Below are positions 1 through 64,000 of a stretch of DNA of 64,000 nucleotides, piece after piece. Both the position numbers and the translations under genes were made by a program. Position 1 is the stretch's first letter. Every line of letters starts with the position of its first letter. The notes beneath the pieces are model-generated. The model saw only the letters and a program-made list of their open reading frames with translations, was not told the origin of the DNA and did not search any database. This DNA comes from Diacronema lutheri (Eukaryota; Haptophyta; Pavlovophyceae; Pavlovales; Pavlovaceae). The DNA lies in assembly GCA_019448385.1 (NCBI GenBank), contig JAGTXO010000011.1, positions 1,060,789 through 1,124,788 of the forward strand, read 5' to 3'.

Positions 1-165
1 CTCGTCGAGCTGCTCGGGCGCGGAACTGATCGCCCAATCGACGTAGCGATGCAGCTCGCCCAACTCCGCGTGCAACTGCGACGATGCCGGCGTCGTTGGC
101 GCAAAGGCCTCCACGCGCGCGACCTGCTCGGCCAGCCGCCCGAGCAGATCCTCGTCGCGCCCCAT
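1..165 (-). CDS. N-terminus of an unidentified protein, cut by window edge
   Basis: Reading leftward from an ATG at 165 to the window edge gives 55 open codons, starting MGRDEDLLGRLAEQVARVEA and ending in a leucine/glutamate-rich stretch. The charged, leucine-spaced pattern looks like a genuine helical N-terminus rather than shadow translation. Its start is 155 bp from the start of the divergent gene at 321, matching the head-to-head arrangement seen across the window. No family is recognisable from this fragment. Confidence 0.5.
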   Translation of the reverse strand, partial: MGRDEDLLGRLAEQVARVEAFAPTTPASSQLHAELGELHRYVDWAISSAPEQLDE

Positions 166-320
166 CGCGGGTTGGCTCCAAAAAGTCGGCGGTCGTTGGA
201 AAAGTGGACTATGGATTGGGTATGGGTAGCCCAAAATCGTCGGGATCGACATCACGTAACCGTCGGCGGAGCCCTCCCTGCGCAGGCGCGACTGCGGCTG
301 CGCGCGGCGGCGCAGGGGCG
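166..320. promoter_or_regulatory. Putative bidirectional promoter
   Basis: This is the 155 bp between two divergent starts at 165 (minus) and 321 (plus). It contains a locally A/T-richer block around 178-245, which stands out in this very GC-rich sequence. No TATA box is evident. The promoter role is inferred from position only. Confidence 0.35.
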
Positions 321-860
321 ATGCTCAGCCACCCGCCCCTCCTCAAGCCCTGGCGGCAGGACATCACCGAGCGAAGCTCCCCGGGCGGCGTGTTCACGCG
401 CACGCGCGCGCTGCGCTCCAAGGTGCGCGTGCCCATCGACGAGAGGACCGAGCTCGACCTGCGCACGGCGCTGGACGGCACGCGTTACGACGTGCTCCAA
501 GCGGCAACGGGCCTTGCGCTTGCGCCGCCCGCACCGCTGCCCGCTGAGCGCGCCGCAACGAGCAAGCGGCTGAGTGAGACGCCGGGCGCCGTGTACAAGG
601 CCGTGTGGGCGCACTCGGCGCAGCCCATCGGCATGACCACCTTCGAATGGACGCGCAGGCGAGGGCACGAGCCGAAGGACGTCGCAAAGCCGCGCAGCGA
701 CCCGCAGACCCTGCAGCAATGGTTCGCCGAGTACGGCAAGCCGGATCCCAACGTGCGGATCGGCCGGAGGACTGAGTTCACGCCGTCCGTCCGCATCATC
801 GGCAACGGCAGAGAGGCGTTCCGCACCAACGTGCGCCGCATGCAGCGCGGGGAGCTGTGA
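321..860 (+). CDS. Hypothetical protein, 179 aa
   Basis: The frame is open from upstream. The ATG at 321 was chosen because sequence before it is low-complexity Arg/Ala translation while sequence after it looks protein-like (MLSHPPLLKPWRQDITERSS onward). The product is basic, soluble and has no signal peptide or membrane segment. The C-terminal half carries aromatic and charged motifs such as VYKAVWAHSAQPIGMTTFEW and LQQWFAEYGKPDPNVRIGRR. No family is recognised. An unseen upstream exon is possible. Confidence 0.5.
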   Translation: MLSHPPLLKPWRQDITERSSPGGVFTRTRALRSKVRVPIDERTELDLRTALDGTRYDVLQAATGLALAPPAPLPAERAATSKRLSETPGAVYKAVWAHSAQPIGMTTFEWTRRRGHEPKDVAKPRSDPQTLQQWFAEYGKPDPNVRIGRRTEFTPSVRIIGNGREAFRTNVRRMQRGEL

Positions 861-963
861 GCCACCTGGAGGCAGTGCGAACACTAGCGCTTACGCCTGC
901 GGGGTGGGGGGGGGGGGGGGGGGGGGGGGGTCCTCTGGCAGCTGCTAGCTGCAGCTGCCAGCA

Positions 964-1001
<38 letters not shown>

Positions 1002-1061
1002 CGCACGCTCGCACGCCCCCCGGGAGGGTGAGATTGAGGGTGAGCAAGGAGCAACGTCCGG
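861..1061. repeat. Simple repeats: poly-G and (AC)n
   Basis: The intergenic stretch between the hypothetical gene and the methyltransferase stop holds an uninterrupted G run at 906-930 and an (AC)n microsatellite at about 967-998. No gene is visible in it. Confidence 0.9.
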
Positions 1062-2690
1062 CTACGGCAGAGCCGGCGCGGAGGCGGTCCGATTCTCCCG
1101 CTCCGCGCGCTGCGCTCGCTGGCGCGCGAGGAGCTCGGAGCCGCGCACCTCCGCGCCAGGGAAGGCCTGCGCGATGTGCGCCTCCTGCAGCGACATGTGC
1201 CACGCGAGCGCGCGCTCCCGCTCAGCCGCGAGGTCGTCGAACGTCGCGTCGCGCGCCGCGCGCGCGCCGCACGGCGCGCTCTCGTCTGCGCGCGCTGGCG
1301 CTGCGCCGCCGCGCGCGGGGCGCGGCACGTCGTACTCGACGCGGAACGTCTGCGCGCAACGGCCGTCCGAACGTCGGAAAAGGTCGAGCGGCTGCACGCG
1401 CACGCGCACGCCCGCGCCGCCCTGCGCGTGGCACACGCGCTCGGCGAGGCGCGCGAGCGCGTCGGCGGTGAGCGGCGGCGCGGAGCCGTTGTCGGGCGGG
1501 AGCCACGCGCTCAAGTCGAGCGTGGGCGGCGGCACCGCCTTGCGCGCGTCCGCCTGCACGCGCCCACTCAGCGCCGCGCATGCCGCGATCGCCGTCGACG
1601 AGTCGGCGAGTGGCACGCGCGGTGCTGGGCGTGCGCGCGGCAGCAGGCGAGGCGAGGCGGCCGTGTGCGCGGTGGGCGCGGCGGCGCGCGCGCGCGCGAT
1701 CGGCTGGGCCGCACGCGCGCTTTGCTCGCCGTGCGCGGGCACGGCGAGCAGCAGCGTGTGCTGCGCGGTGAGCTGCACGGGCAGGTTCTCGCGCACGACC
1801 GCGTAGCCGCCCGCTTGCAGCGCCGCGACGCGCGCGCCGTCGAGGAAGTGGGCGACGGCGCGGCTACCGCTGCCGCCGCTCAAAGCCGCTTCGACGAGCG
1901 CGCGCCGCTCCGCGCCGTGCACGCCGTGCGCCGCGAACGGCGCGTACGGAGCGCAGCCTGCGACGAGCGGATGTGGCGCCCACGTTTTAAACGTGTGGCA
2001 ACACGGCACGAGCGCGATCGGCGCGCGCGCGGCGAGCGCGAGGGAAACGAGCGCGTCGCTCAGCCCGCCGCACGCGTGCACCGCCGCGAGCACGCACGAA
2101 GCGTCCGCCTCCAAATGTGCCGCGTCCGCCTCGACGAAGTGCCAGCGGCCGCGCAGGTGCGGGAAGGCGCGCAGCATCTGCGCCTCGAGCCGTTCGGCGG
2201 ACGCGGGCATGCGCCGGTCGATGCAGACGGCCGTGCGTGTGTGGCCCAAATGCGACTCACTGTCGAGCAGGAGCAGCATCCACGCGAGCAGCCCGTGCCC
2301 GCTCGCGACGTCGGCAAAGCGCCGCGCGCGCGGGAAGTGCGCGTGCACGCGCAGCGCGACGGCCCACGCCTCGAAGAGCTCCTTGCGCGGGAGCGCGCCG
2401 CTCTCGCACACGGCGCGCGCAACGCGGTCAAAGAGCGTGTCGGCATCGGCAAAGTCGGACGCGTGGTGGCGCGTGAGCTTGCGCCGCGCCGCGCCGGGTG
2501 CAAACATGCCCGGGTGCGCGAGCAGGGGGCCCCACTCCTGCGGCGGAGGCGCGGACGGTTCTGACGAGGCAGCGCGCGCTTGCGTGGCGCACAGCGACGA
2601 GCGCGCCACGCGCGCAGCGCGCACGCGCAGGGCGCTCGCGCCTGCGCTGCCGCCGCTCAGGAGCGAGAGCGCGAGAAGCGACGCGCGCAT
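1062..2690 (-). CDS. SAM-dependent methyltransferase with C-terminal FDX-ACB-like domain
   Basis: Single-exon protein of 542 aa. A class I methyltransferase Rossmann motif I sits at residues 125-137 (FADVASGHGLLAW). At 203-234 the pattern VHACGGLSDALV followed by VPCCHTF resembles Methyltransf_32-type enzymes of the METTL25 group. After a Pro/Ala linker, about residues 395-520 look like a ferredoxin-fold anticodon-binding (FDX-ACB) domain, with the pattern LDLFRRSDGRCAQTFRVEYD. That combination suggests a tRNA or rRNA base methyltransferase; this is inference. The N-terminus is hydrophobic up to an A-S-A-L site and then Arg-rich, compatible with plastid or mitochondrial import. It is divergent from the light-harvesting gene, with 89 bp between starts. 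Confidence 0.7.
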   Translation of the reverse strand: MRASLLALSLLSGGSAGASALRVRAARVARSSLCATQARAASSEPSAPPPQEWGPLLAHPGMFAPGAARRKLTRHHASDFADADTLFDRVARAVCESGALPRKELFEAWAVALRVHAHFPRARRFADVASGHGLLAWMLLLLDSESHLGHTRTAVCIDRRMPASAERLEAQMLRAFPHLRGRWHFVEADAAHLEADASCVLAAVHACGGLSDALVSLALAARAPIALVPCCHTFKTWAPHPLVAGCAPYAPFAAHGVHGAERRALVEAALSGGSGSRAVAHFLDGARVAALQAGGYAVVRENLPVQLTAQHTLLLAVPAHGEQSARAAQPIARARAAAPTAHTAASPRLLPRARPAPRVPLADSSTAIAACAALSGRVQADARKAVPPPTLDLSAWLPPDNGSAPPLTADALARLAERVCHAQGGAGVRVRVQPLDLFRRSDGRCAQTFRVEYDVPRPARGGAAPARADESAPCGARAARDATFDDLAAERERALAWHMSLQEAHIAQAFPGAEVRGSELLARQRAQRAERENRTASAPALP

Positions 2691-2779
2691 CGTGCGCGGA
2701 AGGAACGAGCCGCCATGCCTGCTACGGGTTTTGAACTTTTTTTGTTTGAGGCGGTTTAATTTGTGCGATTGCGCTGACC

Positions 2780-3618
2780 ATGCTCGCGCTCACGACCGCC
2801 GCACTCGCCTTCGCGGGGCCCGCTGTGCGCGCTCCGGCGCGCTCGGTCGCGCACATGTCGCTCAGCGACCTGCCCGGTGCGTCGATTGAGCTCGGCGGCA
2901 AGCCGTGGGACCCGCTGGGCTTCGCCAAGCTGAACGCGCTCCCGACGGGCTCGGGCCCGGCTTCCAACCCGTCGCTCAAGTGGCTGCGCGAGGCGGAGGT
3001 GAAGCACTGCCGCGTCGCCATGCTGGTACGCGCAGCCCGTCGTGTGGCGCGCGCCAACGCACGCGCGCGCGCGCGAGGCCGAGGACGCGAGGACGGCGCG
3101 CGCGCGAACGCCGCTCGAGCGAGCTCTGCGCGCTCTGGCTGCCGCGACGGGCGACACCGCGCGCGTCGGCGCGCGCGTCGCATCGCTGGCCCGACGGTGC
3201 TCGCTCACGCGTGCGCGCCGATTCCGACGCTCCGTGCCGCGCAATCGCGCAGGCGTTCCTCGGCACGGCCTTCCAGACGTTTGGGCCGCACTTGCCAGGC
3301 GCGGCGTTCTCCGAGCCCGACTGGTTCAAGGCCTCGTACACGTTCTCGGCGCAGAACCCGGGCGGCGCGGCGCAGATCCTCCTCGGCATCGCCATCATCG
3401 AGGGCAGCACGTTCCCCGAGGAGTTTTGGGAGGCGGGCGGCGGCTCGCGCGCGGCGGGCGCGCTCGGGTTCGACCCGCTTGGCCTCTCCAAGGGTCTGCC
3501 AAAGGCAAAGGCGGACGAGATGCAGCTCAAGGAGCTCAAAAACGGGCGACTCGCTATGATTGCCTGTGCGGCGCTCGCCTCGTCCAAGCTCATCGCTGGC
3601 TCCGTTCCGTACCTCTGA
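2780..3618 (+). CDS. Light-harvesting chlorophyll a/c-binding protein (FCP/LHC)
   Basis: Two exons, 2780-3025 and 3253-3618, joined in phase 0, give 203 aa. The 227-bp intron begins GTACGC and ends GCGCAG. After a signal plus transit peptide (ALAFAGP cleavage-type motif), the mature start has the typical KPWDPLGFAKL. Helix B carries WLREAEVKHCRVAML with Glu/His/Arg chlorophyll ligands, interrupted by the intron exactly after VAML. The middle helix is AAQILLGIAIIEGSTF, and the last helix carries KELKNGRLAM with Glu/Asn/Arg ligands. The product would bind chlorophyll a/c and fucoxanthin-type carotenoid in the thylakoid membrane. Subfamily is not assigned. Confidence 0.92.
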
Positions 3619-3729
3619 GCGCAGCGGGTGCGGTGCGGTCATGCCGTCCGTCGCGCGCGGTGGCGCGCGCTCGCCGAACCGACAACGCGCATGAACGCGC
3701 TGCAGGACAGTGTGACACAGTCTTCGGAG

Positions 3730-4602
3730 TCATCGCGACAGAGAAGTGCCGAGTTTGCTGAAGTGCCAACGCGCGCTCAGTAAGGGCGGCAGCTCGGCTT
3801 TGCCAAACACCCACGGCAGGGTCGCCCTGACCGTCTGGAAGAAGGCGTCGCGACCGCCCGCGCCTGGAAAGGGCGTCTGCCGTCCTGACTCGACGTACGC
3901 CGCAATCGGGCCGAGCGCGCGGATGCGGCGGCGGTACGCGTCAAGGGCGGGCCACTTGCCCGGCAGATCGACCACGCCTGCGTTTGCCAGCTGCTCGAGC
4001 GCGTGGAAAAGCTGCACGTCGGCAAACGAAAGGCTCCGGCCGGCGAGAAAATCGCCGTCGGCGTTGGATGTGAGGGCTCGCGTGAAACGCGCGAGGTACT
4101 TCGCGTGCGCCGCGCTCGCGTCTCTCGCTTGCATGAGCGCAGTGATCGGCGCCCAATCGCCCATCGAATCCGAGAGGATGTCGATCTTGGCCGCCTCCGC
4201 CAGCGTCGAGCCGTACATATTGTGCCTCCGCGCGAGGTAGCGCAGGATGGCGGCGTGCTGCACAAGGTGGAGACCGTCGATCTCGAGGAGCGGCAGCTGG
4301 TCCATCGCGAGCACACCTGCCGCCATCATCTTGCGCATCTGCGCCTGCGTCGTAACGAAGCGCGCCCCCGCCTCGTCGCCATGGACCTCGTCGAGCCACG
4401 GCACGCCGCACGCTGCGAGCATGAGCCGAACCTCCTCCGCGCGGCCGTGGCCCTCAAAGTAGGTGAGGCGCGCCGTGCCGCATGGCTTTGGCGCCCGCCC
4501 GTAGAGCGCGAGTGTCACGGCCAGCACCGCGATGGCAATGCCCAGGTGCAGCGGGCTCACGCCGATCGCGGCGAGGTCGCCCAGCAAGGTGGGGGAAGAC
4601 AT
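3730..4602 (-). CDS. Glutathione S-transferase-like protein, membrane-anchored (sigma-type)
   Basis: Single exon, 290 aa. A hydrophobic segment at about 17-34 precedes a thioredoxin-fold GST N-domain at about 44-125, with the sigma/prostaglandin-synthase-like start LTYFEGHGRAEEVRLML (candidate catalytic Tyr48). The cis-Pro region is DQLPLLEIDG. The usual Gln-Ser glutathione contact reads QHAAILRYLA, so Ser is replaced by His. An all-helical C-domain follows. The frame is open upstream to 5055, but ATG 4602 gives the membrane anchor plus a complete GST. Activity could be glutathione conjugation or isomerase; the altered contact makes catalysis uncertain. Confidence 0.8.
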   Translation of the reverse strand: MSSPTLLGDLAAIGVSPLHLGIAIAVLAVTLALYGRAPKPCGTARLTYFEGHGRAEEVRLMLAACGVPWLDEVHGDEAGARFVTTQAQMRKMMAAGVLAMDQLPLLEIDGLHLVQHAAILRYLARRHNMYGSTLAEAAKIDILSDSMGDWAPITALMQARDASAAHAKYLARFTRALTSNADGDFLAGRSLSFADVQLFHALEQLANAGVVDLPGKWPALDAYRRRIRALGPIAAYVESGRQTPFPGAGGRDAFFQTVRATLPWVFGKAELPPLLSARWHFSKLGTSLSR

Positions 4603-4795
4603 CGTGCTCAGAGCGCCCCTCCCAGTCTCACAGGCTGACATTCGGCAAAGCCATTCACAGACAGCTGTGCTGTCTTGACGCCGAGCGAGGCTGAGCGCCC
4701 ATCCGGCGTGGCAAAGGGACGCCAATTCATCAGCCTCTTGGAGCAGCCATCGCGCTCGACCGTGCGCCCTGGCCGTGCGCGCGCGCACCCAGCCG

Positions 4796-5527
4796 TCAGC
4801 CTGGGGCAAACTTCGCCGCCTTGCGCGCCACGAAGAGGAGCACTGCGAGAGCGCACGATGCGCGAAGGATGTTCGCCGCTGGCGACGCGGGCGCGAGCGC
4901 AAACACACCTGCCGCTTTGCCCGCCTCCGTCCACCCGAGCGCGCAGCCGACGCCGAGCGCGAGGCCGACGACGACCTGCTCGGCAGTGTGCCACCCGCAC
5001 ACGACGCGCAGCACGCCGATGGCCGCAGCCAGCGCGCTGAGCCCGATGGCTGCACGCTGCGAGCCGAGTGCGCACGACCATGCCGTCGCTGCGAATGCGC
5101 TCACGAGCGCGTGCGCCGACGGCATGCCCGGATCGGACGCGCGAGCGGCAGCGCCGCTGAGCCCCGGCCGCGCCGCGCCAATGACGCGCTTGAGCGCGCT
5201 GCACAAGAAGGACGCGCACACCATGCCAAGAACAATGAAGGGAGCAAGCGCATCGCGACGCGCGGCGAGGGCCCACAGCTGCGCGCCGGCGACCAAATAC
5301 TTGGTGCTCCCGTCCACGCGCGACGCGAGCGAGCGGCGCGAGTCGCCGCGAGCGACGACGAGCGAGCACCGCCGCGCGTGCTGCTGCCGCGACCAGCGCG
5401 GCAACGGCGTAGCGCACGGCGTCTGGCAGCGGAGCAGCGGAACGGAATGCTGCAGCGAACGGTGCGCGACGTGTGTGAACGCGGCGCCGAAGGGGCAAAC
5501 GATGAGAAGAGTCGCGGCCGCGGTCAT
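4796..5527 (-). CDS. PAP2-family lipid phosphate phosphatase, probably plastid
   Basis: Single exon, 243 aa. The three PAP2 signature blocks are present: K113-R120-P121 (KRVIGAARP), P136-S-A-H139 and R174 to H180 (RVVCGWHTAEQ). The usual Asp of block 3 is Gln184, as I recall for plant LPP-epsilon-type plastid enzymes (HTVAQ). Several hydrophobic helices surround the motifs. The N-terminus ends in GAAFTHV, resembling the A-x-A-F cleavage motif of red-lineage plastid leaders. Likely reaction: dephosphorylation of phosphatidic acid or a related lipid phosphate. It is 193 bp upstream of the GST-like gene on the same strand. Confidence 0.82.
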   Translation of the reverse strand: MTAAATLLIVCPFGAAFTHVAHRSLQHSVPLLRCQTPCATPLPRWSRQQHARRCSLVVARGDSRRSLASRVDGSTKYLVAGAQLWALAARRDALAPFIVLGMVCASFLCSALKRVIGAARPGLSGAAARASDPGMPSAHALVSAFAATAWSCALGSQRAAIGLSALAAAIGVLRVVCGWHTAEQVVVGLALGVGCALGWTEAGKAAGVFALAPASPAANILRASCALAVLLFVARKAAKFAPG

Positions 5528-5847
5528 GGACGTGGCTCACGTCGAGCTGCACCTTTTACAGTTATTTTGTGATTATTTTTACTCCTTTTACTAATGGCGC
5601 TTACGTCAGGACAGCGGGGTCACCACCAGCTGCGGGGGGATCGAGTAGCCACCAATGTCGTCGATCCCCGTTTTCTAACGACGCATCCTACGCAGGACTG
5701 CACAGGACTGGCGTGACCGTGTGAGGCAGAATCTGATGTGAGGGGGCGACAGGACTGGTGTGAGGCGGGTGTGAGGTGGGCAGAAGCCCCCCCCCCCCCC
5801 CCCCCCCCCCCCCTCCCCCCCTCCCCCCCCCCCCCTACCGCGCCACG
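5528..5847. other. Intergenic segment with A/T-rich block and poly-C tract
   Basis: No coding sequence is seen. It holds an A/T-rich patch at about 5552-5595, next to the PAP2 start, and a C tract from 5787 to about 5835 broken only by single T bases. The C tract lies just beyond the stop of the lysine methyltransferase gene. Confidence 0.7.
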
Positions 5848-7098
5848 CTATTGGCGAGCGCCGAGCGCGGTGACGGCAATCTCCGGCGGCGGCTCAGTCG
5901 GCGAGAGGCAGAAGAGGCGCGTGTCGCCGACATGCTGCTCGAGGCGCGCAGCGCTACCCTGCCGGCTACACGCGTGTAGCAAGTGGCCGGCCACCTCGCA
6001 CGCGGCGAAGCCAGCGGCACGCGCGCGGGTGAGGAACTCCGCGAACTGCTTGCCCGCGCCGCGCTCGGTGTACGTGAGCAGCGCAAAGCCACGCGCACCC
6101 GTGAGCGCGCGCAGGGTGCGCAAGAGTGCGCTCCACGCCCCCTTGTTGCCGAGCACGTAGAGCCCGTCGGCACAGAGCACGACGTCGACGGCCGGCGGCA
6201 TGCCGTGCTGTGCGAGCACGCGCGCCTCGTCGCCGTGGCCCCACAGGAGCTCGCACACGCGCACGGCGCATACGATCACGCCGCCGAGCCCGACGGGGTG
6301 GTCGCGCGCAAAGTGCTCCGCGTTGCCCGCAGCGATCTGCGTACAAAAGGCGGAGCCGTCCGTCGCCAGCACCGAGCGCGCGCCACAGAGCGCCGCCGCA
6401 AAGGATGGGAGCGGCGCGGCGCCGCATCCGACCTCCACGACGGTGCGGCCCTCCCACGACCAACCGCCACAGCCCAGCGCGCGCGCGAGCACGGGCGAGT
6501 GCGCGGCGATCACCGCCGGCGGATGCGTGAGGAAGTCGGCGAGCACGACCGCGCCGTCCCAGCAGAGCCCGCCTGTGCTGTGCAGCTCAATGCCGTGCGC
6601 GCTGCCCTCCTGATCGTGCGACCAGTGGCGCTGTTTGACGCGAAAGGTCAGGCCGACGAGCGGCAGCTCCACCTCGCGGTACTCGGCGCGCATACGCCCC
6701 TCGAGCGCCCACACGTTCTTAGGGTGCGTCGCGGCGTACGTCGTCGCGTCCGACTCGGCGGGCAGGAGCCCACCGGGCGAGGCGTTTGCAATCGCCATCG
6801 CGGCGCGCTGCACGGCGTCCGCGGCGAGAGCCAGCGTAGCGGCTTGCGCCGGCGTGCTCCGCGCCGCCGCCGCTCCGCCGTGCCGCATGCCCACGCCCTT
6901 TTTGGGCGCGGCCGACGCCTCTCCATACTTTGCAGGGTCGGTCCGCTGCAAAAAGGCAACGATGCTCGCATGGTACTCGGCGGTCGCCCAGTAGCCGGGT
7001 GCGCGGGCGAGCGGCACGGACGCAGCGCTGGGCTCGCTCCCATGCTCCGCCGCACGCGCGGTCATGGGCCGGGTTGTTGCCCCCCGTCGCTGCGTCAC
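5848..7098 (-). CDS. METTL21/FAM86-type protein-lysine methyltransferase (Methyltransf_16)
   Basis: Single exon, 416 aa (ATG 7098; an alternative in-frame ATG at 7065). The pre-motif LCWDGAVVLADFL at about 178-190 is characteristic of METTL21-type enzymes (W-D-x-A-x-V-L). Motif I is VVEVGCGAAPLPS (220-232), motif II about LATDGSA, and the post-I/motif IV region is PAVDVVLCADGLYV (about 305-318), equivalent to the D-x-x-x-x-S/A-D-x-x-Y block. The C-terminus ends in a beta-strand-rich stretch. It should methylate lysines in a protein substrate, but the substrate cannot be inferred. The start lies 42 bp from the divergent gene at 7141. Confidence 0.8.
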   Translation of the reverse strand: MTQRRGATTRPMTARAAEHGSEPSAASVPLARAPGYWATAEYHASIVAFLQRTDPAKYGEASAAPKKGVGMRHGGAAAARSTPAQAATLALAADAVQRAAMAIANASPGGLLPAESDATTYAATHPKNVWALEGRMRAEYREVELPLVGLTFRVKQRHWSHDQEGSAHGIELHSTGGLCWDGAVVLADFLTHPPAVIAAHSPVLARALGCGGWSWEGRTVVEVGCGAAPLPSFAAALCGARSVLATDGSAFCTQIAAGNAEHFARDHPVGLGGVIVCAVRVCELLWGHGDEARVLAQHGMPPAVDVVLCADGLYVLGNKGAWSALLRTLRALTGARGFALLTYTERGAGKQFAEFLTRARAAGFAACEVAGHLLHACSRQGSAARLEQHVGDTRLFCLSPTEPPPEIAVTALGARQ

Positions 7099-7140
7099 GA
7101 TTTCTTTTTCAGACGGGCTTTCGCGCGCTCAGCGCCCACG

Positions 7141-8502
7141 ATGGCGGCGGTTCGGTTCGCGCTCCTTGCCCCGTTCTTCTTCATCGACGCGCTGGGGGAC
7201 GAGGGCGCGCGCTCGCGCGCGCTCCCCTCGCACCCGACGGACGCGCGCTGCGGCGTTGCGCCTGCCGGCGATCTGCCCGCGGGCTGGCCGCCGCGCGTCG
7301 CCGTCGGCTTCTTTGGCCTCGTCTACCGCAATCTGGCCGCGACGCTGCCGAGCATCGAGCGTCACGTCTTCGCGCCGCTCGACGCAGCGCCGCTCCGGTA
7401 CGACGTGCTGCTGCACGCAATGCTCGTGCTGCGCGAGCCACTTGGCGGCGCGAACACGCTCGCGCCGCCCGCGTGGGTCACCGCGCGCAACGGCACGGGC
7501 CACGTTCGGCTCGACCCGTACTCGTTCGTGCTGCTGCGGCCGTGCGCCTTCGAGATCGAGGACCAGGCGCTCGCGCTGCGGGCGATCGCTGCGCGCCAGG
7601 CGCGGCTGCTTCGCGCCGTGCCCGACCTGTGGCACGACAATTACCGCTCGGTGCACAACTACTTGGTTGCGCTCCGATCGCTCGGCCGCCTCGCGCAGCT
7701 CGTCCGCTCGCGCGAAACGGCGCTCGGGCAGCCGTACGACGCCGTCCTCGTGCTGCGGGGCGACACGCGCTTCCTCTGCGACGTCGACTTGCCGCGCCGG
7801 CTGCCAGACCTGGTGGCGGACGCGGACGCGCGGCGCGCAGCCGCAGGGCGTCGCGCCGCGCCGTTGACGGCGGCGGCGGCGGCGGCGGCGGCGCGCGCGC
7901 CGCGCCGGCAGCTCAAGCGCGGCAACTCGGCGTTCGCGCGCCGCGCGGTCAACCTGCAATCGGGACGCGCAGCGCATTCCGGCGGCGTGGGCATCGTGGC
8001 AGTGCCGCTGTGGGGCCGGTGGGGCGGGACGAACGACCGTTTCGCATTCGGCTCGCGCGAGGCGATGCTCGACGTGTACTGCGCGCGGGAGGATGCGGCA
8101 TGGCGGCTGCTCGAGGCGGGCGCGCACAAGCGAAACGGCGAGCACCTGCTGCGCGACGTGCTCCACGCGTCGGGCGTCGCCGTCAAACACACGGCGGTCG
8201 TGATGCAGCGCTTCCGCACACTCGGGCTCGGCGCAGCGGACTGGGTGGGGATGGTGGACGATTCGCTCGAGTACCTGCGCGACGACCTGACGCACACGGC
8301 CTCGAGCAAGCCCGGTGGCCACTGGGTGCGAAAGGCGGGCAAGCGCGACCGCAACACTTCGCGCGAGGTCGTTTGCTCGCTCGCGCGCCACGTCGTTGAG
8401 CTGCGCGCCACGTGGACGCGGCCGGCGGCACGTGGCGTGGTCGGCGCGGGCGCGGCCGCGGCGCCGCGGGCCGGGCCGGATGGCAATGCCAGCGGGGCTT
8501 GA
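7141..8502 (+). CDS. Secretory-pathway glycosyltransferase-like protein
   Basis: Single exon, 453 aa. The frame is open far upstream, but ATG 7141 gives a clear signal peptide (MAAVRFALLAPFFFIDALG). The conserved core begins RVAVGFFGLVYRNLAATLPS, followed by an SIERHVFAPL-type helix and a YDVLLHAMLV strand, then YDAVLVLRGDTRFLCDVDL (acid-rich D-x-R end of a strand) and WGGTNDRFAFGSREAMLDVY. This strand/acid pattern resembles uncharacterised glycosyltransferase-like DUF families of plants and algae. Residues about 240-265 form an Ala-rich insert. Donor and acceptor are unknown. It is divergent from the METTL21-type gene. Confidence 0.6.
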   Translation: MAAVRFALLAPFFFIDALGDEGARSRALPSHPTDARCGVAPAGDLPAGWPPRVAVGFFGLVYRNLAATLPSIERHVFAPLDAAPLRYDVLLHAMLVLREPLGGANTLAPPAWVTARNGTGHVRLDPYSFVLLRPCAFEIEDQALALRAIAARQARLLRAVPDLWHDNYRSVHNYLVALRSLGRLAQLVRSRETALGQPYDAVLVLRGDTRFLCDVDLPRRLPDLVADADARRAAAGRRAAPLTAAAAAAAARAPRRQLKRGNSAFARRAVNLQSGRAAHSGGVGIVAVPLWGRWGGTNDRFAFGSREAMLDVYCAREDAAWRLLEAGAHKRNGEHLLRDVLHASGVAVKHTAVVMQRFRTLGLGAADWVGMVDDSLEYLRDDLTHTASSKPGGHWVRKAGKRDRNTSREVVCSLARHVVELRATWTRPAARGVVGAGAAAAPRAGPDGNASGA

Positions 8503-8562
8503 GACTTGAGAGCCGGGAACCGGGGTCCATGAAAGGGGAAATTTAAGATTTCGTTACCAAAA

Positions 8563-11500
8563 ATGGAGCCCAGCTCGCGGAGGGGCTCCAAATCGTCGGA
8601 GCCCGACGTTGAGCTCGGTGCCGAGGACGCAGAGCAGCAGGCGCGGCTACGCGAGCGCAAAGCCGAGCAGGATGTGGTCGCAGCGTCTGAGCAGCAGTCG
8701 GCGGCCACCGCGATCCAAGCGGTGCTACGCTCGCGCAATGCGCGGCGCACAAGCAACGGGCAACGCGCCGCCGAGCGCGCCGAGCGCAAGCGCAAGGAGC
8801 AGGTGCGCAGCACGCGCCCTCCTCGCCTCGCGCACCACGCGTAGCGTGTGGCCGTAGACGGGCACACGCGTAGCGTGTGCCCGTTTCTGCTGCGCGCGCC
8901 TGCGCGCGGCTGGCGTGAGGGGCGCCCGCTCACGAGCGTGCGTGCGCGCCGCTTCGCTCTACGCGCGCAGGAGGAGACGGCGGCGCGCGCGGCGGTGATG
9001 GCCGAGGCGGAGCGGCTGGCAGAGCGTCAGCGTATCGCCGAGGAGAAGTATGCGGAGGTGGACGTGGACGGCGACGAGAGCGTCTCGAAGGACGAGCTCG
9101 GTCGGTTGATCTCGGCGGTGCTGAGCGAGCAGGGCATCGCCGTCGACGAGGCCGTCGTTGCACGCTTTGTGGCGCGCGAGTGGGAGAGCGCGGACGAGGA
9201 CTCGGACGGGCTCGTCTCGTTCGATGAGTTCTGCGCGTATTACAACCGGCTGCTCGACTCGCTGCACGGCGAGCAGCGCGCTGCGCTCGTGAGCGGCCTC
9301 GTCGCGCAGGACGAGGCGCTCTCGGCGCAGCGCGCGCAGGAGGCCAAGGCGCGGCAGCTCGAGGCGGACGTGCGCGATATGGGCCACCTGATGCGGCTGA
9401 TCGCGCTACTGACACACCCATCCGTCGGCCCTGTGAGTGGCATGCAGCTGCTGTTTGAGCGCGGCGAGCAGGGCGTGCGGCCCGACCAGCCGCCGTCCGA
9501 CGCGGAGCTGCGCACGACGCACGGGCTCGTGCTCGAGCTGTCGAGGTACCACCAGCGGCTGGTGACGCCGTGGGGCAGCTACGTGGTCTCGTACGCCCTC
9601 ACCTTCGAGGGGTACAACGAGGACTCGGCGCGCGCGGCCGCTGAGGAGAGCGCGCTCGGCCGCATGAACACCGAGTCCTTCTTCTTCGTGCTCTGCCGGA
9701 TCAACTCGCCGCTGCTCCACCTCAAGAAGCTGCCCGAGCGCACGCACTTTGCGCTCACCTCCGTCGGCGGCGTCGCCGTCCCCGTCGGCGCCGTGCTCGG
9801 CGAGCTTGGCGTCGAGCTGCCGCCGGCCGAGGCGGACGCGCTGCGCGCGCGCTACGAGGCGGCGGTGGCGCTCTGCGAGCTGCCCGACCTCGCGTTCGCG
9901 CAGGACGCCTTCCTGATCAACACGGTGCTCGGCCGCACGGTGCAGATCAACGAGCGGCTACTCGGCCCGCTCGAGGCACGCCTGGCCAAGTCGAAGACGC
10001 GCCCAAAGGCTGAGACGCTCCGCACGGCGTTGGCCCTCGGCGGCAACGACCTCGACGCCGCCTACCGCATCCGGCAGGAGCGGCTCAAGAGCGTGGACAA
10101 GCTCGTCTCCGCGCGCAAGGGGTATTCGACGCGCGAGCACTGCGACGACGTCCTCTCCTTCTGCCATTGGGACCTCGACGCGGCGCTCTTCGTGCTGAGC
10201 AACGAGGCGGCGTTCGAGGCGACCGTCGCGCAGATCGCGAGGCGGCGCGGCCTCGCGTCGGGCCTCGGCTTCCCGTCGCGCGACGAGCTGCGCTGGGAGG
10301 TTGCGCTCGCGCGCAACGACCAGGCCGCCGCAATTCGCGCGGTGATGCGCCAATGGCAGATCGAGGTGCGCATGATGCGCGAGATCGTGCGCTACGCGCC
10401 GGTCGATGAGCTGCTGCACGCGATGGAGTCGCGGGACCGGCCGCCGCGCGCGCACGTCGAGGCGCTGCTCAGCGCGCACGGTTTCGACGTGGCGTTCGTC
10501 GCGCACCTGCTGTCGGACACCGCCTTCATCCTGCGCCAGGCCGACGAGCTCGGCCACCCCGCGCGCGAGCGTGTAGAGGAGCTGGTGGTGCACTTTGGCT
10601 TCGCCGAGCACAAGGTCGTCAGCTATCTCAAGAGCGCGCAGCTCATCTACAAGGCGCGCAGGCAGGTGGGCTACCCGTCGCGCGTCGAGATCGAGCACTA
10701 CCTCGACAAGTTCAACTACGACCAGAAGGCCGCCGTCAGGTACATGCGCGCCGTCTTCCGTTTCGTCGACCCGCAGCCGCCGCGCGAGCGCTCTGCCGTG
10801 CCGCGCAAGATTGACGGCAAGCTGATCAAGCACATCGCGCACGACGTGGAGCTGCTGCACAAGGGGGCGATCACGCCGTGGGCGCGGCGCGCCGTCGAGG
10901 TCGCGCTCGACACGACCAAGCAGCCCGACGGCAGCCTCGACGAGGACGAGGCCATCGCCTTCCTCCTCAAGGTGAGCACGCTGCGCGCTGCACGCTGCAC
11001 GCGCCACGCGCCACGCGCCGCGCCGCGCCGCGCCGCGCCTCGCCGCGCCGCGCCGCGCCGCGCCGCGCCGCACCGCGCCGCACCGCACCGCACCGCACCG
11101 CGCGGCAGCGGCCGGTGCGCGCGCCGCCTAAGATGGCGCGCCACCTCGCGCGCGCGCGCGCGCGCTGCGCGCGGCGCGTCGCGTCGCGCGCAGGTCTCGC
11201 GCCTTTCAAAAGAGGCGCCGCAGCTGCCGCGCTGGGAGCTCGAGTACGCCGTGTCGCGCTCGTACGCGCTCGACTGGGACGACGGCAAGGTGACGCTCGA
11301 CGAGACGATGAAGCAGTGGCGCAGGTTTGACTCCTTCGTCGCGTCCGTGCAGCCCCTCGGCGCGCCCGACCGGCGGCACGTCTGCGCGCTGCTCGAGGCG
11401 CTCAACTTTGAACCCGAGGCGGTGCGCGCACAGCTGACCGACGTGCACACGCTCGCGCGCCTCAACGAGTCGCTCGACTTTGGCCTCTCGCTGCAGCAGC

Positions 11501-12568
11501 TCAACACGCTCTACGACACGTGCGCGCCGGCGCGCCGCCCGTCGTCCCCCGGCTCGCCGGCCTCGCTGTGCCTCGCGGGCCGAACGCGCCTGTCCTCGCC
11601 GCCGCCATCGCCCGTACGCAGGCACGCGCGCTCGTTGGACAAGGCGTCCGCGTATATCACCGGCATGCACCACCTCAAGGCCGCCGCGCCCTCCTTTGGC
11701 AGCCCGCCCCAGCGCGAGCTCGAGAAGGTGCTCGCGACGCACGCGCTCGACCACGTGCGCGCGCAGCGGCACCTCGCCTCCGCGTGGGCCATCGCGCAGG
11801 ACCGAGAGTTCCTCGCGGACGCGGGGCAGCCCAACGCGGCGGACGTGCAGCGCGCGCTCGCCGTGCTCGACTATCAGCTCGAGCCGACAAGGGTGCGCGC
11901 CAGCGCACACGCGCGGCGCGCGCTCCGCCGCGCGCGCCGCCGTGCGCCGCGCCGAGCACGCCGCGCCCGACGCGCTTCGCCTCCGCCCGCGCGCCTCCGC
12001 CTGCGCGCAGCGCATGTTGTTGCACGTGGCGCAGCTCAAGATCGAGGCGGAGAAGTGGGGCGCGCCCTCGCGCGAGCGCGTCGAGGAGGTGCTGGTGAGC
12101 GCTCAGCTCGACAAGGCGGCCGCCCTCGGCGTGCTCAAGGAGGAGCACCGGAAGGCCGAGTTCGCCGTCTTTCGCGTGGAGCTGACGGAGCGCAAGGAGC
12201 GCGAGGCGGCGGAGCGCGAGGCGCAGCGCATCGTGCTCACCGACGACCCACAGGCGCTCGCGCGCGTGCAGCGAGAAGCGGCGGAGGCGGCGGCGGCGGA
12301 TGAGGCGGCGCGCGCCGGCGCAATGGCGTCTGCCGAGGCGGTGAAGGCGCGGCAGGCGGAGGAGGACGAGGCGGAGCGCAAGCGCGCCGAGGAGGAGCGG
12401 CGCGCCGTCCGGATGGCCGCAATCGACGGGCCCAAGCCCAAGGAGGTTGAAAAGCGGCGCAATTCCAAGCAGGAGGACACGCGCGACATCCACGAGATCA
12501 ACGCCGAGCGGCTCGAAAGAATCGATGTGCTGCAGCGCTCGCTCGACGCAAAGCAAGCGGCGTCCTGA
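8563..12568 (+). CDS. EF-hand/IQ protein with tandem UBA-like repeats
   Basis: The proposed model has five exons: 8563-8802, 8971-10971, 11194-11519, 11622-11892 and 12011-12568, total 1,131 aa. The introns end in CGCAG-type acceptors. An IQ motif lies at 49-62, and two canonical EF-hand loops lie at 111-122 (DVDGDESVSKDE) and 155-166 (DEDSDGLVSFDE). From about residue 465 there are at least nine units of roughly 45-75 spacing with the pattern P-x-R-x-x-V-x-x-x-L-x-x-x-x-hydrophobic-D-x-x-x-A-x-x-x-L, resembling three-helix UBA/CUE modules. The C-terminus is a charged coiled coil. The introns at 10972-11193 and 11520-11621 are 3n and stop-free, so they could be read through. Function is unknown; a calcium/calmodulin-responsive scaffold is plausible. 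Confidence 0.7.
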
Positions 12569-12897
12569 CGCGGCGCGCGCTGCTTTGCGCTGCGTGAGCG
12601 GAGTGGCCGCGCGGGCGCAGCTCGCGCCGAAGCGAGGAGTCGAAGAGTCGAGGCCGGCTGACGGCGGCGCGGCCCGGGCTCAACGCGGCGCCAACGCGTC
12701 GGTGCGCCCGAGGCCCTGGTCCTCGCCGCGAGGTCGAGAGCCTCGGGCGCGCCGCGCGAGTGAGGCGCGCGCCGGCAGCACCACGAGTCCACGAGGGTAC
12801 GTACAGTGGCAGCGGCGATGCTTGCTTGTCCTGTGAGTATCGCCCCCACTGAAGGAAAGAGCACTGGAAACTTTGGTCCTGTGAGAAGCAGTACACA
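12569..12897. other. Intergenic, no feature seen
   Basis: This 329-bp stretch separates two same-strand genes. I see no credible coding sequence, RNA gene or repeat. The last ~90 bases before 12898 are relatively A/T-rich and could hold the promoter of the Sec14-like gene. Confidence 0.5.
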
Positions 12898-14767
12898 ATG
12901 GTAGGGTTTGCACCAGCCGGCGTCTTCTCGCCGACGCCGGACGCGATCAAGCTGACGGACGTGGGGCTCGCGCTCGTGAGCCTGCTGATCGCGCGTATCG
13001 TCGTGCTCGCGAGCCGCATTGAGTGGGTGCTTAGCCGTTCGGCGAGCCTCCGCGGCGTCGGGTACGCCAAGGCGCGCACAGGCGAGGCGGGCGAACGAGG
13101 CGAGCAGTTGGCGCCGAGCGTGGCGCTGCCGCACGTGCGCGGCGTGCTCGCGGAGAAAGACGCCCTCTCGCCGCGAACCGCTGCGGACCACACCGCCGGC
13201 CGCTTGCGCACGCTGAGCATCGAGACGGACAGCGCGTGCGGCAGCGACGACTGGCGCTTGTCCGAGGCCGCGGACCACGTGCGCGCAGAGCTTGCGAGCG
13301 GCTGCCCGCCGCGCCGCCCGCCGGCGCCCACGCGGGCGTACACGGACTCGGCGAACCCGCCGCTCGACGTGGAGGCGCTCGACATGCCCTCGCTCGACGC
13401 GCGAAAAGCGCAGCTGCCGTTGCGGCGCACGGCGACGGTGGGCGGTGAGGTCGCGGGCGTCATCTCTCCGCTCAAGCGGCGCTCGTCGCGGGGCGCGGTG
13501 CTGCATTCGGCGGCGCCCCTGCCTGGCCCAGGCTCGCCCGCCGTCTCGCGCATGCAGGCCGAGCTCGAGGCGCTCGACGTCCTGCCTCTCACGACCGCCG
13601 ACGAGGCGCCGCTCCTGACGCGCATGTATGCGCGCTCGCCGCGCCGGCGCCGCCCAGCGCCTCGCCGCTTCTCGGCTGGGCGGGCGCCGCCCAACCGTCA
13701 CCGCGATCGACCGTCGCGAGCACCGCACGCGCCTCCGCGGTGGATCGCCGCCGCCGCCGCGCGCGCGCCTGACGCGCGCGCGGCCGTCGCGCGCCTCACC
13801 GCCGCACCGCCGCACCGCCATCTGCGCGCAGGCGCATTGAGCTGTGCGCTGACCTGCTCACCATGCCGAGCCACGACGACGTGTGCGGCGACATCCGCCT
13901 CCTCCGCTTCCTGCGCGGTTACGCGCACTCGGTGCACGAGGCGTGCGCCGCCTACCGCGCGATGCTGCACACACGCCGGCAGCACGACGTCGAGCGGATC
14001 CGCGCGCAGGTGCTCGCGCAGCCGCTCGTCGCCGAGGAGATGCCACACGGTGCGCTGATTGCTCCACTATACCCGATGCAGCTGAATTGCGGCCTCTCAC
14101 ACCGAGGCCATCTCGTCAGCGTCGATCCGATCGGTGCGATCAAGCTGCGCCGTTTGATGGTGGAGGTCGGCCCGTCCAAGCTCTTCGAGTTCCTGATCGG
14201 CGTCTCGGAGCTGCGGCAGATCATCATGGACGAGCTCTCGGTCGAGACGGGCAAACTCGTCCAGTCCGTGCAGGTGAAGGACCTGCACGGCCTCGGCCTC
14301 GCAGCGCTGCGCGAGCCGTCTGCGATCAAGACGCTGCAGGAGATCATCACCACGTGCACCTCGATGTACCCGGAGTCCCTCGCGACGCTCTACATCATCA
14401 ACGCGCCCTTCTTCTTCCCGATGGCGCGCGCGCGCGCGCGGCCGCGCGGCGCGCGCCCATGGCCGCGCGGCGGCGCGCGCGCGCGCGGCCGCCGCCGCAG
14501 CCGCTCACGCGCGTCGCGCGCGCGCGCGACGCGACGCGGCAGGCGTGGAGCGTCGTGAGCACCTTCGTGTCGGAGCGGACGAAGAAGAAGATTCACGTGC
14601 TCGGCACCGACTACGCACAGGTGCTGCGCGAGGACGTTGGCGCGGGCGTGCTCGATGTGATCGAGCAGCTGCACGCGCTCTCGGCGCAGGGCGACGGCCG
14701 ACAGATCACGAGCGACAGCCCGAGCATGCGCGCAAAACAACGCGACAGCTCTCCCGTCCTCTCCTGA
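12898..14767 (+). CDS. Sec14-like CRAL-TRIO lipid-transfer protein
   Basis: Three exons, 12898-13625, 13832-14423 and 14543-14767, give 514 aa. The N-terminal third has a hydrophobic helix at about 20-38 followed by a Ser/Pro-rich linker. The CRAL-TRIO N-lobe starts in exon 2 (CGDIRLLRFLRGYAHSVHEA). The lipid-binding lobe includes LVSVDPIGAIKL, a helix KLVQSVQVKDLHGLGL, SMYPESLATLYIINAPFFFP, and after the last intron AWSVVSTFVSERTKKKIHVL. The second intron begins GC rather than GT (14424) and ends CAG; no GT exists nearby, and the splice restores the standard NAPFFFPMAW block. It probably transfers or senses phosphoinositides or other lipids, possibly membrane-anchored. Confidence 0.82.
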
Positions 14768-14858
14768 CTCCTCAGTGAACGAGACACGGTGGTCGGTGGA
14801 GGAGCATCCTGAGTAAGAACCACGAAGACGTCCTCATGCCGTTCGGGAGTCCGTCGCC

Positions 14859-16172
14859 ATGCTGACGCGTGGGGCGTGGCCGTGGGCGCTCGTCGTGCTC
14901 CTCGTTTCCGCGAGCGGGGACGAGGCCACGAGCGGGGACGAGGCCACGGACGCGTCGCCCGCGGCGCGCGCGGCTTCGTCTATTGCCTTCGCCGTTCTCT
15001 CGTCGGACCACCGCGTCGGGCAGCTCGCGCCCGCGATCCTACGAACGTACGCGCAGGACGCGGCGCGCGTCGTCATTTTTGTCGACTCGCCGAGCGCGGT
15101 GCATAAATGGGATCGGCGTTGCACGGCGACGACGCGCGGGGTGGTCAGCGTCGCGCAGTGCTGCCCGAACAACAGCTCGCTCGGCGACAGGATCTCGAGC
15201 GCACAATACAAGCTGGAGCACACGTTCGCGCAGATGCTTCGCATCGTGCCGCGCTTCGCCTTCTACGTCTTCACGGACGACGACACGTACTGGAACGTGC
15301 GCCTGCTCGAGCATATGCTCGGCGACGTTTCGCCGTGGATCGACGCGGCGAAGCCGACCGCCCTCTTCCCCGGTCGGCGTGCGGGCGCGATGCCCGGCTA
15401 CGCGTTCTGCCAGACGAGTGGCCCGTTCATGATCATGAACGCGAAGCTCGTGCAGCTCCTCGCGGACGCGGCGGTGATGAACGCGTGCAGAGCGCTCACG
15501 ATCCGCTGCTACGACGTCTACCGTTCGCACACCAGTCAGAACCCGCGCAAGCTGCCGCTCGGCGACTGCCCGCACGAGACGCGCGGCTGGCTCAACCCGT
15601 ACACGGGCGCGCTGTACAATAATGACCACCTCGTCAACATCTGCACGGCTAAGCACCAGCGGCGCAACCAGGCAAACGCGCTCTGCTTGCCCGGCTTCGA
15701 GTTTGACGTCGCGTGGGCCATCTGTCCCGACAACTCTCCTTATTGGCGACACCGCGACTGGGCGAGGCGAGCGATCTGGTGCCGCTCGGCGTGCAACGTG
15801 ACGCTTGGCTGCCAAATGCAGAGCCTTTTCAAGCGGAACATGGAGCGCCTTGCTCGCGCGCGGACGCCGCTTTTTGTGCACAACCAGATCGGCATTGCGC
15901 CAAGCCGATTTGCCGCGGCCATGGCGCACGGCGAGAGCCTCGTGTACGCTCACGCGCCCGTCGAGCCGACGCGATCGCAGCAGATTGTGGACTCCATCGC
16001 CGCCTATCACCACGTGAGCGGCGAGGATATGGAGTGGCTGCACACGCGCCGCAGCGACCCGACTGGGCCACGCGCCCGGGCCGCCGTCAGCTGGCCGCGA
16101 TCGTGGCATGCAAAGGTCTCCGTCGAGCGCTGGCTGCGCACAACGACTGGCATCACCTTCCCGTCATTTTAG
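14859..16172 (+). CDS. Fringe-like (GT31-type) glycosyltransferase
   Basis: Single exon, 437 aa, with an N-terminal signal or anchor (WPWALVVLLVSASG). A strand SIAFAVLSSDHR and RVVIFVDSPSA precede the metal-binding acid motif FYVFTDDDTYWNVRLLEHML, typical of Fringe/beta-1,3-glycosyltransferases. SGPFMIMNAKLVQLL follows, equivalent to the acceptor-side G-x-x-x-x-x-S/N helix. Many cysteines (CCPNN, CDVYR, CPHE, CTAK, CPDNS, CRSACNVTLGC) point to a disulphide-bonded lumenal enzyme. It probably acts in the Golgi on a beta-linked sugar transfer; substrate unknown. It is convergent with the repeat-protein gene, with 41 bp between stops. Confidence 0.75.
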   Translation: MLTRGAWPWALVVLLVSASGDEATSGDEATDASPAARAASSIAFAVLSSDHRVGQLAPAILRTYAQDAARVVIFVDSPSAVHKWDRRCTATTRGVVSVAQCCPNNSSLGDRISSAQYKLEHTFAQMLRIVPRFAFYVFTDDDTYWNVRLLEHMLGDVSPWIDAAKPTALFPGRRAGAMPGYAFCQTSGPFMIMNAKLVQLLADAAVMNACRALTIRCYDVYRSHTSQNPRKLPLGDCPHETRGWLNPYTGALYNNDHLVNICTAKHQRRNQANALCLPGFEFDVAWAICPDNSPYWRHRDWARRAIWCRSACNVTLGCQMQSLFKRNMERLARARTPLFVHNQIGIAPSRFAAAMAHGESLVYAHAPVEPTRSQQIVDSIAAYHHVSGEDMEWLHTRRSDPTGPRARAAVSWPRSWHAKVSVERWLRTTTGITFPSF

Positions 16173-16213
16173 CAGGCATCCGGCCCAAACGCGGAATCCC
16201 GACGTGCGCGCAG

Positions 16214-19200
16214 CTACTGCAGGCGCTTTTTCGCGGCCACAGCCGCCAAGCCCAGGCCCTTTGGACCAGCGGATCCGCCCGCAACTTTCCTCGCTGCGCG
16301 TGCAGGGGGGGGTGCAACAGAAGGCGCCCGCAGAGGGGCGGCTGAGCGCGGTGGTGGCGGCCGCACCTGATTGCGCGGTGTCAGCGGTGGCCGCGGCTCT
16401 CGCATTGGTCGAGCGGCGGCAACCACCGTCTTCTTGGGCGCAGCGGCTCCCAGACCGCCAAAGCCAAAGGACGTCGTGGGCTTGGCGGCAGGTGGGCGGG
16501 CAAACGACGGAGGCGAAAACTTTCGTGCGGCGGCGACCACGGTCTTCTTAGGCGCAGCGGCTCCCAGACCGCCAAAGCCAAAGGACGCCGCAGGCTTGGC
16601 GGCAGGTGGGCGTGCAAACGACGGAGGCGAAGGCTTTCGTGCGGCGGCAACCACCGTCTTCTTAGGCGCAGCGGCTCCCAGACCGCCAAAGCCAAAGGAC
16701 GCCGCAGGCTTGGCGGCAGGTGGGCGGGCAAACGACGGAGGCGACGGCTTTGGTGCGGCGGCGACCACGGTCTTCTTGGGCGCAGCAGCACCCAGACCGC
16801 CAAAGCCAAAGGACGTCGCGGGCTTGGCGGCAGGTGGGCGGGCAAACGGAGGAGGCGACGGCTTTTGTGCGACGGCGACCACGGTCTTCTTGGGCGCAGC
16901 GGCTCCCAGACCGCCAAAGCCAAAGGACGTCGCGGGCTTGGCGGCAGGTGGGCGGGCAAACGGAGGAGGCGACGGCTTTGGTGCGGCGGCGACCACGGTC
17001 TTCTTGGGCGCAGCAGCTCCCAGACCGCCAAAGCCAAAGGACGTCGCGGGCTTGGCGGCAGGGGGGCGGGCAAAAGGAGGAGGCGACGGCTTTGGTGCGG
17101 CGGCGACCACGGTCTTCTTGGGCGCAGCAGCTCCCAGACCGCCAAAGCCAAAGGACGTCGCGGGCTTGGCGGCAGGTGGGCGGGCAAACGGAGGAGGCGA
17201 CGGCTTTGGTGCGGCGGCGACCACGGTCTTCTTGGGCGCAGCAGCTCCCAGACCGCCAAAGCCAAAGGACGTCGCGGGCTTGGCGGCAGGGGGGCGGGCA
17301 AACGGAGGAGGCGGTGGCTTTTGTGCGGCGGCGACCACGGTCTTCTTAGGCGCAGCGGCTCCCAGACCGCCAAAGCCAAAGGACGTCGCGGGCTTGGCGG
17401 CAGGTGGGCGGGCAAACGGAGGAGGCGACGGCTTTGGTGCGGCGGCGACCACGGTCTTCTTGGGCGCAGCAGCACCCAGACCGCCAAAGCCAAAATTGAA
17501 CGCTTTGGGCTTGGCGGCAGACGGGCGGGCGATCGGCGGAGGCGACGGCTTTGGTGCGGCGGCGACCACGGTCTTCTTGGGCGCAGCAGCTCCCAGACCG
17601 CCAAAGCCAAAGGACGTCGCGGGCTTGGCGGCAGGTGGGCGGGCAAACGGAGGAGGCGACGGCTTTGGTGCGGCGGCGACCACGGTCTTCTTGGGCGCAG
17701 CGGCTCCTAGACCGCCAAAGCCAAAGGACGTCGCGGGCTTGGCGGCAGGTGGGCGGGCAAACGGAGGAGGAGGCGACGGCTTTGGTGCGACGGCGACCAC
17801 GGTCTTCTTGGGCGCAGCAGCTCCCAGACCGCCAAAGCCAAAGGACGTCGCGGGCTTGGCGGCAGGTGGGCGGGCAAATGGAGGAGGCGACGGCTTTCGT
17901 GCGGCGGCGACCACGGTCTTCTTGGGCGCAGCAGCACCCAGACCGCCAAAGCCAAAGGACGTCGCGGGCTTGGCGGCAGGTGGGCGGGCAAATGGAGGAG
18001 GCGACGGCTTTCGTGCGGCGGCAACCACGGTCTTCTTGGGCGCAGCGGCTGCCAGACCGCCAAAGCCAAAGGACGTCGCGGGCTTGGCGGCAGGGGGGCG
18101 GGCAAACGGAGGAGGCGGTGGCTTTGGTGCGGCGGCGACCACGGTCTTCTTAGGCGCAGCGGCTCCCAGACCGCCAAAGCCAAAGGACGTCGCGGGCTTG
18201 GCGGCAGGTGGGCGGGCAAATGGAGGAGGCGACGGCTTTGGTGCGGCGGCGACCACGGTCTTCTTGGGCGCAGCGGCTCCCAGACCGCCAAAGCCAAAGG
18301 ACGTCGCGGGCTTGGCGGCAGGTGGGCGGGCAAACGGAGGAGGCGGTGGCTTTGGTGCGGCGGCGACCACGGTCTTCTTAGGCGCAGCGGCTCCCAGACC
18401 GCCAAAGCCAAAGGACGTCGCGGGCTTGGCGGCAGGTGGGCGGGCAAATGGAGGAGGAGGCGACAGCTTTGGTGCGGCGGCAACCACCGTCTTCTTAGGC
18501 GCAGCGGCTCCCAGACCGCCAAAGCCAAAGGACGTCGCGGGCTTGGCGGCAGGGGGGCGGGCAAACGGAGGAGGCGGTGGCTTTTGTGCGGCGGCGACCA
18601 CGGTCTTCTTAGGCGCAGCGGCTCCCAGACCGCCAAAGCCAAAGGACGTCGCGGGCTTGGCGGCAGGTGGGCGGGCAAACGGAGGAGGCGGTGGCTTTGG
18701 TGCGGCGGCGACCACGGTCTTCTTAGGCGCAGCGGCTCCCAGACCGCCAAAGCCAAAGGACGTCGCGGGCTTGGCGGCAGGTGGGCGGGCAAATGGAGGA
18801 GGAGGCGACAGCTTTGGTGCGGCGGCAACCACCGTCTTCTTAGGCGCAGCGGCTCCCAGACCGCCAAAGCCAAAGGACGTCGCGGGCTTGGCGGCAGGGG
18901 GGCGGGCAAACGGAGGAGGCGGTGGCTTTTGTGCGGCGGCGACCACGGTCTTCTTAGGCGCAGCGGCTCCCAGACCGCCAAAGCCAAAGGACGTCGCGGG
19001 CTTGGCGGCAGGTGGGCGGGCAAACGGAGGAGGAGGCGGTGGCTTTGGTGCGGCGGCGACCACGGTCTTCTTGGGCGCAGCGGCTCCCAGACCGCCAAAG
19101 CCAAAGGACGTTGCGGGCTTGGCGGCAGGTGGGCGGGCAAATGGAGGAGGAGGCGACGGCTTTGGTGCGGCGGCGACCACGGTCTTCTTGGGCGCAGCAG

Positions 19201-20263
19201 CACCCAGACCGCCAAAGCCAAAACTGAACGCTTTGGCCTTGGCGGCAGACGGGCGGGCGATCGGCGGAGAGGGCTGCGGTGGTTTGACGACCGGTAGCGC
19301 AGGCGGCGGTGGAGGCGGACGAGGGGGCTGCACGACCGCGCGCGTGGGCGGGGCTGCTCCAGAGCCGAGGAGTCGTTTGGGCGCCGGCTTTGCCAATCCA
19401 CGCCCGGTGAATATTGGCGGGGGAGGAGGCGGGGGTGGAGCGGAAAGCACCCGCGGCGGTGCCTGCCTCAGCGGCGGTGGCGGTGGCGGTGGCGGGATGC
19501 GCGTAGAGGGCGGCGGTGGCTGAGGCGCGCGCGTAAACAGCGGTGCGCGCGGCGGAGGCTTTGGCGCCACCTTTAGAATGAAAGGCTGCGTCGACGCCGC
19601 TGAGGACTTGGGCGTTGCCAGCTTAAGCGACTTGAAGAAGGGCGGCGGCGGCGAGCTCGGCGCTTTGCGCGGCGCAGCGGATGGCGGCGCTGGCTTGGGC
19701 GGCGCGGCCGGCGGGAAGAGCGACTTGAAGAAGGGCGGCGGCGGCGAGCTCGGCGCTTTGCGCGGCGCAGCGGGTGGCGGCGCTGGCTTGGGCGGCGCGG
19801 CCGGCGGGAAGAGCGACTTGAAGAAGGGCGGCGGCGGCGAGCTCGGCGCTTTGCGCGGCGCAGCGGGTGGCGGCGCTGGCTTGGGCGGCGCGGCCGGCGG
19901 GAAGAGCGACTTGAAGAAGGGCGGCGGCGGCGAGCTCGGCGCTTTGCGCGGCGCAGCGGGTGGCGGCGCTGGCTTGGGCGGCGCGGCCGGCGGGAAGAGC
20001 GACTTGAAGAAGGGCGGCGGCGGCGAGCTCGGCGCTTTGCGCGGCGCAGCGGGTGGCGGCGCTGGCTTGGGCGGCGCGGCCGGCGGGAAGAGCGAGCTTA
20101 GCGACGGGAGCCGAACAGGCGCAGATGCGGGCTTCGGTGACGGCAAAGGTCGGCGTTTCGGCGGCTGGGGGCTTGCGCGCGTCCGTTTGAGGAGGCCGTC
20201 AAGAGGGCTGAGCCCGCCGCCGAGCGCTGCCGCCGCCCGCGCGCGCAACAGCTGCGCCCCGGC

Positions 20264-20311
<48 letters not shown>

Positions 20312-21285
20312 GGGCGGTCGTGCCCTCCCGACGAACCGGTCCACCTCCTCGCGCCGCTGCTGCGCCTTGTTGGCAACCTGCCACGCGGAAAGCGGCGCGG
20401 CCGGTCGGGGAGTGCGCAGCACGCGCGGCGGCGTGTCGAAGGGTGGGGTGCGCGCGGCGAGCAGAGGAACGGCACGCGCGTGCGGCGCCGGGGCGCCCGC
20501 ACGGCCGCAGCTCTGCGCACCGACTCGGACGCCGAGCGCACGGCGCCCTTGGTCGCCGTCTGCAGCGCACGGGGCGTCGCGGCGACCTTTGAGACCGCAC
20601 CGTCAACGGCGGTGCTCACGCCGTCCACGATGCGCTTGGGCGTCGCGGCGATGTCATCTGCCACCTCCTTCGCCTTAGATTGCACGCCGTTCACCACCTT
20701 GCCCGGCAGCGCGACGACCGAGCCGACGGCTGCAGAGACGCGCGACGTGGCCGCGTCGGCGACGCCTGCGGCAGCGCCGGACACGGCGCCGGCGACGGAG
20801 CCAGCGGCGCCTTTCGCGCCCGAGGCGAGTGCGCCACCCACGCTCGAAAGCGCTTCCACCACTTTTGATGTTGCAGCTGGCGCGACGGGCGGCGGCGCGC
20901 GCGCCGGCGGCGAGGAAGGGGGCGGCGGAGTCGCGGGCGGCGGCTTCGGGGGCGGCGGCGGCGCCTGAGCGACGGGCGGCGGGCGGCTCGACGGCGGCGG
21001 CGGCGGTGGCGGCGGTGGCGGCGGCGCCTTGACCTGCGGTCGCTCCTCCTCCGGCTCGGGCTCGCTGCCCCGCGTAGAGAGGTTGTCGAGATAGTCGGAG
21101 CTCATGACGATCCGTGCGGCTGTGCGCTCGCCGCGTGCGGCGCGCGGCACGTCCACCGGCGCGAGCGGCCGAGTTGGCGAGGCGAAGCATCGGCCGGCGA
21201 GGCAGCGACCGAGGCCGGCGCTAGGCAGGATCGCAGCGCTCGACGCCGACGCCGCGAGGAGGAGCAGCGCGCGCGAGAGCCTCAT
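16214..21285 (-). CDS. Long tandem-repeat, low-complexity protein with plastid-type leader
   Basis: Two exons, 20503-21285 then 16214-20377 (intron 20378-20502, phase 0), give 1,648 aa. The N-terminus is a signal peptide (MRLSRALLLLAASASSAA) followed by a basic, hydroxylated stretch with F-A-S-P and ending RIVMSS, like a bipartite plastid leader. Next come a polyproline segment and an Ala/Val/Lys-rich amphipathic helical region (about 115-250). Exon 2 has a polyproline stretch, five near-identical 31-residue units (core PPPPFFKS), a Pro-rich linker, then about 25 units of 38-39 residues containing FGFGGLG, AAPKKTVVAA and PPFARPPAAKPATS. The repeats are very basic and lack acidic residues. No known family. 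Candidate roles: plastid condensate or pyrenoid-linker-type protein, or an extracellular structural protein. Confidence 0.72.
16400..19265. repeat. Tandem array of ~114-bp units inside the repeat protein gene
   Basis: About 25 head-to-tail units of 114-117 bp, each encoding FGFGGLG-type plus PKKTVV-type blocks on the minus strand. Units differ mainly by one or two extra codons in the proline stretch and by Arg/Gln/Pro at one position. A higher-order period of 345 bp (three units) is visible, for example between 18461 and 18806, showing duplication of multi-unit blocks. Both strands remain open in several frames, an effect of the repeat. Confidence 0.95.
19626..20093. repeat. Five 93-bp tandem units
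   Basis: Five consecutive units of 93 bp encode a 31-residue Pro/Ala/Lys block ending PPPPFFKS on the minus strand. The units are almost identical; the leftmost (last-translated) one differs by a Pro-to-Ser change. The near-identity points to recent expansion or gene conversion. Confidence 0.93.
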
Positions 21286-21364
21286 CGCTCCCGCGAGACG
21301 ACGCGATTTGCCGATTTCGCCCAGGCAAATTAGCCGAGGAAAAGGGACGACCGGCCGTCGCACG
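21286..21364. promoter_or_regulatory. Putative bidirectional promoter
   Basis: These 79 bp separate the minus-strand repeat-protein start from the plus-strand start at 21365. The segment includes an A/T-richer core (about 21305-21345). The promoter role is inferred from the divergent layout. Confidence 0.4.
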
Positions 21365-22009
21365 ATGGTTGAGGTCGATCCCATCCTGCTCACGACCGTG
21401 ATTGGCGGCCTGGTCGCGCTCGTCATCTACCGCGATCACGCGCTACAGCTCGTCGGCGCGGCGGCCGCATGCCAAGAGCGCGCGCGGGCGGCGCCGAGAC
21501 TGGCTCCCGCGGCGCGGGCTGATGTCGACCGCGGCGTTGCGAGCCTGGCCGGCAGCCTTGCAGCCTTGCAGCCGTCCTCGCATCCTGTTGAGCGTGCCGT
21601 GTCGCCGCCAAGCGGCGCGCTCGGTCGCGAGGCGGGGGTCCACGCTCCACGCGAGGGCGAGGACGGCGGGGCGCGCCACGCGCAGCAGCCGGAGCAGCAC
21701 GTGCGCGCGAGGCTCAAATTCACGGTCGACGGCAATCTGCGATGGCTGCGGGGCGCGGTCGACGATTCTTGCGCGCCCGACGCTCTCGCCGCGCTCGACG
21801 AGCTCTGGGCCGTGCTCGAGCACCTGCAAGGCCTGGGCCGGCTGGGGCGGCAGCGCACGGTTGAGTACTGCAACGCGCTCGTCGACGCGGACGGCCTCGC
21901 CCTCTTGCACGCCCTCAGCGAGGGCAAGCGGAACGAGGTGCGGGACGAGCGCGTGCGCGCCGTGGCCACGCGCCTCTTCCGCGAGCTCGTGCCGCTGATT
22001 TGGAGCTGA
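21365..22009 (+). CDS. Small single-pass membrane protein, unknown function
   Basis: Single exon, 214 aa. The frame is open upstream, but ATG 21365 directly precedes a hydrophobic segment (PILLTTVIGGLVALVIYR, about residues 6-23). A polar, low-complexity linker follows, then a helical C-terminal domain of about 95 residues beginning VRARLKFTVDGNLRWLRGAV and ending FRELVPLIWS, with regularly spaced leucines. It looks like a membrane-anchored helical protein with its C-terminus on the opposite face. It is divergent from the repeat-protein gene, so the two may share regulation. No family recognised. Confidence 0.6.
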   Translation: MVEVDPILLTTVIGGLVALVIYRDHALQLVGAAAACQERARAAPRLAPAARADVDRGVASLAGSLAALQPSSHPVERAVSPPSGALGREAGVHAPREGEDGGARHAQQPEQHVRARLKFTVDGNLRWLRGAVDDSCAPDALAALDELWAVLEHLQGLGRLGRQRTVEYCNALVDADGLALLHALSEGKRNEVRDERVRAVATRLFRELVPLIWS

Positions 22010-22171
22010 CAAAAGAGATCAATTTCGAGTCAGTCAGTTGTGAGCGAGATGGCAGCCAGCATTCTCGCACTCGCCCGCGGCGCGCGCGTGCGGCGCACGC
22101 TCGCTCGACGCTGTCGAGCTGAAACTCCGCCACGGGCTGGCACCACGGGCGCGCGTTGAGCGGCTGGCGGT

Positions 22172-22840
22172 TCACCGCGCGATCGAGCTGCTGCCGGCCG
22201 CGCTCGCGTTGCGCGGCGTCGTCACGCTCGCAGCGCGCGAGGCGGCCGGCGCGTGGAGCGGCGGTGTGCGCGTGTCGCTGGCGCACGCCGGCTGCGGCCG
22301 CAGCTCCGCATCGAACGAGGGCGCGCGCACCCCCTCGTCACGCTCGGCACGCCACGCCGGCACATCCGGCGTGTTGACGCCGATGCCCGCACCGCCCAGC
22401 GCCAGCGCCACGCTCGCCGGCCGCGCACGTCGCGCTGGATGGACCTCCGCCACCATCGTGGCCAGCACGGGATCGACACCGAACAGCGGATGCTTGTCGG
22501 CAAGCCAGTAGGTGTCGGGCGGGTGGGCGGCGTGCGTGCGCGCGCGCGAGTGCTGCAGGACGTGCAAAGGGCGCGCGCCGTCCACGCGCCCGACGCTGCG
22601 CCGCGCGTGGCCTCAGGCTGCGGCCGACCGCTCACGACCGCGGCGCCGCGACGGACCGAACCGTGCGCGACCGCCGCGGCGACGAGCGCGTTGTCGATTT
22701 CCCACGCCTGCACTTGCGCCGCGCGTCCGGCGGATACGGCGCGCGGCCGGTGTGGCGGCGGCACGCGCCCTCGCAGCGGCTCGCCCGACCGGCCGTGGGA
22801 CGCGTACCCCCTTGCAGCCGGTGCGCCTGGCGCTCAAGCA
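22172..22840 (-). CDS. Probable but unresolved gene
   Basis: Two minus-strand stretches look protein-like but lie in different frames. One, about 22610-22830, includes VQAWEIDNALVAAAVAHGSV. The other, about 22172-22560, includes TYWLADKHPLFGVDPVLATM and VALALGGAGIGVNTPDVPAW and stops at 22172. A GC-AG intron removing about 59 bp near 22555-22615 would join them in phase, but that is short for this genome; a frameshift or sequence error is equally possible. No convincing ATG is visible (an in-frame stop lies near 22830). No family is recognised, and a broken gene is possible. Confidence 0.3.
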
Positions 22841-22922
22841 AACCGCATGCGTTTTGTCGTAGAACTTTCAACTTTCGTCGCTGGCGCAAAGCGGGCGGCG
22901 AGCAGGGAGGGCCCGACTGACG

Positions 22923-24874
22923 ATGGCTCACTTCTGTCGCCTCGCGCTCCTCGGCCTCGCGGCCGTGGGCGTGCGCGCGCAGCAGGCCGAACAGCAGCTC
23001 GAGATGGGCAGCCTACGCTCCGCATTTGTCAACGAGGACAGCTTCCAGTACTACTCGATCCTCATCCCATCCAAGTCGAACGCGATCAAGGTGAAGCTGA
23101 TCCCGAGCTACGGCGACCCTGACGTCTACCTCTCGTTCACTGCGCCCGAACCGGACGACTTGACGGCGACGTGGGTGATGGACGACGTGGGCGCGGAGGA
23201 GCAGGTGATCAAGCGCGACGCCGTCGAATTCTGCCAGTCAGAGCCGTGCATCCTGCACATCTCCGTGTACGGGTACGACGAGTCGGAGTACATGATCGGC
23301 GTGTACGACGCGTCGACCGCGGGCGTGATCGAGTCCGAGTGCTCGCCCGGGTGCAAGCAGGACATGATCGCCGACGGCGTTTGCCAGCAGGTGCGCCCAT
23401 CCACCGTTCCTCCTCGTCCGCCGCAGGCTCGCGCGCCGCGCCGCGCGCGCGCCCCTTTGCGTCGCGCGCAGCTCGAAGCGGCGGTGCGGCCGCGCATGGC
23501 AGCGCGCGGTATGCGTACCGCGCGCCTGCCTGCGGTAAGCGTGGTCGCTACGGCACCCCGTCGACCGAGTGCGACGCACGCCTTGCCGCACAACGCGACC
23601 TCTGCCGAGCGCTTGCTCGCATCCTCGACCTCTGAGGGCAAAGGGCGAAGGGCAAACCTCACAGACCAATGGCACGGCGCGGCTTCTGACGAATGGCAAC
23701 CCTCGCGCTCACGCGCACCTCATCCGCCGCACCGCACGGCAGGTGTGCAAGACGTCGGCGTGCTACGACGACGGAGGCGACTGCGACAAGCAGAACTGCG
23801 CGCCCGGCTGCGACGAGGGCTGGGTGGGCGACGAGTACTGTGACGAGGCGTGCTTTGTCGAGGCGTGCAACTGGGATGGCGGTGACTGCTCGGAGAACTC
23901 GGGCTGCAACACGGGCTGCCTGCCCGAGTACATCAACGACGGCGAGTGCGACAGGTGCGCGACGCGCCGCGCCTGCGCCGCCCGCCGCGCCCGCCAGCAC
24001 ATGCCGCCGAGTGGCGTGTCGCGCTTGCGCCGCTCAACGCGCGGGCACCCCGTCGCGCCGCGCGCGCGCGCGCGCGCCGCGCAGTGAGTGCAACGTGGCG
24101 GCGTGCGGCTTTGACGGCGACGACTGCTTCCACGGCGCGACCGAGTGCTACGGCGAGGCGGACGGCACCGATTACCGCGGCTCCAAGAACCACACAAAGT
24201 CGGGCAAGGAGTGCCAGGCGTGGGACGCGCAGTTCCCGCAGCAGCACACGCGCACGCACCTCAACTACCCCGAGGGCGGCCTCGGCGGGCACAACTTTTG
24301 TCGCAACCCGGACGGCGAGGCGATGCCGTGGTGCTACACGACGGACATGGAGGAGAGGTGGGAGTACTGCAACGTGGGCCAGCCATGGCAGCACTGCAAG
24401 CAGAACGAGATCCCGCGCGCCGTGCAGGTGAGCGGCGGCAAGAAGTGCCTCACGCCGACGACGCCGCCGTCCGGGCCACTGCCCACCTTCGAGGCCAGGT
24501 GCGGCAGCGGCGACAACCACGGCGACGTGTGCTCGCGCGAGTGCTGCAACGCAGCGAAGGCGGCGTCCGCCTTCTGCGCGAACGACGAGACACACTACGG
24601 GCGGTATCAGGAGTACAAGATGAAGGTGGCGTTCTCGCAGCTCAAGTTCAACTGCACGTCGTGCGAAGCCTTCCACGAGTTCTTCTCGAACGCCGAGACG
24701 ATCCTGCAGATGGGCGGCGGCTCGAAGTTGATCCGCTTTGCGGACTCTGTCGGCTTCAAGGTGCTCGTCGCCGCCTTCATCATCATGCTGCTCATGCTCT
24801 GCGTAATCGCCGCATCCATTGCGCGCTACGTCTGGCAGCGCCGCCAGTACTCGATGCCTGAGTCCGCCGTCTGA
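22923..24874 (+). CDS. Type I membrane protein with Notch-like (LNR) repeats and a kringle domain
   Basis: Three exons, 22923-23390, 23743-23954 and 24085-24874, give 489 aa. Signal peptide (about 1-19), then a beta-sandwich resembling pre-peptidase C-terminal (PPC) modules (about 22-130; DPDVYLSFTAPEPDD). Three LNR/Notch modules follow at about 140-240, each with the C-x(n)-GD/DG-x-C ... DGGDC pattern; introns 1 and 2 cut the first and third at the same point, just after the D-G-x-C core. A complete kringle spans about 244-325 (DYRG, GKECQAW, NFCRNPDGEAMPWCYT, WEYC). A Cys-rich linker and a C-terminal membrane helix (LVAAFIIMLLMLCVIAASIA) with a short cytosolic tail complete it. Likely a cell-surface adhesion or receptor-like protein; the ligand is unknown. 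Confidence 0.85.
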
Positions 24875-25288
24875 GCGCCGCCGCGCAGGGCAAAGCCGCC
24901 AAACGAGCCGCGCGCGCGCGGCGCGTCGGCGTCGCGCGGCGCCCTACCCGGACGCGCGGCCATGGCCGCCCGTGCGCCACACGGCAGCGGCGTGCGCACT
25001 TTCGACTTGGCGTAGATCGTAGGACTCGCGGCGGTCCCAGGTCTGCCGATGCCATCCGGTCCTTTGCACTCACGGCGCACTGCGCAGGCGACGGGCACTT
25101 GGCCGTGTAGAGCGGCAGAGACGCAGAGTGCGCCGCCCACTTTGAAAAGCGGCTCGACATCTCTTGGCGCCATTTTGCCAACGGCGTCCTGCGCGCCGGG
25201 CAGGCGACCAGCTCGTGAGCAGTGAAGGAAGCCCGAGTCCGCGCCGCGGCCTGCTCCCAGGGGCTGATCGGCACGTGTTACACACCGT
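24875..25288. other. Intergenic, no feature seen
   Basis: This 414-bp stretch separates the kringle gene and the giant LRR gene on the same strand. Open frames exist on both strands, but their translations are Arg/Ala-rich shadow-like sequence. I see no RNA gene or repeat. Confidence 0.5.
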
Positions 25289-28200
25289 ATGCTCACCGAT
25301 TTTGCCGCTGTGGCAGCCGCGGCCAAGGTCAAGGCGCAGCGCGAGCAGGACGAAAAGCTCGAGCTCGCGGTGCGCAAGCTCGCGCGGCACTCCAGCTACG
25401 GCTGCGTGCGCCTCGCGCATGACGGGCTCGACGAGGACACCTTCTCCTACATTGCCGTCTTGCTTGCTGAGCACGAGCGGCCGCTCGTGCGCCTCGACCT
25501 CGACGGCAACGCCCTCGCAGACGCGGGCGCCATGCTCGTCGCCGACGTGCTGCAAGCAAAGCAGTCGTGCACGTCACTCTCCCTGCGCGACTGCGCCATC
25601 GGCGATGCCGGCCTTGGCGCGATCGCTGGCGTCCTGGGCAACCATCGCGGGTTGAGAGATCTTGACGTCTCGGCGCACGTCGCGTCGGCGGACAGCGTGC
25701 GCGCGCTGGCGGACGCGGCCGCACAAAGCGCGACGCTCGTACGGCTGACGATCGGCGAGCGCGCGCTGGACGTGCAGGCGTTGCGCGGCGCGGACGGCGC
25801 GACGCGCGTCGCGCTGAGTGGCGTGTCGCTTGGCCCGACGCCCGACGAGATGGCGCTCGACGGCGGGAGCGCGCGCGTGCGCCTGGACGACCTGATTGCG
25901 ACATGCGCGCTGCTATGCGCGAACGCGCGACTGCAGGATCTCTCACTCGTCGGGTGCGGCCTGTCTGGCGCGCATGCCGCCGCGGCGATCGAGCGCGTGC
26001 TTGCATCGTGCGTGCGCGTGCGCTCGCTCGACTTGAGGCGCAACCGCTGGGAGCAAGGTTGCGCGGCGCAGCGGCCAGGCGCGCGATGGCACGCCTGCAC
26101 ACGTTGAGCGCGGGGCGTGCGCTCACACCGCGCCGCGCCATCGCGCGCGTGGCCGAATGCGCGCGCGCGGGGCTGCGCGTGCGCGCTGTATGCACAGGCC
26201 TTCCGCTGCTGCTCGGCGCCCTCTCGCGCGTGGCCGTTTCGCTCACACACCTCGACATCTCAGCGAGCAGCCCGGGTATTGACACCATCCTCGCAGCGGC
26301 GGACATGCTGATGCTCGCGGACGGCGACGCGCCCGTGCCGCCGCTCCTCTCGCTCGTGCTGCCGCGCGCGCCGCTCTCGCGCCGCGCCGCTGCGCTGCGC
26401 TCGGCGGGCGCGGGCGCCGAGCCGACCGCCCGTGACGAGCGGGGGCACAAGGACGACGGTGGCGAGGAGGAGGGGCGAGAGGGTGAGGTGGGGTCGGAGG
26501 GGGCCGCTGGTGCGCGCGGCGCGCTGCTCGCCCTCTCGCGCGCGGTGCTGAGCAGCGGCAGCTTGCTCAGCGTGCAGCTCGGCGCGGACGGGCCGCTCCT
26601 GCCCGTCCGCGCGTGGCGTCCGGGCTCGCTGGCGGCCGTTACGCTCGGCTTTCGAGGCCGGCTGCCGTTGGCTGACGCGCAGCTTCTCGCCTTCCTCGCC
26701 GCGGGCGGAGGCGGCGCCGACGCGCTGTCGCTGCACGGCTGCGAGCTCGGCGACGCGGGCGCCGCCGAGCTGTGCGATGCGCTGCGCGCGCCGCACGTGC
26801 GGCTGCGCCGCCTCTCGCTGCGCGGCGCCGGCCTCGGCGCGCGCGCGCTCGGCGTCCTCGCCGCGTCGCTCCTGCCGGCCAGCGCGTCGCTCGCGCACCT
26901 CGACCTGTCGGGCAACGCGCTGGGCGGGCGGAACGGCGCGTGCCTCGCCGCCCTCGCGCGCGGCCTTGAACGGAACAGCTCGCTCACCGAGCTCGACATC
27001 TCGGCGACGCACATCCACGCGCACGGCGAGCCGCGCATCGCCGAGCCGCGCGCGCGACCCGCGCTCGCGCCGCTCGCGCCGCCCGCGCCGTCGGCGATGC
27101 GCGCCGTGCTGGCGGCCAAAGGCGGCGGCGCGGCGCGCGCGCGCGCGCGGCCGTCGTCGCGCGCACCCGCGTCGCCCGCGCCGCCCGCGCGCGGTGGCGC
27201 GGCGGAGACGCGCGCCGAGGCGGAGGCGCGCGTGGCCGCGCTGTGCGGCGCGCTGCAGGCGCTCGGCTCGGCGGTCGGCACGCACCCGACGCTCACGTCG
27301 CTCTCGCTCGCTCACAACGCGCTGGGCGACGCTGGCGTCCGCGCGCTCTCGCGGCCGCTCTGCGAGGAGGGCGCGGCCGGCGCGTTAACGGCGCTTGACC
27401 TGAGCGGCTGCGCGGTGGGCAGCGCCGGCCTGCGCGCCCTGGCCGAGCTCGTCGACGCGCACGCGCGTCTCGTCCGTCTCGAGCTGCGCTCGAATGGCGG
27501 CGCATACAATGAGGCCGTCGCCCTCGAGGCGCGCCTCGCCGACCCCGGCCGGCGCGCGCGCCTGCTCGCGCTGCTGCGAGCGGCCGAGATGGGCGGCAAC
27601 GGTGGCGACGACGGCGACGGCGGCGGCGACGGCGGCGGCGACGGCGGCGACGGCGGCGGCGGCGACGACGGCGGCGGCGACGGCGGCGGCGGCGGCGCGG
27701 ACGACATGCGCCTCGCCGGCGCCGACGGCGCGCGCGCCGAGCGCGACGGCAGCTCGCTGCTTGGCGCGATGATGGCTGACGAGGGGGCCGCTGCGGAACC
27801 CAGCGCGGGACACCGCACCGCCGAGCCCGCGCAGCACGATGGAGTCGATGGCGCGCTGCGCTCCGTGGCGGCGCGCGCCGCGCCCGTCCCGTACGGCGAG
27901 GGCGGCGCGAGGGGCGCGCGCGACCCGCACGCCAAGAGGATGCGCAGCAAGAGGCACGCGCGTGACGATCCAACGCGCGCTCCAGACGACGAGGCCGCCA
28001 CCGCCGCTCGCGAGTCCGGCGCACGAACATGGTCCGGCGCACGAACATTGTCGGTGGGTGCGGACGCGGGCGCGCACGCTGCGCGCGAGGCGGAGGCGGC
28101 CGACGCCGCGGCGGTCGACGCGCTCTTCGCCGACCTCGCCGCGGCGCTCGGCGCGTCGCACGCCGGCACGGCCGCCGCGCCACACACCGAGCCGGTGACG

Positions 28201-31200
28201 CTCGACGCGTGGCTCGGCGCGGTACAGCGCAGCCCGCACGGCGCGCGCGCGCTCGCCGCGGCCGAGGCGGTTCTCGGCCGACGCGGCACGGACGAGCGCG
28301 CCGCTGCCGAGGCGCTGTGGGCGCGCGCGACGGCCGCGCTGCCGTCGGCGCAGGCGCCTGGCACCGAGCAGGCAGCGCCGCGCGCTGCCGCACCCGGCGG
28401 CGTGCCCCCGCCGCCGCCGGTGCCGCTGTCGTTGCCGCCGCAGGGCCGCGCGCCGCCGTTGGTGCGCGCGCTCAGGCGCGCGGCCGACGCGGAGCTGCGT
28501 GCGTTCGCGCTCGCGGAGCGGCTGGGCCTTCGAGGCGATGGCGGCGTGGAGGAGGCCACGTGGGAGGGCACGTGCGCGCGCAACGCGGACGCACTAGCGG
28601 CGGCGCTCGGCGGGCGGCCCGCGGCGGTGCTCACGCGCCGTGCGCTGCCCGCGGCCGACCGCGGCCGCGCGCCGCGAGCTGGCGCGCCGCGCGGCGCGCC
28701 GCGGGCGGGCAGCGAGGCGGCGGAGGCCGGCGCGTGGCTGCTGCCAAAGGCGCGGCTCCGCGCGGCGCTCCTCTTCGAAGCGCGCGCAAACTTGGCCTAC
28801 GACGCTTTGCTCCGCAGCGCGGCGCACGAGGCGCCGACGGGCGGCGTCGCGCAGGCGCAGGCGCAGGCGCGCTGCGCGAGCGCGGCGGCGCAGCCGGCGG
28901 CGTTCGCGCAGCCGGCGCAGCTGCCGCCGCCCGCGGGCGCGACGGGCGCGCCGGCGCCGCCGTCGCACGGCGCGCTGTCCGCCGCCGCGCCTGCGCCGCC
29001 GTTGGCCGAGCGCGTGCCCGCGTCGGTCGTTGTGCTCGCCGCGCATCTGCCTGCGCCCGCGCTCGTCGAGCTGGTCGAGATGGTCGCGATGGGCGGAGCG
29101 GCGAGCGCGGCGCAGCCGCACGCCGACGCGTCAGCCCGCGAGCCGCGCACGCAACCGCTGGGCGCGGGCGCGGATGCGCGCGCGGACGTGGATGTGGCTG
29201 CGGCGCGACGCGCGGCCCAGCGCGCGCTCGAGATGCTCGCGCCCGTCGCGGCCGACTCTGCGGCGCGCTTGCGCGCGCCCGCCCCGCCCGCCGGCGCTGG
29301 CGCTGCAAGCGCGGCAGTGCGGCCTGACCTGCGCGCGCCCCTCGCGCCCGCCGCGCCAAGCGCCGTGCCGGGAGCGCGAGCGGCGGCGGTAAGCGCCGCA
29401 CTGTGCGCGTCGGACGTGGCGGGTGCGCTGATGGTGGGCGCGGCGGCGGGCGCGGCGGAGGGCGGCATCTCGCGCGCGGCCTTCATCGCGGCGCTCGAGG
29501 CGGAGGGCGTCGTCCTTGCGCTCATGTCGCATCGCGCCATTGCCGAGCAGCGCGCATCGGCGGTGGGGCGCGACGCGGCCGCTGGTCGGGCGCAGCCGCA
29601 GCCGCAGCCGCAGCCGCTGCCGCAGGCGGAGGCGGAGGCGGAGGCGGAGGCCACGCGCGCGCTCGTGCCCGTCGCGGCGCTCGACGCGGCGGTGCGTGCG
29701 CACTGGCGCGAGCTGTGCGCCGCGACGGGCGCTCGCTCGCGCGGCGGCCTCCGCGCGATCGGCGCCGCTGCCGCGCTCGCGGCGCCGGCCGGCAGCGGGC
29801 TGGCGAGCGCGAACGAGGCGTGCGCGGCCGTGCGGCGGGGCGGCGCGGTGCGCGCGCTCTTTGAGGATCTCGACAGCTCGGGCGATGGCGTCCTGACGCT
29901 CGCCGAGTGGCGCGCCGCGGCCACGCGCGAGCGCCCGCGGCTGCGCGCGCTGCTCGGCGGTGAGGGCGCGGCTGACGGCGGTAATAATGCGCGCACGGTC
30001 GACGCCACCGATGACGACGCGCTGCTCTCGGCGGTGAGGTGGGGCGGCGCGCGCGCGCTCGAGGAGGCGGAGGCTGTGGACGGCGGCGACGCGGCGCTCG
30101 ACGGCATCTCGCTCGACGAGCTGCGCGCCGCAGCCGAGCGCGAGAGCGCTCTGCGCGAGGGCGTGCGCGCTGTGTTCGCGCAGCTTGACGCGGATCGTTC
30201 GGGCGGCCTTGCGCTCGGCGAATGGGAGCGGGGCGTGCGCGCGCATGGCGAGCAGATGCGCGCGCTGCTCGGCGGTGTGAGCCGCGCCGAGTTCGACGCG
30301 CGGCTGCGTGCGCTCAGCGCGCGCCTGCCCGGCGGCGAGCTCGGCGCGGCTCGCGCACAGCCGCCGCCCGGCGCGGCCGCGCTGCGCGCTGGCGAAGTGA
30401 CGCTCGCCGAGCTGCTCGATGCGGCGCGCAAGAGCGCGCGCGCGCGGCTCGACGTGCGCGTGACCGTGCACGCCGTGGCTTTGCTGCCCGGCTGGACGGT
30501 TGGTGCGGCCGCCGGCGACGCGGCGGGCGGGCGGCGCGACCGCGCGCGCGCGCCGGCGCAGCCGCAGGTGCGCCTTGCGCTGGCGCACGCGGGCAGCAGC
30601 CGGGAGCACGAGCTGCGCTCCGAGCCAATCACCTTCGACGCGGCGCCCGCGCCGCACGCCGACGCGCCGACGGGCGCGGCCGGGAGCGTCGCGGCGGAGG
30701 TCAGCTTCTCGGCGGCTGTCGACATCGCGCCGACCGGCGTTTTCGGCCGCGCGCTCGGCCGCGCGCTGCAGCACGTGCCGCTGCGCGCGCAGCACGGGCC
30801 GCCGCCGGCGCCGCAGGCAGCGGCCGACGCGGCTCACGCGGCGGAGCTGTGGCTGCTGCTGCTCGCGGGCGAGCGCGCGGCCGAGCGTGTGGTCGCGCGT
30901 GCACGCATAGACCTCGTCGAGGCGTTGGCCACTGCCCGGGACAGCGAGGGGCAGTGGCTGCAGCTGCTGCCGCCTGAGGTGGGCACGACGCACGCAGCGC
31001 TCGGCAGCGTTCTCGTCGACGTGTTGGCGTTGCGCTCGCTGCGCGCGCTGCGCGCGGCCACAGCCGCGCCGCGCGCGGGCGAGGCGGCGGGCGCGGCGGG
31101 CGGGCGTGGCGAGTGGATCGTGCTTGGCGTCGAGGCGGTGCAACTCTTCGATGCGACGGCGTCGCAGCCGAGCGGTGGCGCGCCGCTCGAGCGCACGTTG

Positions 31201-34200
31201 CGCGTGCGCGTGCAGCTGCCCGGCTGCGGGGTTGACGGCGCGCTGCTGACGCCGTGGGTGCGCGCCGTGCGCCACGCGCCGCCACCGCCGTCGCAGCTGC
31301 AGCCGGCGCAGCCGCCGCCGAAGGCGCCCGCTCTCACGGGCGCACCCGCTCCAACGGCCGCGCCCATCTTCTCCGCCGACTTTGGCGTGCGCGAGGCCCT
31401 GCCGCTCGACGGCGGTGGCGAAGAGCTGCGGCTGCGGCTGCTGCGAGCCCTGCGCGCGGGCGGGCGCGGCGCGGGCGACGTGACCTTTGCGCTGCTCGAG
31501 GCCGCGCCGCGCGACGGCCGGGAAGGCGCGCGCGCGGGAGAGAAGATGGCGCACGGCGAGCGTGACGTGCTCATCGCGCACGTGCGCGCTCCTCTCTCGC
31601 GCGCGCGCCGCGCCGCGCGTGCTTGCAGGTTGCGCGCCCGCGTGTGCGCCCACCCCACACCGCCCCCCCCCCCCCCCCCCCCTCATCCGCCCTCGCCCCG
31701 CGCCGTCCTCGTGCGCAGGGCGCGGTCAACCTCGAGGAGCTGCTGCTGCGCGGCGCCGACCTGGTCGCCGCTGCCGTCCCACTCGTGAGCGTGCCGCGCG
31801 CTGAGCAGCGGGGCGAAGGCGGCGGCGAGCGCGTGGGCAGCCTGCGCGTGAGCGTGGAGACTGGAGGGGCACAGAGCGCGCTGCACGCCGCCATGCGCCA
31901 GATCGCAGCCTCGACGCTCAAGCTCGACGTCGAGATGCTCGACGTCACGCCCGCGGCCGAGCTTGCGCGCAACCTTGAAGGCCGCGCGCTCCTCGTCGAG
32001 GTCGACGCGCCGCCGCCCATCCGCGCGCCACCTCGGGCCGACATCGCTCAGCCCACGAGCGCAGGCGTCGCGCGCACGCTCGAGGCGACAGTGTCGCGCG
32101 GGACGGTGCGGTGGGGCGCGTCCTTTCGCCTCGCGCTGCCGCACGACGCCGCCGAACGCGCCGCACTCGCGCGCGCGCTGCGCTCCTCCGCCGAGGGCGA
32201 GGCCGACATCGTGCTCACCCTCCTCACGCCCGGCGACACGCGCGCGCGTTCGGAGCGCGCGCGGCGTGACGAGCGGGTGGGTGAGGCGCTCGTCGACCTG
32301 GGCGCGCTCTTCCGCGCGGCCGAACGCGCCGCACAGACTGGCGGCGCGCCGCCCGCGGCGAACGCCGCGCGCGCGCCCGCCGCCAGCGCGCCGCTCGCGC
32401 TCGCACCGGGCGCGTCGACGGACATCCGCTCGCGCCGGTTGGGTGTGGCGCTCATTGACCCGCGGGGCGCGGCGCGGGGCGGCGAGCACGCGCCGCTTGT
32501 CGCGCTCACCGTCTCGCTCGAGGCGGCCGAGGCGCTGCTTGGCCTCGTGCGCGACGCGGAAGCGACCGCGGCGCCTACGGCCGCGCCGCCGGCGCCCAAC
32601 GCCGCCGCCGCGCCGCGCGCCGCCGCGCCGCGCGCCGCCGCGCGAGCGCCGACGCGCGCGGACGAAGTGGCCGATGCGGACGAAGCGATGGTTGAGCTGA
32701 CGCTGCGCTCGCTGCACGCGGCGGCGGGCGCGCGGCTTGACCGCGCGGGCACGCGGCGCGTACGTCTGACCGTCGAGACGGGCGGTGTGGCCATCGGCGA
32801 GAGCGCAGAGCTCAGGCTCGGTGCAAGCACCCCTCTCGCGCCGGCTGGGTGGGCGGGCGCGGCTCGCGACGGCGCGGCCTCGGCCGACGCACTGGTCGTG
32901 CGGCTGCCCGTTGCGCCCGCGTCTTACGCGTTCGGGCGCGCGCTCGCGCAGCGACTGCAAGCGGCCACGCCGCTCGGCCCCGCGGGCACGTCGCCGAGGC
33001 CCTCTCCCGGCCCATCGCTTGTGCTCGCGCTGCACGCGGTCGATGCGCGTGGCGCGCTGCAGCCGCCGCGACTGTTGGCGAGCGGCGAGGTCGACCTTCT
33101 GACGGCACTGGGCAGCGCGGCAGACTCCATCGAGCTCGCTGTCGAGCTGCGGCCTCAGCCACCGGCGGTTGATCAAGTGGCTGCCGATGCAACGGCGGCA
33201 GCGGCGAGCGCGCACGTGTCGCAGCCGCACGCTGGCGCGCTGTGCACGGTGCGGGGCACGCTCGCCGCTGGTCGTGCGCTGCGCATGCTCAAGCGCTTTG
33301 ACCTCTCCGCCCTGCCGCAGCCGCCCGACATAGCGGCCCGCGCGAGCGCACGCGCCGTGCGCGTGGCTGTCGGCGAGTTGCGCCTCGAGCCGTCGCCGCC
33401 GCAACCGTCGCCGCCGCCGCCGCAACCGCAGCGCGCGACGCTCAACGGCGGCGGTCCGGTGTCAGTGGAGGTGCGCCTGCCCGGACAACCGGCACTTCTT
33501 CCGTTACGCACGCAGGCCGCACCCTTGGCACTCACCGGCGGAGCGGGCGGCGGCCGTGTCGCTCGTTTCGACTTTGCGCACGGCGTGGAATTGGATGACG
33601 GCACGGGCGGCCAGACAGCGGCGGGCGTCGCGCTCGCCGCCGCGCTCGCGAGAGGCGCGGCCGCCGACGGCGAAGTGGTCTTCAGCGTGTACGCCCACGC
33701 GCACGCAGCAGCTGACACGCTCACGCGGCAATCGGCTGAAACGGCCGTGCCGACGATGGAGGGCGGCGCTGCTTTGGTCGGCGAAGTGCGCGCGCGCGCG
33801 CGCGCGCGCCCACAGGCGCGGCTGCGGCCCCCCGACGAGAGCAGCTGCGGCCCCCACAGGCGCGGCTGCGGCCCCCACAGGCGCGGCTGCGGCCCCCCGA
33901 CCAGAGCAGCTGCGGCCCCCACAGGCGCAGCTGCGGCCCCCCGACCAGAGCAGCTGCGGCCCCCCGACCAGAGCAGCTGCGGCCCCCACAGGCGCGGCTG
34001 CGGCCCCCCGACCAGAGCAGCTGCGGCCCCCACAGGCGCGGCTGCGGCCCCCACAGGCGCGGCTGCGGCCCCCCGACCAGAGCAGCTGCGGCCCCCACAG
34101 GCGCGGCTGCGGCCCCCACAGGCGCGGCTGCGGCCCCCACAGGCGCAGCTGCGGCCCCCCGACCAGAGCAGCTGCGGCCCCCACAGGCGCGGCTGCGGCC

Positions 34201-34629
34201 CCCCGACCAGAGCAGCTGCGGCCCCCACATGCGCGGCTGCGGCCCCCCGACCAGAGCAGCTGCGGCCCCCACAGGCGCGGCTGCGGCCCCCCGACCAGAG
34301 CAGCTGCGGCCCCCCGACCAGAGCAGCTGCGGCCCCCACAGGCGCGGCTGCGGCCCCCACAGGCGCGGCTGCGGCCCCCACAGGCGCGGCTGCGGCCCCC
34401 CGACCAGAGCAGCTGCGGCCCCCACAGGCGCGGCTGTGGCCCCCACAGGCGCAGCTGCGGCCCCCACAGGCGCAGCTGCGGCCCCCCGACCAGAGCAGCT
34501 GCGGCCCCCACAGGCGCAGCTGCGGCCCCCCGACCAGAGCAGCTGCGGCCCCCACAGGCGAGGCTGCGGCCCCCCCCGCGCGCGCGACGGGCGCAGCCAC
34601 TCGCCCGTTACGCCCCCACCCCACTGCAG

Positions 34630-34686
<57 letters not shown>

Positions 34687-35479
34687 TTACCCCCCCCCAC
34701 CGCACCGCAGCCACTCGCCCACCTGCGCGCGTCCGTGCGTGCTCGCTGTGCGGCAGGCGATTCTAAATCTCGACGAGCTGCTGCGCGCGCGCACGGACGC
34801 GGTGCAGCAGACGATCATCGTGCTGCCCATTCCGCACGCGGGCACGTCCGCGCAAGCGCCGCTCGCGTCGCTCGTCGTGAGCGTTCACGCGGTGGAGGCG
34901 TTGCGCTCCGTGTGCGATGAGCTCGCGCTGCGCACGGTGCGCGTGCACGTGCACGACCTCGAGCTCAGCGCCGCCGCGAGCCACGCGCTCGGCGCGCCGG
35001 CCAGCTCCGCCCTACGCGCGGGCCGCGGCGGCAGCGCAGCCGACGCACGCGTGCGCGTGAACGTGTCATTCCCCGCGCCGTCCATGGTGCCGTCGCTCTC
35101 CACGCCGCTCGTACCGCTGCTGGCGGTGGACGAGCGCGTGGGCGGCCCGGCCACCGTCGCGCGCTTCGCCTATTCGGCGCGCGCGCCGGTCGGACCCGCG
35201 CAGGCGGCGGAGCTGCGCGCTGCGCTCGCATCGGTGCGCGAGGGCGAGGCGGACGCGCTCTTCTTGCTCGTGCACGCGCGCGAGGATGGTGAGGCGGTGG
35301 TCGGCGAGGCCTTTGTCGACCTCGCGCAACTCGCCGCGGACGGCCGCGACATGGTCCGCGCGCGCATCGAGCTGGTGCCGGTCGACGCATCCGGGCGCCG
35401 CACAGTGGGCGATCCGCTCGGCACGCTAACAGTTTCGCTGGAGGCGGCCGCCGCGCTGCGATCGCTCACGCCGCGCTGA
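25289..35479 (+). CDS. Giant LRR / EF-hand / six C2-like-domain protein
   Basis: Four exons, 25289-26057, 26198-31581, 31719-33785 and 34757-35479, give 2,980 aa. Ribonuclease-inhibitor-type leucine-rich repeats run about 60-720 (LVRLDLDGNALADAGAMLVA; LAHLDLSGNALGG; LTALDLSGCAVGSAGLRALA). A Gly/Asp-rich low-complexity block and a long Ala-rich helical region follow. Two EF-hand loops lie near 1481 (DSSGDGVLTLAE) and 1587 (DADRSGGLALGE). From about 1670 to the end are six related beta-rich units, each closing with a strand like GTLTVSLEAAAALRSL and containing A-x-V-D-L-x-x-L, reminiscent of C2 domains in ciliary RPGRIP1-type proteins. Intron 3 is filled by a minisatellite. A flagellar or membrane scaffold is inferred, not shown. 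Confidence 0.75.
31582..31718 (+). other. Intron with poly-C tract
   Basis: A GTGCGC...GCGCAG intron in phase 0, containing a poly-C run near 31665-31682 close to its 3' end. Splicing joins a strand ending VLIAH to AVNLEELL, restoring the C2-like repeat pattern. Confidence 0.75.
33786..34756 (+). repeat. 971-bp intron with compound 21/23-bp minisatellite and C56 run
   Basis: The intron starts GTGCGCGC and ends CGGCAG. From about 33815 to 34575 it consists of interspersed 21-bp units (containing CCCCACAGGCGCGGCTG) and 23-bp units (containing CCGACCAGAGCAGCTG). An uninterrupted run of 56 C follows at 34630-34685. Because 23 is not a multiple of three, translated frames drift and no frame is conserved, so this is not coding. 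The tract is long, C-rich on the plus strand and correspondingly G-rich on the minus strand. Confidence 0.9.
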
Positions 35480-35578
35480 AGGCACACAACGAGAGAATAG
35501 AAAAGTGTGGCGCAGAGCGGCGCACATGGGGCACTTGGTCCTGTGTCATGGGCACATGAGGGACTAGACACTGGGCCG

Positions 35579-36544
35579 TCACGGCGCGCGCGCCGAGCTG
35601 CGCCCGACAAACGAGAGCCGCCGCACCGTCGGGACGCCAGCAGCCGGCTTCACGCCGCGCGCCGCGGCGAGCTTGGGCTGCGGCTGGGCGGAATTGGCCG
35701 CGAGGGCGGCGAGGGGCTCGCGCTGAGCGTTGCCTTTGGTCGAATCGCGCTTGCTCCTGCCCCTGCCGAGGAACGAGAAGGTGCGCCGAAGGCCAACGCC
35801 CAACTTGGACTTCGCGCGGCCGTTTGCCTTTGCCGGTTCGCCGCGCAGTGCAGCGCGTAACGAACTCGAATGACGCCTCGCCGCGCGGCCACGCGCGTTC
35901 GCCTGGATCATGACGATCGCCGCCGTGACCACCGCGTGGCGCGCGCGCGCGCGCATGCCGCGCGCGCGCGCCTGAATGAGCACGAGCGCAGTGAGGCGCA
36001 GCCGGCACTTGCGCTTGGCGACCAGCGCGCGCACGCCCGCCTGCATCCGCACGGCGGCGCGCACGCGGTGCGCGCCGCTCGCGCGATCCAACATGACGCG
36101 CGCCGTGCTGAGCGCGCTGTCAATTGCCTCTTCGGTCGAACGCTGGATGTGCGTCAGCGTTGCGAGGACGTCGAAGGGCTTGGGCACGTCCTTGGACGGC
36201 GCGCGCGGCTTGGCCGCGCGCCCAAACGAAAGCGCGCGCGTCAACGTGGCCACAAAGTCGGGCTTCGAAGGCAGCTTGATTGGAGCTTCGACACTTCCAT
36301 CGCGCGGCGTGATCATCAGCTCGATCGCGCCGTGCGACTCGCGGAGAGCGCGCGCGGCGTCTTTCGCGTCGTGGAGCGCCTTGCCGTTGATCTGCTCGAT
36401 CCGATCACCGGGCTGGAGGCCTGCAGCGTGGGAGATCGAGTCGGGCACGACCGTGCGCACAATAAGCGGCTTGCTCATGTCCTTGTTTGCGATGGAAATT
36501 CCAAGCGCAACGCCATCGGCTGTCTTGTTCATCACGATGAGCAT
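35579..36544 (-). CDS. PDZ-domain protein with three IQ motifs
   Basis: Single exon, 321 aa from ATG 36544. A PDZ domain spans about 5-85 (GVALGISIANKD as the carboxylate loop, AAGLQPGDRIEQINGKAL as the hallmark G-D-x-I-x-x-I-N-G). Ser/Arg-rich blocks include LSFGRAA and, near the C-terminus, RRTFSFLGRGRSKR and VRRLSFVGRS, which look like basophilic kinase sites. IQ motifs at about 163-179, 187-203 and 209-225 (RMQAGVRALVAKRK, LIQARARGMRARAR, MIQANARGRAARR) should bind calmodulin or centrin-like proteins. It is probably a cytosolic or membrane-associated scaffold. It is divergent from the TPR gene, with 88 bp between starts. Confidence 0.8.
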   Translation of the reverse strand: MLIVMNKTADGVALGISIANKDMSKPLIVRTVVPDSISHAAGLQPGDRIEQINGKALHDAKDAARALRESHGAIELMITPRDGSVEAPIKLPSKPDFVATLTRALSFGRAAKPRAPSKDVPKPFDVLATLTHIQRSTEEAIDSALSTARVMLDRASGAHRVRAAVRMQAGVRALVAKRKCRLRLTALVLIQARARGMRARARHAVVTAAIVMIQANARGRAARRHSSSLRAALRGEPAKANGRAKSKLGVGLRRTFSFLGRGRSKRDSTKGNAQREPLAALAANSAQPQPKLAAARGVKPAAGVPTVRRLSFVGRSSARAP

Positions 36545-36632
36545 CGGTCGGCTCTCGGCCGTTTCGCGACGGCGTTGACAGGAAGTGCGGAGCCGCGCAA
36601 AGTTCGAAGTTGGCAACCGTTTCGTCGTGAGC

Positions 36633-37499
36633 ATGGCGTACGCGCTGCTCGTCTGCGTACTCGGAATGTCAACGTTGGACAAAGTGGCGCTCTCGCGGCA
36701 TGCGCGGCACACGCCCAGCCGCCGGCTCGTGCTCGAGTGCGCTGCGCTGGCGGCGGCTTGCGCGCTTGCGCCGCCGTGCGCGGCTGACGACGACGACGCG
36801 GAGTTTTCCAAGCAGGCGTACCGCGCGGGCCGCCTCTTCAACCTCGGCCAGTACGCCGAGGCCGAGGAGGCGTGGGCGCGCATCACACGCGCCTACCCGT
36901 CGCGTGCGCTTGGCTGGCAGAATCTTGCGACCGTCGAGCTAGTGAACGCGGCGTCCGGGCTCGAGCTGCTCGAGCTGCCCGCGCGCGGCGAGGCGGCCGC
37001 GCGCCTCGAGGTGGCGGTGGCACATTTTCGTACGGCGACGAAGCTCCGGCCCGCTGCCGCTCCGGATGCGCTCGCTCTGAACGGCGAGGGCAATGCGCTT
37101 GGCCTGCTCGGCGACTACGCGGCCGCGCTCGCCGCGTACCGGAGCGCGGCGGACGTGGCGGACCGGGATTTTGAGGACATCCCGCGCGCCAACGCGGCGC
37201 TCACGCTGCTGCAGCTCGGGCAGGCTGCCGAGGGCGCCAAGGCCGCTGAGGCGATTGTGCGCCGCGACCCGGCCTTTGTTGACGGCTTTGCGATCGTCGC
37301 CGCGTGCCGATGGGTGCAGGGCGATCGCCTCGCGGCCGAGGCGGCGCTGCGCCGGCTGTGCGCGGAGCCCACCTTCTGCGCGCTGTACACGGCAGGCACC
37401 GATGCGGTCCGTGGGCGCTGGCCGCCGCGCGCCATCGCCGCGTGGAGCGACCTCCTCGAGCGCAGCCAAGCGGGCGCCACGCTCGCGGCGCGCCCTTGA
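36633..37499 (+). CDS. TPR protein, candidate thylakoid-lumen protein
   Basis: Single exon, 288 aa. ATG 36633 starts a hydrophobic leader (MAYALLVCVLGMSTLD). A second signal follows, with a twin arginine (SRRLVLECAALAAACALAPP) and a C-A-A site before DDDD, which together resemble a plastid leader plus a Tat lumen signal. The mature part has tetratricopeptide repeats from about 65 to 240 (AGRLFNLGQYAEAEEAWARI; GEGNALGLLGDYAAALAAYR; NAALTLLQLGQAAEGAKAAE), like plant chloroplast TPR proteins of unknown role. It probably aids assembly of a thylakoid complex; partner unknown. Confidence 0.75.
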   Translation: MAYALLVCVLGMSTLDKVALSRHARHTPSRRLVLECAALAAACALAPPCAADDDDAEFSKQAYRAGRLFNLGQYAEAEEAWARITRAYPSRALGWQNLATVELVNAASGLELLELPARGEAAARLEVAVAHFRTATKLRPAAAPDALALNGEGNALGLLGDYAAALAAYRSAADVADRDFEDIPRANAALTLLQLGQAAEGAKAAEAIVRRDPAFVDGFAIVAACRWVQGDRLAAEAALRRLCAEPTFCALYTAGTDAVRGRWPPRAIAAWSDLLERSQAGATLAARP

Positions 37500-37599
37500 T
37501 GGGCGGCGTTGAGTGATGACAGTGGAGAAAAAGTAAAAACGACGAAACGAGAAAATCGGTTTCAGTTCTGGCCGTGGGTGCGGGGCGAGCTGACGCACG

Positions 37600-37899
37600 A
37601 TGCCGTCCAGCGACGCGCGACAGGACGAATCGCGCACCGCTGATGCGGAAGCGCGCGACGTCACCGGCGGTTGGGATGGCGCGCGACCGCGGGACGCGCT
37701 CCTCCCGCAGCCCTCGCGCGCGCGCTTGCGCTGGGCGTGGCACGAGCGCGCGCTCGCGGTGGGCGCGCTGCTCGGCGCGACGCTCCTCGGCGCCGCGCTC
37801 GGCGCCGCGCTCGCGGCGCGGCCCGCGGCGCGGCCGCCGGCAGGGCTGTCGGTGCTCGGCGAGCCGGCACGAATTGGGGTGCAAGACGTGCAGCGTGAC

Positions 37900-37930
<31 letters not shown>

Positions 37931-39338
37931 CCGGGCGCCCAGCGCGATCGTTCACCGACCCATCGACGGTCGCGCCGCCCGACAGCAGCTGCATGTGGGA
38001 GCCGCACACGCTGCTCAGCGCGGCGAAACGCGCCCGGCCGATGGGCCCGCACACCAACTACCATTGCTCTCCCTCTGAGGGCCCGCCGCTGATGGAGCGG
38101 CCGCGCGTGCCGATCCGCGCCGAGACCATCGATCGATTCGTGCACGAGTTTGACGCGCTCGTCAACCGCACGCGCGACCTGCCGACAGGCGGCAACCCGG
38201 CGTTCCGCTGCACGTCGCGCTGCGACGCGGGCGACTGGACCGAGCATTTTGGCGCCGCCTTCGTCTCGGTCGACGGGCACGTGCACCGCGCCGGGTACGA
38301 CGGGCACGTGTCGCTGATGAGCATTTCAAAGTTGGTCGCGTACATGCTCGCCCTCCAGGCGGTCGGCGTCTCAAAGGTGCAGGAGTACGTGTCCGCCGAG
38401 CCGTCTGGGCGCTCGTACGGCGACTTCACCACGATGGGCGACCACCGCGCCTTCAACCCGTACGTCTCGACCGGCGCGGAGATCATCTGGTCGCTGCTCG
38501 ACGCGGCCACGCCCGGCCACTACCGCGACTCGATCGAGCTCAACCGGCTCACGTGGGCGCGGCTCTCGGCGGGCGTGGGCGGTGAGGTGCGGCTGTACCG
38601 CGATGATGGCGAGGCCGAGGCCGCCGCTGCGATTCGCGCGCTGCCGACCGACCCGAAGCAGTTGATCGTCAACCCATCGTCCACAAACCTCGCCACCATC
38701 TACGTGATGGCCGCACGACTTGCGCAGTACGGTGGGCTGCCCGCCAACGCGTCGATCGAGGGTACATACCAGGGCTTCGTGCAGGTGAACAACTTGCGGC
38801 TGACCACGCCCATGCTCGCCACCGCGGCCGCGACGCTCGCCAACGGCGGCGTCAACCCGCTGACGGCCGACCGTGTGCTCTCGCAGCGCGAGGTGCGCTA
38901 CCTTCTGACGACGATGACGATGGCCGGCCTGTACGACGGCTCGGGGCGCTGGGCATTCACCGTCGGGATGCCCGCCAAGTCGGGCGTGTCCGGCGTGCTC
39001 ATGGTCGTCGCGCCGGGCGTCGGCGGCTTTGCAACCGTCTCCGAGCCGCTCGACCCGCAGGGCAACTCGGCGCGCGGCCTCGCCTTCTTCCACGGCCTCG
39101 CGCATCGCTTCCCTTATTTGCGTACGCGCGCGGCGGCGGCGGAGGCGGCGCGCGCGCGCGCGCGCGCCGCGGCCTCGCGCCTCACCTCGCGTACCGCGCC
39201 GCGCTCGTGCCGCCCGGCGCAGACGGCGACACGCCGGGCTACGGCTCCGACCCGAACGTCGCGCTCACCGCGCAGGAGGCGTGCGAGCTCGTCACGCGCA
39301 CGGTGCAGGTGCAGCCCGGCCATTACACCCCTGACTAG
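37600..39338 (+). CDS. Glutaminase (GlsA/GLS family), membrane-anchored form
   Basis: Exons 37600-39121 and 39223-39338 (intron 39122-39222, GTACGC...GCGCAG, phase 1) give 545 aa. Residues about 51-80 form a hydrophobic anchor, then a linker. The serine beta-lactamase-fold glutaminase domain follows: catalytic S-x-x-K at 241-244 (SISK), FNPYVSTGAEII, a middle substrate-lid region, and RYLLTTMTMAGLYDGSGRW with GMPAKSGVSGVLMVVAPG and SEPLDPQGNSARGLAFF near the C-terminus. It should hydrolyse L-glutamine to glutamate and ammonia (EC 3.5.1.2). The second exon adds a 38-residue tail not typical of the family. A tandem copy of that exon lies just downstream. A type II membrane protein of the secretory pathway is inferred. 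Confidence 0.85.
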
Positions 39339-39627
39339 TGATGAGGGCATGCGCTCACTGCGCAAGAGGCGTGCGAGCTTGTCACGCGCACGGTGCTGTC
39401 CGTGCAGGTGCAGCCCGGCCATCACACCCCCGACTAGTGATGAGCAGGTGCGGAGGGCCATCTGCTCATCGCCGTTGGCCTCGCGCACAAAAGGGGTATA
39501 AAGGGCTCGCCCGGCAACGGCACCCAGCAGGGTGTGAGTCTGAGCAGCGCAGCCTGCGCGGGCGCGCTCAAAGACGCCTGCACGCGGCGCGTGCCGGCCC
39601 CCCTCCGCGCGCGCGGCTCGCGGCAGC
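39339..39627. repeat. Partial tandem duplication of the glutaminase terminal exon
   Basis: Sequence at about 39345-39445 repeats that at about 39268-39347, including the coding stretch for ACELVTRTV and QVQPGH and the stop-containing CCGACTAGTGATGAG end, with substitutions and a small insertion. It lies after the stop, so it is 3' untranslated or a decayed exon copy. The remainder to 39627 shows no gene. Confidence 0.75.
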
Positions 39628-39963
39628 TCAGGATGAGACCTGCTTCTTCTTTTGCAAGTTGACGGACTCGCGCTTGAGCACGTGGAGCAGAGTCTGCGAG
39701 GACTCGAGAATTTTCTGGTATGCAGCCTCGGTCTCCTGGATCGTCCTGTCGTACTCGTTCCGCGAGCTGATCTTGCGGGCGAGCCCGTCGTTGAGGCGCG
39801 AGAGCCGCTCGGTGAGGATGCGCAGGTCGTTTTGAATCTTGGCCTTCTCCTCCTCGTCGGAGGCGATCGTGCGGTTGACCTCCTCGCGCTTCTCGCGCAG
39901 ATCCTCAATGCACCGTACCAAGTCGTTGTTGTAGTTCTGCAAAGTGGCCCCCTGCTGCGCCAT
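39628..39963 (-). CDS. SSNA1: SSNA1/DIP13 basal-body and microtubule protein
   Basis: Single exon, 111 aa, matching the ~110-120-residue size of Sjogren syndrome nuclear antigen 1 (DIP13 in green algae). The start [20 protein letters not shown] and the end region [20 protein letters not shown] followed by [13 protein letters not shown] are strongly diagnostic. Upstream in-frame codons exist to 40011, but the ATG at 39963 matches the family start. The protein is one long parallel coiled coil that self-assembles into fibrils on microtubules at centrioles and basal bodies and helps axoneme formation. It implies a flagellated cell. It is divergent from the Rad7-like gene, with 187 bp between starts. 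Confidence 0.93.
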
Positions 39964-40150
39964 CCCTCGACGGTGGACGACGGCGGCACCCCTGCCCTCC
40001 CTCGAGAGCACAACCCGAGCTCAAAGAGCAACAGCCAAGTCCGGACGCCTGCTGCGGCCAACCCACGCCGGATTTTATTATTTGACGGCTGTGAAAGCGG
40101 GAGCAAGAGGAGGACACAGACAGAGTAGTACCCATACCCCAGGTTCTACG

Positions 40151-42897
40151 ATGCTGCCCGGCGACCTCGTGCAGCTCGGTAGCCGACTCGCGCTCGTGGT
40201 CGGCCGCGACGGCAAGCGGCTGCACGTGCAATATGAGTCGGACGGTGCGCTTGTGCACATTGCCGCGAAGAACGCTGCTCGCCTGCAGGCCGCCACCGCC
40301 GACGAGCTGGGCGACGCGCGCCTGCGCGTCGGCGCGGCCGTGCGCGCGCGCGCGGGCGCAGAGGACGGCAATGGGCCGGGCGAGTGGGTCGATGCGATGA
40401 TCCACACGATCCTACGCGCTGACGCGATCGACGACTCGCCGCCCGGCTCGGCCGCCGGGCCGCGGCTCGCCCCCGCGCTGCGATTTGGCGTGCGCTTTCC
40501 TGACGGCCGCGAGGCGTGGCGCCGGCCGAGCGAGGTCGAATGCGCGGGCGCGCTGGGAAGCGGGAGTCCGCGCGCGACTCAGGCGGACGTGCGCGTTGCG
40601 CACGCCTTGCCTGCCATCGGGGACGCGCCAACGGCGCCGTTCGTTTCGCCGTCGCGCGCGGCCAAGCCGTCCGGAACGGGCGACGCGCGCGCCGGCAGCA
40701 GCTCGCGCGATGCGGGCGGCGCGCAGGCGCACGCCGACGGCGTTGCGCCGGCGACGCGCAGCGATGGACGCGCGCGCGCTCACGCGTTGAGCTCGCACGG
40801 CACGCGCGGCGCGGGCGCAGAGTCGGACGCGGGCACTTCCGCAGCGGCCGACGGCGGCGCGCCTGAGGCGCTCGTCGCTGCAGCCGCCGCCGCCGCTGGC
40901 GCCGGCGGGGCGCGTGAGGCGGCACCGGCGGGTGCGGCCGCGCCGCCCGCGGGCGCTCGCGCGCGCGGGCGCGCGCGCGGACGAGAGCCGTCTGCGCCGC
41001 ATGCGCCGGGCGTGCGCGCCTTCAACATTGGCGGCATGGCCGCGCTGCCGGGCGAGGGCGGCGTCGGCGCGGCGGACGCGAGCGACCCGCCGGCGAAGGA
41101 GGAGGGGTGGTGCGGCCCGTGGTCGACCGCGCGCAAGATGCTGCGCGAGCAGCCCGCCGCGCAGGAGGCGCGCAAGCGCGAGCTCGAGGAGGCGGAGGCG
41201 AGGGCCAACGCTGAGGGGGCGGCACACGAGCCATGGCTGCCGGCGAAACGCAGCCGCGCGGGTTCGTCGGTGGTCGCGGTCGGTGGGAGTACCTTTGTCC
41301 CGTCGCTGCAGTCGCTGTGCACGGCGCTCATCGCCGCGCACTGCTCGTGCGTCTCGTCGTTGGGCGTGCTGCCTATGGGAGTCCTCAACGCACTGCAGGC
41401 GGCGCTTGCGCGCAGGCGCGCGCTCACGCCCGAGGCGGCCGCGCTCTTTGCCGACCCGGAGGGCTGCGTCACGGAGTTTGTGCTCGATGATTGCTGCCTG
41501 CTTACCGAGGTGCGCGCCCAGCCCGCCGCCGCGGCCGCGCGCGCGCGCGCCCACGCGCACGCCGCCCGCCGCTCTCCGCCGCCGCGCCCGCCTCGCCGCC
41601 AGGCGGACCTGATGGGGCTGCTCGCGCGGCTCGGTGAGTCGCGCACGCCGCTGTCGGTGCTCTGCCTCGGCTCCGCCGGACGCGCGCTTGCCGGTTCGGC
41701 CGCGCGGCAGCTCACCGAGCTCGCGGCAGGCGAGGACGCCCGGCTGCTCGTCGAGCACCTGTCGGTGGGCGGCGCGTACCGCCTCGATGCGCCCTCGCTG
41801 TGCGCGCTGCTTGGGGCGCCGGCCGTTGGCGCGCGGCTGCGCACGCTGCAGCTGACGTACAACCCGCTCGTCAGCGGCGCGGTGGTCGGCGCAATCAGCG
41901 CGCACTGCCGCGAGCTGAGCTCCCTCGCGTTGGACCACTGCGCCGCGCTCGACGACGAGGCGCTCGCGCCGCTCGCGGCGCTGCGCGGCTTGACCGAGCT
42001 CTCGCTCGTCGGGCTGCCGCTCCTCACGCCCGACGGACTTGTCGGCCTGCTCACCACGCCGCCGCTCGACGCGCCGGCGAGCGGCGCGGCGGCGAGCGGC
42101 GCGGCGGCCGCGCCGTCGCAGCCGTGCGCGGCTCTCGGCGCGCGGCTCGAGCTGCTCTCGCTGGCGGAGAACGAGCAGATGACGGACGAGGCGCTGATCG
42201 CCATCGCCGCGCACTGCGCGAGCTGCCTGCACACGCTCGATTTGAGCGGCCTCCACCGCCTGACGGACGATGGCGTCGGCGCGTGCGTGCTGCAGGGCGC
42301 GGCGCTGCGCTGCGTGCGGCTGCGCGGCATCTGCGCGTTGAGCGACGAGCCCGTGCGCGAGCTTGCCGACCGGCGCGGCGCAGCGCTTTGCGAGCTCTCG
42401 CTCAACGGCTGCGCCCAAATTTCAAACGAGGCGCGCGCGCGCTTCCGCCCGCTCGAGCGCGCCGCGCCGCACCGTCCTCTGTCTCGCGTGCCGCGCCTGT
42501 TGCGCGCCGCCTCACCGTCGCCCGTCGCCCGTCGCGCGCGCGCGCGCGCGCGCAGACCGTGCGCGCGCTCGAGGCGCAATGCTCGAGCGGCCTCGTCGCG
42601 CTCGACCTCTCGTGGTGCCGCCGCGTCACGGACGATGCGCTCGGCCGGCTGGCCGATGCGTGCGTCTTGCGAGGCTACTGGGGCGCCGAGCACGCCAACC
42701 GGCCTTTCGACGGTCCGGGAGGCCGGCCGTTGCTGCCGGCGCTCAAGCTGTGGGGCATGTCGCAGCTCAGCGCAAAATTCCACCACGGCCATTCGCTCGC
42801 CGCCGGTGTGATCGAAGGGACGCCCGAGTGCAAGCAGCTGCAGGTTGGCCACGTGCGCGCCGGATGGTCCGTGCGCACGCGCCAGGCGCACGCCTGA
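40151..42897 (+). CDS. Rad7/AMN1-type leucine-rich-repeat protein
   Basis: Exons 40151-41509, 41603-42430 and 42556-42897 give 842 aa. The N-terminus is a small beta module (GDLVQLGSRLALVVGRDGKR) resembling a Tudor-like or Agenet-like fold, then a long Ala/Gly-rich disordered region and a charged helix (ARKRELEEAEARANAE). From about 395 the order follows yeast and plant Rad7 proteins: PSLQSLCTALIAAHCSCVSS, then LTPEAAALFADPEG, then VLDDCCLLTEADLMGLLARL and cysteine-containing LRRs to the C-terminus. Intron 1 (93 bp) is 3n and stop-free; intron 2 starts GC and ends CAG, and its removal restores ISNETVRALEAQCSSGLVAL. Possible role: global-genome repair or ubiquitin-ligase substrate recognition; no F-box is seen. 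Confidence 0.75.
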
Positions 42898-43164
42898 CGG
42901 CGCCTGTGAGGCGCGCGCGCCGGCCGAGCCCGCCTAGACCAGCGCGGTTGGGCGGCCACCGGGTCGCACGGCCCATCCAGCCATCCTTGTGCGCGGCGCG
43001 GTGCGCGCCATCGTGGCTCGAGCGATGTTGCTGCGCCGGTGGACTCGGCTTTGCCACCCCGCGCCAAGCGGCAGGCACAGCGCGCAAGCGGCCGCAGGTG
43101 TGGTGTCACTGTGTCAGTGTGAAACACGGCCAGTCAAGTCCGTCATCCATGAAGGTTCAAAACG

Positions 43165-46100
43165 ATGCGCTCCAGCCTGCGCCAGAGCAAGTCCGTCGGC
43201 GTCCTCCCGTCCGCGCGCGCCGAGGCGGCGCTGCTGCGCGAGCAGAGCGCGACGCTTGATGCGCTCCGCCGTGGCCGTGCCGTGGCTACCACGCACGGCA
43301 CGGGCGCTTCTGGCGTGGACCGGAGCGTTGGCGGCGCGCCCGAGCTCTGGCGTGAGACCGACGCCTTCTTGCGCCGAGCGCACGCGGAGCGGCGATTGCG
43401 CGAGCTCGAGCTCGAGGAGCGCGCAGCGCGCGAGCGCAACGCTCGGCTTCTTGCCGAGCTCGCCGGCCAGCGTGCGGCCCCAGTCGCGCCGCCGCCCGCC
43501 GACAGCTTGCTGCTCGCCAAGGCGGCCTATTCCATGCGCTCGGCCGAGCAGCGCGACGCGTGGCGCGAGCAGCAGAGCGAGGCGGCGCGCGCCGCATCGC
43601 AGAAGGCGCTCGCCGAGGTCGAGAGCATCGAGCGCGCGCGCAGCGAGGCGGAGGCCGAGCTGCAGCACGCCGCGCGCCTGCAGGCCGAATATGCGACCGC
43701 GCGCACGCTCATGCGCAAGCCGCTGTCGCGCTCCGCGTCGCTCGAGCCGCGGAGCCTCGTTGCGCTGCAGCGCTTTGCTGAGGAGGGCGATCGCGAGGCG
43801 GCTATGGTCGTGCACGCCGCGCGAGACGGCGCGAGGCGCACGGGCATGCGCGACAGCGGGGCCATCGGCAGAGCGCCCCCATTCGGGCCTGGGATCGGCG
43901 TGCGCGTGCACGTCGCGCAGCGCGCGCGCTCGGAGAGCAGCTGCAGCGAGGAGAGGAGCGACGGCGAGAGCAGCGGGCGCGCGTCGTCGCCAGCCTCTCC
44001 GCAGCTGCCGGCCACCGGCGGCGCGCAGCAGCCTCCGTCCGCCGAGGCGCTCCGACGGGAGGGCGAGATGACGTGTGCGCAGCCTCCGCGGCTCGCGTGC
44101 GCCGACGGGGCGGCGCAGGGCTCTGAGCGGGCGGGCGGCGCAACTGCCGGCTTGCCCCTCGCGCTGTCGCCTGTGTCGCCCAGCCGAGCCGGCGACGCTG
44201 CGGCGTGGGAGGCGCGCGGCGCGCTGAGGGGCGTGGGCGGCGGTGTGGAGCGGCTCGAGCCGCCGTCGGTGAGCCGCGCGGCGCTCGGCACGCACGGCAC
44301 GCCGCCTGCCGCCGGGCCTGCCGACGGCGAGGGCACCGAGCGCCACGCGAGCTGCTCAACGCCGCTCCCGCCGCGTTCCGCTCGTTCTGACGCGCGCACG
44401 CCCTCCGACTCCGCGTCACCCTCGGTGGGGCACAGCGCGGTGGGGCACGGCGGGGCGGCGCGGGATGGGGCGGGGCCCAGCGGCGGCAGCGCGCGGCGCA
44501 GCAGCGTGCGGCGCAGCGGCGAGGCGCGCGCTCGCACGGCCGCGTCGCCGTCGCGACTGGGTGGCGCCATCTGTATCGAGCTGAGTGTGGACGGCAGCGC
44601 TCGGTACGTGCAGTTTCGTCACGGCGATGGGAACGGCGATGGCGACTGCTCGATGGTCGTCGCGCCCTCGGCGGCGCAGCTGCAGCCGCAGCCGCAGCTC
44701 GCGTCCACCGGCTGGCAGGACGGTGGCGCGCGCAGCGCGCAACAAGACGAGCTCTCGCGCCTCGCCTCGTCGATGGGCGTCGGCACAGCCGGCGGGCGCG
44801 CCCTCGCCGCGGCCGCGCAGGCGCTCGCGCTCGCGCACTCGGCTGGCGGCTCGTGGCAGTGGCAGCCCCAGCCGCTCACGCCGGCTGGGCTCGCTGACGC
44901 GGCCGCACGCAGCGGCGCGGCCGACGGCGAGGCGCGCGCGTCGACCGCGCCGGCTCCGCACGCGTTTGCCTACCCGCCCTACCCGCCGCACCTTTACCCT
45001 CCTCCGCCCTACCCGCACTGCTATGCGCCCCTATCATTCGCATACCCGCCCTACCCGCCACACTATGTGCACTCTCCTGCCGAGCTTGGTGCGCACTGCG
45101 GCGCGCAGTGCGTGCACCAACAGCAACACACCGCGCACCCGAGCTGCGGCGGCGTGGTGGGCGATGGGCGCGCGTGCCGTTGCGCCGCGCATGAGCCGTG
45201 GCAAGGCCGCGAGCACGCGCCGCCAAGCGAGCGAGCATCGCTCGCACCCTCGGTCGATGCGGCCGAGTCTGCGGTCGAGTCTGCGGTCGAGTCTGCGGTC
45301 GAGTCTGCGGCCGCCGCAGCCGCGAGCAGAGCGTCCCCTGGCCGCCCGCAGCCGCTCAGCACGGCTGCAGACGGCGGCTCGGGCGTGGCCACCGACCGCG
45401 CCGCTACGCCCGTCGCGCAGCCCGAGCAGCCGCAGGCGGAGCTTGGTCCGGACATCCGGGCGGAGCTTGGTCCGGACATCCGGGCGGAGCGCGCGTGCGA
45501 GCGCGCGTCCGCAGGCGGGCAGGGGCTGCGCGGGGAGCAGCGCGGGCCGTCCACAGATGGCTCTGCCCACGAGGATGGCCGTGGGGCGGACGAGGCGGCG
45601 GATGAGGTCGGCAGGAGCGAACAGCCAGCGCACACCATCCACGCTCAGCGCGCACACCCGCCAACGCCCTCGCCACCGGCCGAGCTGCCGGCCGAGCAGC
45701 CGGCCGAGCAGCCGGCCGAGCAGAGCGCGCATCGAGGCCGCTCGCCATCGCTGCCGGCTGTGCCCGAGGGCCAGGTGGGCGACGAGGGCGGGTTGGGCGA
45801 CGAGGGCGGGTTGGGCGACGAGGGCGGGGTGGGCGACGGCGCACGACTAGCCGCATGCCGCACACCGCTGCGTGCGCCCGTCTCGCCCGTCGTGCGCTCG
45901 GCCTCGCTCGACGAGCCGGCGGCCGTTGCGGCGGCGGAAGCCGCGGCCGCAGCGCGCGCGGCGGCCGTGCGCGTGGAGGAGGAGGCGACGGCCGCGGCGC
46001 GCGCGCGCGCAGAGGGGCGCGCGCGTGCCAGGGTGGCTGCTCAAGCGGAGGCGGAGGCCGCCGCGGCTCGCGAGGCGGCGGCGGCTCGCGAGGCGGAGGC

Positions 46101-47472
46101 GGCGGCTCGCGAGGCGGCGGCGGCGGCTGCGGCCGACGCGCAGCGGCGCGCGAGCGCCGACGCGCGCGCGGAAGCGAGCGCGCAGGCGCAGGCCAAGGCA
46201 GAGGCGCGCGCGGAAGCGAAGCGCGATGCGCAGCGCAAGGCGGACGCCGCGGCGCGCGCCGAGCTCGGCCTGAGCGGCGACGAGGACGAGCCCGCCGCCA
46301 GCGAGCCCACGCAGCCGCTCGCCACCGAGCCGCGCGCGTTGCGCACGCCCGCACCCTCGGGCGATGAGAATGCAACGGGCGGTCAGGAATCGGCGGCGAC
46401 GGAGGAGGAGGAGGTCGACCCTTCGCTGCTCGTCGGCCTGTGCAAGGCGCTCATTCAGACGCACCTCGCCGAGTTGGACGCGCACAGCGCGCGGCTTGTC
46501 GCCGCGGAGCACACGGCCGCGCACACGTGCGACGACGGCGAGTGGGCGCAGCTCATCGAGCGCGTCGCGGCGGGCGCGAGCGCGGGCGAGCTGGACCTGC
46601 GGATGTGCACACGCGCGCTGCGCACGGCGCTTGGCATGTACCCGACCGCGCTGCTGCCGCGCGAGCTGCTCGAGGCGCTCGCGGCCGGCGAGAAGCTGCG
46701 CGGCGCGATGGCCTTGCACGGCAGGCTCGTCGATCGGATGGGCCGCAGCCTGTACGACCTGCTGCTCATGCACGTCGCCGAGCTCGCCGCCGAGAGCGGC
46801 ATGACGGTCGAAGGCGCCGCGTGGCTGCTCGCGCCGCTGCTCGCGCCGCGCGGCCGCGATGGCGGTACCGGTGTGCCTGACAGCCTGCTCGGTCACGGTG
46901 TCCGGTACATGGTGAGCGCCCTCCTCGACGATGACGATGGCGGAGGCGAGCAGCCGCCCGTGCACCACCAGCCACTGCCAGCGCCGGCCAAGCCGGCACC
47001 GTCGGCCGCAACGCACGCCGCCGCCGCCGCAACCGCCGCCGCCGCGACGCGGGCGCGCGCGCCGGGCGCGACCACCGCGCCGGCCGCTCCACCGCCCGCG
47101 CGCGCGCCCGCAGCGCAGCCCAAGGCGCGCAGGGACAGCGGGCGCAGCTTGCTCGACAGTGGCTACGACGCGGTCGACGACTTTTGGTCGGGCCGCACGA
47201 GCCGCGCGTCGGGCCAGTCGTCGCGCGAGTCGCCAAAGCTGACGCCACAGCTCGCGCCAAAGCTGACGCCACAGCCCGCGCCGACTCGCGGTGCGCGCTC
47301 GAGCGCGGCTGGCTGCTCCATCAGCGACGGCGACGGACTCGGGCCCGCAACGGTGGCGGGCGCAGCGAAGCCGGTGGGTGCGGGCTCGCCTGCTGCAGCC
47401 GTGCTCGGCGCGCGCAAGCAGCCGCGCAAGTCGGCGGGGGTACGCGGCTCTCTCGTCTTGACTGGCTGGTGA
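43165..47472 (+). CDS. Large disordered protein with C-terminal RhoGAP-like helical domain
   Basis: Single exon, 1,435 aa. The N-terminus is coiled-coil rich (AERRLRELELEERAARERNA). The middle is disordered, with a Tyr/Pro block (AYPPYPPHLYPPPPYPHCYA), Glu/Gln-Pro-Ala repeats and a GDEGGL repeat near 45780-45835, and then a long Ala/Glu/Arg coiled coil. Residues about 1082-1252 form an all-helical domain; its end (YPTALLPRELLEALAAGEKL, SLYDLLLMHVAELAAESGMT, GAAWLLAPLLAPR) resembles the second half of RhoGAP domains (LPEPLL, L-x-x-H-L-x-x-V-x-x-x, N-L-A-x-x-x-x-P). No arginine-finger motif is evident, so GAP activity is doubtful. It is unlike any full-length protein I recognise. Confidence 0.65.
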   Translation: MRSSLRQSKSVGVLPSARAEAALLREQSATLDALRRGRAVATTHGTGASGVDRSVGGAPELWRETDAFLRRAHAERRLRELELEERAARERNARLLAELAGQRAAPVAPPPADSLLLAKAAYSMRSAEQRDAWREQQSEAARAASQKALAEVESIERARSEAEAELQHAARLQAEYATARTLMRKPLSRSASLEPRSLVALQRFAEEGDREAAMVVHAARDGARRTGMRDSGAIGRAPPFGPGIGVRVHVAQRARSESSCSEERSDGESSGRASSPASPQLPATGGAQQPPSAEALRREGEMTCAQPPRLACADGAAQGSERAGGATAGLPLALSPVSPSRAGDAAAWEARGALRGVGGGVERLEPPSVSRAALGTHGTPPAAGPADGEGTERHASCSTPLPPRSARSDARTPSDSASPSVGHSAVGHGGAARDGAGPSGGSARRSSVRRSGEARARTAASPSRLGGAICIELSVDGSARYVQFRHGDGNGDGDCSMVVAPSAAQLQPQPQLASTGWQDGGARSAQQDELSRLASSMGVGTAGGRALAAAAQALALAHSAGGSWQWQPQPLTPAGLADAAARSGAADGEARASTAPAPHAFAYPPYPPHLYPPPPYPHCYAPLSFAYPPYPPHYVHSPAELGAHCGAQCVHQQQHTAHPSCGGVVGDGRACRCAAHEPWQGREHAPPSERASLAPSVDAAESAVESAVESAVESAAAAAASRASPGRPQPLSTAADGGSGVATDRAATPVAQPEQPQAELGPDIRAELGPDIRAERACERASAGGQGLRGEQRGPSTDGSAHEDGRGADEAADEVGRSEQPAHTIHAQRAHPPTPSPPAELPAEQPAEQPAEQSAHRGRSPSLPAVPEGQVGDEGGLGDEGGLGDEGGVGDGARLAACRTPLRAPVSPVVRSASLDEPAAVAAAEAAAAARAAAVRVEEEATAAARARAEGRARARVAAQAEAEAAAAREAAAAREAEAAAREAAAAAAADAQRRASADARAEASAQAQAKAEARAEAKRDAQRKADAAARAELGLSGDEDEPAASEPTQPLATEPRALRTPAPSGDENATGGQESAATEEEEVDPSLLVGLCKALIQTHLAELDAHSARLVAAEHTAAHTCDDGEWAQLIERVAAGASAGELDLRMCTRALRTALGMYPTALLPRELLEALAAGEKLRGAMALHGRLVDRMGRSLYDLLLMHVAELAAESGMTVEGAAWLLAPLLAPRGRDGGTGVPDSLLGHGVRYMVSALLDDDDGGGEQPPVHHQPLPAPAKPAPSAATHAAAAATAAAATRARAPGATTAPAAPPPARAPAAQPKARRDSGRSLLDSGYDAVDDFWSGRTSRASGQSSRESPKLTPQLAPKLTPQPAPTRGARSSAAGCSISDGDGLGPATVAGAAKPVGAGSPAAAVLGARKQPRKSAGVRGSLVLTGW

Positions 47473-47563
47473 CGTCCACTATATACGGAGCTTCGCCCCG
47501 TAGATCCCCTCAAGCCCCTCCGAATTCGAATTTGAAAATGTAGGGAAGCGCGCATCGAAGGCA

Positions 47564-49555
47564 CTAGGCGAGCGGGCCATCGCCCTTTGCCTGTGCGTCG
47601 GCCTCGTCGACCGTGCGGACCCCGTGCAAGCAGCTCGCCAGCAGCTGCTCCAGCGGCACTTTGAACGCAATGCTCGGGTACGAGTGAGCGAAGAAAAGAG
47701 CATGGAAGCGCTCCGCGGAGAGCGGATCGGCGCTCGGCCAATCGTCGAGCGCATCCGCCGCCGCGTCCGCTGGTGCGCAAAGCGCGTCGCCCGCGCTGCG
47801 CTGCCGGTGTGACTCTTGAGCCTCGCCCTCACTCTCGCACGGCGGAGGTTGCGCTGGCGCTGGCGACCGTTGCGCGCCATCGGTTGACGGCAGCGCGCTG
47901 ATGAGGCCCGCGGCGTGCGTAATATGGCTGGGCGTGAGCTCCTTCGCCCAAGCCCACGGCGCGCCAGGGCCGCACGAGCCGCTTGTCGGAGGCGTGCAGC
48001 TCACCAGCATCGGCTCGCGCGGCACCTCGTCGCGTGTCGCCTCGTCGCGGGTCGCCTCATCGCCCGTCGCCTCATCGCCCGTCGCCTCATCGCCCAGCGC
48101 CTCATCGCCCAGCGTCTCATCGCCCAGCGCCTCATCGCCCAGCGCCTCGTCGCCCAGCGCCTCATCGCCCAGCGCCTCGTCGCCCGTCGCCTCGTCACCC
48201 GTCGCCTCGGCGCGCAGCGTCTCGTCGCCCAGCGCCTCGTCGCCCGTCGCCTCGTCGCCCGTCGCCTCGTCACCCGTCGCCTCATCGCCCGTCGCCTCGT
48301 CGCCCGTCGCCTCATCGCCCGTCGCCTCGTCGCCCAGCGCCTCGTCGCCCGTCGCCTCGTCGCCCAGCGTCTCGTCGCCCAGCGCCTCGGCGCACGGCGT
48401 GCCGCGCACATCCGGCCGAGCCGCGCCGCCGCTGGGCCTCCCGCCGTCAGTCCGGAGCCGCTCAGTCCGGAGCCGCTCGGCCGCTGCACTTGGCGCAGGA
48501 CCGCCGCCGGCCAACGCCGCAGCGGCGGCCTGAGCGCACGTCACATGCGGCGGCGTACCCTCGTCACTCGTGGCGGCGCAGGTGCCCCGGCCCGCACGGT
48601 GCGCACTCGCCACGTGCGGTGCGGGAGATGTCCCGGCGCACCCGCCGCCAACAGCCGCGGCATGGTGCGCGTGCAGGGTGCGCGGGCTGACGAAGCCGAC
48701 GGATCTCCCGCCAGCTGAAGCCGAACGCAGCTGCGGCGGGCGCTCGGCCAAAGGCGCGGCTGTGGCTGCGACGGGCCTAGCGCGCCGTGCGTCCGCCTGC
48801 GTGCGAAGCTGGCGCGAAGCTGCGGAGGTGAGGCGGAAAGGCGAGCTCGCGCCAAGCGTAACAGGCGCGCCAGCAGCCGCTGGCGCCGCAGCGGCAGTCA
48901 CGGTACCAGCCGCAGTCACGGCAGCCGCACGTTCGCGCGGCTCGGCCGCAGTGGCGGCGCGAGTGCGCTGCGCGATCCGATCCGTAGGCGACGGATCGGA
49001 TCGTGACTGCGATAGCTCCGCACATGCAAGCGCGCCGGTGCCGAGCAGCGCGGCGGCCGCGCCGCCAGCGGCCGCGCCCGCCGGCGAGCCGGGTGCGACG
49101 GTCGACGGCGGCGAGACACGCCGCAGCCGGCGGTCACGGGCGGACACGGTGAGCGCGGGCGGTGAGGCTGGTCCGGCGTCGATGTGCTGCGCGCTCCGTT
49201 TGCGCGAGCGCGTGAGCGGCACGAATGGCGGGAACGGGTGCAGCCGCACGGTCACCCACAAAGATGGCGTGTCGCGCGGCAGCTCGACCTCGGGGAACAA
49301 CGCGCAACTGCGCGGCGCGACCACCGTCTTGATGCGCGACGAGCGAATGGGCAGGTGCTCCTCCCACCGCTTCGCCCATCCCTTGTAGTGCACCTTGATG
49401 GTGCGGCGCTGCTCGTCGTGCGCGACAACGTTCGCGGGCACCCACACGCCGTACGTGTCCTCGCACAGCAGCGGCCACCCGTCCTCTGAAGCGAGGCCCA
49501 GCTCAGCCACCCACCACGGCCGCTCGGACGACCGTCGCCCCTCCTCCTCCGCCAT
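47564..49555 (-). CDS. Tudor-knot/chromo-barrel protein with 24 pentapeptide repeats
   Basis: Single exon, 663 aa from ATG 49555. Residues about 26-75 form a Tudor-knot or chromo-barrel domain (DGWPLLCEDTYGVWVPANVV, IKVHYKGWAKRWEEHLP), of the kind that binds methyl-lysine or nucleic acid in MRG/MSL3/PHF20-type proteins. A long Ala/Thr/Pro disordered region follows, then 24 consecutive pentapeptides of the form [AT]-[LT]-[GR]-D-E, and a folded-looking C-terminal helix set (PLSAERFHALFFAHSYPSIA, VPLEQLLASCLHGV). The start is 48 bp from that of the divergent KMT2 gene, suggesting shared regulation with a chromatin enzyme. Likely a nuclear chromatin factor. Confidence 0.75.
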   Translation of the reverse strand: MAEEEGRRSSERPWWVAELGLASEDGWPLLCEDTYGVWVPANVVAHDEQRRTIKVHYKGWAKRWEEHLPIRSSRIKTVVAPRSCALFPEVELPRDTPSLWVTVRLHPFPPFVPLTRSRKRSAQHIDAGPASPPALTVSARDRRLRRVSPPSTVAPGSPAGAAAGGAAAALLGTGALACAELSQSRSDPSPTDRIAQRTRAATAAEPRERAAAVTAAGTVTAAAAPAAAGAPVTLGASSPFRLTSAASRQLRTQADARRARPVAATAAPLAERPPQLRSASAGGRSVGFVSPRTLHAHHAAAVGGGCAGTSPAPHVASAHRAGRGTCAATSDEGTPPHVTCAQAAAAALAGGGPAPSAAAERLRTERLRTDGGRPSGGAARPDVRGTPCAEALGDETLGDEATGDEALGDEATGDEATGDEATGDEATGDEATGDEATGDEALGDETLRAEATGDEATGDEALGDEALGDEALGDEALGDETLGDEALGDEATGDEATGDEATRDEATRDEVPREPMLVSCTPPTSGSCGPGAPWAWAKELTPSHITHAAGLISALPSTDGAQRSPAPAQPPPCESEGEAQESHRQRSAGDALCAPADAAADALDDWPSADPLSAERFHALFFAHSYPSIAFKVPLEQLLASCLHGVRTVDEADAQAKGDGPLA
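48021..48390. repeat. 15-bp minisatellite, 24 units
   Basis: Tandem 15-bp units (plus-strand form CGCCTCATCGCCCGT with variants) encode acidic pentapeptides ending D-E in the minus-strand Tudor-knot gene. The unit is 3n, so length changes keep the frame. Confidence 0.93.
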
Positions 49556-49603
49556 GACTTTTGGCGCCGACGCTCTCGTTCGGCGCGGGAGGCCACGGGC
49601 GGC
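49556..49603. promoter_or_regulatory. 48-bp divergent promoter of two chromatin genes
   Basis: Only 48 bp separate the start codons of the Tudor-knot protein (minus) and the KMT2-type methyltransferase (plus). Core promoter elements must overlap or lie within the coding 5' ends. No TATA box is seen. Confidence 0.45.
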
Positions 49604-50353
49604 ATGGAGGCCCGCATCGCCGAGCAGACGGCGCGACAGACGGCGCGGCTGAGCGAGCGCGTGCCACTCGACGCATCTCCGCCGCTCGACGAGGGTGGCC
49701 GCCGGCTCATCGGCAGGCAATGCCTGCTGCGCACGCACCGCGCGCGCGGCTCGCCGCCGCCGACGGCCGCTGCGGCCGGAGCGCGCGGGCGTGGCGGGCT
49801 TGTTGGGCAGCGCGACGAACGCGCGGCTGGGCGTGGCGGGCAGGCGGCGTGTGCGTCCGCCGCCGTATCTGCGGTTATCGAGCCACCTGACTTCACGCTT
49901 GGCGTCGTGATCGACGCCGTCGTGTTTGACAAGCGCGCCGCGCGCGACGCGGCGCGCCGGCCCAACTGCGGCGGAGAGGCCGAGTTAGTGGGCAGTTCGG
50001 TGCGCCTGCTCGTGCAGCTGCACGGCGCCGACGGTGGCGGGCGTGGGAAAGACGTGTGGGTGGACCCTTTCGCGAGAAGTGCTGAATTGCTGCTCGGCGC
50101 GCACGTGTGCATCGCGCCATGCTCTCGCGCGGGGCACGCGTGGCCTGCGCGCGTCTTCGTGCCGCTCGCGCCGCTCGAAGCGGCGGCCGCGTCGCGCACC
50201 GGCACGCCCGGCACGCCGATCGACGGCAGCGCATGCGGCAGCGCGGGCGCGCACGGCGGAAGTGGGCCGCTTGGCCGCGCGCGTGTGTGGGTTCGCTTCT
50301 TTGGCAGGCCGCGCGGCAAGGGGAGCGACACACCGCAGCAGCAGCAGCAGGCT

Positions 50354-50390
<37 letters not shown>

Positions 50391-53300
50391 AGGCGGAGGC
50401 GGAGGCGGAGGCGGAGGCGGAGGCGGAGGCGGAGGCGGAGGCGGAGGCGGAGGTGGAGGCGGAAGCACGCATGGCCGAGGTTGGCCTCTCTGCGCGTGCG
50501 GCCGCAGTGCGCGCGGCGCGCGCCGCGCGCGGGGGGGGCGAAGCGTGTGTGTCGCGCGGCAGCGTTGGAGAGCTGCTCCGCGCGCTTGCGCTCGCGCACG
50601 CGCGCGAGCCGAGCGACGTGGACGCGCATGCCGCGTGCCTCGAGCTCGTCAGCGCGGACTCGCTCTACCCACTCACCTACTGGGCGCGTTCAGTCGGGTG
50701 CAACGCACTGAACGATGCGGCGCAGTCTGCCGCCGCCGCCGGCGGCGGCAAGGGCGGGGGCGAGGGCGACGGCGCTGCGGGCCCGAGCGGCACGGTCAGC
50801 GAGGCTGCGCCCGAGCAGGGCGCGCTCGCGCCCGCGCTTGCGCCCGCGCTCGCGCTCTGCGCGGCGCTGCTGGCTGCCGTCAGCGCCAAGGCAACCGCCG
50901 CGCCCACCGCCGCCGCCGCGTGCGCACTGGCGGCGGGCGGCGGCGCGGGCGGCGACGGCCGGCCGGCAGCGGCCGACGGCAGTGGCGTCGACGGCGGCTC
51001 GCTGCCGTTCCGTCTCGATGCGCCGTGTGCGCTGTCGCAGCCGGACGCTGGGTCGATCGGCGAGCTGCGTCAGTCGTGTGAGCTGCTCCGGGCCGTTGGT
51101 CTCGCCGTCGAGTGGCTGCTCACGACGCCGCTGCACGCGCCGTACGCGCAGCCGCACGGCCTGTCGCCCGCCGCGTCGCCGACCACGCCGCGCGCCGCGC
51201 CCGCGCCGCCCGAGCGCGACGAGCGGCCGCGCGCTGAGCGCTGGTGCGAGGTGGCGACGAGCCGTGGACTAGGGCTCGTGATGCCGTCCACCGCGCGCGA
51301 GCTCGGACCGCTCGAGGCGCTCGTCGGGTGCAGGCTCGCCGTCGCCGTGCCCGTGGACGGTGCGTGGCCCTTCGCGCTGCGCGTGGGCGACGTGTGCGCC
51401 TTCGACGCTCGCACCGCGCGCCACTTGCTTCGGCTCGAGGGCCGCGCAGCGGGCGACGCGCCGTGCAAGCGCGCGCTCTGGCTCGCCCTCGGCTCGGGCG
51501 TCTACGCGTGGCGCCAATTGCCTCGGCTGCCGCCGCCGCGCGTGCCGCCAGCCGCCGCGCTTGCCGCCGGGCGCGCGCGCGGCGCCGGCGCGGGCCGGCG
51601 CGGCGGCGCGCGCGGCGGCGGCGGGCGCCGCGCCCACGCCGCCGGCGCCGACGGTGCGCCCGGCGGCGAGCGCGGCGCTGGCGCCGAGCGGCCGCCGCTG
51701 GTCGAGCCGCCGCTGCGCACGTCGGCGGGTGTGCTGCACGCGTGGGCCGCGGCCGCGGGCAAGTGCGTCGCGTGCCGGCAGGGCGGCGAGCTCGTGCGCT
51801 GCGCGCTCTGCCTGGGCGCGTTCCACGCCACGTGCGCCCACGAGGGTGGCGGCGAGCCGCCGCGCGGCGCCGGGCTTGACGGCGGCCAGTGGTGGCTGTG
51901 CCACGGCTGCGTGCGCTGCGCGCGCTGCGGCGCGGGCGCGGCGGGCGAAGCGCATGGCGCCGCGTGGAGCTGGCGCGACGACCACGCGCTGTGCGCGCCG
52001 TGCGCGTTGCTCGTGGACGCGGGGCGCGCGTGCAGCGCGTGCGGCGGCTGCTGGCGGCCGTGGCAGGTCGGCGCGCAGTGCAGCCGGTGCGGCGGTTGGG
52101 CGCATGCGCGCTGCGGCGCACGTGCCGAGGCCGACGGCGGTGTCGACGGCTGGGCGGCGCCGGCGCTGCTCTGGTGGGACGGCGCGCCATGCGCGGCCGC
52201 CGCCGCGCCGGACGCGGCCGACGCGCGCCGTTGTGGCGGCGGTGGCGGCGTTGGCGATGGCGGCGGCGGTGGCGGAGGTGGCGCGCTTGTGGCGTGCGGC
52301 GCCAAGCGCGCGGTCGCGCCGCCGCCGTCGCCGCCTCCGTGCGGCGGCTGCACGGCGCGCGAGCAGCGGCAGCTGCTGTTTGGTCTCGTGCAGCAGGCGG
52401 CGGAGCTCGACGAGGAGCGCATCTTCGCGCAGCCTGTCGACACGCGCGAGGAGCCAACGTACCGGCTGTACATCCCGACGCCGCTCTGCCTGACGGACGT
52501 GCGCACGGCAGCTGCGCGCGGCGACTTCTCCGACTCGGCGGCAGTGCGCGAGGCGCTCTACTTGATCGCGCGCAACGCGATGGTCTACAACGTGAGCGCC
52601 GCCTCGCCCTTCTACCGCCTCGCGCAGCGCTTCTTCAAGCGCGCGCAGGCGCTGTGCGATGCGTTCCGCGACGAGCGCGAGGCGCCGCCCACGCCGGCCG
52701 CGCCGACGCGGGCGGACAGCGGCGGCGAGCGTCGTGCGCGCAAGCGCAAGCGCGGCGGCGGTGAGCAGGCGGCGGGCGACAGCGCCGACGAGGCGACTGG
52801 CGCGCACGACGCGGAGCGCGCCGCGCAGCACGCCGACGCGGGCGAGGCGGCCGGCTCGGCCGGCCGCGGCGGCGCGTGTGGCGTCGAACGCGACGGCCGG
52901 CCGTACGCGCAGATGGTGGCGCTCGTCGCGCACGAGGCGGAGCCGCTTGAGCTGCTGCAGCTCTGCGCGCTCTGCGGCTCGGGCGGTGGCGACTGCGAGC
53001 TGCGGCTGTGCGTCGGCTGCGGCGACAGCTTCCACTGGTACTGCGACGCGGGCGGGGGCGCGCACCGGCAGATTGCGGCAGGCTGGCGGTGCGTGGCGTG
53101 CATGCTCTGCGCCGTGTGCGGCGAGGGCAGCGACGAGGCGCGGCTGCTGCTCTGCGCGTGCGGCGTGGCCATGCACTCGACGTGTCTCTCTCCGCCCGTC
53201 GACCGCTGGCCCGAGGAGCGCGACTGGCGGTGCGCGCCCTGCGCGACGTGCGAGCGGTGCGGTCTCAACCTGCCGCACGCGCACTCGACCCACGCGCCGC

Positions 53301-56300
53301 CCTCGGCGCACCTGCGAGCGCTCGCCGGCGCGGTGAGCCGGCGCGAGGCGGCGGCCAAGCGGCGCACACACGCGGCGGGTGGCGCGCGCCGCGACGGGCG
53401 GAAAAGCGGCCACACCGCCAAGCGGCAACGGCCCGACGGTGGCGAGCGCGATGGTGTCGGTGCGCTCGTCGGTGCGCTCGGCGGCGCGCGCCCGCTCCCG
53501 CGAGGCGGCCAGGCGGAGCGCGCGCGACGCGCCGCCGAGCGCGAGGCCGCCTCGCTCTGCGCGCGGCAGGAGGGGCTCCTCGCCGCGCTCGGCGGCGCGC
53601 CGCCCGACGGCAAGCCACCGGGTGGCGTGGAGCCACCGGGCGGCGTGGAGCCACCGGGCGGCGTGGAGCCACCGGGCGGCGTGGAGCCACCGGGCGGCGT
53701 GGAGCCACCGGGCGGCGTGGAGCCACCGGGCGGCGTGGAGCCACCGGGCGGCGTGGAGCCACCGGGCGTGCGTGAGGGCGGTGCGGCGTGGCGCCTCGCC
53801 AAGAGCTGCGCGGGCGCGGCCGGCGGCACGGCGCACGGCCCACCGGCCGGCGCGACGGGTGCCGATCAGCCCGACAGCGCGCGTCACGCGCCGACGCGCG
53901 CATTGCCGCCGAGCGCGGGCGCGAGCGGCGCGACAAACGGACACGGCCTGCTCGGCGCCACAGGAGCGCTCGACGCGCTCGGAGGCTCGACATCGGAGCG
54001 CGCGCAGATGGCGCTCGCGGCGGCCACGCGCGCAGGGGGCCCGGCGGAGGACTTGGAGCTGCGGGTTGCGGCCACCAATCTGATGGCCGTCGACGAGGAC
54101 CTCGGCGACGATCTCGGCGGAGAGCAGGCGGCGGCCGCGGCCGCGGCGGCCGAGGCGGCGGCGAGCGCCGTGCGCATGCGCGCGACCGACGGCGGCTGCG
54201 GCGCGCCCGCGAGCGGCGTGCGCGCGGCGCGCGAGCCCGCCATGGAGCGCAGCGGCGGGCCGGCTGCGAGCGGGGACGGCGAGCAGGGGACAGATGCGCG
54301 TGCGGATGCCGAGGCGGGGACGGGGGCGGGGGCGGGGGCGGAGGCGGGGGCGGGGGCGGAGACGGCGACGGGCGCCGGGGCGGCGGAGGCGGAGGCGGAG
54401 GCAGATGCGGAGGCGGAGGCGGAGGCAGTCGTGGGTGAGGACGGCCTTCTTTCGACGGCCGTCTCGCTCGCGCACATTCCGCCGCTGCAGCGCAAGCTCG
54501 CGCTCAGCGCGCTGCCCGCCGACTATGCGCGCGACCCGCTCGCCGCGCGGCTGTGCGGCCCATGCGTGCGGCTGCAGCGCGAGAAGGGCTTTTGCGCGGT
54601 GTGCATGGGCGCGTGGGACGACGCCTGGTCGGACGAGCACGACGCGATGGTGCAGTGCGACCGATGCGCCTTCTGGGTGCACGTGCGCTGTGACCGCGCG
54701 CTGCGCGCCCACCCAAAGCTGCTCAGCGCGATGACGTACGCATGCGCGCGCTGCAGGGGAGAGCTCACCGCGCCGCCGCCGCCGGTCGGCGGCCGCACGT
54801 TTGGCGTCACATGGGAGCGCGTGCTCGGCGATCCGGACGCAAACCCGCCGCTCGTCTGGCCTCCGCGCGCGGCCGGCGCTGCGCGCCCACCCAACTGCCC
54901 GCCGGCGAGCCCGCTGCCGAGCGCGCGCGCGCGCGACAACACGGCTGACGCGGGCGCGCTCGACAGCACGACGGACAACCGCACGACGGACGGCGCCTTC
55001 GACGGCGCGGGGCTTGCATCGCCGCCAAGCGCGGGCCGTGGGCGCGGGCGCGGGCGCGGGCGAGGGCGCGGGCGGGGACGCGGGCGCGGGCGCGGACAAC
55101 TTCTGACCGCCGGCGGCGACGGCGGCGACGGCGGCGACGGCGGCGACGGCGGCGACGGCGGCGACGGCGGCGACGGCGGCGACGAGCGCCCCGGTGCGAC
55201 GGGGCGCACGCCGCGCGCACGACCTCCGCCGTGGGAGGTCGAGGCGCGCCGCTCGGTGCCCGAGTGCGGCGTGTGCGCCGCGTGCATCGACAAGCCGCGC
55301 TTCGGTGGTCCCAACCGGATGCGCAGGCCGTGCGCACTGCGCGCGGACGCGGTGCGGCGCGCGAGGCTCGTCCACGCGCACGCGCACGCGAGCGCTTCCG
55401 TGCACGACGCGGATGATGCCGCGTCGGGCGTCCGCTCGGACGACGAGGGCGGCTCGCACGATGGCGGCGGGTGCGAGCCCTGCGCCGAGCTGCTCCCGCT
55501 CGTCGCGCGGCATGGCGGCGGCGGATGCGCAGATGCGCGCGCCGCTTCGTCCGCGTGGACGGCCGGGGCGGCGCCGTGCCGCGAGAATGCCGCGGGCGCC
55601 GTTTCCGGCGGGGCCGCGTCCGGTTCGCGGCTGCCTCTCCCGGACTCGCCGTTGCACCCGAGCGGTCCGTGCGCGGGCGACGACACGCACAGATTGGCGA
55701 CGGGTGGTCCGTGCGCGGCCGCGCCGTCCCCGCCGCGCGGCTTTGTCGGCGGCTGGGGCGCAGCGCAGCCGCTGCAGCAGCCGGCGCGCCCGCCGAGCAA
55801 CTCGCCAGCGGGCGAGTGGAGCGCGGCCGCCGCGCACGAGCGGTCGCCTGATGCGCAGCGCAGCTCTGCGCATCAGCACCTCCAGGCACAGCAGTGGCAG
55901 CGGCTGCAGCACGAGGAAACGCAGGCGCAGGCGCACGCGCAGGCGCACGCGCAGGCGCCGCTGCTGCCACCACCACCGCCACCGCCATCGCAGCTCGCGC
56001 CGTCGCAGCCGCAGCCGCTGCAGCAGCGGCAGCCATCGTACGGCCAGCAGCGGCAGCCATCGTACGGCCATCGGACGGCGGCGTCGTGGGGGGCGCCGCA
56101 GCCGCCGCCCTCTCCGCCGCTCCCGTCGCCTCTGCCATCGCCCCCGCAGCCGTCGCCGCCGCGCGCGCCCTGGGAGGGGGAGAAGGGCGGGGAGGCGGGC
56201 GAGGAGGCGGGCGAGGGCGAGGGGGGGAAGGGCGGGGAGGAGGAGGCGGGCGAGGGCGAGGGGGAGAAGGGCGGGGAGGAGGAGGCGGGCGAGGGCGAGG

Positions 56301-59300
56301 GGGAGAAGGGCGGGGAGGAGGAGGCGGGCGAGGGCGAGGGGGAGAAGGGCGAGGGCGGCGAGGGCGTGCTGCATGTGCAGCGGGCAGGCGCAGGCGGCGG
56401 CGAGGGCGGTGAGCCAAGCGACGACGGCGCGCACACCGGGGACGCAGCGCTCGCCACACAGCCGTCACCGCCGCGCACGGCCGCAGAGGCGCGCGCGACT
56501 GCCGCCGACGAATTGAAGCCGGCGGCAGCGGCCGAGTGGGCGCAGAGCGTGGCGGGCACGGCGCGCGCGGCGTTGAGCGCGCGCATCGAGGCGGAGCTTG
56601 GCCTCGCGCCGACGACCGGCCCGCTCGCGCGCGGAGACGGGCGCGCGTGCGCGCTGTGCGGCGGTCGCTCGGACGATGGGCGGCGCGTGGAGCAGCGGCT
56701 GTGCTGGCTCGACTGCGGCGTGTGGCTGCACCTCAACTGCGCCGCATGGTCGTCCGAGGTCACCGAGGCGTTGCCGCACGCCACGCCGAACGGCGCGCCC
56801 GTCGGTGCGTCCGCGCAGGCTGAGGCGGCGCTCGCGCGCTCGCACGAGCTCGTCGCTGTGCACGCGGCCGTCGCGCGCGCGCGCAAGACGCGTTGCACCC
56901 GCTGCGGCCGGCCGGGCGCGTCGCTCGCGTGCAACGTCAAGTTGTGCCGCGCGCAGCTGCACCTGCCGTGCGCGTGCGCGCTCGGCTGCGTCTTCTTCGC
57001 CGACGGGCGCGTCTACTGCGCGGCGCACGCGACGAGCGCGCAGGCGCTGCAGCCGGGCGGCGTGCTGATCGGCAGCTTTGCGCTCCGCCGGCCGATCACG
57101 CTGCGCAGAAGGCGCGCGAGCGCGGCGGGCGCCCTGCCGGACGGGCAGCTTCACCGCTTTGGCGACGGGCGCGGCAAGAAGCTGCGCGTCGGTGGCGTCA
57201 CGGTCCTCTCCCTCGGCCAAGTGGCGCAGGCGCGCGCGCTGCCCCCGCGCGACGGGCGCAGCCGACGGCCGGACCCCGACCCGGACGACGCGACGGCGGT
57301 GCTGCGCTGCGCGGCGCAGGCTGCAGCCGGCGGCGAAGAGGTGGCGCCGCCGGGCTACGTTGCGCTGCGCGCGGTCGTGCTGCGCGTGTCGGACGACCGC
57401 GCCGCGCCGCGCGGCTCAGAGATCGCGATGCAGCACGAGGTGCAGCACGAGGTGCGGCACGTCACGCTCTCGACCAGCCTCGCGCGCATCGCGCAGCGGC
57501 CGGCGGAGGAGGCGAGCGGCGCGCAGCTCGGCGGGCGTGGCCGCTGCGCGCGCGGCGGCAAGGCGGCGACGCTCGACGGCGCCGAAACGGCGCGCGTGCA
57601 CCTGCGCTTTCGCATCGCCTTCGTGCGGCCGCACCCTGCCGCGCCGCGCGCAGGACTTGCGCACGGCCACGCGTCCGACCCTGCCGCGTGCGAGGTGGAG
57701 CCCAAGGCGGAGCCGGACGCGCCGCCGGACGCGCCGCCGGACGCGCCGTTACCGGACCGTGCGGTGCCGGTGCCATGGTGGCGCGAGGAGGACGGTGCGA
57801 TGCCCGTCTTCGAGAGTGACGAGTGGCCCGACGGTGCAGTGCGCGCTCTGTTCGCCTTCTTGCACTGCGGGCGCGCGCGCGCGGTGCCCGACGGCGGCCC
57901 CTTCTTTGGCCTCGGCATGCCACCCGTCCAAGCTCTGCTCAAGCAGTACGCCGGCTGCGCCGCGCGTTGCCGCGTGCGCAGCCGCGCGCGCCCTCGCTGC
58001 CCGCCGCCGGCCCTCACGCGCCACCCGCCGCCCCCGTCGCCTTCCTGCGCCCACGCCGTCCCCGTCGCCTCGCGCAGGCGTGCGATCGCGCTGCAGCAGC
58101 AGCGCGAGATGGCCGACTCGACGGCGCGCGAGGTGGAGCTGCTGCGGCACATTGGTGCGCACGCGACTGCTGCAGACGACCTGTCCGCATCCGGCGCGCG
58201 CACGCGCGAGCGCGTCGCGCGTGCGGCCGCCGCGTGGGCTGCGGCCGACGCGGCGGCGGGCGAGGCGGCGGCGGAGGGCGGCGAGCAGCCGGACGAGCTC
58301 GTGGCGAGGGCAGGCTGCGCGCGGCTCGTCGAGTACATGCGCGAGCGCAAGGGCGCGCAGGAGCGGCGCGCGGGCGCGCCGAGCTGCGCGGGGCTCAGCT
58401 GGCGCGAGCACCTCGCAACCGCCGTGCTCCAGATTGACGACGCCGCCGCGGGCGCGGGCGCGGCCGGCGGCGCGGCGGACGCGGCGGCCGCGGCCACCTG
58501 CGCGGGCGCGTCCAAGCGCGCACGCCGCGCCGTGCCAGGTGATGAGGGCGACGCGGACGGCGGCAGCGGCGCGGGCGCGGCGGGCGGCGGTGCGCTCGGC
58601 AACGCGTCCGTGACGGAGCACGGCGTCGGAGTGCGCGGCGTGGACGGCCTCGTGTCGCAGTACCGCGAGATGCTTGCCTCGGTGCACTCGAGCAGATCCA
58701 AAATCGGCGTCCGGCGCTCGGCCATACACAACTGGGGCGTCTTCGCCACGCAGCCCATCGCAAAGGCGCGCGCGCGCGCGCCGTCGCGCCGCCACGCGCC
58801 CATGCGCCGCGCCGCGCAGCGCCGCGCCGCCGCGCTCACGCGCCGCTGGCTGCGGCGGCGCTCGGCGCGTGCCGCGCGCAGGGCGAGATGGTCGTCGAGT
58901 ACGCGGGCGAGCTGATCAGGCAGAGCGTCTCGGATAGGCGCGAAGTCGTGCGCGCCGCGGCGGCGACACCGGCGCCGCCCGGCTGCGCGCCCAGCGGCGT
59001 AGCGGCTGCGCGACCCGTCGCGCCGTCGTCGCCGTCGCCGCGCGCGCCGCGCGCGCCGCCGCCCACGCGCCCATGCCGCCGCCGCCGCGCGCGCGCAGGT
59101 GTACGCGCGCTCCGGCATGGTGGGCGACTGCTACATGTTCCGCGTCGACGACGAGACGGTCGTCGACGCGACACGCGCGGGCAACGTCGCGCGCTTCATC
59201 AACCACTGCTGCGAGCCCAACTGCTCGGCGCACGTCGTCGAGCTGCCGGCGATGCAGGGCGGGCGCGGCGGCAAGAAGATTGTCATGTTTGCGCGCCGCG

Positions 59301-59407
59301 CGATCGGCGTGGGCGAGGAGGTCACATACGACTACAAGTTTGCGCTCGGCGCCGTCAAGGTGGCCTGCTATTGCGGCGCGCCCAACTGCATGGGCCGGAT
59401 GAACTGA
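49604..59407 (+). CDS. KMT2/Trithorax-type histone H3K4 methyltransferase
   Basis: Exons 49604-57945, 58078-58765, 58882-58944 and 59099-59407 give 3,133 aa. Domains in order: Tudor-like (about 545-644), PHD cluster (about 718-839), bromodomain (about 919-1025; ARNAMVYNVSAASPFYRLAQ), two PHD fingers (about 1120-1222), another PHD (about 1663-1719; MVQCDRCAFWVHVRC), CXXC zinc finger (about 1885-1914; CGVCAACIDKPRFGGPN), extended PHD (about 2346-2478), FYRN (about 2506-2541), FYRC (about 2585-2781; FFGLGMPPVQALL), SET (about 2985-3133; RFINHCCEPNC, GEEVTYDYKF) and post-SET (CYCGAPNCMGRMN). It should methylate H3 lysine 4 in the nucleus with WDR5/RbBP5/ASH2L-type partners. The intron inside the SET domain at 58766-58881 begins GC. 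Exon 1 holds several expanded codon repeats. Confidence 0.93.
50390..50466. repeat. (GCGGAG)n codon repeat in the KMT2 gene
   Basis: A GGCGCG run leads into about twelve GCGGAG hexamers encoding Ala-Glu dipeptides near residues 262-287 of the methyltransferase. Confidence 0.9.
53623..53768. repeat. 18-bp minisatellite encoding P-P-G-G-V-E
   Basis: About eight 18-bp units (CCACCGGGCGGCGTGGAG) encode a collagen-like hexapeptide at about residues 1341-1389 of the methyltransferase. Most copies are identical, implying recent expansion. Confidence 0.93.
55036..55185. repeat. Gly-Arg and Gly-Gly-Asp codon repeats
   Basis: A GGGCGC-type run encodes a Gly-Arg (RG-like) tract at 55036-55098. A 9-bp GGCGACGGC repeat then encodes Gly-Gly-Asp at about 55119-55183, just before the CXXC finger. 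The RG tract is of a kind that binds nucleic acid. Confidence 0.88.
56195..56355. repeat. Glu/Gly/Lys codon repeat
   Basis: Tandem units of about 39 bp (core GGCGAGGAGGAGGCGGGCGA) encode an acidic EEAGEGEGEK-type repeat between the CXXC finger and the extended PHD. Confidence 0.88.
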
Positions 59408-59512
59408 ATTAGAGCTGGCCGCGAGCAGGTGACACAGTCGGCCGGCCAGCTGCGGTCCAGGGCTCCAGGGCTATGCAGCGAAAGCGAGCCGAGCCCAACG
59501 GTTGGGCACGCC

Positions 59513-61614
59513 ATGGGCCCGCTCGGCGTGCTCGAGGCGCTTCCGGTCGCCGAGCTCTCAGATAACGACGCGGACGAGCTGCTGCTCGTCGTCGCGCTGG
59601 CGTGCGTCGTGCTCGCGGGCGGCTTCTTCCGCTGCGCCGGCCGGCTGTACGAGGCGAGCGGCGACGGGCTGTCGTCGGACGACGAGCAGCTCTGCCCGGC
59701 GCGCTTCTACCTGACAGAGCACGGGCTCTCGGTCACGGTGGCCGCGTGCTCGCTCGCGGCAACGTACACGTCGGCGGGCATGGTGAACGGTATGGCCGAG
59801 ACGATGGTGACCGAGGGCCTCGTGTGGTCCGTCGGCACGTTCGCATGGCCGGCGTCGCTCGCGCTTTCCGGCCTCGCGGTCGCGCCGCGCCTCCGCCGGC
59901 GCGGGTGCGTGACGGTGATCGACCCGCTGCAGGACGTGGCGGGCGAGCGGCTCGGCGCACTGTACGCGCTACCTGTGCTGCTCAGCATGGTCTTCTGGGC
60001 CGGCTCAATCCTCTCCTCGCTCGCGTCGACGGCGGCCGTGATTGTCGGTGGCCGGCGCGCGCTGTGCGCATTTGGCTCGGTGGCCGTCGCGCTCTCGTAC
60101 ACGCTCTTTGGCGGCTTGCGCGCCGTCGCGCTCACGGACGTGTGCCAGCTGATCGTCTTTTGCGTTGGGCTGCTCGCCGTGCTGCCCGTCTGCGCCGCCT
60201 CGCCATTCGTGCGGCCGCTGCTCGACGCGGACGGCGCGGAGGCTGCGCTCGGCAGCTTTGAGCGCTCCGTGGCGCACGTGCCGTACGAGACGGCGACGGG
60301 CGGCGTGGCGTTCGCCGACCTGCGCGGCGAGTGGGTCGACCGCGCGTTCACCTGCCTATACGGCCAGTGCTCGCACCAGATCGTCGCGCAGCGCTTCCTC
60401 GCCGCGCGCTCGCCCGCGGCCGCGCGGCGCGTGGGCATGTGGGCGAGCGCGTGCCACCTTGGCCTCGGGCTGCTCTGCGCCGCGTTCGCCTACGTCGCGA
60501 CGCGCACAGACTGGGCGCTCGTTGGCGGGCAGGCCGCGCAGGTCTGCGGCGCGGATGCCGCGCTGCTCGCGCCGTGCCTGCTCCGCTTCGTCGCACCGCG
60601 CGCGCTCGGCTGGGCGGGGCTCGCCGCGGTCGGCGCGGCGATGATGTCGTCCATCGACTCGGCCGTGCTCGCCGCCGCCTCGCTCGTGCGCCGCACGCGC
60701 GCGCGCGCGCGCCCGGCCGCCATCGCGTCGACTCCACCCGCGCGCGCCGCTCACGCGCGCCCGCTGCGTCCGTGCGCGCGCGTCGCCCGCCCTCCTTCCG
60801 CCCCGCCCTACTCGCCGGCCAGTTCGTGTGGAACTTTCTCTGGCGCGCGCGCGGCTGGGGCGAGAGCAGCCGCGCGCTGCAGGCCAAGGAGGTCGCACGC
60901 CTGCACGCACTCGATGCGGCCGAGGCGGACGAGCCACGCCCGCGCGGTGCCGGTGCGTACGCGGACGGGTCGGACGGCGGGCTGCTCGACGAATGCGCAG
61001 CGCGAGTGCGGATGGCGCGCGCGCTGCGCAACGCGAACCGCGCGGTGATGCTGCTCGTCGCGATGCTTGGCGGGCTGCTCGCGTGGCAGTCGGAGGCCAT
61101 CTCGCTGCTCGTGCTCCTCCTCGGCGACCTGACGTCGTCACTCGTGACCACACCGCTCCTGTGCGCGCTGCACTGGCGCGGCACCAACGCGTATGGCCTC
61201 GCGCTCGCGCTCGCTGCGAGCTGCATGCTGCGCGTCGCATCGGGCGAGCCGCGCGTCGGCATCCGCGCGCTCGTGCGCTGGCCGGGCTACTGCGAGGAGG
61301 CCGTGTCGATCGGGCTCGGCCACGGCCCGCAGCTCTTCCCGTTCCGCACGGCGATCGCGCTTGGCTCGCTGCCGCTCATCGTCGTCGCCTCGGCCGCGTC
61401 GAGCTGGGCGCTCTTCACAGGCCGCCTGCCGCCGCGCTACGACGTGCTCGGGCTGCTGCAGCGCGCCGACGCGCGCGTGTGGGCGAGCGAGCGCGGCTGG
61501 GTGGCCGCGGCGGCGAGCGGCGCGCCGGCGGATGGCTCGGGCGTTGGCCACGATTTGGCAGGGCGGGGAGCAGTCGGTGAGGGGCTGCGCCCCAGTGCTG
61601 GAAGCAGTCGTTAA
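59513..61614 (+). CDS. Sodium-solute symporter, high-affinity choline transporter-like (SLC5A7 type)
   Basis: Exons 59513-60685 and 60823-61614 (phase 0) give 654 aa. The product has about 12-13 hydrophobic helices. Features shared with CHT1-type members of the SSS family include ATYTSAGMVNGMAETMVTEG with LVWSVGTFAWP, VTVIDPLQDVAGERLGALYA, VLLSMVFWAGSILSSLASTA, LSYTLFGGLRAVALTDVCQL, the central WVDRAFTCLYGQCSHQIVAQ-type helix with RFLAARSP, and LAAVGAAMMSSIDSAVLAAA. The splice then joins to FVWNFLWRARGW. The region near 910-1000 of the coding strand has an inserted acidic loop. It probably imports choline or a related amine with Na+ at the plasma membrane; exact substrate is inferred. Confidence 0.85.
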
Positions 61615-61714
61615 GGGGCAGCGCCCCAGGGAGGTGCAGCACCCCAGGAAGAATTGATGTGCACCGGGTGGGCCGGGGCAGGCAGTCTAGTGCAGGCAAG
61701 GGTGGCTCGATCGC

Positions 61715-63262
61715 TCAGAGCTCCTCCCACCACGCCGGTTGCGAGTTGGGCGTGCGCAGCGTCAAAACCTCGACGCCGCCCGGCACGATGAGGAGCGTGT
61801 GCTCGAATTGCGCTGATCTGCCGCCGTCAGCCGTCGCGATCGTCCACTTGTCGTCCCACTCGGTCACCGCGACGGCGCGCTCGTTGACCATCGGTTCGAT
61901 GGTGAAGGTGTGGCCGACCGCCATCTCGCCGTTGCGGTCGTCGTTCCTGCGGCCCGCGCGCGCGCGCGCGGCAGGCGCGTCAGCGCGCGGGGCGAGGGCG
62001 CGGCGCGCGCGGAGGGTCGCTACGCGTGGCGGTGCGCACCTGTGGTGCACGACGTTTGGCGGCATGTGGAAGGCGTGGCCGATGCCGTGCCCGACGAACC
62101 CACGCACGATGGAGAAGCCGCTCGGCGCCACCACCTCCTCGATCGCAGCACCGATCGCCTGGCCGGCGGCGCGGGCGGGAGGCGCTGAGAGGCGCGCAGT
62201 CCGGACGATGCTGGGCGTGGCGCGCAGTCCGGACGATGCTGGGCGTGGCGCGCGCGCCGATTGACGCGCAGGTGCCCGCCGCACGCGGCGCGCGCGCGCA
62301 CCTTGTACGGCACGCCCGGCGCGCAGATTGCAATCGCCGCCTGCCACGCGTCGTGCGTGACGCGTACGAGTCGTCGGCCCTGCGCGTCGACGCGCCCGAC
62401 GGCAAAAGTCTCGGAGAGGTCGCCGTGGTACCCGCCATAGTAGCACGTCACGTCGACGTTGACAATGTCGCCCTCGTGCAGCACGTTGTCGTCCGGGATG
62501 CCGTGGCACACAATCTCTGCGAGCGGACGCGCGACGCCGCGCGGGTGAGCGGCCGGGCGCGCGCCGTCTGCACACGCCGCGCCGCGCGCGCGCACCGTTG
62601 ACCGAGGTGCAGACGCTCTTCGGGTACCCGTGGTAGTTGAGCGTGGACGGGTAGGCCCCGCGTGCGATCGTCTGAACGGCGCGGGCGCCGCCGCGCCGTG
62701 AGCGGCCAATCCGCTTCACGCAGAGCGCGCGCGCCGGACGTGCGATCGCGCGGCGCGGTGGACGCGCGGCGTGGCGCGGCGGGCGCACCTCCTCGTGCAC
62801 GATGCGATCGATCTCGTCGAGACGCAACCCCGGGGCGATCGCCTTGCCCGCCGCGTCGAGCACGTCTCGCGCGAGCGCGCACGCGGCGCGCATGCCTGCG
62901 ATTGCCTCAGGCCCCTTGGCCTCGATGTCCCACGGGATGACGGGCCGGCGATAGCCAGGCGAGCCCGTGGCCGCGTAGTCGGGGCGTGGGATGTGCGCGG
63001 GCACGACGCGCATCGGCGAGAGCTGCCCCTTGCGCACGCGCCGGACCTGGGCGGCCGCCGGCCGCGGCGGCGGCCGCTCGGCCGCGCGCTTTGGCGCACG
63101 CTTCGCGGGCGCGCCAAAGCCCTTGCTCGAGGCAGCGCTGGCGCGCATCACAGTCGGAGGGCGCCGCGCTACCACGCGCGCGCCGCCGCCGTGCACGGCG
63201 ACGGTGCACGGCTGCAGCGAGAGGAGGGCGGCCAGCGCGAGAAGGCGCGAGGCGTCGCGCAT
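61715..63262 (-). CDS. Type 1 methionine aminopeptidase, organellar
   Basis: Five exons (minus): 62789-63262, 62596-62671, 62302-62516, 62040-62158 and 61715-61946, total 371 aa. A hydrophobic leader plus basic stretch ending RRPPTVMRASAA suggests plastid (possibly mitochondrial) import. The pita-bread fold motifs are complete: AYPSTLNYHGYPKSVCTSVN, EIVCHGIPDD, GDIVNVDVT and GYHGDLSETF (two Asp ligands), FVGHGIGHAFHMPPNVVHH (His ligand), GHTFTIEPM and SAQFEHTLLI (two Glu ligands). All five metal ligands are present. It removes N-terminal Met from organelle-made proteins. Intron 3 (62159-62301) contains a 27-bp tandem duplication near 62194-62248. It is the last gene before the telomere-like repeats. 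Confidence 0.92.
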   Translation of the reverse strand: MRDASRLLALAALLSLQPCTVAVHGGGARVVARRPPTVMRASAASSKGFGAPAKRAPKRAAERPPPRPAAAQVRRVRKGQLSPMRVVPAHIPRPDYAATGSPGYRRPVIPWDIEAKGPEAIAGMRAACALARDVLDAAGKAIAPGLRLDEIDRIVHEEVRPPRHAARPPRRAIARPARALCVKRIGRSRRGGARAVQTIARGAYPSTLNYHGYPKSVCTSVNGARARRGVCRRRAPGRSPARRRASARRDCVPRHPGRQRAARGRHCQRRRDVLLWRVPRRPLRDFCRRARRRAGPTTRTRHARRVAGGDCNLRAGRAVQGARARRVRRAPARQSARAPRPASSGLRATPSIVRTARLSAPPARAAGQAIGAAIEEVVAPSGFSIVRGFVGHGIGHAFHMPPNVVHHRCAPPRVATLRARRALAPRADAPAARARAGRRNDDRNGEMAVGHTFTIEPMVNERAVAVTEWDDKWTIATADGGRSAQFEHTLLIVPGGVEVLTLRTPNSQPAWWEEL

Positions 63263-63608
63263 TTTTGGAGGGTGCTGCTATGGTAGAATATATTCAATTG
63301 CTGAATTAAATGAGAAACAAAATATTTTTTCAAGGGGTGCGGGCCAGCGCATTGTCGCGAAACAGATCGAACGCGCCCATGCGTGCGACCTCGTCGCGGT
63401 GTCAATTGCCTTTCGAAGCATTCCCAAGGGACTCCAGGGCCATCGACGCGCGCGTGTGCGTCGCGCGCTGAGCCACACGCGCCACGACCGGCTGCACCTC
63501 TCCGGCGCCGCACGGCGCATACCGCGAGCCGCCGGCGCGCGCGGCGTCGCGACGGCCAGCGCCAACGACGCGCAGACGCGACCGGCCCCCGCGCGCGCGG
63601 GTGTTGGG
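63263..63608. other. Subtelomeric spacer with an A/T-rich segment
   Basis: No gene is seen. Bases 63275-63335 are by far the most A/T-rich stretch in the window (ATATATTCAATTGC, AAATATTTTTT) and sit just upstream of the aminopeptidase start, so they may be its promoter or a chromatin boundary. The rest returns to high G+C. Confidence 0.6.
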
Positions 63609-64000
63609 CTTGGCTTAGGCATGGCTTAGGCTTGGCTTAGGGTCAGGGTTAGGGTAAGGTTAGAGTGAAGTAGAGTTCAAGTCAGGGTGAGGGTAGGGTG
63701 AGGGTAAGGGTAAGGGTAAAGGTAAGGGTAAGGGTAAGGGTAAAGGGTAGGGGTAAAGGGTAGGGGTAAAGGGTAAGGGTAAGGGTAAGGGTAAGGGTTA
63801 GGGTAAGGGTAAGGGTAAGGGTAAGGGTAAGGGTAAGGGTAAGGGTGAGGGTAAGGGTGAGGGTAAGGGTAAGGGTAAGGGTAAGGGTAAGGGTAAGGGC
63901 AAGGGTAAGGGTAAGGGTAAGGGTAAGGGTAAGGGTAAGGGCAAGGGCAAGGGTAAGGGTTAGGGCAAGGGTAAGGGTTAGGGCAAGGGTTAGGGCAAGG
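63609..64000 (+). repeat. Telomere-like degenerate hexamer array
   Basis: Starting with GGCTTAGG-type degenerate copies, the sequence becomes a tract of GGGTAA hexamers mixed with GGGTTA, GGGCAA, GGGTGA and GGGTAAA. The G-rich strand reads 5'->3' toward the window end, the orientation expected at a right chromosome terminus. GGGTTA (TTAGGG) copies become more frequent in the last ~60 bp. Confidence 0.85.

Follow-up and report, generated by a model that had tools for sequence, protein, structure and literature searches.

We describe here a gene on the minus strand of a 64,000-nucleotide stretch of Diacronema lutheri DNA (the window) that encodes a strongly basic repeat protein of 1648 residues (161 kDa). 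Tentatively, and with a probability of roughly one in three, we propose that this protein is a nucleus-encoded, plastid-imported polycation scaffold, anchored through a helical segment to membrane or lipid, that would cluster plastid nucleic acid. The proposal builds on what was observed of the gene: its reading frame, its repeats, its charge, its helical periodicity and the resemblance of its presequence to those of plastid-type proteins. The window forms the end of a contig (1060789-1124788 of 1124788) in a genome of D. (Pavlova) lutheri; for strain NIVA-4/92 of this species, PMC8379373 gives 103 contigs totalling 43,502,671 bases, with a GC content of 73.25%. The features of the gene are as follows.

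20503..21285, minus strand: exon 1, residues 1-261, an open frame from the ATG at 21285 with ordinary codon usage
20378..20502, minus strand: intron of 125 bp, GTGCGG...GGCAG, of GT-AG type, restoring a single frame
16214..20377, minus strand: exon 2, residues 262-1648 and the stop, an open frame
21106..21285, minus strand: presequence, residues 1-60, a putative signal peptide (assigned by eye) and a basic region like a transit peptide, which ends in RIV ahead of Met 61
20875..21105, minus strand: short acidic stretch, then polyproline, residues 61-137
20503..20874, minus strand: Ala/Val/Ser-rich amphipathic region, predicted helical, residues 138-261 (wider extent about 138-280), with prolines 194, 216 and 238
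19625..20095, minus strand: five 31-residue units SLFPPAAPPKPAPPPAAPRKAPSSPPPPFFK, residues 356-512
16409..19222, minus strand: 25 units of 38-39 residues, FGFGGLG...PKKTVV, from residue 647
16217..16408, minus strand: basic C-terminal tail, residues 1585-1648

The spliced model runs from the ATG at 21285 to the stop at 16214-16216, joining 21285..20503 to 20377..16214. The signal peptide and the repeats lie in different frames, which the 125-bp intron joins; this intron was picked from several possible ones, and alternative splice choices also work. Five intron regions of other genes were inspected by eye, four of them readable, and all four begin with GTG (three with GTGCG) and finish with AG. 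Compared by eye, the intron of the repeat-protein gene appears to resemble these four. Plus-strand frames flank the gene: a downstream ORF ends 41 bp from its stop, and a divergent ORF (21365-22009), which has a hydrophobic N-terminal segment and matched neither Pfam (E up to 10) nor NCBIfam (E up to 1), begins 79 bp from the gene and may share a promoter with it.

In the coding frame, pN/pS between the 38-39-residue units is 0.33 over 24 units and 0.17 over 23 (without unit 15), while the other two frames of the gene strand give 2.3 and 1.2 (24 units) or 5.1 and 1.2 (23 units). The wobble-aligned antisense frame, in which third positions coincide, is equally low, as expected, and the pN/pS test alone therefore does not name the strand. 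Codon usage across the array (mean ln RSCU) is -0.19 on the gene strand and -0.41 in the wobble-aligned antisense frame. It is poor by comparison with the 0.22 to 0.44 of four ordinary window genes, and another gene-strand frame, with 10 stops, scores higher at -0.05; perhaps usage is poor on both strands because 25 copies repeat one draw. Exon 1 has ordinary usage (0.32), and exon 2 upstream of the array (about 20377-19580) scores 0.30, where the opposite strand reaches 0.21. The antisense frame stays open over 1050 codons, with its sole ATG near the end, at codon 1043, and with the worse codon usage. We take the gene strand as coding because it carries the ATG, the presequence and the typical codon usage of exon 1.

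The protein is 25% proline and 23% alanine, has 1 Tyr and 0 Trp, and contains 22 acidic and 226 basic residues; in the mature form, K and R number 217 and D and E 20. The earlier note had described about 25 basic units of 38-39 residues, each with one FGFGGLG block, one PKKTVV block and no acidic residue, and had proposed predicting the protein's pI and targeting. This description holds almost throughout: FGFGGL was counted 25 times, at 24 intervals of 38 (18 times) or 39 residues (6 times), PKKTVV occurs 25 times, none of the 25 units lacks either block, and the 24 full units are free of D and E. One unit departs from it, carrying FGFGGLA in place of the FGFGGLG of the other 24. The computed pI is 12, probably the ceiling of the method, as every strongly basic part gave the same value. 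E1588 is the sole acidic residue among the 1327 that follow residue 321. Tandem Repeats Finder gives the DNA array a score of 4765, with 24.5 copies of 114 bp and 93% matches, and the array is thus not due to chance. Its 942 residues include 75 Phe and neither Trp nor Tyr, and the protein has 27 FxFG motifs.

Additional to the earlier description are the 125-bp intron, the array of five 31-residue units and the alanine-rich amphipathic segment. A 16-residue polyproline run lies between the helical segment and the 31-residue units (356-512), and a proline-rich link connects the latter to the 38-39-residue array. From its composition, we infer that the repeat region is disordered; on the charge-hydropathy line the 38-residue array falls on the ordered side, a placing that we attribute to its alanine content.

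Import into the plastid is likely, judging from a comparison of presequences within the genome. From 46 candidate N-terminus loci, the 24 whose start was readable by eye were taken into the comparison; of 30 light-harvesting loci fetched, 25 were among these 46, five near copies being omitted. The plastid-type comparators (n=18) comprise the window's M24 peptidase, 15 light-harvesting-family loci and two of the FBPase family, and the secreted-type controls (n=7) belong to the S10 and C1 peptidase families, assigned by family only. The motif [VIA]x0-1M[SATVMR] ends the presequence in 17 of the 18 plastid-type comparators, 15 of which represent one family with several near copies, and in none of the seven controls within the scanned range, control L057 having VRMA just past it. 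The repeat protein carries it as IVMS, and shuffles of its presequence region's own residues contain the motif in 21% of cases. Its Met 61 stands later than the motif Met of all 17 comparators (25-39), its presequence region contains two acidic residues, and it lacks the aromatic residue (AF, AY, SF or GF, judged by eye) that ends the signal peptide in 16 of the 18; the two comparators without this aromatic are stromal-type. The M24 peptidase itself (61715-63262, minus strand) has a plastid-type presequence ending PTVM-RAS.

The amphipathic segment shows a helical periodicity. The hydrophobic moment of residues 190-262 peaks at 99 degrees, a peak reached by 0 of 300 shuffles, and that of residues 138-190 at 97 degrees (shuffle fraction 0.023). 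Prolines 194, 216 and 238 are spaced by exactly 22, three random positions showing equal spacing in about 1% of cases, and the resulting 22-residue units are only weakly similar to each other (shuffle fraction 0.035). A single-sequence AlphaFold2 model places helices across the region at low confidence (mean pLDDT 64). Apolipoprotein A-I, whose amphipathic 22-mer repeats bind lipid, offers a likeness in its prolines every 22 residues and its helical moment near 100 degrees; however, the repeat protein is Ala-rich, has just three proline-led units and matched no apolipoprotein-like Pfam family up to E 10.

Within the scaffold that we propose, the signal and transit peptides would be removed on import, and the 22-residue proline-punctuated helical segment would dock on a membrane or lipid surface of the plastid. 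The remaining stretch of about 1300 nearly acid-free residues would behave as a flexible polycation in which the FGFGGLG blocks may act as cohesive stickers and bring about condensation, and in which the intervening stretches, rich in K/R and proline, may bind a polyanion. That polyanion would be plastid nucleic acid, giving rise to membrane-tethered nucleoid or RNA clusters. Among stromal partners we favour nucleic acid first, lipid globules second and Rubisco third. S/TPKK is a DNA-binding motif of histones, and the PKK of the repeat units echoes it. The plastid genome is described as AT-rich (35.6% GC). In favour of the scaffold proposal as a whole we count this AT-richness and the PKK echo together with the presequence motif, the strong basicity, the helical moment with its 22-spaced prolines, the mostly silent differences between units and the 75 Phe of an array without Trp or Tyr; the lack of a relative in the searches made, the late Met 61, the acidic residues of the presequence region, the chance frequency of the motif and the one-family bias of its comparators, the missing aromatic, the ordered-side placing of the array, the weak similarity of the 22-mers and the low-confidence helix model count against it.

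Two further likenesses may be drawn. PhaF, which belongs to bacterial granules and whose tail is histone-like, similarly joins an amphipathic helical part to a long K/A/P-rich basic tail; its setting is not the plastid, and it is not known to carry FGFGGLG blocks. The FxFG nucleoporins share FxFG motifs and low-complexity spacers with the repeat protein, which differs from them in its plastid-type presequence, its 38-residue period and its near absence of acidic residues.

A bolder reading, which we hold to be rather unlikely, is that the protein serves as a lipid-anchored, EPYC1-like polycation scaffold in a plastid without a pyrenoid, where it would form a condensate of a different sort, for instance a cluster of globules or a nucleoid tethered to a membrane. 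Were this so, linker-type proteins would also serve plastid condensates besides the pyrenoid. Screens for linkers by form alone seek basic disordered repeat proteins, and the host of this one is described as pyrenoid-free; the repeat protein is, then, either a counterexample that sharpens such screens or the sign of an unnoticed plastid condensate.

Rather unlikely too is that the protein coats or glues together the lipid globules of the plastid or an eyespot, in which case the helices would bind the globule and the basic cohesive tails would join globules together. The amphipathic 22-residue units would suit such a role, and eyespots are reported in Diacronema and Pavlova species and are plastid-located in haptophytes (PMC2781859); however, we found no eyespot record in the literature for D. 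lutheri itself, the helices contain few large hydrophobic residues, and a globule coat has no need of such high positive charge.

Searches for relatives bear on the possibility that the gene has little specific function. At E 0.001, no homologues were returned for the first 954 residues, for exon 2 residues 380-1387 or for exon 1, each search having scored just about 8000 candidates sharing most words. A Pro/Ala-rich query draws in candidates by chance, and these searches did not recover the protein itself; hence the coverage of algae is doubtful and absence elsewhere is not implied. Neither the long ORF of exon 2 nor the ORF of exon 1 matched Pfam at E 0.001; at looser limits (Pfam and NCBIfam, E up to 10 or 1), matches lay below the cut-offs and included DUF2076 at E 0.0009. 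A PDB sequence search gave no match for the repeats and one chance-level match (E 0.018) for the helical segment. Within its own genome the gene matched only itself (23, 3 and 5 stretches), with no paralogue, and an in-frame pattern scan of viral contigs matched 61 stretches, of which none was confirmed. A DNA-pattern search for mature N-termini like SDYLDNL found one place, the narrow pattern missing this gene itself. In separate searches, HU-family DNA-binding proteins gave one partial match (C49:75409-75534, with a TAG in frame) and fibrillins 13 matches. A search for the carbonic-anhydrase family LCIB had no match, but it had none in the control genomes either and so carries no weight.

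It is unlikely that the gene simply reflects a rapidly evolving expansion of repeats close to the end of a chromosome, with little specific function. A degenerate TTAGGG/GGGTAA-like telomeric array (63684-64000) closes the contig, so the window looks subtelomeric, with telomere-like repeats about 42 kb from the gene; the poor codon usage of the array and the lack of a paralogue or relative, in searches that suit the query poorly, point the same way. Nevertheless, the differences between units are mainly silent, and the FGFGGL and PKKTVV blocks persist in all 25.

Less likely again is a secreted, proline-rich structural protein of the cell covering, resembling extensin. A start resembling a signal peptide, long stretches of polyproline, 19 SPPP motifs and the missing aromatic that typifies the plastid signal peptides of this genome would agree with secretion, but the presequence ends as those of the genome's plastid proteins do, with a motif found in 0 of 7 secreted-type controls in the scanned range. 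By the extensin cross-link criterion of SPPPP and Tyr, SPPP occurs 19 times and Tyr once in the whole protein.

The earlier note had suggested a plastid-targeted pyrenoid linker, of which the plastid targeting and the basic sticker-and-spacer repeats have the support of form; the linker role is not supported, given a host described as pyrenoid-less, the lack of Trp and the proline-rich units. Like EPYC1 and PYCO1, the repeat protein is probably plastid-targeted, basic, repetitive, of low complexity and of sticker-and-spacer type. It differs from them in its period (38-39, against about 80 in PYCO1 and, by the earlier note's figure, about 60 in EPYC1), in its additional amphipathic N-terminal segment, in lacking Trp, in that a helical sticker is unlikely and in that its host is reported to have no pyrenoid; it is also more basic than PYCO1, for which a period of about 80 and a pI of 10.03 are reported (PMC10288592). 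PYCO1 requires a Trp motif, the KWSP sticker, to bind the Rubisco small subunit (PMC10288592). The units appear too proline-rich for a long helix like the EPYC1 sticker and would leave little room for it: the longest proline-free stretch within a unit is 13-14 residues, and 19 at the run-in to the first. FLIPPer looks for disorder and for repeating structured elements spaced 20-120 residues apart (PMC11570498); the spacing fits, and there does not seem to be a structured element to match.

Heureux et al. 2017 (PMC5853415) describe P. lutheri strain CS-182 as lacking a pyrenoid, with three earlier papers cited, and report 3-fold higher Rubisco amounts; they note that in the picture of P. lutheri the absence is less evident than in the one of P. 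viridis. A condensate could be present in small or induced form where no pyrenoid is visible, and the linker reading is therefore made less probable rather than discarded. As EPYC1, PYCO1 and CsLinker are described as sharing no sequence homology, missing homologues are not counted against it, and no haptophyte linker was found among the titles listed by literature searches or in the parts of two reviews covered. Least probable of the readings, accordingly, is that the protein links Rubisco in the manner of EPYC1 or PYCO1, within a Rubisco condensate that is induced or easily overlooked: the basic low-complexity composition and a spacing within FLIPPer's 20-120 speak for it, but the host is described as pyrenoid-free, none of the 1648 residues is the Trp essential for PYCO1 binding, and the unit leaves little room for a helical sticker.

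Elsewhere in the window, the plus strand carries stretches of a light-harvesting-family protein (2867-3064 and 3253-3582), a Kringle domain in an algal protein (23693-24874) and a 3103-codon ORF (49604-58915) with a PHD, a bromodomain and weak CXXC matches. Further tandem arrays lie at 33809-34575 (periods of 21, 65 and 327 bp) and at 48025-48393 (period of 15 bp).
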